Part shown: piece after piece, positions 1-40,953 of the stretch | Layout of the letters: each line of letters opens with the position of its first letter | Numbering within the stretch: the first letter of the stretch is position 1 | Source: a virus | Reading direction: 5' to 3' (one strand) | Length of the DNA: 40,953 nt | IMG/VR virus record: IMGVR_UViG_3300049734_000125 | Coordinates: 1-40,953 of that record | The notes under the pieces: generated by a model | Told to the model about the DNA's origin: nothing | Databases searched by the model: none | Seen by the model: only the letters and a program-made list of their open reading frames with translations | Made by a program: the position numbers and the translations under genes

Positions 1-53
1 GTCCTGAAAGTAAACGATGTCGACTTTTCGACTACGCCCCGGTCATTCGAGTG
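1..53. other. left end of genome, possible half of cos site
   Basis: A short gene-free stretch at the left terminus. Its first bases (GTCCTGAAA) pair with the last bases of the window (TTTCAGG) to form a 7+2+7 dyad, TTTCAGG-GT-CCTGAAA, if the ends are joined. A weaker inverted repeat, GTCGA-CTTT-TCGAC, lies just inside. The minus-strand HNH genes run towards this end and the terminase genes begin near the other end, which is the usual place for cos in HK97-like phages. The assignment as cos is inference. Confidence 0.35.
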
Positions 54-599
54 TCACCCCGCAATTATCCAACAACTCGATCCGTGTTTATCAAATGAAC
101 GATAAGCTTCTCGAAATACAGCATTACTATTCAACCTAGTACCTGGCGGAATTATATTTTTCTTCAATGAATTACATCTCCGACACAGCAATTGAACATT
201 GGTTCTTGTATGTGATCCACCCTTGGATACCGGCAAAATATGGTCCAACTCTGGTGCATTAGGCGCTAGGTATTGCCTGTCGGTTGTGCGCAATGTGGCT
301 GTACCGCAGGCCTGACAGCACCATCCGTCACGTTCAAAGATTTCCTTGGCTGAAAATCTTTCCGTTTCCAGACCCTTTTTGAGGGCTTTGCGGCGCAAAT
401 CTCTATTTTTCAGGTACAATTTTTTATTGCATTTACGAGAACAGAAAATTTTGTTCGTTATGGTCGTCGAAAACGATTTATCACAGGTCAAACAAAGCTT
501 TAGCAATTCTGTTTTGGGTCTGCTCGGCCCAATCAATCGAGTGCGTGGCCGTCCTTTTGGCCTTTTCCCAGAAATTGGAAATCCAAATAAATCTCTCAT
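54..599 (-). CDS. HNH endonuclease with N-terminal zinc-binding region
   Basis: A 181-residue HNH nuclease. The N-terminal half has two Cys pairs (CLTC, FCSRKC) resembling a treble-clef zinc finger. The C-terminal half has the HNH core, with a CCQAC pair, LDHILPVSKGG near residue 117 and a closing CRRCNSLKK near residue 138. The start codon overlaps the stop of the upstream HNH gene as ATGA. By eye it is clearly richer in A+T than the rest of the window, and it uses AT-ending codons. It may be a recently acquired homing-type nuclease, or the HNH partner that assists terminase at cos in HK97-like phages; position supports the second and composition the first. Nuclease family is well supported, role is not. 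Confidence 0.85.
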   Translation of the reverse strand: MRDLFGFPISGKRPKGRPRTRLIGPSRPKTELLKLCLTCDKSFSTTITNKIFCSRKCNKKLYLKNRDLRRKALKKGLETERFSAKEIFERDGWCCQACGTATLRTTDRQYLAPNAPELDHILPVSKGGSHTRTNVQLLCRRCNSLKKNIIPPGTRLNSNAVFREAYRSFDKHGSSCWIIAG

Positions 600-928
600 G
601 TTTTGAGTGCATTATGGGGATGGCGTGGATCGGTAGGCCAACCGTCCGGACCTATGGCGGTATGGTACCCTCGCAGGTCATCGGCTTGCTTACGCTGGTC
701 ATGGCATGGTGCGCAGAGGGCTTGCCAGTTGCGTTCATCCCAGAACAGGCGCTGGTCACCACGGTGCGGGCGGATATGGTCGACCACGGTAGCGGGGACG
801 TCGAAACCCTGAGTTTCGCAAATTCGGCAGATTGGATTTCGGCGCAGGAAGATTTCTCGGCAGATTTCCCATCTGCGGGAATAACCGCGTTTGCGTGCGG
901 ATAATCGGAGTTTCTGGGATTTCGGCAT
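596..928 (-). CDS. HNH endonuclease, phage packaging type
   Basis: A protein of about 110 residues with the classic small phage HNH layout: a basic N-terminus with RGYSRRW, then CRICETQG, VVDHIRPHRGD, W(Q)ALCAPCHDQRK. The His in VVDHI is the expected catalytic residue. Such proteins bind or nick DNA near cos together with the large terminase. I chose the Met at 928 because family members usually begin just before the RGY motif. The frame stays open to an ATG at 1066, which would add 46 low-complexity residues and overlap the NusG-like gene. It is coupled to the next HNH gene by an ATGA overlap. Two adjacent HNH genes of different composition are unusual. Confidence 0.85.
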   Translation of the reverse strand: MPKSQKLRLSARKRGYSRRWEICREIFLRRNPICRICETQGFDVPATVVDHIRPHRGDQRLFWDERNWQALCAPCHDQRKQADDLRGYHTAIGPDGWPTDPRHPHNALKT

Positions 929-1046
929 AGCGCAGCACGGACCGGCGACGTGTGTCGCCTCGGTTGCCGAACCTGGATTTGGTACGTTCCAGCTGCCGGC
1001 GGCACTAGGGCTAGCCCAATAGTTCCAAATCGGGATTTCGTCAAAT

Positions 1047-1595
1047 TCAGCGAACGATGCGGACATGCTCGAGGCCGAGGATGACGCGCGTTGCGCGACC
1101 GAGGAGGTCGACCTCGACGAGGATGGATTTGCGGTTGGTGTGGCTGACCTTGCCGAACAGGCCGGCGAATGACGGATGCTCGACGATCTGCACCCATGCG
1201 CCGGCTGCGATGATCATTCGGCGATAGCGCAGCAGGCGCGTCGATGTTAGCTCGCGCTCGGTGTCGGCGATGATCTGCAGCACGGGTGCGGCGATCGGCA
1301 CCGGTCGCTCGTCGTAGGTCAGCACGCGCTTGAATTTGTCGATCTGGGAAAACCGCTGCCAGGCGGTGCTGTCGGCCGGATCGAACGACACGAACAGGTA
1401 GCACGGAAACATGGGGAAGAATTCGGTGATGCGTGCGATGCCTCGCTTGGTGAGGCGTTTCTGTTTCGGGAACCAGCTTGCGAGCTCGAGCCGGTCGAGG
1501 CGGTCGTGGACGTACTGCTCGGCGCGCGGTGCGGTGACGGCGACGTACCAGGGCAGCGCCGTTTGCGGCCGCGGTGCTGGCAGTGCTGCGGTCAT
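1047..1595 (-). CDS. NusG-like transcription elongation/antitermination factor
   Basis: A 182-residue protein with an N-terminal NGN-type domain beginning PWYVAVTAPRAEQYV and containing FPMFPCYLFVSFD, typical of NusG and RfaH. A C-terminal KOW-type segment follows (GAWVQIVEHPSFAGLFGKV, ending VRIV). NusG paralogues bind the RNA polymerase clamp and suppress pausing or termination. The ATG at 1595 lies 3 bp after the upstream gene's stop. It comes near the end of the early minus-strand operon. If the genome circularises, the next genes in the same direction are the late genes, so it could play the part of a Q- or RfaH-like late factor. That role is inference; the family assignment is good. Confidence 0.8.
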   Translation of the reverse strand: MTAALPAPRPQTALPWYVAVTAPRAEQYVHDRLDRLELASWFPKQKRLTKRGIARITEFFPMFPCYLFVSFDPADSTAWQRFSQIDKFKRVLTYDERPVPIAAPVLQIIADTERELTSTRLLRYRRMIIAAGAWVQIVEHPSFAGLFGKVSHTNRKSILVEVDLLGRATRVILGLEHVRIVR

Positions 1596-1597
1596 GG

Positions 1598-2158
1598 TCA
1601 GATGACGCGGCCTTTGGGATTGAATTCGAGGGTGTACGTTCGGTAGCCGATCCAGAACCCTTGTTGATCGGGATCCCATCGCCACAGTCGTGCATCGGCA
1701 GTTTCGGCCCAGAGGCGAATAGCTTCGTAGTCGGGCATGCCGACGGCGACGAACAGGTTGAGGGGTTCGAGCTTTGGTTTATCTGGCATTGGTCCGTGGT
1801 CCCGTTCGAATTCGTGTCGCTCGGCGAGTTGCTTGGCGGTCTGGCGTTGCCATTCGTTGACGTAGCGCGTCGTGGAATAGGCTTCCTCGCAGGCTTTGCG
1901 GACCTCATCGGCCTTTGGCAGCCATGGCACTTTGGCTGGCAATCGTTCGGCGACCCAATTGGCGATTTCGACGGGATAATCGGAAAGTACGCGGACGATC
2001 GTAGTTATGTAGATTTCAGGATCGTGCGCCTCTCCTGTCCGCGATGAGCCGAGCAAGATCGTCGCCGCCTTCGCGTATTGCGTCCGCCTCCATTTGCTCG
2101 CCGGTGATTCGGAGTCGGTGGAGGGCATCCTTGAAACTGATTGGCTGAGAGTTTGCAT
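1598..2158 (-). CDS. unknown phage protein following the DUF1376 gene
   Basis: A 186-residue protein I cannot assign. It contains YAKAATILLGSS, then a helical segment (YITTIVRVLSDYPVEIANWVAERL), a WLPKADEVRKACE segment and a Trp-rich C-terminus. Its position directly after a DUF1376 (replication-linked YdaU-type) gene suggests a DNA replication accessory role, but nothing in the sequence proves it. The 5' end overlaps the DUF1376 gene by about 140 bp in another frame, and both frames look coding there. The ATG at 2158 has an AAGG about 10 bp upstream; an internal ATG at 2128 is an alternative start. Confidence 0.7.
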   Translation of the reverse strand: MQTLSQSVSRMPSTDSESPASKWRRTQYAKAATILLGSSRTGEAHDPEIYITTIVRVLSDYPVEIANWVAERLPAKVPWLPKADEVRKACEEAYSTTRYVNEWQRQTAKQLAERHEFERDHGPMPDKPKLEPLNLFVAVGMPDYEAIRLWAETADARLWRWDPDQQGFWIGYRTYTLEFNPKGRVI

Positions 2159-2609
2159 GCTGGTGCTGCCTTCCTTCGTTTGCGGATTCGAGGTCGCGCG
2201 CGCGCTCTCTCTCTTCTTTGTTACTGTGGTTGTAGTTGTGTCGAGGTCGATCGTTGTTTTTGTTGGGTTTTTTCATTTCTTGCATAGCTCGTGCATAGCT
2301 CTTGGGGCGTTTCAAAGGCTTCAAGAATGAAAATTCTCTAGCTTCTGCGATGGTCTTTTCGACTCGTTTGGCGTGCCATCGACCGTCCGCGACCCAAATT
2401 TTGCCCTTGCTGATTAGGCTGCTTTTGATTGCTTTCCAGGTCCGCGAATGACAACCGAGATGCCGCAACATGAAAGTATCATTGTCGGGTACCTCGCCGT
2501 CGCGGCTGTAGAGTAGATCGAGGATCGTGTTGTAGATGCCGCGTTCTGCCAGCGTCAGGCCGATCATACCGACGAGTGCTGCATCGCAATCGCGCTTGTA
2601 CCAACGCAT
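2016..2609 (-). CDS. DUF1376 (YdaU-family) protein
   Basis: A 197-residue protein whose N-terminus (MRWYKRDCDAALVGMIGLT, then ERGIYNTILDLLYSRDGEVP) matches the DUF1376/YdaU pattern: a winged-helix-like domain often found in phage replication regions. The middle is Lys/Asn-rich and low in complexity, and the C-terminus (ISFKDALHRLRI to ARLIADRRGARS) is basic. The start at 2609 is supported by a strong GGGAGGGG ribosome binding site. The middle third is AT-rich compared with its neighbours. Probable involvement in replication initiation or helicase loading is known only by association for this family. Confidence 0.8.
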   Translation of the reverse strand: MRWYKRDCDAALVGMIGLTLAERGIYNTILDLLYSRDGEVPDNDTFMLRHLGCHSRTWKAIKSSLISKGKIWVADGRWHAKRVEKTIAEAREFSFLKPLKRPKSYARAMQEMKKPNKNNDRPRHNYNHSNKEERERARDLESANEGRQHQHANSQPISFKDALHRLRITGEQMEADAIREGGDDLARLIADRRGARS

Positions 2610-2652
2610 CAATGACCCCTCCCATCTGATACGCGCTGTTACATATTTTTGA

Positions 2653-2829
2653 TTACTCCGTACCCTCGATGATCTCGACGTAATCGCCGATGATGGCCTC
2701 GAGCAAGATGAGCTCGCGCTCGGCATTTTTGAGCGACATGCGCTTGGTCAGGATGCGGTTCGGATAAACCTGGCGGCGCCGGCGCAATTCCCGCTCGAGG
2801 CAGGCAAGCTTGTCGCGCAGCGTGATCAT
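2653..2829 (-). CDS. small basic helical protein, 58 residues
   Basis: A short ORF starting MITLRDKLACLERELRRRRQ and ending IIEGTE. It has an amphipathic, charged N-terminal helix and a second segment LKNAERELILLEAIIGDYVEII. The ATG lies immediately beside the stop codon of the upstream methyltransferase gene, which fits translational coupling. Small proteins of this shape are frequent in early operons of rhizobial prophages. I recognise no function. The high density of heptad-like Leu/Ile positions suggests a short coiled coil or dimeric helix hairpin. Confidence 0.6.
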   Translation of the reverse strand: MITLRDKLACLERELRRRRQVYPNRILTKRMSLKNAERELILLEAIIGDYVEIIEGTE

Positions 2830-3546
2830 TTAAGGCGGCGTCCATCCCGGCCCGCCGTTAGCCTTGCGCTCGCGGATCTCGCGATAGCATTCGTCGATGG
2901 AGCGGGAGAAATCATCATCGCCATCGTAAGGCTTGGGCTTGTTGAATTTCGTTGTTTCGTTGCCCCACACATCCCAACCGGGGCGGTGCTGTCGGGCGAA
3001 TAGCTCGAGGTATGGCCCTGCAACGAGTCGCTCGATGCGCTGGTGAATCTCGTCGGGCTTGCGGGAGTGCTCGCGGCGCGGGGCGATGATGCCTTGCCGG
3101 ACATCAGCGTTTAGCCGTTTCGGTTTGCCGCGCGTGGCCAGTAGGCAAAACTCAGAGTTGGCCCGCGTCCAATATCCTAATCCGATGTCGACAGTGGGCC
3201 ATTCCTCCTGAAACATGTCCAATTGCTTTGCGTTGGCTTTGAGCCAACAGAATGCACATGTTTTATATTCAAACCCCCATGCACGGATGATATCGATCAC
3301 TTCTGAAACTAGAATCCAGATTCCCCATACGAAAATCACGGAATCCTTTGCGGCTAAATCAGAAATTGGCAGCGCTTTGATTTCATCAATCGACATCGTC
3401 GGATAATCTGCGGACCTGTTGCCGGGGCCAGAGTCCGTTCCCCATAATGTCATGAACTTCCAAGGCGGGTCCGCGAGGATCGCGCCATAGTGCCGTTTCG
3501 GAAGGCCGGCGAAAGGATCCGGATCAACGTCGACGCTATTGCCCAT
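2830..3546 (-). CDS. MT-A70 family adenine-N6 DNA methyltransferase
   Basis: A protein of about 238 residues with the hallmark DPPW motif (ILADPPWKF, near residues 24-31), followed by SADYPTMSIDEI, VIFVWGIWILV, and a C-terminal PRREHSRKPDEIHQRIE and PYLELFARQHRPGWDVWGNE. These are the conserved blocks of phage MT-A70 methyltransferases, which put N6-methyladenine on DNA, probably to evade host restriction. I chose the ATG at 3546. The frame is open to a TTG at 3597 inside the upstream cro-like gene, so a longer form is possible. It is the second gene of the right operon and so should be expressed early. Confidence 0.9.
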   Translation of the reverse strand: MGNSVDVDPDPFAGLPKRHYGAILADPPWKFMTLWGTDSGPGNRSADYPTMSIDEIKALPISDLAAKDSVIFVWGIWILVSEVIDIIRAWGFEYKTCAFCWLKANAKQLDMFQEEWPTVDIGLGYWTRANSEFCLLATRGKPKRLNADVRQGIIAPRREHSRKPDEIHQRIERLVAGPYLELFARQHRPGWDVWGNETTKFNKPKPYDGDDDFSRSIDECYREIRERKANGGPGWTPP

Positions 3547-3566
3547 TTCCCCTGCACCTGCTACCG

Positions 3567-3788
3567 TCACCGGCGCGGCGACATGCACGTCGGGCAACGA
3601 TCGCCGGCCGAAAAATCATTCACCGACACCGCGCCGTCGGTCGCCGACTTGATTTTTTGAATGACCGACCACGCCGGCAACCGACCGCCGACGCGATAGC
3701 GGTGCACCGCCTGGCGGGTGACGCCGATGCTGCGGGCAAATTCGGAATCGGAAATTTTCTGCTTGCGTAGATAGGCGGCGAGTTTCAT
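3567..3788 (-). CDS. Cro-like HTH repressor
   Basis: A 73-residue XRE/Cro-type DNA-binding protein: MKLAAYLRKQKISDSEFARS followed by IGVTRQAVHRYRVGGRLPA, a standard helix-turn-helix with the recognition helix near residues 24-32. It is divergent from the CI-like gene and first in the right operon. Its ATG lies only about 7 bp beyond the predicted -10 element, so its mRNA may be leaderless. The 17-bp operator at 3800-3816 fills the promoter spacer. The last 31 bp overlap the longest form of the methyltransferase frame. The C-terminus has a CPTC pair of unknown meaning. Confidence 0.85.
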   Translation of the reverse strand: MKLAAYLRKQKISDSEFARSIGVTRQAVHRYRVGGRLPAWSVIQKIKSATDGAVSVNDFSAGDRCPTCMSPRR

Positions 3789-3793
3789 GCGTG

Positions 3794-3824
3794 CGTTTAG
3801 TCACCAAAGGGGTGACAAGTCAAG
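3794..3824 (-). promoter_or_regulatory. early right promoter of the cro operon
   Basis: Read on the minus strand: TTGACT (-35), a 17-bp spacer, then CTAAAC (-10), ending about 7 bp before the cro ATG at 3788. The spacer is essentially the operator palindrome TGTCACC-N5-GGTGA. Repressor binding would therefore occlude the polymerase directly. The -10 box is a weak match to TATAAT; the case rests on the near-perfect -35, the exact 17-bp spacing and the matching architecture of the promoter at 4524-4552. Confidence 0.6.
3800..3816. promoter_or_regulatory. immunity operator 1 (GTCACC-N5-GGTGAC)
   Basis: Perfect 17-bp palindrome GTCACC-AAAGG-GGTGAC between the divergent cro-like and CI-like genes. 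Identical half-sites recur at 4499-4515 and 4531-4547, and a degenerate copy lies 32 bp away at 3832-3848. The CI-like and Cro-like proteins are the natural ligands. Confidence 0.85.
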
Positions 3825-3831
3825 TTGTGCG

Positions 3832-3848
3832 GTCACCAATCTGGCCGC
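3832..3848. promoter_or_regulatory. immunity operator 2 (one intact half-site)
   Basis: GTCACC-AATCT-GGCCGC: the left half is perfect and the right half matches only in its first two bases. It is exactly 32 bp from operator 1, the same offset as between operators 3 and 4. It follows TTGTGC at 3825-3830, which could be the -35 of the CI-like gene's own promoter. A weak site here would suit autoregulation of the repressor gene. Confidence 0.5.
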
Positions 3849-3885
3849 TTTTCCACCGCTGCACGCCAGCCGCATCCTCGCCGGC

Positions 3886-4485
3886 ATGAAAGGCAAGTTT
3901 CCGAACGGCTTGAAAGCGGCGATGAAAGTTGCACACTTGGGGCCGACCGCGCTCGGCGAGCTCGCCGGCACCAGTAAGCAGAACGTACAGCGTTGGGCCG
4001 ATGGTGAACGGGAATTGACCGCACCATGGGCCGAGCGGCTCGCACCTTATGTCGGTACGACACCAGAGGGCCTGTTGTTTCCGAACCGTCGATTTTCGAC
4101 GACGGAAGTGCCGCTGCTGACTTGGGCGGCAGTGGCACGCCTTGCCCTGAGTACACCAGTTATTCCGGTGCAATCGAAGCAATCGGTGACCGTTGCCGAT
4201 TTGCCGCATGGCTCATGGATCGCCATGCAGGTCGATGTCCCGGCGATGAACCTATTCGCGCCGGTCGGCTCGATCATCGTCGCCGATCGCAGCGATACCC
4301 GACTGATCGAGGGCAGCACCTATGTGTTCCGGCTCGCCCAAGGCATCGGCAAGTTCCGCCGCTACATGATCAATCCGGCGCGGTTCCAGCCGCAATCGAC
4401 CGATCCCAACGCCGAAACCATCTACCCGACGGCCGACCTGCAGGTCATCGCCAGGGTGCGACATGTTTTCCAGTCGGTGAAATGA
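3886..4485 (+). CDS. CI-like phage repressor with S24-type C-terminal domain
   Basis: A 199-residue repressor. The N-terminal HTH covers about residues 18-42 (LGPTALGELAGTSKQNVQRW). The C-terminal half has the fold signature of LexA/CI S24 domains: SWIAMQVDVPAMN, GSIIVADRSDT and a Lys in GIGKFRRY near residue 156. Where autocleaving members have G-D-S-M, this protein has V-P-A-M, so the catalytic Ser appears replaced by Ala and RecA-stimulated self-cleavage is unlikely. I chose the ATG at 3886; the frame is open back to 3787, but that start would translate through both operators. Divergent from the cro-like gene and flanked on both sides by operator pairs. Confidence 0.85.
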   Translation: MKGKFPNGLKAAMKVAHLGPTALGELAGTSKQNVQRWADGERELTAPWAERLAPYVGTTPEGLLFPNRRFSTTEVPLLTWAAVARLALSTPVIPVQSKQSVTVADLPHGSWIAMQVDVPAMNLFAPVGSIIVADRSDTRLIEGSTYVFRLAQGIGKFRRYMINPARFQPQSTDPNAETIYPTADLQVIARVRHVFQSVK

Positions 4486-4498
4486 GATTGTCCACACC

Positions 4499-4515
4499 GT
4501 CACCCCAACGGTGAC
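4499..4515. promoter_or_regulatory. immunity operator 3
   Basis: Perfect palindrome GTCACC-CCAAC-GGTGAC just after the repressor gene. No -35 element precedes it at the position used by operators 1 and 4, so it looks like an auxiliary site that helps a repressor bound at operator 4, 32 bp away (about three helical turns). Confidence 0.8.
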
Positions 4516-4523
4516 GATGCCGC

Positions 4524-4552
4524 TTGACCGGTCACCTAATCGGTGACACAAA
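4524..4552 (+). promoter_or_regulatory. early left promoter of the recombination operon
   Basis: TTGACC (-35), a 17-bp spacer that contains operator 4, then CACAAA as a poor -10. The arrangement copies the cro promoter: a TTGAC-type box, two bases, GTCACC-N5-GGTGAC, then an A-rich hexamer. The first plausible ORF starts at 4580 with GAGGG upstream. The weak -10 limits confidence, but the shared layout argues for a real promoter. Confidence 0.55.
4531..4547. promoter_or_regulatory. immunity operator 4
   Basis: Perfect palindrome GTCACC-TAATC-GGTGAC lying inside the spacer of the predicted left promoter. With operators 1-3 it defines two operator pairs about 700 bp apart on either side of the repressor gene, which would permit looping as between OL and OR in lambda. 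Confidence 0.85.
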
Positions 4553-4579
4553 CGGTGCCGCAGATTCGAGGGCACCGTC

Positions 4580-4663
4580 ATGATCACTCATATCGTCGTC
4601 GACTTCACGCTGATCACAGCCATCGCCATCACCTTGATGGCGATCGCCGCGGTCGCGGTGTGA
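4580..4663 (+). CDS. 27-residue single-pass membrane peptide
   Basis: A very short ORF, MITHIVVDFTLITAIAIT then LMAIAAVAV, almost entirely one hydrophobic helix. GAGGG lies 7 bases before the ATG. It is the first ORF after the predicted left promoter. Its stop overlaps the GTG start of the next tiny ORF (GTGA), which suggests coupled translation. Function unknown; early tiny membrane peptides in phages can act in superinfection exclusion or lysis control, but nothing here decides. Confidence 0.5.
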   Translation: MITHIVVDFTLITAIAITLMAIAAVAV

Positions 4664-4764
4664 CCATCGGCTGCCTCACGGCGGTCATCATCGCCTTCCT
4701 GGCCGGCGAGCTCGTCGCCTGCGTCCTGATGGCGATCCTGTTCCACGAAACGAGGGATTTCTAA
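4660..4764 (+). CDS. 34-residue membrane peptide, GTG start
   Basis: Starts at GTG overlapping the preceding stop as GTGA. It encodes one hydrophobic helix (GCLTAVIIAFLAGELVACV then LMAILF) followed by a short polar tail HETRDF. A Glu in mid-helix is unusual and could mediate helix pairing. It ends 2 bp before the next ATG, consistent with an operon. A longer frame from a GTG at 4543 exists but has an implausible His/Arg-rich leader that would translate the operator region. Confidence 0.5.
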   Translation: MTIGCLTAVIIAFLAGELVACVLMAILFHETRDF

Positions 4765-4766
4765 CC

Positions 4767-5168
4767 ATGAGCAGACGCAATTCACCGCAGAATAATGGTC
4801 CCGGCGTCGACGTCGACATGGACAGGCTCGCCGAGGATATCGGCGCGCCCGAGGCCACCGCCGAGCCGTCCCACAACGAGGTCGTCGTATCGCAGCAATC
4901 CTCGCAGGCCGGCGCTCTCTCCGCCGAGGCCATCCGCGCCGTCTGCGAAACCTCCGCCCGCCAGATCGAGGAATCCGCCGCCATGGTGTTCTCGATCGGC
5001 GAGTCGCTCAAATCCGAGGCCAGCATCCTCGCCGACGCCATCCGCCGATCCGGCGAAAAGCACGCCGCAATGGTGCAGCGCTTCACCGGGCTGGTGAACG
5101 CCTGCACCGCCGTGATGGCATCCGAGCGCGCCCGCTTCGCCACCTTCTGGGATGAAACGCACCCATGA
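4767..5168 (+). CDS. unknown helical phage protein
   Basis: A 133-residue acidic, Ala/Ser-rich protein. The first 45 residues look disordered (many Gln, Asn, Pro). The rest is predicted to be long amphipathic helices from AEAIRAVCETSARQIEESAA to ERARFATFWDETH. No catalytic motif is visible. A GAGGG precedes the ATG by about 10 bases, and the stop overlaps the next start. Placement in the early left operon suggests an early accessory function. Confidence 0.65.
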   Translation: MSRRNSPQNNGPGVDVDMDRLAEDIGAPEATAEPSHNEVVVSQQSSQAGALSAEAIRAVCETSARQIEESAAMVFSIGESLKSEASILADAIRRSGEKHAAMVQRFTGLVNACTAVMASERARFATFWDETHP

Positions 5169-5398
5169 TGATGAGCAGCACCGACGTCGCCGAAGTCGAG
5201 CGGTTGACCATCGCGATCTGTCCGCTCCTCGCCGGTCATCCGCCAAGCATCGTCGGCGCCGTGCTCGCCGACCTGCTGGCGATCCTGCTGGCAAGTCATC
5301 ATAGCGCGGTACGCGAAGAATTCCTCACGCTGCATATAGCCTGCGTGCGGGCGCTCACCGCGATCAACGAACGGATGATGGACAAAACACGGCATTGA
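5165..5398 (+). CDS. unknown small early protein
   Basis: A 77-residue mostly helical protein with a moderately hydrophobic centre (PPSIVGAVLADLLAILLASH) that is interrupted by polar residues and may be a packed helix instead of a membrane segment. It starts by ATGA overlap with the upstream gene. Met-rich at both ends. I recognise no family. Confidence 0.6.
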   Translation: MMMSSTDVAEVERLTIAICPLLAGHPPSIVGAVLADLLAILLASHHSAVREEFLTLHIACVRALTAINERMMDKTRH

Positions 5399-5470
5399 AT
5401 TCACCGCATCGGACAACCTCGGGCAGTGCGCGGCTCGAGCACCAAGACCGGCTCGCATGATGCGGTGAAT
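5399..5470. repeat. 12-bp inverted repeat with 48-base loop
   Basis: ATTCACCGCATC (5399-5410) and its exact complement GATGCGGTGAAT (5459-5470) bracket a GC-rich loop that contains a further small dyad, GCTCGAGC. It begins immediately after a stop codon and lies in a gap before the next start. No T-tract follows, so a simple terminator is unlikely. It may be an RNA stem that protects or partially terminates the transcript, or a protein-binding dyad. Confidence 0.55.
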
Positions 5471-5533
5471 GCCTCGTGAGTATGCAGCCGGTCGGCGCGC
5501 ACCACTCTCGTTACGTTGCGTGGATTACGCGTG

Positions 5534-5773
5534 ATGACTTCGTTGCACGAACGTATCCGTCACCACTTGCGTGCAGCAAGGCCGCGCGGGCTCACATCCG
5601 CCGAGCTCGCGCGGCACCTGCACCGTGCGCCCGAGGAAGTACGCTCGCTGGTTTCGAAAATGTACGCGTACGGAGCCTTGCAGCGCCGCAAAACCGACGC
5701 CGCCGATCCGCGCGGCAAACGATGGGTCTACCGGCTGCCGAACGAAAGCGACAACCATGCCGACCAGAATTAG
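5534..5773 (+). CDS. small winged-helix DNA-binding protein
   Basis: A 79-residue basic protein: TSLHERIRHHLRAARPRGLT, SAELARHLHRAPEEVRSLVS, then YGALQRRKTD and a short strand region KRWVYRLP. This is the order of a winged helix, with a recognition helix near residues 33-45 and a wing. Upstream in-frame starts exist at 5516; I chose the ATG at 5534 because it follows the likely structural start. The 3' end overlaps the nuclease gene by 17 bp. It could regulate the recombination operon or support replication; uncertain. Confidence 0.65.
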   Translation: MTSLHERIRHHLRAARPRGLTSAELARHLHRAPEEVRSLVSKMYAYGALQRRKTDAADPRGKRWVYRLPNESDNHADQN

Positions 5774-6659
5774 CGAGCCGGGAATTTATGAGCACTTCCC
5801 GGTCGCCGACTATTTCGCCGACCCGTGCCCGCAGCCGTCACTCACGCAATCGATCTGCAAGAAACTGATCCAGCGCTCGCCGCTGCACGCCTGGCACTGC
5901 CATCCGCGGCTCAATCCGGATTTCGTCGCCGACCACGACAAGAAATTCGACATCGGTAACGTCGCGCACCAGCTGCTGATCGGCCGCGGCAAGGATATCG
6001 AGATCATCGACGCGCCCGATTGGCGCACCAAGGCGGCGCAGAACGCCCGCGACGAGGCCATCGCCCGCGGCCTTTGCCCGGTGCTCGGCAAGCATCACCA
6101 GATCGCGCAGCGCATGGTCGCCGCCGCCCGCGAGCAGTTGGATGATCGCGCCCTCGGCCATCTGTTTCAAACCGGAATCGGCGAGGCGGTGATGGCCTGG
6201 AAAGATCCATTTTGGTGTCGATCGATGATCGATTGGCTGGCGCCGAAGCATCTCATCGTCGCCGACTACAAGACGACCTCGAGCTCGGCGGCGCCGCAGG
6301 ATCTCTCCCGCCGCATGGCCGACCACGGCTGGCACATCCAGGCCGCCATGGCCGAGCGCGGGCTGCACAATCTGGTGCCGGACAACGCCGGCCGCTGGCG
6401 GTTTCTGTTCGTCGTGCAGGAAGTCGAGCGACCCTATTGCCTCTCGGTGGCCGAGGTTAGCGAAAGCGTTCTCACCTACGGTCGCCGGTCTCTCGGACAA
6501 GCATTCGAAACATGGCGCACATGTACCAATCTCGACTTATGGCCTGCTTATCAATTGGAAATCCAATCGCCAGATTTGCCGCCTTGGGCGAGCGCAGAAT
6601 ACATCGCGCAAGATGTAGCAACCGATCGGCAAATGCTCGTCGATCTTAGAGGAGGATGA
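5757..6659 (+). CDS. PD-(D/E)XK nuclease, RecB/exonuclease VIII-like
   Basis: A 300-residue nuclease. DIGNVAHQLLIGRG (about residues 65-78) matches the helix that opens RecB-like nuclease folds, with Glu near 143. The core, SMIDWLAP near 157-163 and IVADYKTT near 167-174, gives the D...D-x-K catalytic pattern. Phage members are 5'-3' exonucleases that make 3' single strands for an annealing protein; the Sak4-like ATPase two genes on is the likely partner. The ATG at 5757 begins MPTRISEPGIYE, a typical N-terminus for this group. The stop codon overlaps an ATG (ATGA) leading into the first pentanucleotide array. Confidence 0.85.
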   Translation: MPTRISEPGIYEHFPVADYFADPCPQPSLTQSICKKLIQRSPLHAWHCHPRLNPDFVADHDKKFDIGNVAHQLLIGRGKDIEIIDAPDWRTKAAQNARDEAIARGLCPVLGKHHQIAQRMVAAAREQLDDRALGHLFQTGIGEAVMAWKDPFWCRSMIDWLAPKHLIVADYKTTSSSAAPQDLSRRMADHGWHIQAAMAERGLHNLVPDNAGRWRFLFVVQEVERPYCLSVAEVSESVLTYGRRSLGQAFETWRTCTNLDLWPAYQLEIQSPDLPPWASAEYIAQDVATDRQMLVDLRGG

Positions 6660-6680
6660 CCCCTGCCTATTTTCCAATCC

Positions 6681-7057
6681 AGCGCCACGCTCCTCAGCGC
6701 ATCGCTGCGCCTCACCACGCCACGCAACTCGGCGCCGCGCATCGCCGCGCAACGCTCCGCAGCACTGCTCACCGCTCCGCCGCACTCCGCGTCTCAGCAC
6801 TCCGCCGCTCTACGCCACGCAACGCTCGGCCCCGCACCGCATCTCGTCACACCGCGCCGCGCCTCGCATCACGTCACAGTGCACCGCCCCGCAGCTCCGC
6901 GCTTCGCACCGCTACTCGGCACTCCACCGCGCACTGCGCCGCTGCACGCCGCTCCGCCACGCGCCGCAGCTCATCGCCCCGCGACTCTCCGCATCACAAC
7001 GCTTCGCGCCACGCCGCAGCACTCCTCCGCGCAACACCTCACAACGCAACGCCAACC
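6681..7057 (+). repeat. pentanucleotide-period array 1 (unit C-G/A/T-C-N-N)
   Basis: About 375 bp that can be cut almost end to end into 5-bp units of the form CGCNN, CACNN or CTCNN, about 75 units. C is nearly fixed at unit positions 1 and 3, G is commonest at position 2, and positions 4 and 5 are free. The phase slips near 6865 and is then maintained. No unit is simply repeated in tandem, so this is a periodic grammar, not an ordinary microsatellite. It fills the gap between the nuclease gene and the next gene and ends just before that gene's AAAGGAA ribosome binding site. Several frames are open, but only because the pattern rarely makes stop codons. Function unknown. Confidence 0.9.
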
Positions 7058-7073
7058 CTGAAAGGAAATCGCC

Positions 7074-7661
7074 ATGCGTAAAGTCCGCGTTCATATCGAG
7101 AATATCCCAGGCTCGCCGTATTCGCAGAGCGCCAAGCATGATGCGCCGTTTCTCGATCGTGAATCCCATGAGGATCACGACGTCAGAACATGGCGCGAAA
7201 AATGCACCGTGAATAAATCCGGGCAGGTTTGCATCCCGGCAATGGCACTGAAACAAATGCTCGACACCACTGCGTTCAAACTAGGTTTGAAAGTCGCCGG
7301 CCGGCGCGGCGCAACCTACAAAACCTTTTTCACGTCTGGAGTCATCTGCGATGCAGACGTCCCGATCCTCAATGGCAAAGCGTTGACGAAAGCCGACGCA
7401 GAGATGACGAAGATCAACGCTAACGCCGACGGCAGACGCGGTTCTGGCAGTCGCGTGCCTCGTCGCTTTCCGCAATTCCAGAAATGGCACGGTATCGCGG
7501 AATTCACCGTCGTCGATGACGTGATCACCCAGGAAATCTTCGAAACTCACATGAAATCCGGTGGCATCATCGTCGGCATCGGCCGCTTCCGACCAGAGAA
7601 CGGCGGCATCAACGGCCGCTTCAAGGCAACCAAATTCGAATGGACGGATGTTAAACTATGA
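7074..7661 (+). CDS. unknown protein between the two pentanucleotide arrays
   Basis: A 195-residue protein with a good AAAGGAA site upstream. It is basic and beta-rich by eye. Visible segments are VHIENIPGSPYSQSAKHD, TWREKCTVNKSGQVCIPAMA, and a striking C-terminal Gly/Arg signature GIGRFRPENGG followed by GRFKATKFEW. It lies between an exonuclease and a Sak4-like ATPase, where phage recombination modules often have a single-strand binding protein. That is only an inference from position. It is the only gene in the stretch 6660-8158, with a periodic array on each side. Confidence 0.7.
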   Translation: MRKVRVHIENIPGSPYSQSAKHDAPFLDRESHEDHDVRTWREKCTVNKSGQVCIPAMALKQMLDTTAFKLGLKVAGRRGATYKTFFTSGVICDADVPILNGKALTKADAEMTKINANADGRRGSGSRVPRRFPQFQKWHGIAEFTVVDDVITQEIFETHMKSGGIIVGIGRFRPENGGINGRFKATKFEWTDVKL

Positions 7662-8146
7662 CCGCCGCATCTCCTCGCCCCGCAACACAACACACCGCAT
7701 CGCGACGCTTCGCTCCACACCACAACGCGCCGCAACGCATCTCTTCGCCGCTCTGCGCTACGCACCTCTCCGCCCACATCTCCGCGCCGCACCACGCATC
7801 GCCCCGCCACGCGCCACACCTCGACGCTTCGCAACGCCCCGCATCTCGGCACTCCGCACCACTCCACGCCGCAACGCATCGCATCGCACCGCGACACTTC
7901 ACGCCACTACGCCCCGCATCGCTGCTCTGCGCAGCACGCCGCTTCGCAGCGCACCGCCGCACTCCGCCCCGCCCCACGCCGCACCGCAGCGCTGCACAAC
8001 GCATCGCTTCACAACGCGCCGCTCCGCTCCGCACCACGTCGCATCGCTCCGCCCCTCCACGCCGCACTGTGCAACGCACCGCAGCACTCGGCGTCACGTC
8101 ACATCGCACCGCATCACATCGCGCCACACCGCAACGCAACGCATAG
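7662..8146 (+). repeat. pentanucleotide-period array 2 (same unit)
   Basis: About 480 bp, roughly 95 units, with the same C-(G/A/T)-C-N-N grammar as array 1: runs such as CGCAA-CGCAT, CACAA-CACAC, CGCTT-CGCTC. There is a phase slip near 7776. It starts directly at the stop codon of the upstream gene, again through ATGA, and stops about 12 bp before the next ATG. On the minus strand the unit reads as G-rich NNG(C/T)G. The two arrays share the rule but show no long identical stretches by eye, so they are not recent copies of one another. Confidence 0.9.
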
Positions 8147-8158
8147 GATCGAACAACC

Positions 8159-8677
8159 ATGAATAAGCTATTCGAGCTCTCGGAAGAAACCGCACAATTG
8201 GTGCGCTATTTGCAGGCCTTCGAAAAAGGCACGCTCGTCACTTACAAGGATCTGAAACAGATCCTTGCCAAGATCGAGCCGCGAAACGGCAAGTTGCGAT
8301 ATGCCAGATACATCCTCGAGCGCGACCATAATGCCGTCTGGATTGCAATCAAGCCACGCGTCGGCATTCGCCGCTTGACCGATCCGGAAATCGCGAGCCG
8401 CTTGCCGGAATGGTGGCTCAATGGCGCACGCAACAAGTTGAAGCGCGGCGGACATCAGTCGGAGATTGTCGAACTCGACGCCCTCGACATCAACGAGCAG
8501 GCACGCTTTTCGGTCGACTGCATCCAACGCGAACTTGCATTCGAGAGTCTGTCGAAGGCGACCAGGCGCAAGATGGAACGCACCGCCCGCGGAACCTCGA
8601 ATGACCTGCCCGCATTCACGGCAATCGAATGGGCGATCTCGTTGTCGCCACGCCGCAAAGGACCATCAGCCGAATGA
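8159..8677 (+). CDS. unknown protein upstream of the Sak4-like gene
   Basis: A 172-residue basic protein. The N-terminal 40 residues (ETAQLVRYLQAFEKGTLVTY then KDLKQILAKI) could form a small winged-helix-like unit. The remainder (YILERDHNAVWIAIKPRVGI; IASRLPEWWLNGARNKLKRG) has no motif I know. AGGATCG precedes the ATG. Its stop overlaps the ATPase start by ATGA, so the two are probably coupled in translation and may act together in recombination or replication. Confidence 0.65.
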   Translation: MNKLFELSEETAQLVRYLQAFEKGTLVTYKDLKQILAKIEPRNGKLRYARYILERDHNAVWIAIKPRVGIRRLTDPEIASRLPEWWLNGARNKLKRGGHQSEIVELDALDINEQARFSVDCIQRELAFESLSKATRRKMERTARGTSNDLPAFTAIEWAISLSPRRKGPSAE

Positions 8678-9693
8678 CCATCCCCGCCCGCACCTTCGTT
8701 GCCAAGCCGGCCGTCCGCGAATCCGTGCCGCTGCTCGTCGGCCTGACCGGACCATCCGGCGGCGGCAAAACTTTCTCCGCATTGCGCCTCGCCACCGGCA
8801 TGCAGGAAGTCATCGGCGGCGAAATTTTTGGGATCGACACCGAAGCGCGGCGTATGCTGCACTATGCCGACCGCTTCAAATTCCAGCACGTGAAATTCGA
8901 CGCGCCGTTCGGCTCGCTCGACTACCTCACCGCCATCCGTACCTGCGTCGAGGCCGGCGGCCGCATCATCATCGTCGACAGCATGTCGCACGAGCACGAG
9001 TCGCCCGGCGGTCTGCTCGACCTGCACGAGCGCGAGCTCGAGCGCCTGGCCGGCAACGACTACGAAAAACGCGAGCGCGTCAAAATGCTCGCCTGGCAAA
9101 AGCCGAAGGCGCACCGCCGCTTGCTGATCAACGGCCTGCTGCAATTGACGGCAAATTTCATATTCTGCTTCCGCGCAAAGGAAACGGTCCGGCCGATGAA
9201 GGTCGGCGGCAAGACTCAGATCGTGCCGCAAGGATTTCTGCCGATCGCAGGCGAGGAATTCGTTTTTGAGATGACAATCAATTGCCTGCTGCTGCCCGGC
9301 GCCGGCGGCGTGCCAACTTGGCAATCGGACGAGCCGGGAGAGCGCCGCATGATTAAACCAGCCGAGCAATTCAAAGAACTGTTCGCCGAGCGCAAACCGC
9401 TCGACGAGAGCATCGGTCGCGCGCTCGCACAATGGGCCCGCGGCGAAGTAAAGGCACCGCCGCTATCGGTCCCCGCGGCGGACCTGCCGGCGTCGGTGGA
9501 CGGTGCCACAACTGCCGACGCCGGTTTAACCGTCGAGGCTATGGCGCGCGAGGCCGCCATCCGCGGCGAGGCGATATTCAATACCTTCTACAAAGGCCGC
9601 AGCGACGCCGACAAACGCAAACTGCAGGCGATCGGCCCGGAATTGCGTCAACTCATGGAACAGGCAAAGGAAGCCACCGCGGCAAGCGAATGA
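8674..9693 (+). CDS. Sak4-like RecA-fold ATPase, putative recombinase
   Basis: A 339-residue P-loop ATPase: Walker A GPSGGGKT at residues 26-33, Walker B GRIIIVDSMSHEHE near 96-108. A central segment WQKPKAHRRLLINGLLQLTA and FCFRAKETV follow. Phage Sak4 proteins are small RecA-like annealing/strand-exchange proteins that work with an exonuclease and an SSB. The usual Sak4 length is shorter (about 200-250), and the extra C-terminal third here has low complexity (Ala/Pro-rich near 260-300). The start at 8674 is fixed by the ATGA overlap. With the PD-(D/E)XK nuclease it forms the phage's recombination pair. Confidence 0.8.
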   Translation: MTIPARTFVAKPAVRESVPLLVGLTGPSGGGKTFSALRLATGMQEVIGGEIFGIDTEARRMLHYADRFKFQHVKFDAPFGSLDYLTAIRTCVEAGGRIIIVDSMSHEHESPGGLLDLHERELERLAGNDYEKRERVKMLAWQKPKAHRRLLINGLLQLTANFIFCFRAKETVRPMKVGGKTQIVPQGFLPIAGEEFVFEMTINCLLLPGAGGVPTWQSDEPGERRMIKPAEQFKELFAERKPLDESIGRALAQWARGEVKAPPLSVPAADLPASVDGATTADAGLTVEAMAREAAIRGEAIFNTFYKGRSDADKRKLQAIGPELRQLMEQAKEATAASE

Positions 9694-9977
9694 AAAAACG
9701 CGACCTGCCCGCCGGCATGCATCCGCGCCTGCTGACACGGGCGCAGGCCGCCGCCTATTGTCAGGTTTCAGAACCGATATTCACGGCGAAGTGTCCGGTC
9801 GTGCCGGTCCGCATGGGCGAGAGCGCCCGGCTGGCACGTTGGGACAAGCACGAAATCGACCGTTGGCTCGACAGCCTTTCCGGGGCATCATGGTCCGGCG
9901 TTAACTCCTGGCTCGACCGCTTGTCCGAGGGCAGCAAGCATGGCGAGGATCCCGGTGCGCGGCCTGAAAATCTATAG
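9690..9977 (+). CDS. excisionase-like HTH protein
   Basis: A 95-residue protein with an AlpA/MerR-like helix-turn-helix: PRLLTRAQAAAYCQVSEPIF, then a wing-like VRMGESARLARWDKHEIDRW that is typical of HTH_17/excisionase proteins. Proteins of this shape usually sit directly before the integrase in rhizobial prophages and probably direct excision. It begins by ATGA overlap with the ATPase gene and overlaps the integrase start by 38 bp. Good match in position and fold; excision activity itself is inference. Confidence 0.75.
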   Translation: MKKRDLPAGMHPRLLTRAQAAAYCQVSEPIFTAKCPVVPVRMGESARLARWDKHEIDRWLDSLSGASWSGVNSWLDRLSEGSKHGEDPGARPENL

Positions 9978-10974
9978 GTCGCGCGGTCGCACCTACATCT
10001 ACCACCGGCCGAGCGGCCGGCGCATCCGCAGCACCCCAGGCACGCCGGAATTCTTCCGCGAGCTCGACGCCGTCGCAGCACAACGCAAACTGCCGCCGCG
10101 CGCCGGCACCCTGGCGGCGTTGTTCGAGGCCTACCAAGCAGGCGCAAAATTCGACACGCTCGCCCCGCGCACCCGCGCCGACTATCGCAAGGTCATCGCC
10201 TGGCTCGCCCCGATCGGTGCCCTGCCCCTCGTCGAACTCGACGCGCCGTTCGGCCGCGCGCTCATCGACAAGGCGCACAAGGCGCACGGATTCCGCTTCG
10301 CCAACTACGTCCTGGCCGTGACCTCGGCGGTGCTGACCTGGGGACGCGATTACGGTCACGTCGACACCAATCCGCTGCGCGGTCAGGTCACCAGGATCCG
10401 TCGGCCGAAACATCTGCCGCGGAAGAACCGGCCATGGACATCGGCCGAGCGCGACACCGTGCTCGCCGCGGCGCCGCTGCACTTGCGGGTGCCGCTCGCC
10501 CTGATGCGTTACGCTGGGCTACGCACCGGCGACGCGCTCACGCTGCCGCGCACGGCCTATGACGGCACCGCAATCGAGTTGCGCACGCGCAAGACCGGGC
10601 AGCTGGTATGGCTGCCGTGCCCGGCCCCGCTGCGCGCCATCCTCGACGCCGCCCGCGAGCGCAATCCGAGCGCCACCACGTTCGCAGTCAACTCCGACGG
10701 CGTTCCGTGGTCCGGCAATGGTTTCCGGTCATCGCTGGCAAAGTTTCTGGGAAGGTTGCAGGGTGAGGGACGGATCGCCGCCGGATTGTCGCCGCATGGG
10801 CTGCGGCATTCGGTGGCGGTCGACCTGCGCGAGCTCGGTTTCGACGAGCGGGCGATCGCCGATTTCCTCGGCCAGGCCGAGCTCGAGACCGCCCGCGGTT
10901 ATGCCCGCGGCGCCGATTTGCGCCGCAAAATGACGGCGATGGTGCACCGGTTGCATGGAGGGAAAAATTCGTAA
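9940..10974 (+). CDS. int: tyrosine integrase
   Basis: A 344-residue site-specific recombinase. An N-terminal arm-binding region and a SAM-like core-binding domain (about 55-150) precede the catalytic domain. Residues seen: R195 in YAGLRTGDAL, K218 in RKTGQ, H286 and R289 in HGLRHS, Y321 in ARGYARGAD. The position after LG that is usually His (LGH) is Gln here (LGQ, residues 310-312). A GAGGG precedes the ATG. It would recombine attP at about 11.43 kb with the tRNA-Gln gene of the host. A fragment matching its last 20 codons is repeated downstream. Confidence 0.95.
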   Translation: MARIPVRGLKIYRSRGRTYIYHRPSGRRIRSTPGTPEFFRELDAVAAQRKLPPRAGTLAALFEAYQAGAKFDTLAPRTRADYRKVIAWLAPIGALPLVELDAPFGRALIDKAHKAHGFRFANYVLAVTSAVLTWGRDYGHVDTNPLRGQVTRIRRPKHLPRKNRPWTSAERDTVLAAAPLHLRVPLALMRYAGLRTGDALTLPRTAYDGTAIELRTRKTGQLVWLPCPAPLRAILDAARERNPSATTFAVNSDGVPWSGNGFRSSLAKFLGRLQGEGRIAAGLSPHGLRHSVAVDLRELGFDERAIADFLGQAELETARGYARGADLRRKMTAMVHRLHGGKNS

Positions 10975-11143
10975 ACGCCCCACGGCAAAAGACTACACGC
11001 TGGAAGAATGGCTTGATCTTCTAATCGCCAGAGGAATGACCAGACGGGCAGCTAAGAAACTCATGATTAAGGAGCTCATCAGCGGAAAGCTGGTAGCTAG
11101 CTTTGACCGCGGTCCGCGGCGCCGATCTGAAAAAGGAAAATGA
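10955..11143 (+). CDS. small basic protein after the integrase
   Basis: A 62-residue ORF overlapping the integrase 3' end by 20 bp: TLEEWLDLLIARGMTRRAAK then KLMIKELISGKLVAS. It looks like a helical, basic DNA-binding or regulatory protein. By eye the region is less GC-rich than the integrase, and it lies between the integrase end and its partial copy, so it may have been inserted by recombination at that repeat. Its last residues are encoded within the copied segment. A real gene is plausible but not certain. Confidence 0.45.
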   Translation: MEGKIRKRPTAKDYTLEEWLDLLIARGMTRRAAKKLMIKELISGKLVASFDRGPRRRSEKGK

Positions 11144-11180
11144 CGGCGATGGTGCACCGGCTGCACAGAGGAAAGCAGCA
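11110..11180 (+). pseudogene. partial duplicate of the integrase 3' end
   Basis: A remnant that matches the integrase C-terminus. A 24-bp block at 11137-11160 is identical to 10927-10950 and is preceded in both places by a GGCGCCGAT-type segment. Translated in two frames it gives RGADLKK then MTAMVHRLHRGKQQ and a stop, against RGADLRRKMTAMVHRLHGGK in the intact gene. One extra base before the Met breaks the frame, and the divergence indicates a related but different integrase. It suggests a past integrase exchange next to attP. Confidence 0.75.
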
Positions 11181-11366
11181 ATGAAGAAATGCGATGAGGA
11201 TGATTGCGTCGAGGAGGCAGTCAGAAGATTTACCACGCTGTTTTCGACTTGCTCAACGAAAGGCGGTCACCGCTGGAATGTTGACCGAGGCGCATGCGAG
11301 GATTGCGGCGCGCAATGGCCGTATGGAGACCAGCATGTTAGACACTGTGGGGAAATTCCCCAATGA
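11181..11366 (+). CDS. small zinc-binding protein
   Basis: A 61-residue protein starting MKKCDEDDCVEEAV, with HRWNVDRGACEDCGAQWP: a CxxC pair plus further Cys/His residues that could bind zinc. GAGGAAA lies 7 bases before the ATG. The frame extends further upstream to 11103 through the integrase remnant, but the ribosome site favours 11181. The stop lies inside the attP region, before the tRNA fragment. Function unknown. Confidence 0.55.
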   Translation: MKKCDEDDCVEEAVRRFTTLFSTCSTKGGHRWNVDRGACEDCGAQWPYGDQHVRHCGEIPQ

Positions 11367-11541
11367 TTTCGGTGGCGAAATCGCTGCTGTTAGACAAAAT
11401 CAGCGAACGGAATCAACGTGGAAAAGCGGACTCTGACTCCGTTAATCTAGGTTCGAATCCTAGTCCCCCAGTCAATCTTTTCAATCACTTGCGCGGCAAC
11501 CGTTTCGACTGAAACCGGATTAGACAAAATAGTAGACAAAT
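11338..11541. other. attP region with arm-type repeats
   Basis: TTAGACAAAAT occurs at 11390-11400 and 11520-11530, TAGACAAAT at 11533-11541, and a shorter TTAGACAC at 11338-11345. These copies flank a tRNA-Gln 3' half at 11426-11471 on both sides. Short direct repeats around a tRNA-derived core, close to a tyrosine integrase gene, are the expected form of attP with P and P' arm sites. Core and arms are seen in the sequence; the protein contacts are inferred. Confidence 0.75.
11426..11471 (+). other. tRNA-Gln(CTG) 3' half, attP core
   Basis: An anticodon stem (GCGGA/TCCGT) with loop CTCTGAC gives anticodon CTG. A variable region and a perfect T arm, CTAGG-TTCGAAT-CCTAG, follow, then acceptor strand TCCCCCA and discriminator G. 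The 5' half (acceptor 5' strand and D arm) is missing upstream, and CCA is not encoded. G73 and the expected weak U1-A72 pair fit tRNA-Gln. On integration this piece would restore the 3' end of the interrupted host gene. Confidence 0.85.
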
Positions 11542-11564
11542 CGTTCACGGCAGAAGGAGGCGAG

Positions 11565-11816
11565 ATGCCCAAGATGATTTGCCCCGACTGTAGCTGGCGC
11601 GGTCAGGACCACGACCTGTTACGAGCCGCCAACCCATTCGATGCCAGCGAGGTTATCACCGGCTGCCCTAACTGCCATTCAGTCAACGACAAGCCATGGG
11701 CGTGTGATGAGCCGGGATGCTGGTGGGCTGCAACGTGCGGGACGCCGACAGATGACGGCTATCGCTCCACATGTAACGAGCACCGGCCACGGCAGAAGGA
11801 GGCGGCGGATGGGTGA
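11565..11816 (+). CDS. small zinc-ribbon protein
   Basis: An 83-residue protein with paired Cys motifs: CPDCSW at the N-terminus, CPNC near residue 36, then CDEPGCWW and a late Cys/His. AGAAGGAGG 6-8 bases upstream is a strong ribosome site. Several Trp next to Cys pairs suggest a zinc-ribbon that binds nucleic acid or protein. The 17-bp ribosome-site block CACGGCAGAAGGAGGCG recurs before the next gene. Function unknown. Confidence 0.65.
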   Translation: MPKMICPDCSWRGQDHDLLRAANPFDASEVITGCPNCHSVNDKPWACDEPGCWWAATCGTPTDDGYRSTCNEHRPRQKEAADG

Positions 11817-11973
11817 GGACATTGCAGATAAGATAATGAAGCGCAGTCTGGAATCTGAGGGCAAGACACCCGTTTGCCGGCGCTGCGGAAAGACACCGCA
11901 GGACATCGGCTGGTGTGGCTACTGCGGCTACAATCGAGATTACGAATTGATGCAGACAAGCACTCTGCATTAG
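11809..11973 (+). CDS. 54-residue zinc-ribbon protein
   Basis: MGEDIADKIMKRSLESEG then VCRRCGKTPQDIGWCGYCGY: two CxxC pairs 10 residues apart form a compact zinc-ribbon. The ATG at 11809 follows AGAAGGAGG and overlaps the upstream gene's stop. Likely a small regulatory or structural zinc module; I do not recognise the family. Confidence 0.6.
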   Translation: MGEDIADKIMKRSLESEGKTPVCRRCGKTPQDIGWCGYCGYNRDYELMQTSTLH

Positions 11974-11990
11974 GTTTCGATAAAGACCTG

Positions 11991-12163
11991 ATGGCCGCGC
12001 TCAAAGACGACCACGTGCGGTGGGATACATGCCCTGGGTGTGGTGGGCTCGGCGGCCCCACGAAGAGCCTGCCCCCCGGCATGACGATCCGTACTACTGC
12101 GACACCATCACATGCACCGAATGCAACGGAACGGGGTGGGTGGAGGTTGCGGAAGGTACGTGA
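11991..12163 (+). pseudogene. frameshifted DnaJ-type zinc-finger gene
   Basis: From the ATG at 11991 the frame encodes CPGCGGLGG, the first half of a DnaJ-like CxxCxGxG pair. The matching half CTECNGTGW lies further on in the -1 frame and ends at TGA 12161-12163. A run of six C at 12072-12077 lies at the switch point; restoring one C would join the halves into a protein of about 57 residues. It may be a real frameshift mutation, a sequencing error in the homopolymer, or a recoded gene. The original frame stays open to 12281 with a Trp-rich tail (WDWCWYQLSPGTW) that could also be coding. The gap 11974-12283 holds nothing else I can support. Confidence 0.5.
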
Positions 12164-12283
12164 GCCTATTTGGGATTGGTGCTGGTACCAGCTATCACCG
12201 GGGACATGGACGGTGGGCTGGCACATCGTGGGATGGGCTTGGCGGTCTGTCGATGTCACAGGCGCAAGCGGGGAGGAATGAGA

Positions 12284-12601
12284 ATGGACATCGTAGAGCG
12301 GATCAATGTGCGCTGCTTGCCTTACGGGGCCTTGGCTCTGCTGGATGAGGCCGCCGAGGAGATCAGGCGGGTTCGCATCAAATGCAATGAATGGATTGCT
12401 CGAGCTTCGGAAATGGAGGCGCAGAGAGACCGCCTGCAAGCGGAGCTGAAAGCGGCGCACGATGCTTGGTACGGACGTTGCCGAGTAATTGAGGAGAGAG
12501 ACGACGAGATCGGCCGCCTGCAAGCGGAGAACGAGCGGCTGCGGTGGCGCGACGAAGCCCGTGCCGCCTTCGCCCCGACCGCTCATCCCCGCGTTGACTG
12601 A
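12284..12601 (+). CDS. coiled-coil protein
   Basis: A 105-residue protein, mostly one long charged helix: IRRVRIKCNEWIARASEMEA, QRDRLQAELKAAHDAW, IEERDDEIGRLQAENERLRW, with regular heptads. GGGAGGA lies 6 bases before the ATG at 12284; another ATG at 12278 is too close to it. It is the last gene of the plus operon and its end overlaps the convergent membrane-protein gene by 19 bp. Role unknown. Confidence 0.6.
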   Translation: MDIVERINVRCLPYGALALLDEAAEEIRRVRIKCNEWIARASEMEAQRDRLQAELKAAHDAWYGRCRVIEERDDEIGRLQAENERLRWRDEARAAFAPTAHPRVD

Positions 12602-12858
12602 TCGGCCGGCGCATCACTGCGCGGCATCGTCAGACAGCGTTCGACCAGCGCCTGCAATCTGGTCTCGTTCTCGTTTATCAATTTGATCATCTGGTGCTGG
12701 CGCTCTCGCGTATCGCGCGACGTGAAGTAAACGATTCCCATGAACGCCAGATTGAAAATGACCAATGCCAAAATCGCCGGCTGGCCGCGAAAGCCCTCGA
12801 CGATACTGGCGGCAACCTTGCCGCCGGTCTCGATAGGCCCGGTCAAGCGAACCTCCAT
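12583..12858 (-). CDS. one-helix membrane protein, possible holin or lysis accessory
   Basis: A 91-residue protein: TGPIETGGKVAASIVEGFRG, then a hydrophobic helix AILALVIFNLAFMGIVYF (about residues 31-48), then a charged helical tail RERQHQMIKLINENETRLQA with Cys. It directly follows the endolysin gene and overlaps its end by 16 bp, the usual place of holin or spanin-like partners. A single helix with a cytoplasm- or periplasm-facing coiled coil fits a holin-type or i-spanin-like protein. Lysis role is inferred from context. Confidence 0.6.
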   Translation of the reverse strand: MEVRLTGPIETGGKVAASIVEGFRGQPAILALVIFNLAFMGIVYFTSRDTRERQHQMIKLINENETRLQALVERCLTMPRSDAPADQSTRG

Positions 12859-14069
12859 CGCACTTTGCCATGCCCGGCCTCGACGCTGATGCCGAGCGCC
12901 TGCGCCACCGGCAGGGTCAGGTCGATCGCCGCGGTGTTGCTCGGCACCCGGCCGTTCTGCGCTTTTTCGCCATCCTCGTATTGCTGCTCGACCAGCGGCC
13001 GCGCATTGCCGAGCACATAGTCCGGATCGTCGGTGTTCCATGGCCCGACGTCGCAGACGAGGTTGACCTCGGTTTTCCTGCCGTTGTCGATGTTCTCGAT
13101 CAGGATGCGCGTCGGCCGCGGGCTGTCGCGCCACTTGTACGGAAATGACACACCGATCGTATCCTCGTCGATCCAACCGCCATACGCGCTTTCCTGCGCA
13201 TCGCTGCCGTGGCCGAAGATGGTCGCGGTGATGTTCTCGTGCCATGTGCCGCCGGCCGCATCCTCGACGCGCACATAGCTCGAGCTCGCCCATCCGAAAA
13301 CCGAGACGCCGATTCCATCCTGCTGACCGAAGGAACAGCGCAGCCATTTGGTCGAGCCCGTGGTCATCGAGCCGACGACCATCAACTGGTCATCGTTCGC
13401 CGCGGTGCCGATGATCGGTGCATCACCGTTCGCCTCGGCCCGGATGTTGAGCAGGTCACCGCCGGCCAGGCCGTAAACAACCCCGGTCGTCGGTTCCTCC
13501 GGTTCCGGCTGCGGTTCCGGCGGTTCCGGTACAGGCGCAATCTCCTCGCCGGAAATACTCTCGGCGATGGCCGTGCAGATTTCCTCGAAATGCTGCCGGT
13601 ACAGTGCCGCATCGGTGCTGCTGTCGACGAAACAGGTTTCGATCAGAATTGCCGGCTCGTGCGTGCCATTCAGAAATGCCAAATCGGTTCGTTTCTTCGG
13701 CCCCCGGTCGGTGAACGTGCCGGCAAAGGCGATCGCCTCGGAAACCTTGTCGGCCAGTGCCTGCTGTGTCACATAGAGAACCTCGCAACCCATCGCCTTA
13801 CTCGTCGTCTGATAGGCGTTGAAGTGGACAGACCCATCCAAATCGCGCGACTGATTATTATGAAAATTCACAATGGTATTCAGGTTCTGCGATTGCGTGG
13901 TGCTGGTGTTGTCGTGGAACGTCTTGCAGCTCACGCCCGCCGCGTTGAGCAATTCCGCCACGCGATCGACAACCCGCCGCGCCTCGTCAACCTCGTCGAG
14001 GCCCCACGACTCCGGCCCGGCCGCACCGCGGACGTGCTTGCCATGGCCGCTCGAGAGCACGATCCGCAT
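12843..14069 (-). CDS. modular endolysin: amidase, SH3-like and barrel domains
   Basis: A 408-residue lysin. Residues 1-175 form an N-acetylmuramoyl-L-alanine amidase (Amidase_3-like): SSGHGKHVRGAAG with the first zinc His, DGSVHFNAY, and AILIETCFVD with the catalytic Glu. A Pro/Glu-rich linker (about 178-193) follows. Next comes a bacterial SH3-type region with NIRAEANGDAPIIGT and GWASSSYV. The last 130 residues resemble a double-psi beta barrel: LVCDVGPWNTDD and NTAAIDLTLPVAQALG. Three modules are more than usual for a siphovirus lysin of a Gram-negative host, which typically has one globular domain. No signal peptide is seen. Confidence 0.9.
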   Translation of the reverse strand: MRIVLSSGHGKHVRGAAGPESWGLDEVDEARRVVDRVAELLNAAGVSCKTFHDNTSTTQSQNLNTIVNFHNNQSRDLDGSVHFNAYQTTSKAMGCEVLYVTQQALADKVSEAIAFAGTFTDRGPKKRTDLAFLNGTHEPAILIETCFVDSSTDAALYRQHFEEICTAIAESISGEEIAPVPEPPEPQPEPEEPTTGVVYGLAGGDLLNIRAEANGDAPIIGTAANDDQLMVVGSMTTGSTKWLRCSFGQQDGIGVSVFGWASSSYVRVEDAAGGTWHENITATIFGHGSDAQESAYGGWIDEDTIGVSFPYKWRDSPRPTRILIENIDNGRKTEVNLVCDVGPWNTDDPDYVLGNARPLVEQQYEDGEKAQNGRVPSNTAAIDLTLPVAQALGISVEAGHGKVRWRFA

Positions 14070-14083
14070 TGCCGTTGCTCCTG

Positions 14084-17000
14084 TTAGTTGACCTGCCCGC
14101 CGCGAATGTCGCCGCTGCCTTCGTAGGTGATGAACGAGTCGCCATCCACCGCATTGCCGGCCGCACCGCCGGCCCCGTTGGTCCCGGTCGTGCCGCCCGT
14201 GCCTGCGCTGCCGACCAGGCCGGGCCCGCCGCCCGTGCCGCCCGTGCCGCCGCGGGTAATGCCAGCATCCGAGGCGCCGAGGCCGCCCTCGCCGCCGGCC
14301 GTGCTTGTGCCCGGATCCCCGTTCTCCGCATTGCCGGGCCCGGTGCCGCCGATGCCGCCGAGCGTGCCCGCACCGCCGCCGCCGCCGCCGCCCTGCTCGG
14401 TACTGCTGCTGCCACGCCGGCCACCGCCGCCACCACCGCCGCCCCCCCAGATGGCCGACGAGGCGTCGAGCAGGCGCACGGTCATCGCCTGTTCGGTGAA
14501 CAGCGCCGTGCCGCCCGTCGCGCCGATGGTTCCGGAGATCGGCCCCGAGGCTCCCGAGCCTCCCCGGCCGCCGCGGCCCTGGATGCGGGCGTCAGCCTGG
14601 ATTTCGAGAACCAGCGTTACGCCCGCCGGCCAGGTGCCGACCGTGAACGCCGGCTCATCGTCATCGGTCGATCCGACGGTGACGCCAGTCTCGATGCGGC
14701 ACACCGCGACGTCGCCCGAGGCCGGATCGGCATAGAGCGCGTCATAGGCCTCGCGGAAATTGAAATCATTGGTGTCGGTGGCAATGATCAGATAGCGCGT
14801 CGGCGGCGAGCCAAAATCCTCCTCCTCGAGCAGGAGCTCCTCTGCCTCGACCAGCAGGCGATCGGTCCGCGCCTCGACGCTGGTCACCTGCACCGGCACG
14901 TCGACCAATGCGCCGACATCATCCTGAAACGACCAGTGCGCCAGCTGATAGCCGCCACCGAGTTGCACGTTGACCGCGTTATTGCGCAGCAGCTCGAAAT
15001 TGAATCGCCGCGGCGGATCGCGGTACATCTGCAGTTTCAGGTTGTTCAACGTCTGTGCCACCGCCGTGCCGGTCGACGGTATCCAGCGCGAAAATATCTT
15101 CACAATCATCGGCGAGCCGTAGTCGGCCTCGGCCGCCAGGTCGGTCGTGACCTCGCTGGTGCGATAGTTGTCCGTCTGGTCGAGCGGCTTTGTCGGATCG
15201 ATCAGACCGAAGTAGGTCCACACCTGCGAAATGCGTTTGTCCGGCTGATCGCGAACCTCCATGGTCTCGGCGAGCGTGTTCTGCTCGGAAAAGCGATCGG
15301 CCGTCGTCGGCACCGGCCGCAGCACCTGCAGCCTGATCAGATGGGTGACCTCATCCCACCACAACGCTAGCGCCGCCTGGTCGAGCAATTCGCCGATGAG
15401 CTCGTCGACGTCGGTCGGCTCGGCGATGACGGCACTGTATTCGCTGCCGAGAAACGTCTCGGTCTCGGTCTGCCACGTCGACAGCGGGATGAACGCTTCG
15501 TCGATCGTGGTGTAATTCACCAGCAGGTCGTAGATGATGTCGGCCGGATCCTGCGATGAATATTGCAACACCAGCTGCACGCGATCGCCGGCCTCGTGAT
15601 TCTGCGCCTCGGTACCGAGTTGCCCGCGGGTGATGGCCCAGTCGTCGCCGATGTCGAAATCCTGAATTGTCGTGCGCACCGCCACCGAGCTCGGATCGGT
15701 CGCGAACCCCTGCCCGTCCTCATAGATGATATTGTCGAGCTGTCCGATCCATGCGTTGGAGCCGAGCGAGTTGCCATTGGCTCCGATGATCGGTCGGTTC
15801 GAGCCGCCGCTGAGATAACTATTCGTGTCGGCGTAGGTCGAGCCTTCCTGCACGTTGTCCAGAAACAGGCGCGTTTGACTACTCAATTTGCTCAGGCGAA
15901 TGCGGTGCCAGGTGTTGACTTGCAGTGCCGTCGAGCCGGTTATCTGTACTGCGCTGTTGGTAAAATATTCGAGCACATTGGAGGCATTCACACGTAGCGT
16001 AATGTAGAGACCATTCGTCGCCGATGGCCGCTGATCCCACAGATACCGCACTACGCCAAGCGAAGTGAGCCGCGCGTATATTTCCAAATTCCAGTCGGCT
16101 GCGGCTGGCGTGAACGGCCCGGTTAGATCATTGTTGGCGATGTAATCGCCGGTACCATCGAGCGCGAGCGATTGCGTTCCGAATGCCGATGTCGCCGAGG
16201 TAACCGCGGCATTTCCTACCGCAACGAAGGCGAGCCCGTTCTGCACTTCGCCGCTGGAAACCGGCCGCGCCAGGCTGTCGAGCCCGGTCTCGAAATCCCA
16301 GAACCCGGAAAGGAATTCGTGCGACGCCATGAACAACACGATTTCTTTTCCGCCAATATTGGCGTAACCGTCCAAGCCGTAGGCCGCGCCGGCACCCGCC
16401 GGCTCGAGCTCCAAGCTGGTCGAGATCGGCGAGTCGCTCTGCACCACACCCGCGAGAACACCCTCGCTCAATAGAGGCGCCTGTGCCCGTTCTCCCACTG
16501 CGTCGATGAGAGGATCGTTGGCGACGATCTCGAACATGCCATCGAGATCAGGCCCGCTGAACTTGTCGATCACGAACAGGCGGGTTTCCATGCTCTCGAG
16601 CGTATCCTCGAGGGTGCCCCAGAGCAGCCGCAGCGGTCGGCCGCGCAGGAATGGATTGCGGGCGCGAAACTTTCCCCAATAAGTGCCTTGCGTGAACGGA
16701 TTGTAATCGCGCTCATCGGCATACTTGTCATAGTCCGGGCTGGCGTCGCTGTGCCGCGCATCGCGAAATCGCACGGTGATCACCGAGCGCTGCCCGAGGT
16801 CGCCACCGAGCGAGAGGATCGACGGCTTGATGTCGATTTCCTTGATCAACGGCAACGCATAGACACCGGGATGATCGAAGCCGGTATCTTCGCTGAAGCG
16901 ATACGTCGCCGGCTCATTGGTGAAATTCTCGGGATCCTGGCACGTGCCCAGACTGTTGAAACACTTGCGCGTGCCGGTGCCAGCGCCGGATGAATAAGGC

Positions 17001-17731
17001 TCGGTCGGCGGAGTGAAGTTTGCAGTATGCGCCGCCGTACCCTTGATGATGCGCAATTCATCGATCCAGCCGCCCCAGGAATTCGTTGCTTCGGTAGTTC
17101 CGAGGCCTCCAATCAATGGCCGGTTCGATGAATTCGTATAGTTGACGGAATCGGAGAATGTGCCGCCCTCGCTAACCCCATTAAGGAAAAGCCTCGTCGT
17201 ACCCCCCGAGCGTGTCACTTCGCAATGGTACCAGGTATCGGGTGCGATCGTCGTGGTGCTGACAAGGCGATCGCTGCCCTGCGTATAATACCTCAGTTTG
17301 AATCCGCTGCCGCCATCCAAAAGATACAGCGACGGGCAGTCCTGAGTATCGCCACCGAGCGCACGGCCATCATAGAGCACATCAGTATCGACAGACGGAG
17401 TTCTAAACCGAAAATCTATCGTGAAGTCGCCGGTACCGAACGCGAAATCCGCACTGCCATCGCCGCGCAGATAATGGTTGCTCGCGGCGACCAGTAAAAC
17501 AGAGGCACCACCGAATACACTTTGATCGACATCGATCACCGCACCGTTTACTGCAGTGAAAGTATGCCCGTTGCCGCTACTGTCAGAGATAGTGCTAGAG
17601 CCATCGGCGCCATCCAGGTGAAGTAACAGAGATATGCCGGCACTGCCGAGCGACGCCTCACACGGCGGCACGCTGTAGGTTAGCGAGCAATGGTCAACGT
17701 CGATCTCGACATAGGTGACAACGTGCGCCAT
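14084..17731 (-). CDS. tail hub protein with two lectin domains and Gly-rich tip
   Basis: A 1215-residue protein. Residues about 36-245 and 485-690 are two related LamG/concanavalin A-like lectin domains: both hold RLFL(N/D)xVxEG and NRPxIG followed by a WxGxxDxxI ending. Between and after them lie segments typical of a tail hub (PSILSLGGDLGQRSVITVRF; DELIGELLDQAALALWWDE). The last 140 residues are almost a polyglycine, with runs of up to nine Gly. The lectin regions look less GC-rich. It probably forms the tail tip and binds host surface sugars. The ATG at 17731 is used; a TTG 12 bp upstream is an alternative. Confidence 0.85.
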   Translation of the reverse strand: MAHVVTYVEIDVDHCSLTYSVPPCEASLGSAGISLLLHLDGADGSSTISDSSGNGHTFTAVNGAVIDVDQSVFGGASVLLVAASNHYLRGDGSADFAFGTGDFTIDFRFRTPSVDTDVLYDGRALGGDTQDCPSLYLLDGGSGFKLRYYTQGSDRLVSTTTIAPDTWYHCEVTRSGGTTRLFLNGVSEGGTFSDSVNYTNSSNRPLIGGLGTTEATNSWGGWIDELRIIKGTAAHTANFTPPTEPYSSGAGTGTRKCFNSLGTCQDPENFTNEPATYRFSEDTGFDHPGVYALPLIKEIDIKPSILSLGGDLGQRSVITVRFRDARHSDASPDYDKYADERDYNPFTQGTYWGKFRARNPFLRGRPLRLLWGTLEDTLESMETRLFVIDKFSGPDLDGMFEIVANDPLIDAVGERAQAPLLSEGVLAGVVQSDSPISTSLELEPAGAGAAYGLDGYANIGGKEIVLFMASHEFLSGFWDFETGLDSLARPVSSGEVQNGLAFVAVGNAAVTSATSAFGTQSLALDGTGDYIANNDLTGPFTPAAADWNLEIYARLTSLGVVRYLWDQRPSATNGLYITLRVNASNVLEYFTNSAVQITGSTALQVNTWHRIRLSKLSSQTRLFLDNVQEGSTYADTNSYLSGGSNRPIIGANGNSLGSNAWIGQLDNIIYEDGQGFATDPSSVAVRTTIQDFDIGDDWAITRGQLGTEAQNHEAGDRVQLVLQYSSQDPADIIYDLLVNYTTIDEAFIPLSTWQTETETFLGSEYSAVIAEPTDVDELIGELLDQAALALWWDEVTHLIRLQVLRPVPTTADRFSEQNTLAETMEVRDQPDKRISQVWTYFGLIDPTKPLDQTDNYRTSEVTTDLAAEADYGSPMIVKIFSRWIPSTGTAVAQTLNNLKLQMYRDPPRRFNFELLRNNAVNVQLGGGYQLAHWSFQDDVGALVDVPVQVTSVEARTDRLLVEAEELLLEEEDFGSPPTRYLIIATDTNDFNFREAYDALYADPASGDVAVCRIETGVTVGSTDDDEPAFTVGTWPAGVTLVLEIQADARIQGRGGRGGSGASGPISGTIGATGGTALFTEQAMTVRLLDASSAIWGGGGGGGGGRRGSSSTEQGGGGGGGAGTLGGIGGTGPGNAENGDPGTSTAGGEGGLGASDAGITRGGTGGTGGGPGLVGSAGTGGTTGTNGAGGAAGNAVDGDSFITYEGSGDIRGGQVN

Positions 17732-17735
17732 TGCG

Positions 17736-18557
17736 TCACGCAATGCCCCGCATCTCGAGGTTCACCGCCATGCGCCGCGTCGCCGGATGCACGGCCGGCT
17801 GGGCGTCAGCGATCAGCCAGGCATATCCGGTATCCTGGGGATATTCGGAAGGGTTCCACGCCCAAAAGAACGGCGTATCTTTCGCCGCCTCGACGAACGG
17901 ATCGAAATTCGTTCGATACCAATCCGGCTCGAACCATGCGAATTCGGCAATACTTTCCTGATGTTGCTTCAGCACATTGCGGCCGAGGAAATTGCCGCTC
18001 TCGCTCATGCCGCTCGTGACGGTCGTGCGCAGCCCGAGCGCCAGCGGAATGTGATCGACGTCGACCTTGATGCTGCGTTCCAGGTACAACAGAGTGCCGA
18101 CATAGATGACCGCGATCTCCGGCGGCACGTCGCCCTCGCCGGCCGTCGTGATCTTGATGCGGATGCCGGTCAATGTCTGCGGCTCGAACCGCCAGATGAT
18201 CGGCGCATCGTCGGTGATCGACATGCCGGTGAACGACAGCGGCACCCAATCCGGGCTGTTGCCGGTGTTGACCTCGATCGCGACCGTATACTGCTCGGTG
18301 CCGAAATTGTGCTTGGCAATCGCGATGTAGTCGACCGACAGCGAATCGATGTCGACGGTGACAAATTCCTCGCCTGTCGTGTTGATGCCGCCGACCCACT
18401 TTAGCGCAGTCGAGGCGTTGGCGAGATTGACGGCGGGAAAATCCGCATCCGCGGTCGTCGTCGTGAGAGTCTCGGTCGTGACGATGTTGTCGTAACCGAT
18501 GACCGGCACCACTGCATCGAGCGCCGAGAGCGTGAGATTGTCCTCGCTGAAAATCAT
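17736..18557 (-). CDS. distal tail protein, Dit-like
   Basis: A 273-residue beta-rich protein directly after the tape measure gene (ATGA overlap), where distal tail proteins usually lie. The centre (ALKWVGGINTTGEEFVTVDI; GIRIKITTAGEG) resembles a discoidin-like jelly-roll. The C-terminus (AWFEPDWYRTNFDPFVEAAK; FFWAWNPSEYPQDTGYAWLI) is like Dit-type tail proteins of alphaproteobacterial phages. It would link the tail tube to the hub. Position gives most of the confidence. Confidence 0.65.
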   Translation of the reverse strand: MIFSEDNLTLSALDAVVPVIGYDNIVTTETLTTTTADADFPAVNLANASTALKWVGGINTTGEEFVTVDIDSLSVDYIAIAKHNFGTEQYTVAIEVNTGNSPDWVPLSFTGMSITDDAPIIWRFEPQTLTGIRIKITTAGEGDVPPEIAVIYVGTLLYLERSIKVDVDHIPLALGLRTTVTSGMSESGNFLGRNVLKQHQESIAEFAWFEPDWYRTNFDPFVEAAKDTPFFWAWNPSEYPQDTGYAWLIADAQPAVHPATRRMAVNLEMRGIA

Positions 18558-20356
18558 CGCGCGTGCCTTATGCCGGTGCCGCCGTGCTTTACCCACTCAT
18601 CGAGTTGCAGCACCATCTCGCGCACCATCTCGCCGGTGAACAGATCGCGCGGCCGGATGCCGCGCACGACCAGATCGCGATTGCCGGCATCGCTCGGTTT
18701 GTGCACGTCGACGCGCTCGCCGGGCGTCAATGACATCATGAATTTTTTGCTATCGATGCCGCCGGCGCCGGGCACCATGAAACTGCCGCCTTGGGCAAAG
18801 CCGCCGATATCGACGGCCTTGATCGAGGCGACGAGGGCGAGGCCCTGCGCCAGGATGGCGGCGGCCGCGGCAAAGCCGAAAATGCCGCCCTGCGCCAGCG
18901 CCTTCGACTGCGCCACGAAAGTATTGATCAGCGCTTCGGCGGCACCGGCCACCTTGGCGATCTGCAGCATCTGCTTGTTCTCGCCGGCGATGGCGGTGAA
19001 CGCGGTTTGGATAGAACCTGCTAGGCTACCCATCGCCTGACCCCAGACCGCCGCCATTTGAAATCCGAGTTGCTGCATTCGTGCTGCGAGTACCTCGGCG
19101 TTGATCTCGAAACTTTGGAAAGCAAAATCTGCCTCGGCGATCTTCTTGTTGATTTCGTCGAACGGCGTCGCGAGCTCTTGCCGTATTTTGTCGCCGAGAC
19201 CCGCGGTCTTGCGCATGTGATCGGTTAGTTCACTGTACTCGCGTTTGAGCCGGCCGGTCTTTTCGATCACCGGCGCCAGGCTCTTGTCGGCCTTGTCCGC
19301 CTGCGTGGCAAAATCGCCGAACATGGTCTGCCCGATCGGCACGGTCGCGAATGCCGCGGTCATCCGATCGATCGAGGCATTGACCCGATCATTGATGGCG
19401 ACCATCTCGCCGGCGTTCTTGTTCCACGCCGCAATGGCGCCGGTAAAATCCCCGCTCGCGATCTCGCGCGCGACATTGGCCAGTCCGCGGAAATTGGCAG
19501 TCGCGATCTCGATGGCGCCGCCGACCTGAATTGCCAGCCGGGCAATGTTGAACATCCAGCGTTCGAGCATTTGCCCGGTCTGCGTAACGAAATCGATATC
19601 CTTGGCTAGGCTGACAAATTCGGCGGAAACGGCCTCGAGCGTGCCGACCGATTCGGCCATCAATCGATTGACGACACCATCCCACACCCTGCCGAGGCGG
19701 GTGAGGTTGTCGTTGAATGCCTCGGCCGACTTGGCGGTGCGTTCGCTGATCACCAGTCCGAGCTTTTCCGCCTCCTCGCCCATGGCGCGCAGGGCGGCAC
19801 CGCCCTCATTAAGCATGGGAATCAGCGCAGCGCCGGCCTTGCCGAAGATCTGAATTGCCAACGCGGTCTTGCCGGCGCCGTCCTGCATCCCGACGAACTT
19901 GTCGGCGACTTCCTCCATGATCTGCGATGCCGACTTGAGGCCGCCGGTAACCTCGTCGCGCACGTTGATGCCGAGCGTGCGGAATGCATCCGCTGCAGGC
20001 CCGGTGCCGTCCGCGGCATCGCTCATGTTGCGCGACAGCCGGCCGAGCGCGGTGCCGAGTTGCTCGAGGCTCACGTCGGAAAGGTCGGCGGCGTGCTTGA
20101 GCTTCGAGAGCTCCTCGACCGGCACGCCGAAAGCCTGCGCCATCTTGCCGAGCTTGTCGGCCTCGTCGATCGAGCGCTTGATGGCGACACCGAGCCCGAT
20201 CGCAGCGCTGGTGACGGCAGCACCGATGGCGACACCGGCGAGCGCCATGTCCTTTTTGAATTGCTCCATGCGCTTTGCAGCGCCGCCGAGCCCTTTCTCG
20301 AAAGCGGCAGTATCGGCGCCGAGAACGACGCGCACCGCGCCGATGATGTCAGCCAT
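18554..20356 (-). CDS. tail tape measure protein
   Basis: A 600-residue, Ala-rich, largely helical protein with a hydrophobic segment near residues 37-58 (MALAGVAIGAAVTSAAIGLG) and a second hydrophobic region near 490-525. The region EADKLGKMAQAFGVPVEELS and following is the repeated-helix type seen in tape measures. It sits between the chaperone genes and the distal tail gene. By the usual rule of about 0.15 nm per residue it would set a short tail of about 90 nm. Confidence 0.9.
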   Translation of the reverse strand: MADIIGAVRVVLGADTAAFEKGLGGAAKRMEQFKKDMALAGVAIGAAVTSAAIGLGVAIKRSIDEADKLGKMAQAFGVPVEELSKLKHAADLSDVSLEQLGTALGRLSRNMSDAADGTGPAADAFRTLGINVRDEVTGGLKSASQIMEEVADKFVGMQDGAGKTALAIQIFGKAGAALIPMLNEGGAALRAMGEEAEKLGLVISERTAKSAEAFNDNLTRLGRVWDGVVNRLMAESVGTLEAVSAEFVSLAKDIDFVTQTGQMLERWMFNIARLAIQVGGAIEIATANFRGLANVAREIASGDFTGAIAAWNKNAGEMVAINDRVNASIDRMTAAFATVPIGQTMFGDFATQADKADKSLAPVIEKTGRLKREYSELTDHMRKTAGLGDKIRQELATPFDEINKKIAEADFAFQSFEINAEVLAARMQQLGFQMAAVWGQAMGSLAGSIQTAFTAIAGENKQMLQIAKVAGAAEALINTFVAQSKALAQGGIFGFAAAAAILAQGLALVASIKAVDIGGFAQGGSFMVPGAGGIDSKKFMMSLTPGERVDVHKPSDAGNRDLVVRGIRPRDLFTGEMVREMVLQLDEWVKHGGTGIRHAR

Positions 20357-20732
20357 TCTGCTTATCCTTCGATAGGTGCACGGTCGTGCCGCGGAACATC
20401 AGCATGACGTCGAGTTGCTCCTGCCACGATTGCCGCCGCGGCCGGCGATGGATCTCGAGCGAGCGCAGCGATGGAAACTTTCGCACCCGCGCCAGGCCGG
20501 CGACGTGATAGGCGATCCACGCGCGGGCATTGTGCGCGCGATCATTGCGATCCTGCGCGGCATCGAAATAGAGTTGCAATTCTGCGGGCGTGAGATCCCA
20601 GAACGAGTCCGGATCGTAGCCTAGCGCGATGAAATCTCGTCTAAGCCGATTCCAGTCCCACGCCCGTTCGTAGGGCTCGCCGGCATGTCCGGATCCGCCG
20701 TCGGCCAGGCCTTGTTCCAGGCCGAGAAAAAT
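20349..20732 (-). CDS. second tail assembly chaperone, probably made by -1 frameshift
   Basis: This frame encodes EPYERAWDWNRLRRDFIALG, then PDSFWDLTPAELQLYFDAAQ, matching the small chaperone that follows gp10 in gene transfer agents (the TIGR02216 pattern with FW-LTPAEL). I see no ATG, GTG or TTG start in this frame near the beginning of the conserved part. The frame is -1 relative to the upstream chaperone and overlaps it by about 110 bp. As in lambda G/GT, it may be made only as a fusion. The best slip candidate I see is ATTTTTC at 20732-20726, which is not a canonical heptamer. The start coordinate given is that of the candidate slip. Confidence 0.6.
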   Translation of the reverse strand: MFLGLEQGLADGGSGHAGEPYERAWDWNRLRRDFIALGYDPDSFWDLTPAELQLYFDAAQDRNDRAHNARAWIAYHVAGLARVRKFPSLRSLEIHRRPRRQSWQEQLDVMLMFRGTTVHLSKDKQNG

Positions 20733-21016
20733 GTTTCCTGCAGCGCCATGAAGCCGCCGGCCTCGTCGATCAGGTCGCCGACCGCTTCCTGCGTCAAGCC
20801 CTGATGATGCTTGCGCAAGCCCGCCCACATCAGTTTTCGGAACATGCCGAAACTGATTTTTTCCGGATCCCTCCATCCCATGACCGCGGCGATGATGGCA
20901 ACGGTGCCGAGCCCGGTCGCCGCCTCCGCCTCGGCCCAGGCATTGGTGCCGAATTTGAGCGTATAGGTCGCCTCGCCAACGGTGAACGAAACCTCGCCCC
21001 GATGCGGATTTGCCAT
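20621..21016 (-). CDS. tail assembly chaperone, GTA gp10-like
   Basis: A 131-residue protein with TYTLKFGTNAWAEAEAATG and FRKLMWAGLRKHHQGLTQEA then IDEAGGFMALQETFFSAW, the pattern of DUF3356/GTA gp10 proteins. These precede the tape measure gene and bind it during tail assembly. The last 20 residues (PTNGRGTGIG...) look like out-of-frame filler beyond the overlap with the next chaperone frame, which fits a -1 frameshift design. Confidence 0.8.
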   Translation of the reverse strand: MANPHRGEVSFTVGEATYTLKFGTNAWAEAEAATGLGTVAIIAAVMGWRDPEKISFGMFRKLMWAGLRKHHQGLTQEAVGDLIDEAGGFMALQETFFSAWNKAWPTADPDMPASPTNGRGTGIGLDEISSR

Positions 21017-21020
21017 GGCG

Positions 21021-21455
21021 TCACGTCACGAAGGTCGTGACCGCACCGGTCACCTTGAAGGTCACGGTCGCGCCCATGCGATCATCGAACGGCACGGTTT
21101 TCTCGTAGCCGGTGAGCTCGCCGTCGAAAATCTGGTACACGCCGTTAGGATAGGTGATCTTGCAGCTGCGCCGGCGCGAGACGCCGGCCGCCAGGTTCAA
21201 GATGACGTTGAGCCGCTGGTCGCTGGCATTGCCGGGAATGAAATTCATTTCGAACGACGCCTCGCCGCCGTCGATCAGCCCGGAAATGAATTCGCGCCGG
21301 CGGTCCGGCGATTGCATGTGCGTCGCGTCAATCATGTCGATGGTTTCGCTCGGCGGCGTGATCGAGCGAACCTCGGCGATCTCGACATAGTTGGTCGGCG
21401 AATCCTCGTCGTCGATGGCGAAACGGCTGCCGTAGCCGAGCAGGGCGTCGGTCAT
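21021..21455 (-). CDS. major tail tube protein
   Basis: A 144-residue beta-rich protein: LLGYGSRFAIDDEDSPTNYV, TIDMIDATHMQSPDRRREFI and FEMNFIPGNASDQRL match the lambda-type/GTA tail tube family, including the D-AT-HM-S pattern near residue 43. It forms the stacked hexameric tube. It lies in the usual place between tail completion and chaperone genes. Small intergenic gap of 34 bp upstream. Confidence 0.9.
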   Translation of the reverse strand: MTDALLGYGSRFAIDDEDSPTNYVEIAEVRSITPPSETIDMIDATHMQSPDRRREFISGLIDGGEASFEMNFIPGNASDQRLNVILNLAAGVSRRRSCKITYPNGVYQIFDGELTGYEKTVPFDDRMGATVTFKVTGAVTTFVT

Positions 21456-21489
21456 TGGTCGTTCTCCTATGGGGAAGTTACGCGGTTAG

Positions 21490-21993
21490 CTACGCGGTGG
21501 ATTTGATCTTGGCGGCAATGCGCTCGGCCTTGCGGGCAAGCCGCGCCCGCGCCTTGTCGATCTCGTGCCAGATGTCGGCCTTGATCGTCGTCAATGCTTT
21601 CATCTTGTTGGCATCCCACGCCGGGCGCATGTACGGCTGCGGTCCATGGTTTACGGTGCCGTATTCCTGCATCCGCGCCTGCGGTAGCGGTCCGGCGCCG
21701 ACGAATACATACACGGCCGTTTTCGGTTCCGAGCGCCAGCCGGCGACGGTCATGACCGGGACCGAGCCCTCCCATCGCCGTTGCTTCGTGCGCTCGCGTT
21801 TCGACAGCGCGGTGCCGGCAGTGATCGAGACTTTCAGTTTCGCGGTGCGCACCGGCGCCGACTGCTCGGCCTGCTGCTCGATCGGCGTCGCCGCCTTGAT
21901 CAGCGCGCGGCGAAGCACATTGCGCGACGTTGCTTTTGGCAACTCGCGCAGGGCCTCGAGCGTTTCGGAAACGCCTTCGACCTTGACCTTCAT
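21490..21993 (-). CDS. HK97 gp10-like tail component
   Basis: A 167-residue protein starting MKVKVEGVSETLEALRELPK and ending with a basic helix RLARKAERIAAKI. The centre has VGAGPLPQARMQEYGTVNHG and YMRPAWDANK, the conserved E-F/Y-G and P-FMRPA blocks of the HK97-gp10 family. These proteins sit at the head-tail interface. It starts by ATGA overlap with the upstream gene. Family order here is head closure, DUF3168, gp10-like, slightly different from the common order. Confidence 0.9.
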   Translation of the reverse strand: MKVKVEGVSETLEALRELPKATSRNVLRRALIKAATPIEQQAEQSAPVRTAKLKVSITAGTALSKRERTKQRRWEGSVPVMTVAGWRSEPKTAVYVFVGAGPLPQARMQEYGTVNHGPQPYMRPAWDANKMKALTTIKADIWHEIDKARARLARKAERIAAKIKSTA

Positions 21994-22409
21994 GCGCGGT
22001 AGAACACGATGTAATCACGCGACATGCGAAAGAGCTCGGCCACCTGATCGAAATCCTCGCGGCCCTGGTCGAGGAACGTGCCCATGATGGTGACGGTCTC
22101 GGTCGGCGAATTCGAGCCCCAGACGACATTCCCGGCAAAGCCGGTCATGACCTCATAGGCGGCATCGGCGAGTTGGCAGGCGCTATCATTGCGCAATGCC
22201 CAGGCATCCAATTGGATGCGGGTTTGCGCCAGCCGCGAATCGCCCTGCATGTGATAGTCGCCGGTCTCGTTGATGCGGTTGAACACGATCGACGGATCCT
22301 TTTGCCCTTGCGGCAGGCGCACGACATGGATGCGCACGCCGCCGACCAGCGAATTGACGGTCGAATCGGCGAGCAGGAGCGCGCGAACGGCGGCGCGAAT
22401 GTTTTTCAT
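21990..22409 (-). CDS. tail completion protein, DUF3168
   Basis: A 139-residue protein with ALLLADSTVNSLVGGVRIHV, PSIVFNRINETGDYHMQGDS and RIQLDAWALRNDSACQLADA, the standard DUF3168 pattern (R-Q-D-W-A). The C-terminus (EDFDQVAELFRMSRDYIVFY) completes the domain. It caps the tail tube for joining to the head. It is coupled by 4-bp overlaps on both sides. Confidence 0.9.
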   Translation of the reverse strand: MKNIRAAVRALLLADSTVNSLVGGVRIHVVRLPQGQKDPSIVFNRINETGDYHMQGDSRLAQTRIQLDAWALRNDSACQLADAAYEVMTGFAGNVVWGSNSPTETVTIMGTFLDQGREDFDQVAELFRMSRDYIVFYRA

Positions 22410-22765
22410 CGGTCGGTCTGCCTGGCGGTGATGATCTGCAACCCTTCCCGGCGCCCGATCTCGTTCACGGCCATCACGTCGTAAATCGAGGCTGTCGGCG
22501 GATCGCCAGCGTCGGCGGATGGATAGATGATGCGGTCGAGCGGCGTGAGATCGGCGAGATCGGATGACCAGCGGACGCGAAATTCAGTCTGCTGCCGGGC
22601 GATGTACTGCTCGCCGGAAAACCGCTCCTCGCCGCGCACCGGCGACACCGAGGCCGGCTTGTCGGCGGCGAGCGCCGACCATGTGTCGATCGGCTCGCCG
22701 GTGTCGGAATAGCTCGAGCTCTTGCGCTGGATGGTGATGTGACGATCGAGGCGCCCGGCTCTCAT
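22406..22765 (-). CDS. head closure/head-tail adaptor protein
   Basis: A 119-residue SPP1 gp16-like adaptor: MRAGRLDRHITIQRKSSS, EPIDTWSALAADKPASV, SGEQYIARQQTEFRVRWSSD, and a C-terminal YDVMAVNEIGRREGLQIITA. These are the conserved blocks of phage head-tail joining proteins (the H-I-RIT-Q, W and R-R-D patterns). It is separated from its connector gene by about 10 kb of decoration, lectin and glycan genes, which is unusual. Confidence 0.9.
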   Translation of the reverse strand: MRAGRLDRHITIQRKSSSYSDTGEPIDTWSALAADKPASVSPVRGEERFSGEQYIARQQTEFRVRWSSDLADLTPLDRIIYPSADAGDPPTASIYDVMAVNEIGRREGLQIITARQTDR

Positions 22766-22769
22766 ATCT

Positions 22770-24926
22770 CTAATTCGACCTCTTGCCTGAAGGGTTATTG
22801 TTGCGCCTGCCGATTGCGGCGTTCTGGCGTTTGCCGCGGGCTAGGTTCTCGCGCTGGCCTCTGGCGGTGTTGTCCCGTTCCGTCACCGGGAGATTCAAAT
22901 CGCGTTCCGAAGTTGTGCTCCTGGCCGGTGCAGGACCAGGCTCGCCCAACGAAATGAACGCGAACCATTGCTGCTGCCCAACCAGCAGCGCCGCCGGCAA
23001 TTTGACGGGAGTGCCGAGAGGGACGAACCATTTGTCGACGGTTACAACCTCCGGGGCAGGCGTGAAATAACCCCAGAATGCCGCCGCCTGATTGGCGACA
23101 CTTACCTTGCGGCGCGTCGGTTGCGACAGCGGTTGCAGCCATTTGTCGACGCGATCCGTGCGCTCGACAAACGGGACCGATATCAAGCCATCCGGCTGAC
23201 TTGGCTGCTCGACAATCACCGGCCGCGCGAACGGCTGATACCACTTGTCGAGCGTAACGATCTCATCCGAAGGGGTGAGATAACCCCAGGTAAAGACGGT
23301 CGGCGGTGCCGGTTGCCTGCGCCTGATCGGCTCCGACAACTGCCGATGCCACGCATATTCTTCGACCGTTCGCGGGAACGGATCGTTGATGCTCGCCGGG
23401 AGAGCTGCGACGCTATCCTTGCGCCGCATCGGCTCGGCAAATGGCGCGAACCATTTGTCGAGCGTAATCAGCTCATCCGAGACGTGAAGGTAGCCCCAAC
23501 AAAACTCTGTCGGAGGCGGTGGCTTCTTGCGCCGCATCGGCTCCGACAGCGGCCGATGCCAGGCGTATTCCTCGACGGTCCGCGGGAACGGATCGTTGAT
23601 GCTCGCCGGCACCGAGGCAACGCTGTCCTTGCGTCGGACCGGTTCGGCAAGCGATATATACCAGTCAATTTTGATGACCGGTTCTGAATAGAACGCGAAT
23701 TCTGTTGGCGGTGCCGAAACCTTGCGCCGCACTGGCTCCGACAGCGGTCGATGCCAGTCGATGGTTATTTGCGGGAACGGATCGTTGATGTTCGCCGGGA
23801 GAGCTGCGACGCTGGGCTTGCGCCGCACCGGCTCGGCAAGTGGCGAAAACCATTTGTCGAGGGTGACGACCTCGACGGCCTCGAGGAAGTAGGAATAGCT
23901 CAGCGCCTCCGGCTGCGGCCTGGTAGCGCGCGGCGTCGGCTGAGAGGGCGGTTGCTGCCAGCCTGTTATCTCGACAGGGACCGGCTGATGCAGCGAGGGA
24001 TAGAGCCGGTCCCTAAAATACGGAACCGAGATGACGATCGAGGTAGCCTTGACGGCATCGTCACCCGGCGTCGGAGGCGGCGCAACGATCGGTACCGCCT
24101 CGTGCAGCGACTTGTAGAGCGTCGCCCTCCGATACGGCACCGGCATCGATGCGGCGCTGGCGACGACATCGTTGTTACCCGGCGTCGGGACCGCCGATGG
24201 CGTCATCCCGCTCCAGAACAAACCCGCCGCCATGACCGCGACGGGCAGCACGCGAGGCGGAAACCGCGACGGATAGACGGCATCCGCGAAGGTCGGATCC
24301 TGGCGGAACGATGCCGTAGTCTGTGCGGCATTAACGGTCGAGCCGGCGCCGAACTGCGGCGTCACCGTCGCCGTACTGGTAACCACGATCCGTTGTACGC
24401 CGGTCGAGACGTTGGCGCGGGCGACCGTCTGCGTGATGACGCCGGGCGAGGTGGCTGTGAGCGTGACGTTGGCGGCGATGGCGCACGCCGCCATCACCAC
24501 TTCGTTCCGCTGCGCCAGCGTGCCGGTCGGAGGGCAATCGTGTGGCGAAGTGCCGTCGGTCGTGTTGGCCGGATTGGCGTCGAGCGGCGAGACGTGGAAC
24601 GGCCCCTCGATCACCGAGGCGACGGCACTGGCGTCGTTGACCGAGGCGGTGGCGGCGACCGACACCTGCGTCAGCGTGCCGGCGGCGGTGACGAGCGAAT
24701 AGAAGCAGCGGATCGTCGCGTTGCCGGCATCGGTGCCGGCGTTGACTGCAGTGTAGGAGTTGCCGAGATTGTCGCTCGCCGCCGTTGCGGTGAGCGCCGT
24801 CTGCTGCGAAAAGCAGACGAAGATCAGGTCAGCGACGGCGACTAAGACCGAGCCGGTGAGGTTGGTAGGATTGGTGACCGAGGCGACCGAGGCAGTCAGC
24901 GAGCCTTTGTGATCACCAAAGGCCAT
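22770..24926 (-). CDS. virion-associated repeat protein with W..PLSEPVRRK repeats
   Basis: A 718-residue protein in three parts. Residues 1-215 are a beta-rich, Thr/Ala-rich domain of the kind seen in virion surface proteins. Residues about 330-665 carry 9-10 copies of a motif like D-K-W-F-x-P-L-(A/S)-E-P-V-R-R-K, many separated by SVAALPASINDPFP and TVEEYAWHR. The last 40 residues are basic with octapeptide-like steps (RGQREN, LARGKRQN, AAIGRRNN, PSGKRSN). At DNA level the spacer GCGGGAACGGATCGTTGATG recurs at about 23372, 23582 and 23771. W-LSEPVR repeats occur in other phage genomes without known function. Probable structural protein. Confidence 0.75.
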   Translation of the reverse strand: MAFGDHKGSLTASVASVTNPTNLTGSVLVAVADLIFVCFSQQTALTATAASDNLGNSYTAVNAGTDAGNATIRCFYSLVTAAGTLTQVSVAATASVNDASAVASVIEGPFHVSPLDANPANTTDGTSPHDCPPTGTLAQRNEVVMAACAIAANVTLTATSPGVITQTVARANVSTGVQRIVVTSTATVTPQFGAGSTVNAAQTTASFRQDPTFADAVYPSRFPPRVLPVAVMAAGLFWSGMTPSAVPTPGNNDVVASAASMPVPYRRATLYKSLHEAVPIVAPPPTPGDDAVKATSIVISVPYFRDRLYPSLHQPVPVEITGWQQPPSQPTPRATRPQPEALSYSYFLEAVEVVTLDKWFSPLAEPVRRKPSVAALPANINDPFPQITIDWHRPLSEPVRRKVSAPPTEFAFYSEPVIKIDWYISLAEPVRRKDSVASVPASINDPFPRTVEEYAWHRPLSEPMRRKKPPPPTEFCWGYLHVSDELITLDKWFAPFAEPMRRKDSVAALPASINDPFPRTVEEYAWHRQLSEPIRRRQPAPPTVFTWGYLTPSDEIVTLDKWYQPFARPVIVEQPSQPDGLISVPFVERTDRVDKWLQPLSQPTRRKVSVANQAAAFWGYFTPAPEVVTVDKWFVPLGTPVKLPAALLVGQQQWFAFISLGEPGPAPARSTTSERDLNLPVTERDNTARGQRENLARGKRQNAAIGRRNNNPSGKRSN

Positions 24927-24938
24927 TGCCGTGCACCC

Positions 24939-25721
24939 TTAATAGGCGACCATACGTCGGCTGGTCACCAGAGCTACTTGTGACGAAATCAATGCGATCT
25001 CACCAGTGACGGCCGCGACAAAAACGGCAGGATGTAGCCCGATTGGTTTTATGATAGGCGGATGTGCGGCGTTGGTGCCACTACTATTCGACCCAACTGC
25101 GCTACTCCAAATGTCCAATAGGTTCGACGTATTCCACAGAGGACAATAGAACGAATTCGCTCTTGGGTAAAACCTGGGTGAATAGCCGTTGCCGTATGCG
25201 ATGCAGTAATGATCCGGCATATAAACCGGATGGATGGCGAACTCGGAATAGTCCCCGTCGACGCCGTCAAGTCCCTCTGCCGTCTCATGCCCAACCTGAA
25301 TAGAGCTCGAAGAGTCGGTCAAAGTTGCCGGAGTACCATCAAGACCAGCAAAAATACCAACGGTGCGATTTACACCGTTAACCCATATTTCCATCGCCTT
25401 CGGATCGGCACGCCACCTGAACACGCAGCGATAAAGCGTTCCCGTCGCAAAATCCAAGTCAGTGGTTTTGCGCCCAAGCAAACTGGCACCGCCGCCGCCG
25501 CCGTCTGAAACGGCAATAGCGAGCTCGTTCGTGTCGGTGACCGCCAGAACCCATGCAAGGTTTGCGCTGACAGCTCCCCAATGGCTGGCGAGTCGCTCAT
25601 CGTCCGCGACAGCGGAAGCCAGAAACGTGATGGAAACCGTCAAGGCGGTGACACCAGCGTCAATCGCCAAATCCCCAAAATCAACACGCGCATTCGATGC
25701 GCCGAGAAGGTTGACGGCCAT
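24939..25721 (-). CDS. LamG/concanavalin A-like virion protein
   Basis: A 260-residue protein with the order of a lectin-like jelly-roll: ALTVSITFLASAVADDERLA, TLYRCVFRWRADPKAMEIWV, then NGVNRTVGIFAG and SSSSIQVGHETAEGLDG. The pattern resembles LamG domains of the tail hub. The C-terminus (PRFYPRANSFYCPLWNTSNL) recalls phage structural proteins. It probably sits on the head or tail surface and binds sugar. Four bases or fewer separate it from its neighbours. Confidence 0.65.
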   Translation of the reverse strand: MAVNLLGASNARVDFGDLAIDAGVTALTVSITFLASAVADDERLASHWGAVSANLAWVLAVTDTNELAIAVSDGGGGGASLLGRKTTDLDFATGTLYRCVFRWRADPKAMEIWVNGVNRTVGIFAGLDGTPATLTDSSSSIQVGHETAEGLDGVDGDYSEFAIHPVYMPDHYCIAYGNGYSPRFYPRANSFYCPLWNTSNLLDIWSSAVGSNSSGTNAAHPPIIKPIGLHPAVFVAAVTGEIALISSQVALVTSRRMVAY

Positions 25722-26245
25722 CAGGTCTCTCGAATTTCGATGAAATGAATGCTCGCATCGCCGGTAACGTCGGTACCGGAGCTTGGCGTCGTATCGCGAA
25801 AAATCCGTAGATCGAAATAATCCCCTGCTACCACTCCATCCATGTCGGCGCCAGCCGTAAATGTAATGCTCGCATAAGCAACTTCACCGACCGCGCTCGG
25901 TGCCGTGTCCACTACGACGTTGAAATCATAGGAATGGCTGGTAGTGTCCAAATCTTCGGCGTCGTCGGCGATCCGCCGAAACGCCGCTCCCCAAGCGACC
26001 ACGTCCGGGGCTGCTTCCGCCGCCGAGTAGCCGATGATCACAGTGGTCCCGCCGCCGGAAAAGAATTGCGGCATCACGCCGCGATAATCCATGAACTCTT
26101 CTGTAGTGTCATCAAAGGCGACAACGGGAATGCTCTCTGCCGGCGTCGACGCGCCACCCATGACGGTCAACTGCGCCGCCGTGGTTGCGTTCGGCGGGTT
26201 TGCATGCTCTGCGGTCATAATGAGAAGCGTATCGCCCGATGCCAT
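25721..26245 (-). CDS. putative virion surface protein
   Basis: A 174-residue beta-rich protein: MASGDTLLIMTAEHANPPNA, PVVAFDDTTEEFMDYRGVMP, then GGGTTVIIGYSAAEA and a C-terminal DFNVVVDTAPSAVGEVAYAS and YFDLRIFRDTTPSSGTDV. This form is common in phage tail-fibre or head-fibre accessory genes of environmental phages. No enzymatic motif. It shares one base with the start of the next gene. Confidence 0.55.
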   Translation of the reverse strand: MASGDTLLIMTAEHANPPNATTAAQLTVMGGASTPAESIPVVAFDDTTEEFMDYRGVMPQFFSGGGTTVIIGYSAAEAAPDVVAWGAAFRRIADDAEDLDTTSHSYDFNVVVDTAPSAVGEVAYASITFTAGADMDGVVAGDYFDLRIFRDTTPSSGTDVTGDASIHFIEIRET

Positions 26246-26246
26246 C

Positions 26247-26687
26247 TCAATTCCCCAACTTGCTACGCACTGAAGTCTTGAGCTGTGCGCCAGTTCGCTG
26301 CGGAATGTTCGGTATGTCCGCGATTGCTGATTTTATCGTCGCCAATGTCGAATTCTGATCGATCGCGTCCAAAATTGCATTCATCCGTTCCGAGTGCAGA
26401 TTGAGATCGTCCATCGTGGTCAATGCCAGCGCCCGGATAATGTCCTCGACGTTATCCATGCGCGTAGCCGTAGCATCGCGGTTTGCATCCAACTCGTTTG
26501 CATCAACCGCATCACGCTCGGCCTTGGACATGAGCGTAACCACGTCGCCGGTGATGACCCAATACTTTGACGGATAGCCCACGACCTCGGACATGTCCGG
26601 ATTATGTATCCACTGCTCGACAGGATATTCCGGCGTATTGGCCGATGTTAGAAATTGCTTGGTCGTGCGGTTTAACACGTTTGCCAT
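26247..26687 (-). CDS. unknown structural-region protein
   Basis: A 146-residue protein: MANVLNRTTKQFLTSANTPE, QWIHNPDMSEVVGYPSKYWV, VTLMSKAERDAVDANELDAN, then a helical C-terminus with ALALTTMDDLNLHSERMNAI. The Met-Ser-Lys-Ala-Glu-Arg-Asp-Ala-Val-Asp type segment is recurrent in phage proteins upstream of fibre genes. AGAGG lies 5 bases before the ATG at 26687; a GTG 6 bp upstream is also in frame. Function unknown. Confidence 0.6.
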   Translation of the reverse strand: MANVLNRTTKQFLTSANTPEYPVEQWIHNPDMSEVVGYPSKYWVITGDVVTLMSKAERDAVDANELDANRDATATRMDNVEDIIRALALTTMDDLNLHSERMNAILDAIDQNSTLATIKSAIADIPNIPQRTGAQLKTSVRSKLGN

Positions 26688-26696
26688 ATTCACCTC

Positions 26697-26948
26697 TCAT
26701 CCGAACGACATCCGCCGATTTGCTGCGCGTGTTTCCGCGCGCTCGATCTTTTTGAGGAACGGCGTACAGACGCGCAGTTTGGCGCAACGCGCACAGATCA
26801 CCTTCATGCAGGCGCGACAGAAGTCGCCGACCTCCTCGATCTTCTTGTTCACCGGCACATGCACGACGCGCTGGCAATGGGCGCAAGTGTGCGTATCGCA
26901 CTCGCGCACTCCATCCGGCCCGGTGATCGTGGCGTAGCCTTGCGCCAT
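26697..26948 (-). CDS. zinc-binding protein in the structural operon
   Basis: An 83-residue protein with several Cys/His pairs: DTHTCAHCQRVVHVP, FCRACMKVICARCAKLRVCT. The spacing suggests two zinc sites. The C-terminus is basic (KIERAETRAANRRMSFG). It is found between two presumed virion genes. Phages of rhizobia often have such a zinc-finger gene in this place; its role is unknown. Confidence 0.6.
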   Translation of the reverse strand: MAQGYATITGPDGVRECDTHTCAHCQRVVHVPVNKKIEEVGDFCRACMKVICARCAKLRVCTPFLKKIERAETRAANRRMSFG

Positions 26949-26950
26949 CG

Positions 26951-27424
26951 CTATTCGAAGAAATGCACCGTGCACATGATCGTCCCGGTATAGGCGGGAG
27001 ATTTCGCCCGGAACCCGATGCCGTTGACGTCAGTTGCCGGAACAATCAATTCACCGCCCGGTGAGGCGACCCACCTATACGATGCCCTTTGATTTACGGG
27101 AATTTCGATCAATTGGGTCGAGGCAGTTACGGTTGGCTCGGCAGTGTGATTGACCGTTTCCGTCACCAGGGCGGCAGCGTCGGCGGCATCGATTGGCGCC
27201 GCGGTTGCCGCGGTGCCGGTACCAACACTGGTCTGCCGATCGGCCTTGTACGTAAGCACGTTATCGGCTGGCGTGCCGTCAGCACCGAACATGGCGTCAT
27301 AGATATATGCGCGGCGAAGCGTGGTTGCGCCCGTTGCGGCGGTGAGGCTGATTGCAGTCTTGTAGGTCGTCGTCATCGCCTGCTGCGTGCCGGCGGTGCC
27401 GTTGCTGATAGCATACTTGGCCAT
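26951..27424 (-). CDS. putative decoration/virion protein
   Basis: A 157-residue Thr/Ala-rich, beta-rich protein: MAKYAISNGTAGTQQAMTTT, AISLTAATGATTLRRAYIYD, PADNVLTYKADRQTSVGTGT, and GGELIVPATDVNGIGFRAKS. The N-terminus resembles small phage proteins of head or tail decoration. TTTCTCC at the promoter side reads as GGAGAAAT on the minus strand before the ATG, a good ribosome site. It directly follows the glycan cassette and could be an acceptor, but this is not shown. Confidence 0.55.
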   Translation of the reverse strand: MAKYAISNGTAGTQQAMTTTYKTAISLTAATGATTLRRAYIYDAMFGADGTPADNVLTYKADRQTSVGTGTAATAAPIDAADAAALVTETVNHTAEPTVTASTQLIEIPVNQRASYRWVASPGGELIVPATDVNGIGFRAKSPAYTGTIMCTVHFFE

Positions 27425-27447
27425 TTCATTTCTCCTCGGTTTCGATT

Positions 27448-28260
27448 CTAGTCAATCAACGCCCACAACGTGCCATCTACCAATTCATGCTCATTGAATT
27501 GGCAGTAAGCGAGAGACCATAGCCACGGCTCTCGATCCGGATAGATCGGATTTTCGATCTGCGAGAGATCGGTTTTGCCGACCAGCGCCGCCGCCGAGCT
27601 CGTATCGACGAACACCGGGCAGCCCATGATCACCGCCTCGACGCCGGCATTCGATCCATGCGTCACCAGAGCGTGAGCGCCTTGCAGGTCATCCCACAAC
27701 CGTCGCCCGCCGGGCATGCGATCGCTGGCTCGCCGCTGCATTTCCTTGGTGCGAAAAACCAGCGGTCGATCGGTAGCCGCTTGCAACTGCTTTACGGTCC
27801 TTTCAGTCCAATCCTCGATGCCGTGAAACTTCGCATAATACGGCGACGGCTCGGCGATGACGATGTGGTGGCCGCCGCGCGCCCACGGGATCACTTCTGT
27901 TTTCGTATGTATCCATCGATCGCTGGGCACCTGGCGAATCTTCGCCATCTGAAATGCATTGATGTGCCACCGGTACATGCCACCGTCTGCCCCGCGCGGC
28001 AGATCGGTTGCAAACACTCTGCGGCAATAACCACGGTCCCAATAGATCCACGTGCGACCGCGGGCCTGCCATCGATCGATCAACGGGCGCAACTCGGCCG
28101 TGCAGCCCACGATGGGGATCACATCGTCAGGCAACTGCGCGAGTTTGTCATAGTCGCGCACGCTGCCTCCGACCTTGCGGCCGATGCGGTCAAACAAATT
28201 TTGCTTGAAACCTTTCAGGCCCGGCGGGATGAACAAGCGTACCCGATCGGGATCGATCAT
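27448..28260 (-). CDS. glycosyltransferase, capsule-synthesis-like
   Basis: A 270-residue GT-B-type protein. The N-terminal half has SVRDYDKLAQLPDDVIPIVG and TWIYWDRGYCRRVFATD. The C-terminal half has RPLVFRTKEMQRR, then AHALVTHGSNAGVEAVIMGC and PVFVDTSSAAALVGK, which is the H-x-S-N-A-G-x-E-A-x-x-x-G-x-P pattern of capsule polysaccharide (KpsC/S-like) transferases. It is the last gene of the eight-gene cassette. The start at 28260 overlaps the previous stop as ATGA. Donor and acceptor cannot be told. Confidence 0.75.
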   Translation of the reverse strand: MIDPDRVRLFIPPGLKGFKQNLFDRIGRKVGGSVRDYDKLAQLPDDVIPIVGCTAELRPLIDRWQARGRTWIYWDRGYCRRVFATDLPRGADGGMYRWHINAFQMAKIRQVPSDRWIHTKTEVIPWARGGHHIVIAEPSPYYAKFHGIEDWTERTVKQLQAATDRPLVFRTKEMQRRASDRMPGGRRLWDDLQGAHALVTHGSNAGVEAVIMGCPVFVDTSSAAALVGKTDLSQIENPIYPDREPWLWSLAYCQFNEHELVDGTLWALID

Positions 28261-28901
28261 TGCCAATGCTGCCGTACCCATGGCAGTTTGGTGAACTTGG
28301 CGGGATCGCGCCAACCGGGAAACACCACGAGGCGCGCATCGGCCGGCAACCGATCGTCGCGCGGCCAGCCCGGTTTTTTGAACGCATAGATGCCGGAGCT
28401 CGAGCCGCATTGCCACGTCGCCGCCCACGGCAGTTTGTGCGCCAGCCATGCCTGATCATCGGGGAATGCATGGAACGGCACCGCACGCACCGCCTCGAGG
28501 CTGAAATCATTCCACACGTCGGCATGCTCGCCGCAGGTCAGCATCATGATCGAGCCGTTGTACGGACACGGGTTCACGCTATTGGCGCCGCCGAGAATGA
28601 TGAAACTCGCGTCGAGATCGAACAGCGGCGACAGGTCGCCGGTGATGACGACATCGAGATCGATGGTCACCAGCCGATCGCCCTGCCGCAATCCCTGCCG
28701 GTGCTGCCAGTGCGGATCGAACATCCGCAACCGCGCCAAGCAGCCGGGGGCTTGCGTTAACCATTCATCTTCCCATTGCGGCGTCGCCACTATGAACCGA
28801 TAAGGCGTCCGCATGTTGCGGCGGATGCCACGCGCCAATTTGCCTACATAATCGGCCGTATACTTGCTGCCCCAGATCCAGGTCGCGATGATCAGCGCCA
28901 C
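28257..28901 (-). CDS. GT-A glycosyltransferase
   Basis: A 214-residue protein with an N-terminal WIWGSKYTADYVGKLARGIR and TPYRFIVATP typical of GT-A nucleotide-binding folds. A metal-binding DLD at 81-83 lies in VTIDLDVVITGDL, and SFIILGGANSVNPCPYNGSI and AWLAHKLPWAATWQ follow. The arrangement is like glycosyltransferases that act on lipopolysaccharide. It overlaps the upstream methyltransferase by 10 bp and the next gene by 4. Confidence 0.8.
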   Translation of the reverse strand: MALIIATWIWGSKYTADYVGKLARGIRRNMRTPYRFIVATPQWEDEWLTQAPGCLARLRMFDPHWQHRQGLRQGDRLVTIDLDVVITGDLSPLFDLDASFIILGGANSVNPCPYNGSIMMLTCGEHADVWNDFSLEAVRAVPFHAFPDDQAWLAHKLPWAATWQCGSSSGIYAFKKPGWPRDDRLPADARLVVFPGWRDPAKFTKLPWVRQHWQ

Positions 28902-29473
28902 AGCACGCCGATGCCGTAGTAATTATTCGGCGGATATAAACGAAATTCTTTGAACCGCCGGCCCTGCTTGACGTCATTCCAGAATTTCGGTGTGCCCATC
29001 CGCGTCGCGTCCGGTGTATTGCCCTTGCGGCTGCGCCAGGTCTCGTTCCAGTTGATATCGTGGAATGCGACGAGGCGCGCCATCGGCCCGTAATTATTCC
29101 AATCGGCCTCAACGTATTCCGGCGCATGACAGCCATCGATGAACAGTGCATCATATGGCCCAAATTCGGCGACACGATCGATCGTTTCCGCCGCGGTGCT
29201 GTCGCCATGGATGAAATGCGCGTCATAACCGGATGCGCGCAATTGCCCGATGCATTCCTCCAAATCCGCCTTTGCATCCGGATGGTGCGCCATCTCGTCG
29301 ACGGCGACGACCCGCGACCCTCTCGGCAACGCCAGTGCAATGCGCCACAGCGAGCCGCCGAACAGTGATCCGATTTCGAGATAGGACCGCACTGATTCCT
29401 GGCGCAGAATTTGTATGAACGCTGCGAGCTCGTTCTTGTCCTGCAGCGGCTCGCCCTTGTATCGAGCGGCCAT
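28892..29473 (-). CDS. SAM-dependent methyltransferase, sugar O-methyltransferase type (copy B)
   Basis: A 193-residue class I methyltransferase: YLEIGSLFGGSLWRIALALP (motif I), VVAVDEMAHHPDA, FIHGDSTAAETIDRV, and FIDGCHAPEYVEADWNNYGP, then VAFHDINW. The D-G-x-H and F-H-D patterns resemble CmcI/rhamnosyl O-methyltransferase-type enzymes that methylate sugars. It shares the same framework and the ending YGIGVLWR with the next upstream gene, so the two are tandem duplicates. It is separated from copy A by 3 bp. Confidence 0.8.
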   Translation of the reverse strand: MAARYKGEPLQDKNELAAFIQILRQESVRSYLEIGSLFGGSLWRIALALPRGSRVVAVDEMAHHPDAKADLEECIGQLRASGYDAHFIHGDSTAAETIDRVAEFGPYDALFIDGCHAPEYVEADWNNYGPMARLVAFHDINWNETWRSRKGNTPDATRMGTPKFWNDVKQGRRFKEFRLYPPNNYYGIGVLWR

Positions 29474-29476
29474 TTC

Positions 29477-30043
29477 TCAGTACCTCCACAGCACGCCGAT
29501 GCCGTTGTCGCGCGGACAATTGCGGATCTCGACATGCCGATGCTGTTGCTTGATCTCGGCCCATATCCGCGGCACCTCGATCGGCATTTTCTTCGTCGGC
29601 TCGGGCCGGGCGATCCAGCCGACGTCGTGGAACGCCACCATGCGGCCGAGCTCGCCGTAGGCTTTCCAATCGGCGCGCACATAGGGCTCGGTATGATTGG
29701 CATCGATGAACACCAGATCGAACGGCCCGAGCTTTGTCACGTCCGCGATCACTTGCGGATCGGTGCTGTCGCCAATGAGCAGATAGGCCTCGTGACCGAG
29801 GCGCAAAAGATGATCGACACAGGCCTCGAGATGCGGCTGCGATTCCTTGAACGAACGATCGCCGTGCGGCAGATCGACGGCAACGATGCGCGAGCGTGGC
29901 GGCAGTTCCGAGCCGATGAACCAGAGCGAGCCGCCGTGCTTGCAGCCGATCTCGAGATAGCGGGTGACCTTTTCGCGCTTGATCAGATCGAGAAATTTCC
30001 GCATCTCGACGCGATCCTGCAGCATGGCGGTCTGGTACTTCAT
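29477..30043 (-). CDS. SAM-dependent methyltransferase, sugar O-methyltransferase type (copy A)
   Basis: A 188-residue enzyme: YLEIGCKHGGSLWFIGSELP, IVAVDLPHGDRSFKESQPHL, LLIGDSTDPQVIADVT, VFIDANHTEPYVRADWKAYG and VAFHDVGW. The blocks align one to one with copy B (YLEIG-GGSLW, GDST, FID-H-YV-ADW-YG, VAFHD, NGIGVLWRY end). Probably it methylates a hydroxyl on a sugar made by the neighbouring transferases. It starts by ATGA overlap with the GT9-like gene. Confidence 0.8.
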   Translation of the reverse strand: MKYQTAMLQDRVEMRKFLDLIKREKVTRYLEIGCKHGGSLWFIGSELPPRSRIVAVDLPHGDRSFKESQPHLEACVDHLLRLGHEAYLLIGDSTDPQVIADVTKLGPFDLVFIDANHTEPYVRADWKAYGELGRMVAFHDVGWIARPEPTKKMPIEVPRIWAEIKQQHRHVEIRNCPRDNGIGVLWRY

Positions 30044-30831
30044 GACAGCAACGCCTTCACCGCCTGCGTCACGTCGGTAAGCTTGATGGCGTCCAGCGCG
30101 TCACGGCAATGGTTGCACGGCCGCAGCGAACCGCATGCCGTCGTGGCGCCTCCGGTGAGATTGGCGTGCATTGCGTATCCGGTCACGGCCGGCGGGATCC
30201 AGGCGCCGAATATAACCACTGCAGGAACGTCGAGCGCCGCCGCGCCGTGATGCATTCCGCCCTCGTGCCCGATCCAGAGTTGCGCCCGCGACAACGCCGC
30301 CAGCGCCAGGCGGAACGTATCGGTGCGAATGCGAGCAACACCAGAAAGGTAATGCCGCGCGCCAGCGTATTGCAGTTGGCAGACATCATGGCCGCAATCG
30401 AGCAGAACATCGGCGAGGCGTTGCCACCGCTCGAGCGGCCATTGCTTGTTGATGGCAGCAGTCTTTTGCGGGACGTTCGGCTCGAGAATGATGGTCCCTT
30501 CGGTAATGGTGTTGGCAAAGGCGAGCTCGCCCTTGTCGAGGTAGATTTCGCCCGGCTGCGGCCGAAAATCATAATTCCAGATCCAGCGGCCGTTACGGCA
30601 TGTGTTGTATTGCCGGTTGCCCTTGTAATAGGCGATCCATTCGAGGTCGGCATCGCGTTCCGACCCGGGCGGCGCGACATTCGGATTGCCGCGAAAGATG
30701 TCTTTCGAGAACGGTCCCCAGATAATGCGCTTGCCGTCGCCGAAGGCGATGCGCTTGCCGCGGCGCGCCGCGCCCTTGGCCATGCCGGTGGCCATCAAAT
30801 CGTCCCCCGCGCCTATGGCCGCCTCCTCCAA
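30040..30831 (-). CDS. GT9-like (heptosyltransferase-type) glycosyltransferase
   Basis: A 263-residue protein. IILEPNVPQKTAAINKQWPL and ERWQRLADVLLDCGHDVCQL match the second half of heptosyltransferases, and AQLWIGHEGGMHHGAAALDV followed by PAVVIFGAWIPPAVTGY is the conserved G-x-E-G-G-x-H-A-A block. The N-terminal half is shortened relative to WaaC/WaaF (about 320 residues). A C-terminal CNHCRDAL Cys pair is unusual. It overlaps the upstream methyltransferase gene by 19 bp. Confidence 0.8.
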   Translation of the reverse strand: MEEAAIGAGDDLMATGMAKGAARRGKRIAFGDGKRIIWGPFSKDIFRGNPNVAPPGSERDADLEWIAYYKGNRQYNTCRNGRWIWNYDFRPQPGEIYLDKGELAFANTITEGTIILEPNVPQKTAAINKQWPLERWQRLADVLLDCGHDVCQLQYAGARHYLSGVARIRTDTFRLALAALSRAQLWIGHEGGMHHGAAALDVPAVVIFGAWIPPAVTGYAMHANLTGGATTACGSLRPCNHCRDALDAIKLTDVTQAVKALLS

Positions 30832-31391
30832 ATCGCGGCCGGCGCGTCATCGTGCGGGATGTGCGACCATTGCACGAGCTCGAGATGCGCCATCGTGAGA
30901 ACTGGCTCGATCTCGTCGAATTCGGGCTGCCCGCCGCGAAACAGGAAATAACCCTGGCAACAGTGCGCCAGGTCGATGACCAGTCGCGCCAGTGGCTCGG
31001 CACCCATGACCCGCTGCAGTTTGTGATGCACCGCCATGTAAACCACGATGTCATAGTTGCGGCGGAATTGATCGCCGAATGCCGCGGTGATCGCTTTCAT
31101 GCCGCCGCGCAGATCGACGACCTCGAAACGGCCTTCGACCGCGCGGATGTCGGCGAAGATTTCATTGGCGATGCGCACACCGTCGGCATAGTTATCGACG
31201 CCGTGGCACAGCGTGGCGCCATTCAATGCGAGCTCATACGAGATCATGCCGCGGTTGCAACCGATGTCGAGCACGCTGGCATCGCGGCAACGCATCAGCA
31301 CATCCGAAATGCCATCGAAGCGATAACCATGCCAGCCGATGGCGCGCCGCTGGAAACCACGTGTCGTCCATCCGTTGGTCGTTTTCACCAT
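30813..31391 (-). CDS. SAM-dependent methyltransferase
   Basis: A 192-residue class I methyltransferase: FDGISDVLMRCRDASVLDIG with motif I VLDIGCNRGMISYELALNG, then HGVDNYADGVRIANEI, FEVVDLRGG and YDIVVYMAVHHKLQRVMG. Family is not the same as copies A and B; it resembles small phage or glycan-locus enzymes with an N-R-G-M motif I. It may methylate a sugar or a lipid-linked intermediate. The Met at 31391 is preferred; the frame goes further into the upstream transferase gene. Confidence 0.75.
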   Translation of the reverse strand: MVKTTNGWTTRGFQRRAIGWHGYRFDGISDVLMRCRDASVLDIGCNRGMISYELALNGATLCHGVDNYADGVRIANEIFADIRAVEGRFEVVDLRGGMKAITAAFGDQFRRNYDIVVYMAVHHKLQRVMGAEPLARLVIDLAHCCQGYFLFRGGQPEFDEIEPVLTMAHLELVQWSHIPHDDAPAAIWRRRP

Positions 31392-32134
31392 TGCGCGCCG
31401 ACCGCATGCGGCACCAGTGCGCGCCAGTCGTCGGCGAACGGCTGCGCCTCGCAACCGGGCACGTCCGGCAGCCCGTTGGTGAAATGCACCAATGCCGGAT
31501 TTGCCATCGCCTGCCCGTTGCCGGCCAAAAAATTCCATTCTGGCGGCAGTGCGCCGATCTCGTCGTCGCGTAGCCAGCAAAACCGGTGCAGATCGCGGCC
31601 GGGCAGACGGTTGATCATCTCGACCGTCAGCCGCGCATTGCCAGGATGCTCGACATTGAACAGCATGACGCTCGACCAATTTTTCCGCGCGTAGCTGGTT
31701 TGGATTTGGCCATCCATTTTCGACGTCGCCTGCGGCCGGTGATCGTGCTGCACGCACATTACCGCATAGCGGTCATCGGCGAGCTCGAACAGATGCGAGA
31801 CGTTGCGCCGAAGCATCACGTCGCAATCGAGGTAGAGCGCCCATCCGTATCTGGCGAGATGCGGAACCAGGAACCGCGACACCGCGAATTCCGTCGCCAT
31901 GGGCGCGTCGCTCAAAGTATCCCACATCTGCCGCTCGCCGCGGCGGCCGTTGCGGATTTCGATCGGTCGCCGATAAAAGCCTTTTTCGATCAGCAAACGC
32001 AGATAGAGCCCGCGAATCGGGATATGTCGGTTGTGCCGGCGGATCGACCAGGAGGCCACGTCATAGGCCAGTTGCTGGCGCGGCTCGAAACCGATCCAGA
32101 TCGATTGATGCGGCGAGCTGGTCACAAGCCCCAT
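31385..32134 (-). CDS. GT8-like glycosyltransferase
   Basis: A 249-residue GT-A protein: SIWIGFEPRQQLAYDVASWS and HIPIRGLYLR, then WALYLDCDVMLRRNVSHLFE with metal-binding D-C-D at 103-105, MCVQHDHRPQATSKMDGQIQ and SVMLFNVEHP. These are the landmarks of GT8-like and related transferases (Y-L-D-x-D; S-x-x-L-F-N; H-F-T at LVHFTNGLPD). ATG 32134 chosen; a GTG at 32125 overlapping the upstream stop as GTGA is also possible. Confidence 0.8.
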   Translation of the reverse strand: MGLVTSSPHQSIWIGFEPRQQLAYDVASWSIRRHNRHIPIRGLYLRLLIEKGFYRRPIEIRNGRRGERQMWDTLSDAPMATEFAVSRFLVPHLARYGWALYLDCDVMLRRNVSHLFELADDRYAVMCVQHDHRPQATSKMDGQIQTSYARKNWSSVMLFNVEHPGNARLTVEMINRLPGRDLHRFCWLRDDEIGALPPEWNFLAGNGQAMANPALVHFTNGLPDVPGCEAQPFADDWRALVPHAVGAQW

Positions 32135-32778
32135 TGCCGAAACGTCTCGTCGATGCCGCGCTTGCGCAGACAGGTTATGCTCGAGCCGTTGCTGGCATTG
32201 ACGACGTCGATGCCGCGCGCCTCGAGCTCGGGCACGATGGCGGCGAGCGCCCGGCGCCAGCGGGAAAAATTGACCTCGCCCGGATTGTTCATGCCTTGCG
32301 CCTGATTGCGTCCATACCAGTGCACGCCGCCCTTGTCGTGGTAGTCGAAACCGATGAGCATGATGCCGGTCGCACCGAATTGCACGGCGAGGTTGATTGC
32401 CTGAAATCCGGAATTGCCACCGGAACCGATGATGCCCGGCTCCTCGACCAGCAGTTTGTCGACGTGCTTGACCTCGACGCAGACAAGATTCGGATAGCGC
32501 GATTTCGCCAGCCGCGCCTGGGTGATCTTGATGCCGCCGTAGTCGGGCAGGCCTTTGCGCCATATCCACCATGGCGCATCACAGCCATAGACGACCTCGG
32601 CCCATGGGGCGAGCTCGACATTTTGCTTTATGGCGATCACGTGAATACGATCACGCAGCCCCTCGACCGCTGCCTTGCTGGTCGACGGTCCCGAGGCGAC
32701 GATGGCGACGCACTCGCCGCGCCAATCCTGCCACCACGAAAACCTTGCCGGCCCGAGCTCGGCGGCGCGGTTGATCAT
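32122..32778 (-). CDS. DUF115-like protein of the glycan cassette
   Basis: A 218-residue protein with CVAIVASGPSTSKAAVEGLR, then GCDAPWWIWRKGLPDYGGIK, and the key block GSGGNSGFQAINLAVQFGAT followed by GIMLIGFDYHD. This resembles DUF115/MptE-like and GT42-like proteins, found in flagellin glycosylation and capsule loci, where they are thought to transfer nonulosonate or related sugars. It is the first gene of the cassette and overlaps the connector gene by 4 bp, so it is translated with the virion genes. Confidence 0.7.
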   Translation of the reverse strand: MINRAAELGPARFSWWQDWRGECVAIVASGPSTSKAAVEGLRDRIHVIAIKQNVELAPWAEVVYGCDAPWWIWRKGLPDYGGIKITQARLAKSRYPNLVCVEVKHVDKLLVEEPGIIGSGGNSGFQAINLAVQFGATGIMLIGFDYHDKGGVHWYGRNQAQGMNNPGEVNFSRWRRALAAIVPELEARGIDVVNASNGSSITCLRKRGIDETFRQWGL

Positions 32779-33395
32779 GCCATGCCGAGATGCATGCGCT
32801 TGCGGCGCAGCAGATCCTCGGCGTTGCGCGGAATCCGGCTGGCCGCCTGGCCGACGACGATATCCTCGCGGTGCTCGTACATGCTGCCGACCAGCAGCGA
32901 AATCGCCGAGATGATCGAGCCGGGGATGTTGCCGCGCAGGTCCGGCGGTGAATCGTCGGTCGGCGGATAGCCGGCGACGAAGCGAATGCGCACCGCATTG
33001 ATGCCGTCGAACGTGCTCGGCCAGGAGCCCGAGCTCACCGGCAGGATCCAGCCGAAGCCGCTTTCCTGATTGGATGTGTCGACGGTGTATTCGGAAGTGT
33101 CGAGCACCTGCGCGATGCCATCGCCGTCATCGTAGGTGACGCTGACAACCTCCTGCAGCGGCGGCAACGGGATACGGATTTCGTTGTCGGGGAATTCGTC
33201 GAGCACCAATTCCCAGGTCTGCGTCACCAGCGCGCGGGCGAGGAACCCTTCCGGCCCTTCGCAGTAGTCGGTCGCCTCGCCGATCAACTCCTCGATCAGC
33301 GTATCGTCGAAAGCATGATCGACGCGCAATCGTGCCTTCATGCGCTCGACCGTGATCGGCAGCACCGACGGCGCCTCGATGCGCACTAATCCCAT
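32775..33395 (-). CDS. head-tail connector protein
   Basis: A 206-residue protein. The N-terminal domain, PITVERMKARLRVDHAFDDT then LIEELIGEATDYCEGPEGFL, is the DnaT/gp6-like connector motif (A-R-L-R-V-D-x-x-x-D). The C-terminal part includes AVRIRFVAGYPP and IISAISLLVGSMYEHREDIV, as in phiE125 gp8 proteins. It forms the ring below the portal. It lies 4 bp after the collagen-like gene. Confidence 0.9.
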   Translation of the reverse strand: MGLVRIEAPSVLPITVERMKARLRVDHAFDDTLIEELIGEATDYCEGPEGFLARALVTQTWELVLDEFPDNEIRIPLPPLQEVVSVTYDDGDGIAQVLDTSEYTVDTSNQESGFGWILPVSSGSWPSTFDGINAVRIRFVAGYPPTDDSPPDLRGNIPGSIISAISLLVGSMYEHREDIVVGQAASRIPRNAEDLLRRKRMHLGMA

Positions 33396-33399
33396 GAGC

Positions 33400-34056
33400 T
33401 CACCATTTGCGACCGTCGAAACCTAGTTGCGTGAGATCGCGGCCGGGCGCACCGGCATCACCGCGCTCGCCCTTGGCGCCGGGCTTGCCGTCGCGGCCGT
33501 CGCGGCCGCGCTTGACCGCGAGGATCCAGCCGCTGTCGCTTTCCTCCGGCTTGCCTTTGATCGTCTCGACAGCGACGAACGTCGAGCCGGCATAGGTCAC
33601 GGCATCGCCCTGCGCATAGTCGCAATCGGCCTTGTATACGCCGCGATAGATTTGTACCGGCCAGGTCGCGCTGCCGATGATGCGCTCGCGGCCGTCGGCA
33701 CCCTTGCAGCGGAAAGTCACGGTCCGGCCATCCTGCACCGCCTCGAGCTCGTCGAAGCCGAGGCCGTCGAGACCGTCGCGGCCATCCTTGCCGTCGAGGC
33801 CTTTGTCGCCGGGCGCGCCGGGAATACCGGGCAGGCCGTCACGGCCGTCGCGGCCGGGCGAGCCTTCCGGCCCCGCCGGGCCAGGCTCGCCGCGGTCGCC
33901 CGGCTCACCCTTGTCGCCGCGCTCGCCTTTTTCGCCGCGGAAGTCGACACTTTCCAGCGCCTCGAGCCGCACGATCAGTTTGCGCAATTCGATTTCGACG
34001 TGTTCCTTGACCAGTTTGGCCAGCGTGGTGATGAGCTCGGCGTCGCGTGGCGTCAT
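33400..34056 (-). CDS. collagen-like fibre protein with a sugar-binding insert
   Basis: A 218-residue protein. Residues 1-42 form an amphipathic helix (AELITTLAKLVKEHVEIELR) suited to trimerise. About 45-105 are Gly-X-Y triplets (GEKGERGDKGEPGDRGEPGP and on). The next 80 residues (GVYKADCDYAQGDAVTYAGS; ESDSGWILAV) resemble a small chitin/carbohydrate-binding module (CBM5/12-like Y-G-D-V-Y). A second short Gly-X-Y run (GRDGRDGKPGAKGERGDAGA) ends it. It starts by ATGA overlap with the portal gene. It is probably a trimeric head or collar fibre and is a candidate acceptor for the adjacent glycan enzymes. Confidence 0.8.
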   Translation of the reverse strand: MTPRDAELITTLAKLVKEHVEIELRKLIVRLEALESVDFRGEKGERGDKGEPGDRGEPGPAGPEGSPGRDGRDGLPGIPGAPGDKGLDGKDGRDGLDGLGFDELEAVQDGRTVTFRCKGADGRERIIGSATWPVQIYRGVYKADCDYAQGDAVTYAGSTFVAVETIKGKPEESDSGWILAVKRGRDGRDGKPGAKGERGDAGAPGRDLTQLGFDGRKW

Positions 34057-35450
34057 GCCAGCGCCCTTTCCCATAGGTCGGCGATGGCGCGCTCGCGCCC
34101 GGCCTCGTCGCTCTCGTCGCCCTCATCCCCGTCGTCGGTGAGCTCGACGTCATCCTCGGGCGGCGGCGGCGCCGGTTCCGGCTTGGCGAACGGATCGCCG
34201 GCGTCGCGCTTGGCCAGTGCGGCGAGCGAGAAATTCTGCTCTTGGAGATACGGGCTCTCGCCGCCCTCGACCGGACCGAGATCGAATTTCTTGCGGCCTT
34301 CGTTCGGCGCCAGGAAGCCGGCGCGGATGGCATCGCCGACTGCCTTAACCTTGGTCGCCGTGTCCATGCGCAACAGATCGTCGGTATCGAATTCGCTGCC
34401 GTAGGTCTTGCCCTCGACCGCGGTGAGGCCGAGGCCGTCGTCGAGGCCGAGCTCGATTTTCTCGACGTACTTCTGCAGGCACTGCGAATAATACTGTTGC
34501 GACAGCGCCTCGACGTTGTTCCACGATGGCGGCGGCTCGACACCGATCATGTAGGGCGGCACGTGGAAGGCGGTGCAGATGGTCTGCGCCGACATCTTCA
34601 ACTGCTCGATCAGCTGCGCGTCGACGGCGTTGACCGACATCTGCTCGTATTTGAGGCCGTCGCCGAGCACCGCGATTCGCCCCACGTTCGTTCCGGTATA
34701 ATTCTGTTCCCAGTGATCTTTCAGGCGCCTGGCGGTGTCGTCACCGATGGCGCCCGGAGCGGTGAGGATGCCGCCGGGATTGGCGCCCTGCGAGAAAAAC
34801 TTGCTCGAGCTCCCGAGGATGTTCAATCCTTGTGCGGCGGCGAGCCCCGATGCCATCAATGGCGACACGCCGCAAAGCGGATGAAATAGCGGGGCATTGC
34901 GATCGTGGATGATCTCGGATGCCGGCACGGTTACCGTGCGCTGGAACTCGAGCCGCGGCAGCCGGTCGCTGCCGAGTTCATAGAACACGCTGCCGTCGGG
35001 CGCGACGAGCACTTTCACCCGCAGCGGATCGAGCACATAGAGACGGCGCACGATGCGCGATTGGTCGCGTTCTTTGAGCACATAGGTGTTGCCGTGGATG
35101 AGTTTGGAGAGCATCCACTGCTCATAGAATTCGATGCGGTTCTGGAAATGATTTGGCTTGCGCAGCACCGGCGAGAATGCCGGCGCCTCGATCTCGTGCC
35201 AGACGCCATCGGCGCTCCGCTCGACGAGGCGGATGCGCATTTTCGAGATATCGCCGGCGATGAGCGTGATGCAGGCGTATACCGCGTAGTAGGACAGGAT
35301 GGTTTCGGTGCGCAGTTCCTCGTTGCGCTGCCAGGCGCCGGTGAACGGCTCCCGCACGATCGGCCACCACCAATGACCGCGATCGCCGACGATGTTCGAT
35401 CCCGGCGGCGCCTGCTTGCGCAGGGTGATTTCGTAGCCGAGCACGCGCAT
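34053..35450 (-). CDS. portal protein
   Basis: A 465-residue HK97-type portal: NEELRTETILSYYAVYACIT, GNTYVLKERDQSRIVRRLYV, PLFHPLCGVSPLMASGLAAA, LKMSAQTICTAFHVPPYMIG and YYSQCLQKYVEKIELGLDDG are the conserved blocks. The C-terminal tail is acidic (DDVELTDDGDEGDESDEAG). It makes the dodecameric DNA gateway and docks terminase. It starts by TGATG overlap with the upstream small gene. Confidence 0.95.
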   Translation of the reverse strand: MRVLGYEITLRKQAPPGSNIVGDRGHWWWPIVREPFTGAWQRNEELRTETILSYYAVYACITLIAGDISKMRIRLVERSADGVWHEIEAPAFSPVLRKPNHFQNRIEFYEQWMLSKLIHGNTYVLKERDQSRIVRRLYVLDPLRVKVLVAPDGSVFYELGSDRLPRLEFQRTVTVPASEIIHDRNAPLFHPLCGVSPLMASGLAAAQGLNILGSSSKFFSQGANPGGILTAPGAIGDDTARRLKDHWEQNYTGTNVGRIAVLGDGLKYEQMSVNAVDAQLIEQLKMSAQTICTAFHVPPYMIGVEPPPSWNNVEALSQQYYSQCLQKYVEKIELGLDDGLGLTAVEGKTYGSEFDTDDLLRMDTATKVKAVGDAIRAGFLAPNEGRKKFDLGPVEGGESPYLQEQNFSLAALAKRDAGDPFAKPEPAPPPPEDDVELTDDGDEGDESDEAGRERAIADLWERALA

Positions 35451-35740
35451 CAGGGTTTCGGTTCCATGTCACGGCGCTGGTATGTGCGCTTGCTCGGTGT
35501 CGGCAGATCGGCTGCCGGTTTGTCCGCGGCGGCTGTTTTCGCTTCCGCCAGGCGCGGCAGTTCGAGCGGCTGCGATTTGTCTTTCGGCGCATCATCGGCG
35601 AATTTGGCATAGCGCACTTTGAGCAACCGATCGGCGTCGCGGTCCGACAATGCGTCGAATTCCTCGCCGACGGCGATATCGCGGCCGCTGCCGGTACCTT
35701 TCGGATAATAGATGCGTTTCATCGCGATCATGCGCGGCAT
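35450..35740 (-). CDS. small protein between capsid and portal
   Basis: A 96-residue protein: MKRIYYPKGTGSGRDIAVGE, ALSDRDADRLLKVRYAKFAD, then a Lys/Ala-rich tail. AGGAG lies 8 bases before the ATG at 35740. Small proteins of the form V-G-E-x-x-x-L-(x)-D-x-x-A-x-x-L-x-x-x-A-A are common near the phage capsid gene, and some bind the head. Function unknown. Confidence 0.65.
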   Translation of the reverse strand: MPRMIAMKRIYYPKGTGSGRDIAVGEEFDALSDRDADRLLKVRYAKFADDAPKDKSQPLELPRLAEAKTAAADKPAADLPTPSKRTYQRRDMEPKP

Positions 35741-35805
35741 CGCTGGAACTCCTGTTGCATTGACGACACAGGTGCAAACATCGTGAAAATAATTTTCAGG
35801 GCATA

Positions 35806-35836
35806 TTGACCTATAAGGGGCAGGTTGCCCTATAAC
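35806..35836 (+). promoter_or_regulatory. promoter and operator-like dyad of the small HTH gene
   Basis: TTGACC at 35806-35811 and CTATAA at 35830-35835 (18-bp spacer; TATAAC at 19 bp). The spacer contains GGGCA-GGT-TGCCC (35818-35830), extended on both sides by TATA. It directly precedes the small plus-strand ORF at 35848. As in the immunity promoters, the dyad lies between -35 and -10, which suggests autoregulation by a DNA-binding product. Confidence 0.6.
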
Positions 35837-35847
35837 AGGATCACCAA

Positions 35848-35970
35848 ATGGGAGGGCGCACGGTGCGCCGCTGGATTGCCGGCGAGATCGGCGTGCCGCC
35901 GGCGGCCGCAAAACTGTTGCGGTTGGCCGCCGACGGCAAGTTGACCGTGCGCGAGATCGAGTTCGCGTGA
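35848..35970 (+). CDS. 40-residue HTH-like moron gene, opposite strand
   Basis: An ORF on the plus strand inside the minus-strand head operon. It encodes GRTVRRWIAGEIGVPPAAAK and LLRLAADGKLTVREIEFA, which resembles the recognition-helix half of an XRE-type HTH (V-R-R-W-I-x-G-x-x-G-V-P-P-x-x-A-x-L-L-x-L). The ATG has AGGA 7 bases upstream and a promoter with a dyad before it. Its stop abuts the capsid stop codon end to end. It is too short for a full HTH domain, so it may act as a dimer or be a truncated regulator. It carries its own expression signals, as morons do. Confidence 0.6.
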   Translation: MGGRTVRRWIAGEIGVPPAAAKLLRLAADGKLTVREIEFA

Positions 35971-38064
35971 TTACTCGTATTTCGCGAATTGAATATAATT
36001 CACCGCGGTACTTCTGCGCTTTTTGAAGTTGATCATCCGCTCGGCACGCAGCCCGACTAGATTGTGCTGCCACAAACTGACGAGATTTGTGGAACCGGTC
36101 GACGGGCTGTCCGGTGAACTGTCCATTTGCACCGAGGCTTCACGGCTGGCATCGACGGTCACGGCGCCGTCGTCGGCGAGCAGGATGTCGCGGGCGTTGA
36201 TGGCGACGATGAGCGATCCGTCGGTCGGCGAGCCGCCGCTGTCGACGATGTTCTGGCTGGCGATCACCGGGATGCCGACCAGCGTGCCGCCGTCGCGCGT
36301 CATGCCGGGGAACTCCGGCGTGCCGAGCGTGTTGACCATGAGCGAGATACGCATCGCCTGATCCTGCTTCATCACCAGCACGAGCGATCCGAGATCCATG
36401 TTGTCCCCGAGGAACTCGGCCAGCAGATCGCCGAGATCGGCACGGAGCGCATCGGCATTGGTGCCGCTGGCGTTGATGGGGGTGACGCCGTTGGTGATCG
36501 AGGCCGGGCGCACGCCGGTCTGCTCCGCCAGCGTCGGATCGAGAAAATCATGATCGACAAGTTCAGTGATCTTGTCACGCAGATCGTTGCGGATGATTTC
36601 CTCGGCTGCCGGGTTGCTGAAGCGCAGGAGCTCTTCGCTGATTATGACGATCCCCGCGACTTTTGTGTGTGTCAGCGTGATCTGATCGAAGACGAGCGCC
36701 GACACCGGCTTGACGCGGGTCTCGCCGATCCAGTTGACGGTCGAGCTGCCCGTCTGCCTTGGCACCTTGATATTGAACGGGACCCGCCTGATACCGGGAA
36801 TGCGGCCGATGATGCTGGCCATGCGCAGCATCTCGGCGAACTCCGATGTCAGATTGGTCGGCTCGACCAGCGGTGCCGCCCAGGTTGCATGCGTCGTTGT
36901 CCCGGCGTCGACTGCGGCGCGCAGATACATCTCGACCTCGGGCGTGTTGTGCCAAGCCGGCTCGGCCTTGGCGATGTCGGCCGGATGCCGCCGGTCCCAT
37001 CCCATGACGTTGCGAGTCTCGGCGATCAGCCGCCGCACGAAGGCGGTGCCGGGCGGCACGTTGGCCTTGACGCGGATCACCGGATAGCTCGAGCGGGCTT
37101 CGCTTGCGCGCGCGATCGTGGTGACGTTGTCGAGCGGCGTTGCCTGCGCGACGTTGCGGGCTTCGAGCTCGCGCAGCCGCTTCAAGTGTGCATCGATGCC
37201 GCCGAGCTCACGCTCGAGGCCATCGTATTCGTCGTTGGCTTCCGGCGCCAGCGTCTCGCCGGCGTCTGCCGCTTTCTGCATCATGTCGTTCATGCGTTCG
37301 AACTTGCTTTTACGCTGCTTTTCGAACGCCTCGATCTGTTCGAGGATGGTCATTGCTTTCGCCCCTTTCGGCGTGCGTGGTTTGCTTGATCCCGTGACGC
37401 CGGGCGAGTGAGCGTTGCCGTTTGCCTTGTGACCTGGCGCGGTCGGCGCGGCAGCGAGAGAACGGATGGTGGCGATGGTCGTCGAGGCGTTGGCCGGCAC
37501 GGTGACGAGGCTCAACTCCAAGACCTCTGACTTGATGAACCGGATGCCGCCGTCTTTCATCATGGAAGTTTCGCGGGCGCGAAAGCCGATCGAGACGCCG
37601 CGCACCAGCCCGGCCTTGATCGACTGCCAGGCCTCGTCGATGCGGTCTTTTAACCGGCCCGGCTCGTCGACCTTGGCCAGCCGGGCGGTGAAGCTGATGC
37701 CGTCTTTCGTCGGTTTCGCGAACGTGGCGGTGCCGACCGGCTCGGCGGCGCGATGCTGCCACAGGAGCGGCAATGGGTTCTTGAAACTCACACCGAGCGG
37801 CTCGACGATATCGCCGAGGCGGTCCGGTTCCGGCGTGGTGGCGGTGCCGGTGATGGTGCGCTGCTCGTCGGCAACCGATTTGATATTTATCAAGGCATAG
37901 GCGCGATCGACCGCGATAGCCGACTTGGCCGAATCCTCCCACATGCTCGAGCACATGGCGACGGCCTGCTCGGTATCGGCGGCGGCGCCGTCATCGATCA
38001 CGGCCGGAATGCAACGGTCCATCCATTCGTCCTTGCTTTCGGTCTGCGGATGTGGTGTCGGCAT
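35971..38064 (-). CDS. fused prohead protease-scaffold-major capsid protein (HK97 type)
   Basis: A single 697-residue frame. Residues about 45-200 are an HK97 prohead protease (S78-like): catalytic H104 in LPLLWQHRAAEP and Ser near 185 in VLELSLVTVPANAST. About 240-300 are a delta-type coiled coil (ILEQIEAFEKQRKSKFERMN; LGGIDAHLKRLRELEARNVA). The rest is an HK97-fold capsid: EFAEMLRMASIIGRIPGIRR, TVNWIGETRVKPVSAL and VLVMKQDQAMRISLM. An internal ATG at 37353, just before ILEQIEA, has GGGG upstream and could give a separate 460-residue capsid. Protease and capsid are usually two genes. The fused protein would need self-cleavage near the linker. Confidence 0.9.
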   Translation of the reverse strand: MPTPHPQTESKDEWMDRCIPAVIDDGAAADTEQAVAMCSSMWEDSAKSAIAVDRAYALINIKSVADEQRTITGTATTPEPDRLGDIVEPLGVSFKNPLPLLWQHRAAEPVGTATFAKPTKDGISFTARLAKVDEPGRLKDRIDEAWQSIKAGLVRGVSIGFRARETSMMKDGGIRFIKSEVLELSLVTVPANASTTIATIRSLAAAPTAPGHKANGNAHSPGVTGSSKPRTPKGAKAMTILEQIEAFEKQRKSKFERMNDMMQKAADAGETLAPEANDEYDGLERELGGIDAHLKRLRELEARNVAQATPLDNVTTIARASEARSSYPVIRVKANVPPGTAFVRRLIAETRNVMGWDRRHPADIAKAEPAWHNTPEVEMYLRAAVDAGTTTHATWAAPLVEPTNLTSEFAEMLRMASIIGRIPGIRRVPFNIKVPRQTGSSTVNWIGETRVKPVSALVFDQITLTHTKVAGIVIISEELLRFSNPAAEEIIRNDLRDKITELVDHDFLDPTLAEQTGVRPASITNGVTPINASGTNADALRADLGDLLAEFLGDNMDLGSLVLVMKQDQAMRISLMVNTLGTPEFPGMTRDGGTLVGIPVIASQNIVDSGGSPTDGSLIVAINARDILLADDGAVTVDASREASVQMDSSPDSPSTGSTNLVSLWQHNLVGLRAERMINFKKRRSTAVNYIQFAKYE

Positions 38065-38129
38065 GATTTCACCGTGACCTTTCGAGAAAGGTTTTCGGAA
38101 AGGGTTTCGACGTTGAAACGAGAAAGCTT
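38065..38129. other. intergenic dyads between large terminase and capsid genes
   Basis: A 65-bp gap with perfect short dyads CCTTTC-GA-GAAAGG (38078-38091) and GAAAGCTTTC at its upstream end, and repeated TTTCG(A/G)-type elements between. It may hold a regulatory or processing site in the late operon. I see no convincing promoter. Confidence 0.35.
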
Positions 38130-39722
38130 TCAGCCCACGAAATACATTCCGTAGGTCGGCGCCGGCTGCTCGACCAGGCTCGGCGCCGCACCTAATGCCA
38201 TCGTCAACGCGATCATGCCGTCGATGCGTGCCGGCGATTTCTTCCGGTTCAAGCAGCGGTTGCCCTTGGCGTCCTTGTCGACGACGGCATTGGCCGCGCA
38301 CATCGACAGCACCGGATGGTCGCCGTGCGCCATGCGCTCATTGATGAGCTCGGCCTCGAGGTCGCGCAGCGCCGGCGACATCGATACATATCCCTGGCCG
38401 AACTCCATGAACGTCGCCTCGATCTGCGCGTCGGTAAACCCGGCTTTGCCGAGCCACGGCCGCAGATGGCGGAAATTCCAGCGATCGAAAGCGATCTTGT
38501 GGATGTTGTATTTCTCGAAACAGCCGCGGACATACTCGGCAACGAATTCGTAGTCGACCGACTTGCCGGGCGCCACATTCAAGAAACCCTGCTCGCGCCA
38601 GAGATCCCACGGCACCCGATCGGTGCGCGCCTTTTCGCGCAGGCCATCTCCCGGCAGCCAGAATGTCGGATGCACCTGCCACACGTTGTCGACCTTGCCG
38701 ATGAGTACGAAGGCGGTGAGATCGCGCGTCTCAGACAGATCGAGGCCGCCGTATACCGGCACGTTCCCGAACGGTTTCACCGGCTTGCCGCAGGCCGACC
38801 AGACGTTGCGCGAGATGAATGGCGAGGAGGCCTCGACCCGCTGATTGAGGATCAAATTTCGGAATTCCGCCTCGCGCGCCGGCATGCGCTTGGCGTCCTC
38901 GGCCATCGCCATGACTTCCCGCGCGTTGAGGAAATCGCCGAATGCCGGATTGGCCAGCTTGATCGTCTCGGCCGCAAAAGGATCGAGGCCGACCGGCGCC
39001 GTGTACAGCGACAGCGTCACCCGCGGATCGTTGCCGGCGGCGGCATCGTCGATGAGCATCGAGAGCAGGTCGCTGTCGGTCGGCGCCTGCGTCGAGATGA
39101 TCACCGAGAGCGGATCCTCCTGCGCGCCGGTCGCGGTCTCGAGCGCCTCGTAAAGTTGCGAGCGGTTGCCGCGCTCGAGGCCGAGCTCGTCGTGCACCAG
39201 GAACGCCGGCGACAGCCCGTAGGCGGTCGAGGCCTCGGCGGCGAGCGCCCGGTACACCGTGCCGAGCTCCGGGCACAGCAGTTGCTTTGCCGTGTCCCGA
39301 ATCTGCACGGTGGCCAGCAGGTCCGGCGACATGCGGATGATCTTTGCCGCCAGCGAGAAAATGATACCGGCCTGCTCGCGCGATTGCGCCGCCGAGTAAA
39401 GCTGTGAATTCGGTTTCGCCCGCGGTCCGCACAGATGCAGCAGCAACAGGAACGCCGCCAGCGTGGTCTTGGCATTCTTGCGCCCGAACGACACGATCGC
39501 CCGCCGCGTGCCGGCCTCGTTGTCGTAAATCTTGCGGATTTCGTTCTGCTGCCACACCCGCAGGATCACCGGCTTGCCGACGTCCTTGCCTTCCGGAATG
39601 CGGCAATACCGCTGGATCCAGTCGATCGCCTGATTGCCGCGACTATGCCGACCCGATGTTGTCGCTGTCCCACGGGCGAGCGGTTGGTGTGAGCTTGGTT
39701 GGTGCGGCGTAGTATTTTGCAC
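38130..39722 (-). CDS. terL: terminase large subunit
   Basis: A 530-residue HK97-type terminase. The ATPase has a Walker A-like GRKNAKTT at 80-87 and Walker B AFLVHDELG with D178-E179. The nuclease begins at VYGGLDLSETRDLTAFV with the first Asp; later LSMCAANAVVDKDAKGNRCL and PARIDGMIALTMALG supply the last metal-binding Asp. The start is a GTG at 39722, inside the small-subunit gene (80 bp overlap); no ATG exists before the ATPase. It cuts DNA and drives packaging. Confidence 0.95.
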   Translation of the reverse strand: MQNTTPHQPSSHQPLARGTATTSGRHSRGNQAIDWIQRYCRIPEGKDVGKPVILRVWQQNEIRKIYDNEAGTRRAIVSFGRKNAKTTLAAFLLLLHLCGPRAKPNSQLYSAAQSREQAGIIFSLAAKIIRMSPDLLATVQIRDTAKQLLCPELGTVYRALAAEASTAYGLSPAFLVHDELGLERGNRSQLYEALETATGAQEDPLSVIISTQAPTDSDLLSMLIDDAAAGNDPRVTLSLYTAPVGLDPFAAETIKLANPAFGDFLNAREVMAMAEDAKRMPAREAEFRNLILNQRVEASSPFISRNVWSACGKPVKPFGNVPVYGGLDLSETRDLTAFVLIGKVDNVWQVHPTFWLPGDGLREKARTDRVPWDLWREQGFLNVAPGKSVDYEFVAEYVRGCFEKYNIHKIAFDRWNFRHLRPWLGKAGFTDAQIEATFMEFGQGYVSMSPALRDLEAELINERMAHGDHPVLSMCAANAVVDKDAKGNRCLNRKKSPARIDGMIALTMALGAAPSLVEQPAPTYGMYFVG

Positions 39723-40050
39723 GGATGCCCGCCTGCGTGAGGCGCATTGAACGCGCCAGTTTATGGATAAGGTCGCTCTGCCGGCGTTCCTCGGCGAGCC
39801 AATGGTCGCGTTCCTCCTGCGTGGTCGCCGCGTGCGCCCATTGCCCGATATCCCCGGCTCGCACGATGTGGCGGCAATACTGCCGCAAAATCGGCAGGTT
39901 GCCGGCGAGAAACCAGTCCGCCGGATAGGCCTCGACGATGGTCACCCACTCGCGCGCCTCGGCCTCGGAAAATTCCTCCGGAGGTTGTGGCCGGTCCGGC
40001 TCGCAGCGGATCGCCAGCCGCGCCGCGCTCGGCCGCCCGTTCTGCCTCAT
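39643..40050 (-). CDS. terS: terminase small subunit, P27-like
   Basis: A 135-residue protein: MRQNGRPSAARLAIRCEPDR, EEFSEAEAREWVTIVEAYPA, LAGNLPILRQYCRHIVRAGD, and a helical C-terminus LIHKLARSMRLTQAGIRAKY. The order and the late L-x-x-x-M-R-L-T-x-x-x-R pattern fit P27-family small terminases, which recognise the packaging site. The start at 40050 is fixed by the ATGA overlap with the upstream 26-residue ORF. The proposed cos region lies about 0.7 kb upstream. Confidence 0.85.
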   Translation of the reverse strand: MRQNGRPSAARLAIRCEPDRPQPPEEFSEAEAREWVTIVEAYPADWFLAGNLPILRQYCRHIVRAGDIGQWAHAATTQEERDHWLAEERRQSDLIHKLARSMRLTQAGIRAKYYAAPTKLTPTARPWDSDNIGSA

Positions 40051-40127
40051 CGCAGCACCGCCACCAGCGCCAAGGTCATCGAAACGACCATCAGCCCCCA
40101 CGCCGCGCCAATCAGGTATTCGCTCAT
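40047..40127 (-). CDS. 26-residue membrane peptide
   Basis: MSEYLIGAAWGLMVVSMTLA then LVAVLR: one hydrophobic helix. Tandem GTGTGAAA precedes the ATG. It is coupled to the small terminase by ATGA. Its size and gene context fit rhizobial phage mini-proteins near the terminase; function unknown, a lysis or holin-like role is only a guess. Confidence 0.5.
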   Translation of the reverse strand: MSEYLIGAAWGLMVVSMTLALVAVLR

Positions 40128-40165
40128 GTTTTCACACTTTCACACAAAGGCTCATAAACGGGAAA

Positions 40166-40197
40166 GCGGCGCGCAGCTTGAGGGCTGTGCGCACCGC
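40166..40197 (-). terminator. stem-loop, possible terminator or RNA switch
   Basis: On the minus strand GCGGTGCGCA pairs with TGCGCGCCGC (10 bp, one G-U pair) around a 12-base loop and is followed by TTTCCCGTTT. The T-rich tract is short and broken, so termination would be partial. It lies between the two-helix membrane protein gene and the small-terminase unit and could reduce read-through from early into late genes, where the NusG-like factor might act. Confidence 0.4.
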
Positions 40198-40254
40198 TCC
40201 CGCTCGCCCGGGCAGGCACGACCCCAAAACGCCGGGCAAACCCAAACGCCACGC

Positions 40255-40458
40255 CTACGGAAACCGCAACCCACCATGGCCCAAGATCAACCGCACCAGG
40301 ATCAGAATCACCACTAACGCCACGATCACCCAGATGATCTGGATGACCTTCGGCGGCAAGGGCAGACCGAGCACATCCGTCGTCACCCACAGCACCAGAT
40401 AGACGACCAGCGCCAAGAGCGCGATGTAGATCAGCGCGTAAATCACGGCTTCGATCAT
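40255..40458 (-). CDS. two-helix membrane protein, holin candidate
   Basis: A 67-residue protein with two hydrophobic segments: VIYALIYIALLALVVYLVLW (about 4-23) and VIQIIWVIVALVVILILVRL (about 39-58), with PLPPK between. Short charged ends. Two helices and small size fit a class II holin or a Thivi_2564-type small membrane protein. It starts by ATGA overlap with the gene before. It lies far from the endolysin gene, which tempers the holin idea. Confidence 0.65.
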   Translation of the reverse strand: MIEAVIYALIYIALLALVVYLVLWVTTDVLGLPLPPKVIQIIWVIVALVVILILVRLILGHGGLRFP

Positions 40459-40727
40459 GGATGCCTCCGATCGATCCGATACGGTGCAAATTTTGGTCCC
40501 GTGGCAGTTTCCCAGACGGTGAGCGCAGCAAATGCTCTGATCTGCCCTGCCAGACACAAAGTCGAACCGCGCCAGGCCTGCAAAAACTCCCCACCATCGC
40601 GCCCGCGTTCGATCAGCTTCCGGGCTGCAGCACAAACGACGGCCCCGCGGCCAAGGCTGAGGATCTCCCCATCATGCAGCACCGCCGATTTTCCGCTGCC
40701 ACGATCCTCGATCATGAGATCCACCAT
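40455..40727 (-). CDS. unknown small protein near the right end
   Basis: A 90-residue protein: MVDLMIEDRGSGKSAVLHDG then EILSLGRGAVVCAAARKLIE, RGRDGGEFLQAWRGSTLCLA. I chose the ATG at 40727, which has GAGGG 8 bases upstream; the frame opens earlier with a TTG at 40757. No family recognised. As the first gene after the right end it would be read after the cos junction in circular DNA. Confidence 0.5.
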   Translation of the reverse strand: MVDLMIEDRGSGKSAVLHDGEILSLGRGAVVCAAARKLIERGRDGGEFLQAWRGSTLCLAGQIRAFAALTVWETATGPKFAPYRIDRRHP

Positions 40728-40953
40728 GGATAGGCCCTCAGCATTGATTGCAAGCAAAACGGGAAAACGTGTTTCCGCCTTGCCGGAGCTTCACAGAGCG
40801 ATTTTTCTGTTTCCAGGCCCCCGGACATTGCAGAAAGCTGTTTCAACGCACACAGCCCGGCCAGGAGAGGCAGAAAACCGTATCCATTTTGGTGACCGAC
40901 CGCAATATTCCGGCGTATCAGGACTAAGGTAAGGCCCCTTGGGATTTTTCAGG
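40728..40953. other. gene-free right end, candidate terminase-binding (cosB-like) region
   Basis: 226 bp without a supported gene. TGTTTC(C/A) occurs at 40770, 40808 and 40839 in the same orientation, with GAAAAC-type complements between (GGAAAACG near 40762; GCAGAAAACCG near 40871). Repeated short boxes of the same kind as lambda R sites (CGTTTC) lie next to cos in lambdoid phages. A lone half-operator GGTGACC is at 40891, and AAGG-CC-CCTT and the terminal TTTCAGG complete the region. A cos function is inferred, not shown. Confidence 0.4.

Follow-up and report, generated by a model that had tools for sequence, protein, structure and literature searches.

Why would a phage keep a series of glycosyltransferase genes within its virion structural operon, and what do their products modify? 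The question is raised by a 40,953-nt stretch of viral DNA (IMG/VR record IMGVR_UViG_3300049734_000125), which is referred to here as the window. The window phage is a phage of Alphaproteobacteria and looks temperate, with an integrase and a repressor-like gene. Its relatives are prophages.

Organization of the cassette

Positions 27448-32778 hold eight leftward ORFs on the minus strand, designated G1 to G8, all of which had been proposed by a sequence-only reading and were confirmed (Table 1). Their products are one protein of Maf/sialyltransferase fold, three glycosyltransferases (GT8, GT9 and GT-A), a GT-B protein with the Kdo-transferase fold and three SAM methyltransferases. The head-tail adaptor lies on one side of the cassette and further head/neck genes on the other. 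The same reading had placed the set between connector and decoration or fibre genes; the eight ORFs, the enzyme classes and the connector side stood, but the decoration/fibre identity was not established, as the genes downstream of the cassette and before Hc1 matched no informative family. That a multi-step, methylating glycan module is physically embedded among virion genes was borne out, with eight enzyme genes in the head/neck part of the operon.

Table 1. Cassette genes and recognised flanking features in the window, listed by descending position.
Feature	Position	Strand	Assignment and remarks
Portal	34053..35450	-	phrog_2271, E 2e-123
Collagen-like (Gly-X-Y) protein	33400..34074	-	PF01391, E 3e-15; upstream flank
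Head-tail adaptor (gp6-like)	32775..33395	-	phrog_442, E 1e-26; upstream flank
G1	32122..32778	-	Maf / GT42-sialyltransferase / MptE-superfamily protein; proposed initiating transferase
G2	31385..32134	-	GT8-type GT-A glycosyltransferase; LDCD (DxD-type motif)
G3	30813..31391	-	Class I SAM methyltransferase
G4	30040..30795	-	GT9 (heptosyltransferase-type) glycosyltransferase; alternative TTG start 30831
G5	29477..30043	-	Methyltransf_24 / RMNT_CmcI-type O-methyltransferase
G6	28892..29473	-	Second Methyltransf_24-type methyltransferase; PF13578 above cutoff
G7	28257..28901	-	GT-A type glycosyltransferase; DLD motif; phrog_1962, E 4e-10
G8	27448..28260	-	GT-B protein; fold of retaining Kdo transferases, active-site motifs replaced
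First gene past cassette (157 aa)	26951..27424	-	21% Ser+Thr; no family match
Head closure Hc1	22406..22765	-	phrog_25, E 2e-7; next recognised virion gene downstream

Nearly all junctions had been described as overlaps of 4-19 bp. Most of them do overlap, by 4, 13, 7, 4, 10 and 4 bp, whereas G5 and G6 are separated by a 3-bp gap and G3 and G4 by a 17-bp gap, which turns into a 19-bp overlap only with the TTG start for G4. A 23-bp gap separates G8 from the gene that follows, for which GAGGAG is a ribosome-binding-like sequence. No convincing membrane span was found in any cassette member, the top 19-residue hydropathy being 1.67, in G4 and G8. Those members that could be compared are under purifying selection (omega 0.04-0.17).

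Enzymes of the cassette

G1 matched phrog_4603, "alpha-2,3-sialyltransferase" (E 2e-34), while its score against the MptE-like/DUF115 family PF01973 was 20.6 bits, below the gathering cutoff of 34.6. The superfamily includes MptE and sialyltransferases, acting on pterins or glycans. Searching PDB sequences with the G1 profile gave chance matches only. In the AlphaFold model (pLDDT 95.9), the best solved structural match was the Maf flagellin glycosyltransferase 5mu5 (Z 15.4, rmsd 3.0, 179 aligned of 218 residues, 16% identical), ahead of CstI/CstII of GT42 (Z 11-12.5). G1 consists of a single 218-residue domain and not of the three found in Maf; this, like the PF01973 score and the other activities in the superfamily, counts against a virion-directed role. 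G1 was present in 26 of the 28 portal-lineage loci with any cassette member, and its partners varied. A minimal cassette of G1 alone was not established: in loci L158 and L159 other methyltransferases or transferase-like proteins adjoin G1, and the proteins tested from L129, L162, L203 and L205 gave no match at all.

Among the remaining members, G2 scored marginally above the cutoff of PF01501 (GT8; 24.4 vs 24.3 bits) and matched phrog_28018 (E 3e-44). G4 was above that of PF01075 (GT9; E 2e-8, 34.3 vs 22 bits), but its similarity to heptosyltransferase I was weak, i.e., 28.7 bits and thus far short of the NCBIfam equivalog cutoff of 185.3. G3 gave only sub-cutoff matches, to Methyltransf_23/25/31 and UbiG, while G5 exceeded the cutoffs of PF13578, PF01596 and PF04989. 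G6 is related to G5 and is frequently missing in relatives.

G8 had no significant Pfam or PHROG family, and its profile gave only chance matches to PDB sequences. It is a glycosyltransferase by fold, a modified GT-B fold resembling KpsC, WbbB and KrkA (Z 12.0-8.6 over 205-235 residues). In 26 sequences of the G8 family the QxxxD nucleophile motif formed no conserved column, and its Asp position is occupied in G8 by Tyr142, invariant in the family. The CMP-binding (K/R)xHP was seen in none of the 26 and is replaced by an invariant RxKE (R170-x-K172-E173). Alignable G8 relatives in other prophages retain the motifs. G8 as a true Kdo transferase was rejected, since the fold fits and the catalytic motifs are absent.

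Distribution of the cassette

The set was recovered in 73 loci, 59 of them non-redundant, for the most part among packaging, head and neck genes. The conserved module is G1-G2-G3/G4-G5-G7-G8, with set and order kept, and the cassette is therefore not a chance assembly. Variable partner enzymes in relatives include TylF, FkbM and a hexapeptide acyltransferase. The nearest recognised flank was a packaging, head, neck or tail gene in 48 of the 59 non-redundant loci, and in five further loci the cassette precedes scaffold and Gp13-like capsid genes, which belong to an unrelated head type; it is thus found on two unrelated capsid types. Three insertion places were seen: adaptor-to-head-closure, as in the window; capsid-to-portal (Mesorhizobium prophages L119, L121; L044, L048-L050, L202); and before scaffold/capsid (Bradyrhizobium L122, L057, L067). 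In CcrColossus, relatives of G1, G8, G2, a methyltransferase and GT9 come immediately past the tail genes and ahead of the lysis genes. Two phages hold cassette relatives in other settings, an observation that speaks against the virion reading: Pelagibacter phage Mosig has G8, G2 and G7 relatives among nucleotide-metabolism and not virion genes, and Citrobacter phiNP has G1 and G7 between lysis and terminase genes.

Possible roles of the cassette

On balance we favour, with modest confidence, a late pathway, modular and specific to phages, whose product is an O-methylated glycan on the virion of the phage itself. In such a pathway G1, with its Maf fold, would act in the cytoplasm as Maf does on flagellin and attach the first sugar to Ser/Thr of a freshly synthesised virion protein; the donor would be an ulosonic acid activated with CMP, perhaps CMP-Kdo of the host. 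G2, G4, G7 and G8 would extend the chain using host nucleotide sugars, and hydroxyls would be methylated by G3, G5 and G6. Because phage assembly is cytoplasmic, neither a lipid carrier nor a flippase would be necessary. The TylF, FkbM and acyltransferase partners may diversify the glycan in the manner of O-antigen loci. The likely benefit would be a particle shielded from binding, proteases or trapping on host debris, or a tuned attachment. No acceptor could be singled out among the virion proteins. The product of the first gene past the cassette is possibly a head protein and a candidate acceptor. The capsid C-terminus, considered by analogy to mycobacteriophages, was rejected, as C-terminal sequences showed no visible difference by cassette content.

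The main rival is late remodelling of the host surface, by which cytoplasmic action on LPS-core or capsule precursors would keep progeny from being trapped on debris or block superinfecting phage. The GT8, GT9, GT42 and Kdo-type families each count among LPS or capsule families too, which suits the GT8, GT9 (weakly heptosyltransferase I-like), GT42-like and Kdo-transferase-like folds found here, and LPS-core enzymes do their work at the cytoplasmic face and need no flippase. One distant chromosomal relative of G8 adjoins a GT8+Capsule_synth protein, and the location in Mosig likewise fits remodelling. We nevertheless consider it unlikely: every G8 relative found above 400 bits belonged to a virus or prophage, the position among virion genes was kept across three or more relocations, neither a membrane nor a lipid-carrier gene was recognised, and the outlay would be costly for a cell near lysis.

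A special case of virion decoration would have the collagen-like protein as dedicated acceptor, comparable to glycosylated collagen-like proteins in other systems. The protein, encoded directly upstream of the adaptor, carries Lys within the Gly-X-Y repeats; its Ser+Thr content is low (7%). The association was tested on 80 portal-selected loci. Portal relatives were sought by an alignment-based scan, as the window sequence by itself recovered few. Within the portal lineage, a Gly-X-Y protein stood beside the portal in 7/9 loci with the cassette and in 14/20 without (Fisher p=1), and the cassette-bearing Gp13-like capsid lineage showed none within 10 kb. Collagen repeats beside the portal characterise the portal lineage with or without the cassette; the specific link to a collagen-like fibre, suggested earlier, is not upheld, and a dedicated collagen acceptor appears improbable.

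A lysogenic-conversion moron, expressed separately and altering the surface of the lysogen, would agree with the temperate look and prophage relatives of the window phage, but is slightly less probable again. The start of G1 shares 4 bp with the end of the adaptor gene, and there is no space for a promoter ahead of G1. Promoter-like matches (5 vs 3.9±1.7 in shuffles) were not commoner than chance, and terminator-like sites showed no excess in the cassette. A promoter of its own, by which the sequence-only reading would have recognised a conversion unit, is without support, none rising above chance. Furthermore, the cassette genes are all on one strand in every non-redundant locus, and the CcrColossus version sits in a lineage that we take to be virulent. 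We infer that the cassette is transcribed late, together with the structural genes. Least probable of all is that the enzymes modify phage DNA or some small molecule. Phages do have glycosyltransferases that act on hypermodified DNA (Pyle et al. 2024, as cited in PMC12619734), but near the cassette no nucleotide-hypermodification gene was seen, its enzymes belong to families of the O-glycan/LPS type and have O-methyltransferase-like partners, and the location is among head/neck and not replication genes.

Returning to virion decoration, a wider version of it can be put forward only tentatively, and we would sooner doubt it than rely on it: a transferable, O-antigen-like module in phages of Gram-negative Alphaproteobacteria, placing a multi-sugar O-methylated glycan directly on head/neck proteins in the cytoplasm, with a CMP-ulosonate Maf-type start, a rebuilt Kdo-fold enzyme, and modules and partners swapped to change the coat. 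As far as we found in the literature, it is in mycobacteriophages that phage enzymes have been shown to glycosylate virions; with a conserved, modular cassette in many Alphaproteobacteria phages and prophages, the trait would prove widespread among Gram-negative phages. If true, glycosylated phages could be recognised by sequence alone, and a Maf-type starter with a remodelled Kdo-transferase fold would constitute a compact cytoplasmic protein-glycosylation pathway, testable in tractable hosts, i.e., Mesorhizobium, Bradyrhizobium and Caulobacter.

Comparison with known systems

Maf flagellin O-glycosyltransferases modify Ser/Thr of flagellin, and some accept Kdo (PMC11339370). G1 shares their central (Maf_flag10) fold, but is that domain alone, without the N- and C-terminal domains, and its proposed acceptor is a virion protein and not flagellin. 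The retaining Kdo transferases KpsC (GT107), WbbB (GT99) and KrkA (GT140) have their fold in common with G8, whose clade differs in lacking the nucleophile and CMP-binding motifs. Among phages, G1 relatives, in some cases with several further members, lie beside head or tail genes in the Caulobacter jumbo phage CcrColossus and its kin (gp126-gp131), Tetraselmis "virus" S20, Pseudomonas phage PAJU2, where G1 was the only member recognised by profiles, and phage P1 (pmgO/pmgP), where G1 was matched by tblastn. These are partial sets, annotated as hypothetical or with single-enzyme names.

The nearest systems are Cluster O mycobacteriophages, in which an O-methyltransferase gene and three genes of glycosyltransferase type stand between portal and protease, and for which capsid modification was proposed in 2015 (PMC4351075). 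Virion proteins of Che8, Corndog and Myrna are reported as glycosylated (PMC12363180, PMC12619734). The sequence-only reading had known of no described system of such make-up, a statement that no longer holds in view of these phages. In Cluster O (Corndog, Firecracker, Dylan), transferase and O-methyltransferase genes likewise overlap inside the head operon, but there are four genes against eight here, the host is actinobacterial, and no Maf-type or Kdo-transferase-type member was recognised. With Firecracker gp33-gp36 representing the Cluster O enzymes, G1-G8 profiles gave no match at E<=10; the lack of detectable relationship is an observation against the virion reading, and common ancestry with Corndog-type enzymes was rejected on this stand-in. 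The cassette would so work like Corndog-type loci with different enzyme families, and decoration of the phage's own virion is probably the best reading, with direct precedents.

Organization of the cassette

The window is a complete IMG/VR virus record (40,953 bases) whose plus strand carries genes for an integrase and a repressor-like protein. The virion operon runs leftward through terminase, fused protease-major capsid, portal, collagen-like gene, head-tail adaptor and the cassette genes G1-G8 (numbered in transcription order), and continues with a group of proteins without assigned family, head closure, tail genes and an amidase. The sequence-only reading had described eight overlapping glycan-building genes; genes and description were borne out, but the overlap was slightly overstated, since overlaps, of 4 to 13 bp, occur at six of the eight junctions between adaptor and G8, while G3/G4 and G5/G6 are separated by 17 and 3 bp with the favoured start codons. 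No sugar-nucleotide synthesis gene was recognised within the cassette, and no convincing membrane span in any of its members.

Features of the window
Feature	Position	Strand	Assignment or remark
G1	32122-32778	-	phrog_4603, named alpha-2,3-sialyltransferase
G2	31385-32134	-	GT8
G3	30813-31391	-	SAM methyltransferase
G4	30040-30795	-	GT9
G5	29477-30043	-	Methyltransf_24
G6	28892-29473	-	Methyltransf_24
G7	28257-28901	-	phrog_1962 glycosyltransferase
G8	27448-28260	-	no significant match in family-profile search
Protease-capsid gene	35971-38301	-	head maturation protease and major capsid protein in a single ORF (phrog_617), like Pseudomonas phage PAJU2
Ser/Thr-rich protein	26951-27424		directly downstream of cassette
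Repeat-block protein	22770-24926	-	718 aa, repeated SEPVRRK-type blocks; no family match
Tail protein	14084-17743	-	1219 aa, glycine-rich, two LamG-type lectin domains; C-terminal match to T-even adhesin GP38
Repeat ORFs	6656-7081, 7658-8146	+	low complexity (His/Arg/Ser/Ala/Pro/Thr); degenerate CGCACCGC-type tandem arrays of 15, 20, 25 and 35 bp; possibly non-coding repeats
Gene between repeat ORFs	7074-7661		normal-looking
NusG-family protein	1047-1685	-	PF02357; possible late antiterminator, upstream of virion operon if genome circular or permuted

Recurrence and variation

IMG/VR was searched with G2 and G8 (103 rows), and five G8 loci were found in 84,980 bacterial and archaeal genomes (two Mesorhizobium, one Bradyrhizobium, one Phenylobacterium MAG and one Hyphomonadaceae MAG). 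ORFs were predicted in every locus; many metagenomic contigs were short. At least four cassette families occurred in 73 loci, or 59 once near-identical ones were removed, a count that misses divergent cassettes because the scoring profiles were seeded with the window genes and their close matches. The gene set noted in the sequence-only reading does recur in phage genomes, in a strikingly constant order (G1, G2, G4 and G3 in either order, G5, G7, G8), and all 59 non-redundant loci had it on one strand. The nearest recognised flank was a packaging, head, neck or tail gene in 48. Among the other 11, five cassettes are followed downstream by genes for a head scaffold (phrog_206) and a Gp13-like capsid; this head type is not that of the window, with its fused protease-capsid. 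CcrColossus, also among the 11, has tail genes ahead of its cassette. The module thus has three or more insertion places: between adaptor and head closure, between capsid and portal, and ahead of scaffold and capsid genes. Cassettes were extended by TylF-type methyltransferases (16 loci), hexapeptide acyltransferases (14) and FkbM methyltransferases (nine).

Partial sets were seen elsewhere. In Pelagibacter phage Mosig, relatives of G2, G8 and G7 lie outside the virion genes, among genes of nucleotide metabolism, together with two methyltransferases and a sulfotransferase; Citrobacter phage phiNP has G1 and G7 relatives near the small terminase gene (8316-9501 of that locus), and the P1 pmgO/pmgP region also matches G1.

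A control set of 80 loci was picked by portal alignment, so that the choice was independent of the cassette. Among the 37 in which the sequence continued for 6 kb or more past the portal, nine had three or more cassette families, eight had one or two and 20 had none; the cassette is thus an accessory module within this portal lineage. G1 was present in 26 of the 28 portal-selected loci having any cassette member. Where few members were recognised, some loci had other enzymes beside G1, i.e., FkbM-type and Methyltransf_24-type methyltransferases, a glucosyltransferase-like protein and a nucleotide-diphospho-sugar transferase match (below cutoff). Overall, G1 stays nearly constant, and its partners, which would add or decorate sugars, appear exchangeable.

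In close pairs with enough changes, dN/dS of cassette genes was 0.04 to 0.17, comparable to structural genes. Against one relative, L010, dS was about 0.2 upstream of the drop, 0.22 in G1 and 0.006-0.05 in G2-G4; because of this fall, recombination inside the cassette is likely, the breakpoint in this comparison falling between G1 and G2 (31385-32778, minus strand). The repeat-block protein was the fastest-evolving of the genes compared (61% identity and omega 0.35 against the relative L039).

Predicted folds

The G1 model (pLDDT 95.9) had the GT42 sialyltransferase CstII as its top Foldseek match. A second aligner placed first the Magnetospirillum Maf flagellin glycosyltransferase 5mu5 (Z 15.4, 179 residues, 3.0 A), followed by CstI/CstII (Z 11 to 12.5) and archaeal HPPK (Z 11). 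Maf enzymes attach ulosonic acids to flagellin Ser/Thr, and two accept CMP-Kdo (PMC11339370). We propose that G1 may start the glycan, since it is near-constant and no other member has as its nearest fold relative an enzyme known here for direct protein glycosylation.

The G8 model (pLDDT 88.5) is similar in fold to KpsC, WbbB and KrkA (Z 12.0 to 8.6), all of them retaining Kdo transferases with a nucleophile motif, QxxxD, and an HP motif (PMC12887879, PMC9587256). In the cassette clade the Asp position of QxxxD is held by an invariant Tyr (Tyr142), and invariant Lys172-Glu173 stand in place of HP; G8 should therefore not be classed among the retaining Kdo transferases, despite the similar fold. 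Distant relatives in genomes of the same order retain both motifs. Two of these adjoin adaptor or head-closure genes of prophages (L216, 499-2500; L217, 1-3170) and, judged by their motifs, may be true Kdo transferases inside virion operons.

Proposed pathway and alternatives

On balance we lean towards a virion-glycosylation pathway. The cassette would be read together with the virion operon, as its position suggests; G1 would put the first sugar onto a virion protein in the cytoplasm, G2, G4, G7 and G8 would lengthen the chain with sugars taken from host nucleotide sugars, and G3, G5 and G6 would methylate it. A membrane span would not be required, phage assembly being cytoplasmic. The collagen-like fibre, suggested by the sequence-only reading as a target, lost its appeal, for collagen repeats beside the portal were about as frequent with the cassette (7/9) as without (14/20; p = 1). 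Capsid C-termini are a reported acceptor site in mycobacteriophages (PMC12619734); compared across cassette content, they showed no visible difference. From composition and position, the Ser/Thr-rich protein directly downstream is a candidate acceptor.

The main rival, in which host LPS or capsule is remodelled late, would suit the enzyme families equally well, but we consider it rather improbable, mainly given the location among virion genes and the restriction of close G8 relatives to phages, which holds for the genomes sampled: searches across genomes relied on peptide patterns or on sets of roughly 400 genomes. A lysogenic-conversion unit, for which the sequence-only reading had named an own promoter as the sign, is unlikely: ahead of G1 no space is left for one, and promoter-like sites are not in excess.

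Comparison with known systems

The sequence-only reading knew of no such system, yet Cluster O mycobacteriophages carry comparable genes between portal and protease: an O-methyltransferase, two glycosyltransferases and a putative N-acetylglucosaminyltransferase. Their products, seen in infected cells and not detected among virion proteins, were proposed to be capsid-modifying enzymes (PMC4351075). We found the published arrangement in the Firecracker and Dylan genomes. Glycosylated proteins in Che8, Corndog and Myrna were reported by Freeman et al. (2023), as cited in PMC12363180. No description of this alphaproteobacterial cassette was found in the literature searched, which covered only a minority of subscription papers and preprints. 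The Firecracker enzymes have no detectable homology to G1-G8. The idea is the same and already known; what is new here is an unrelated and larger enzyme set, a new host group, and transfer between unrelated phage heads.
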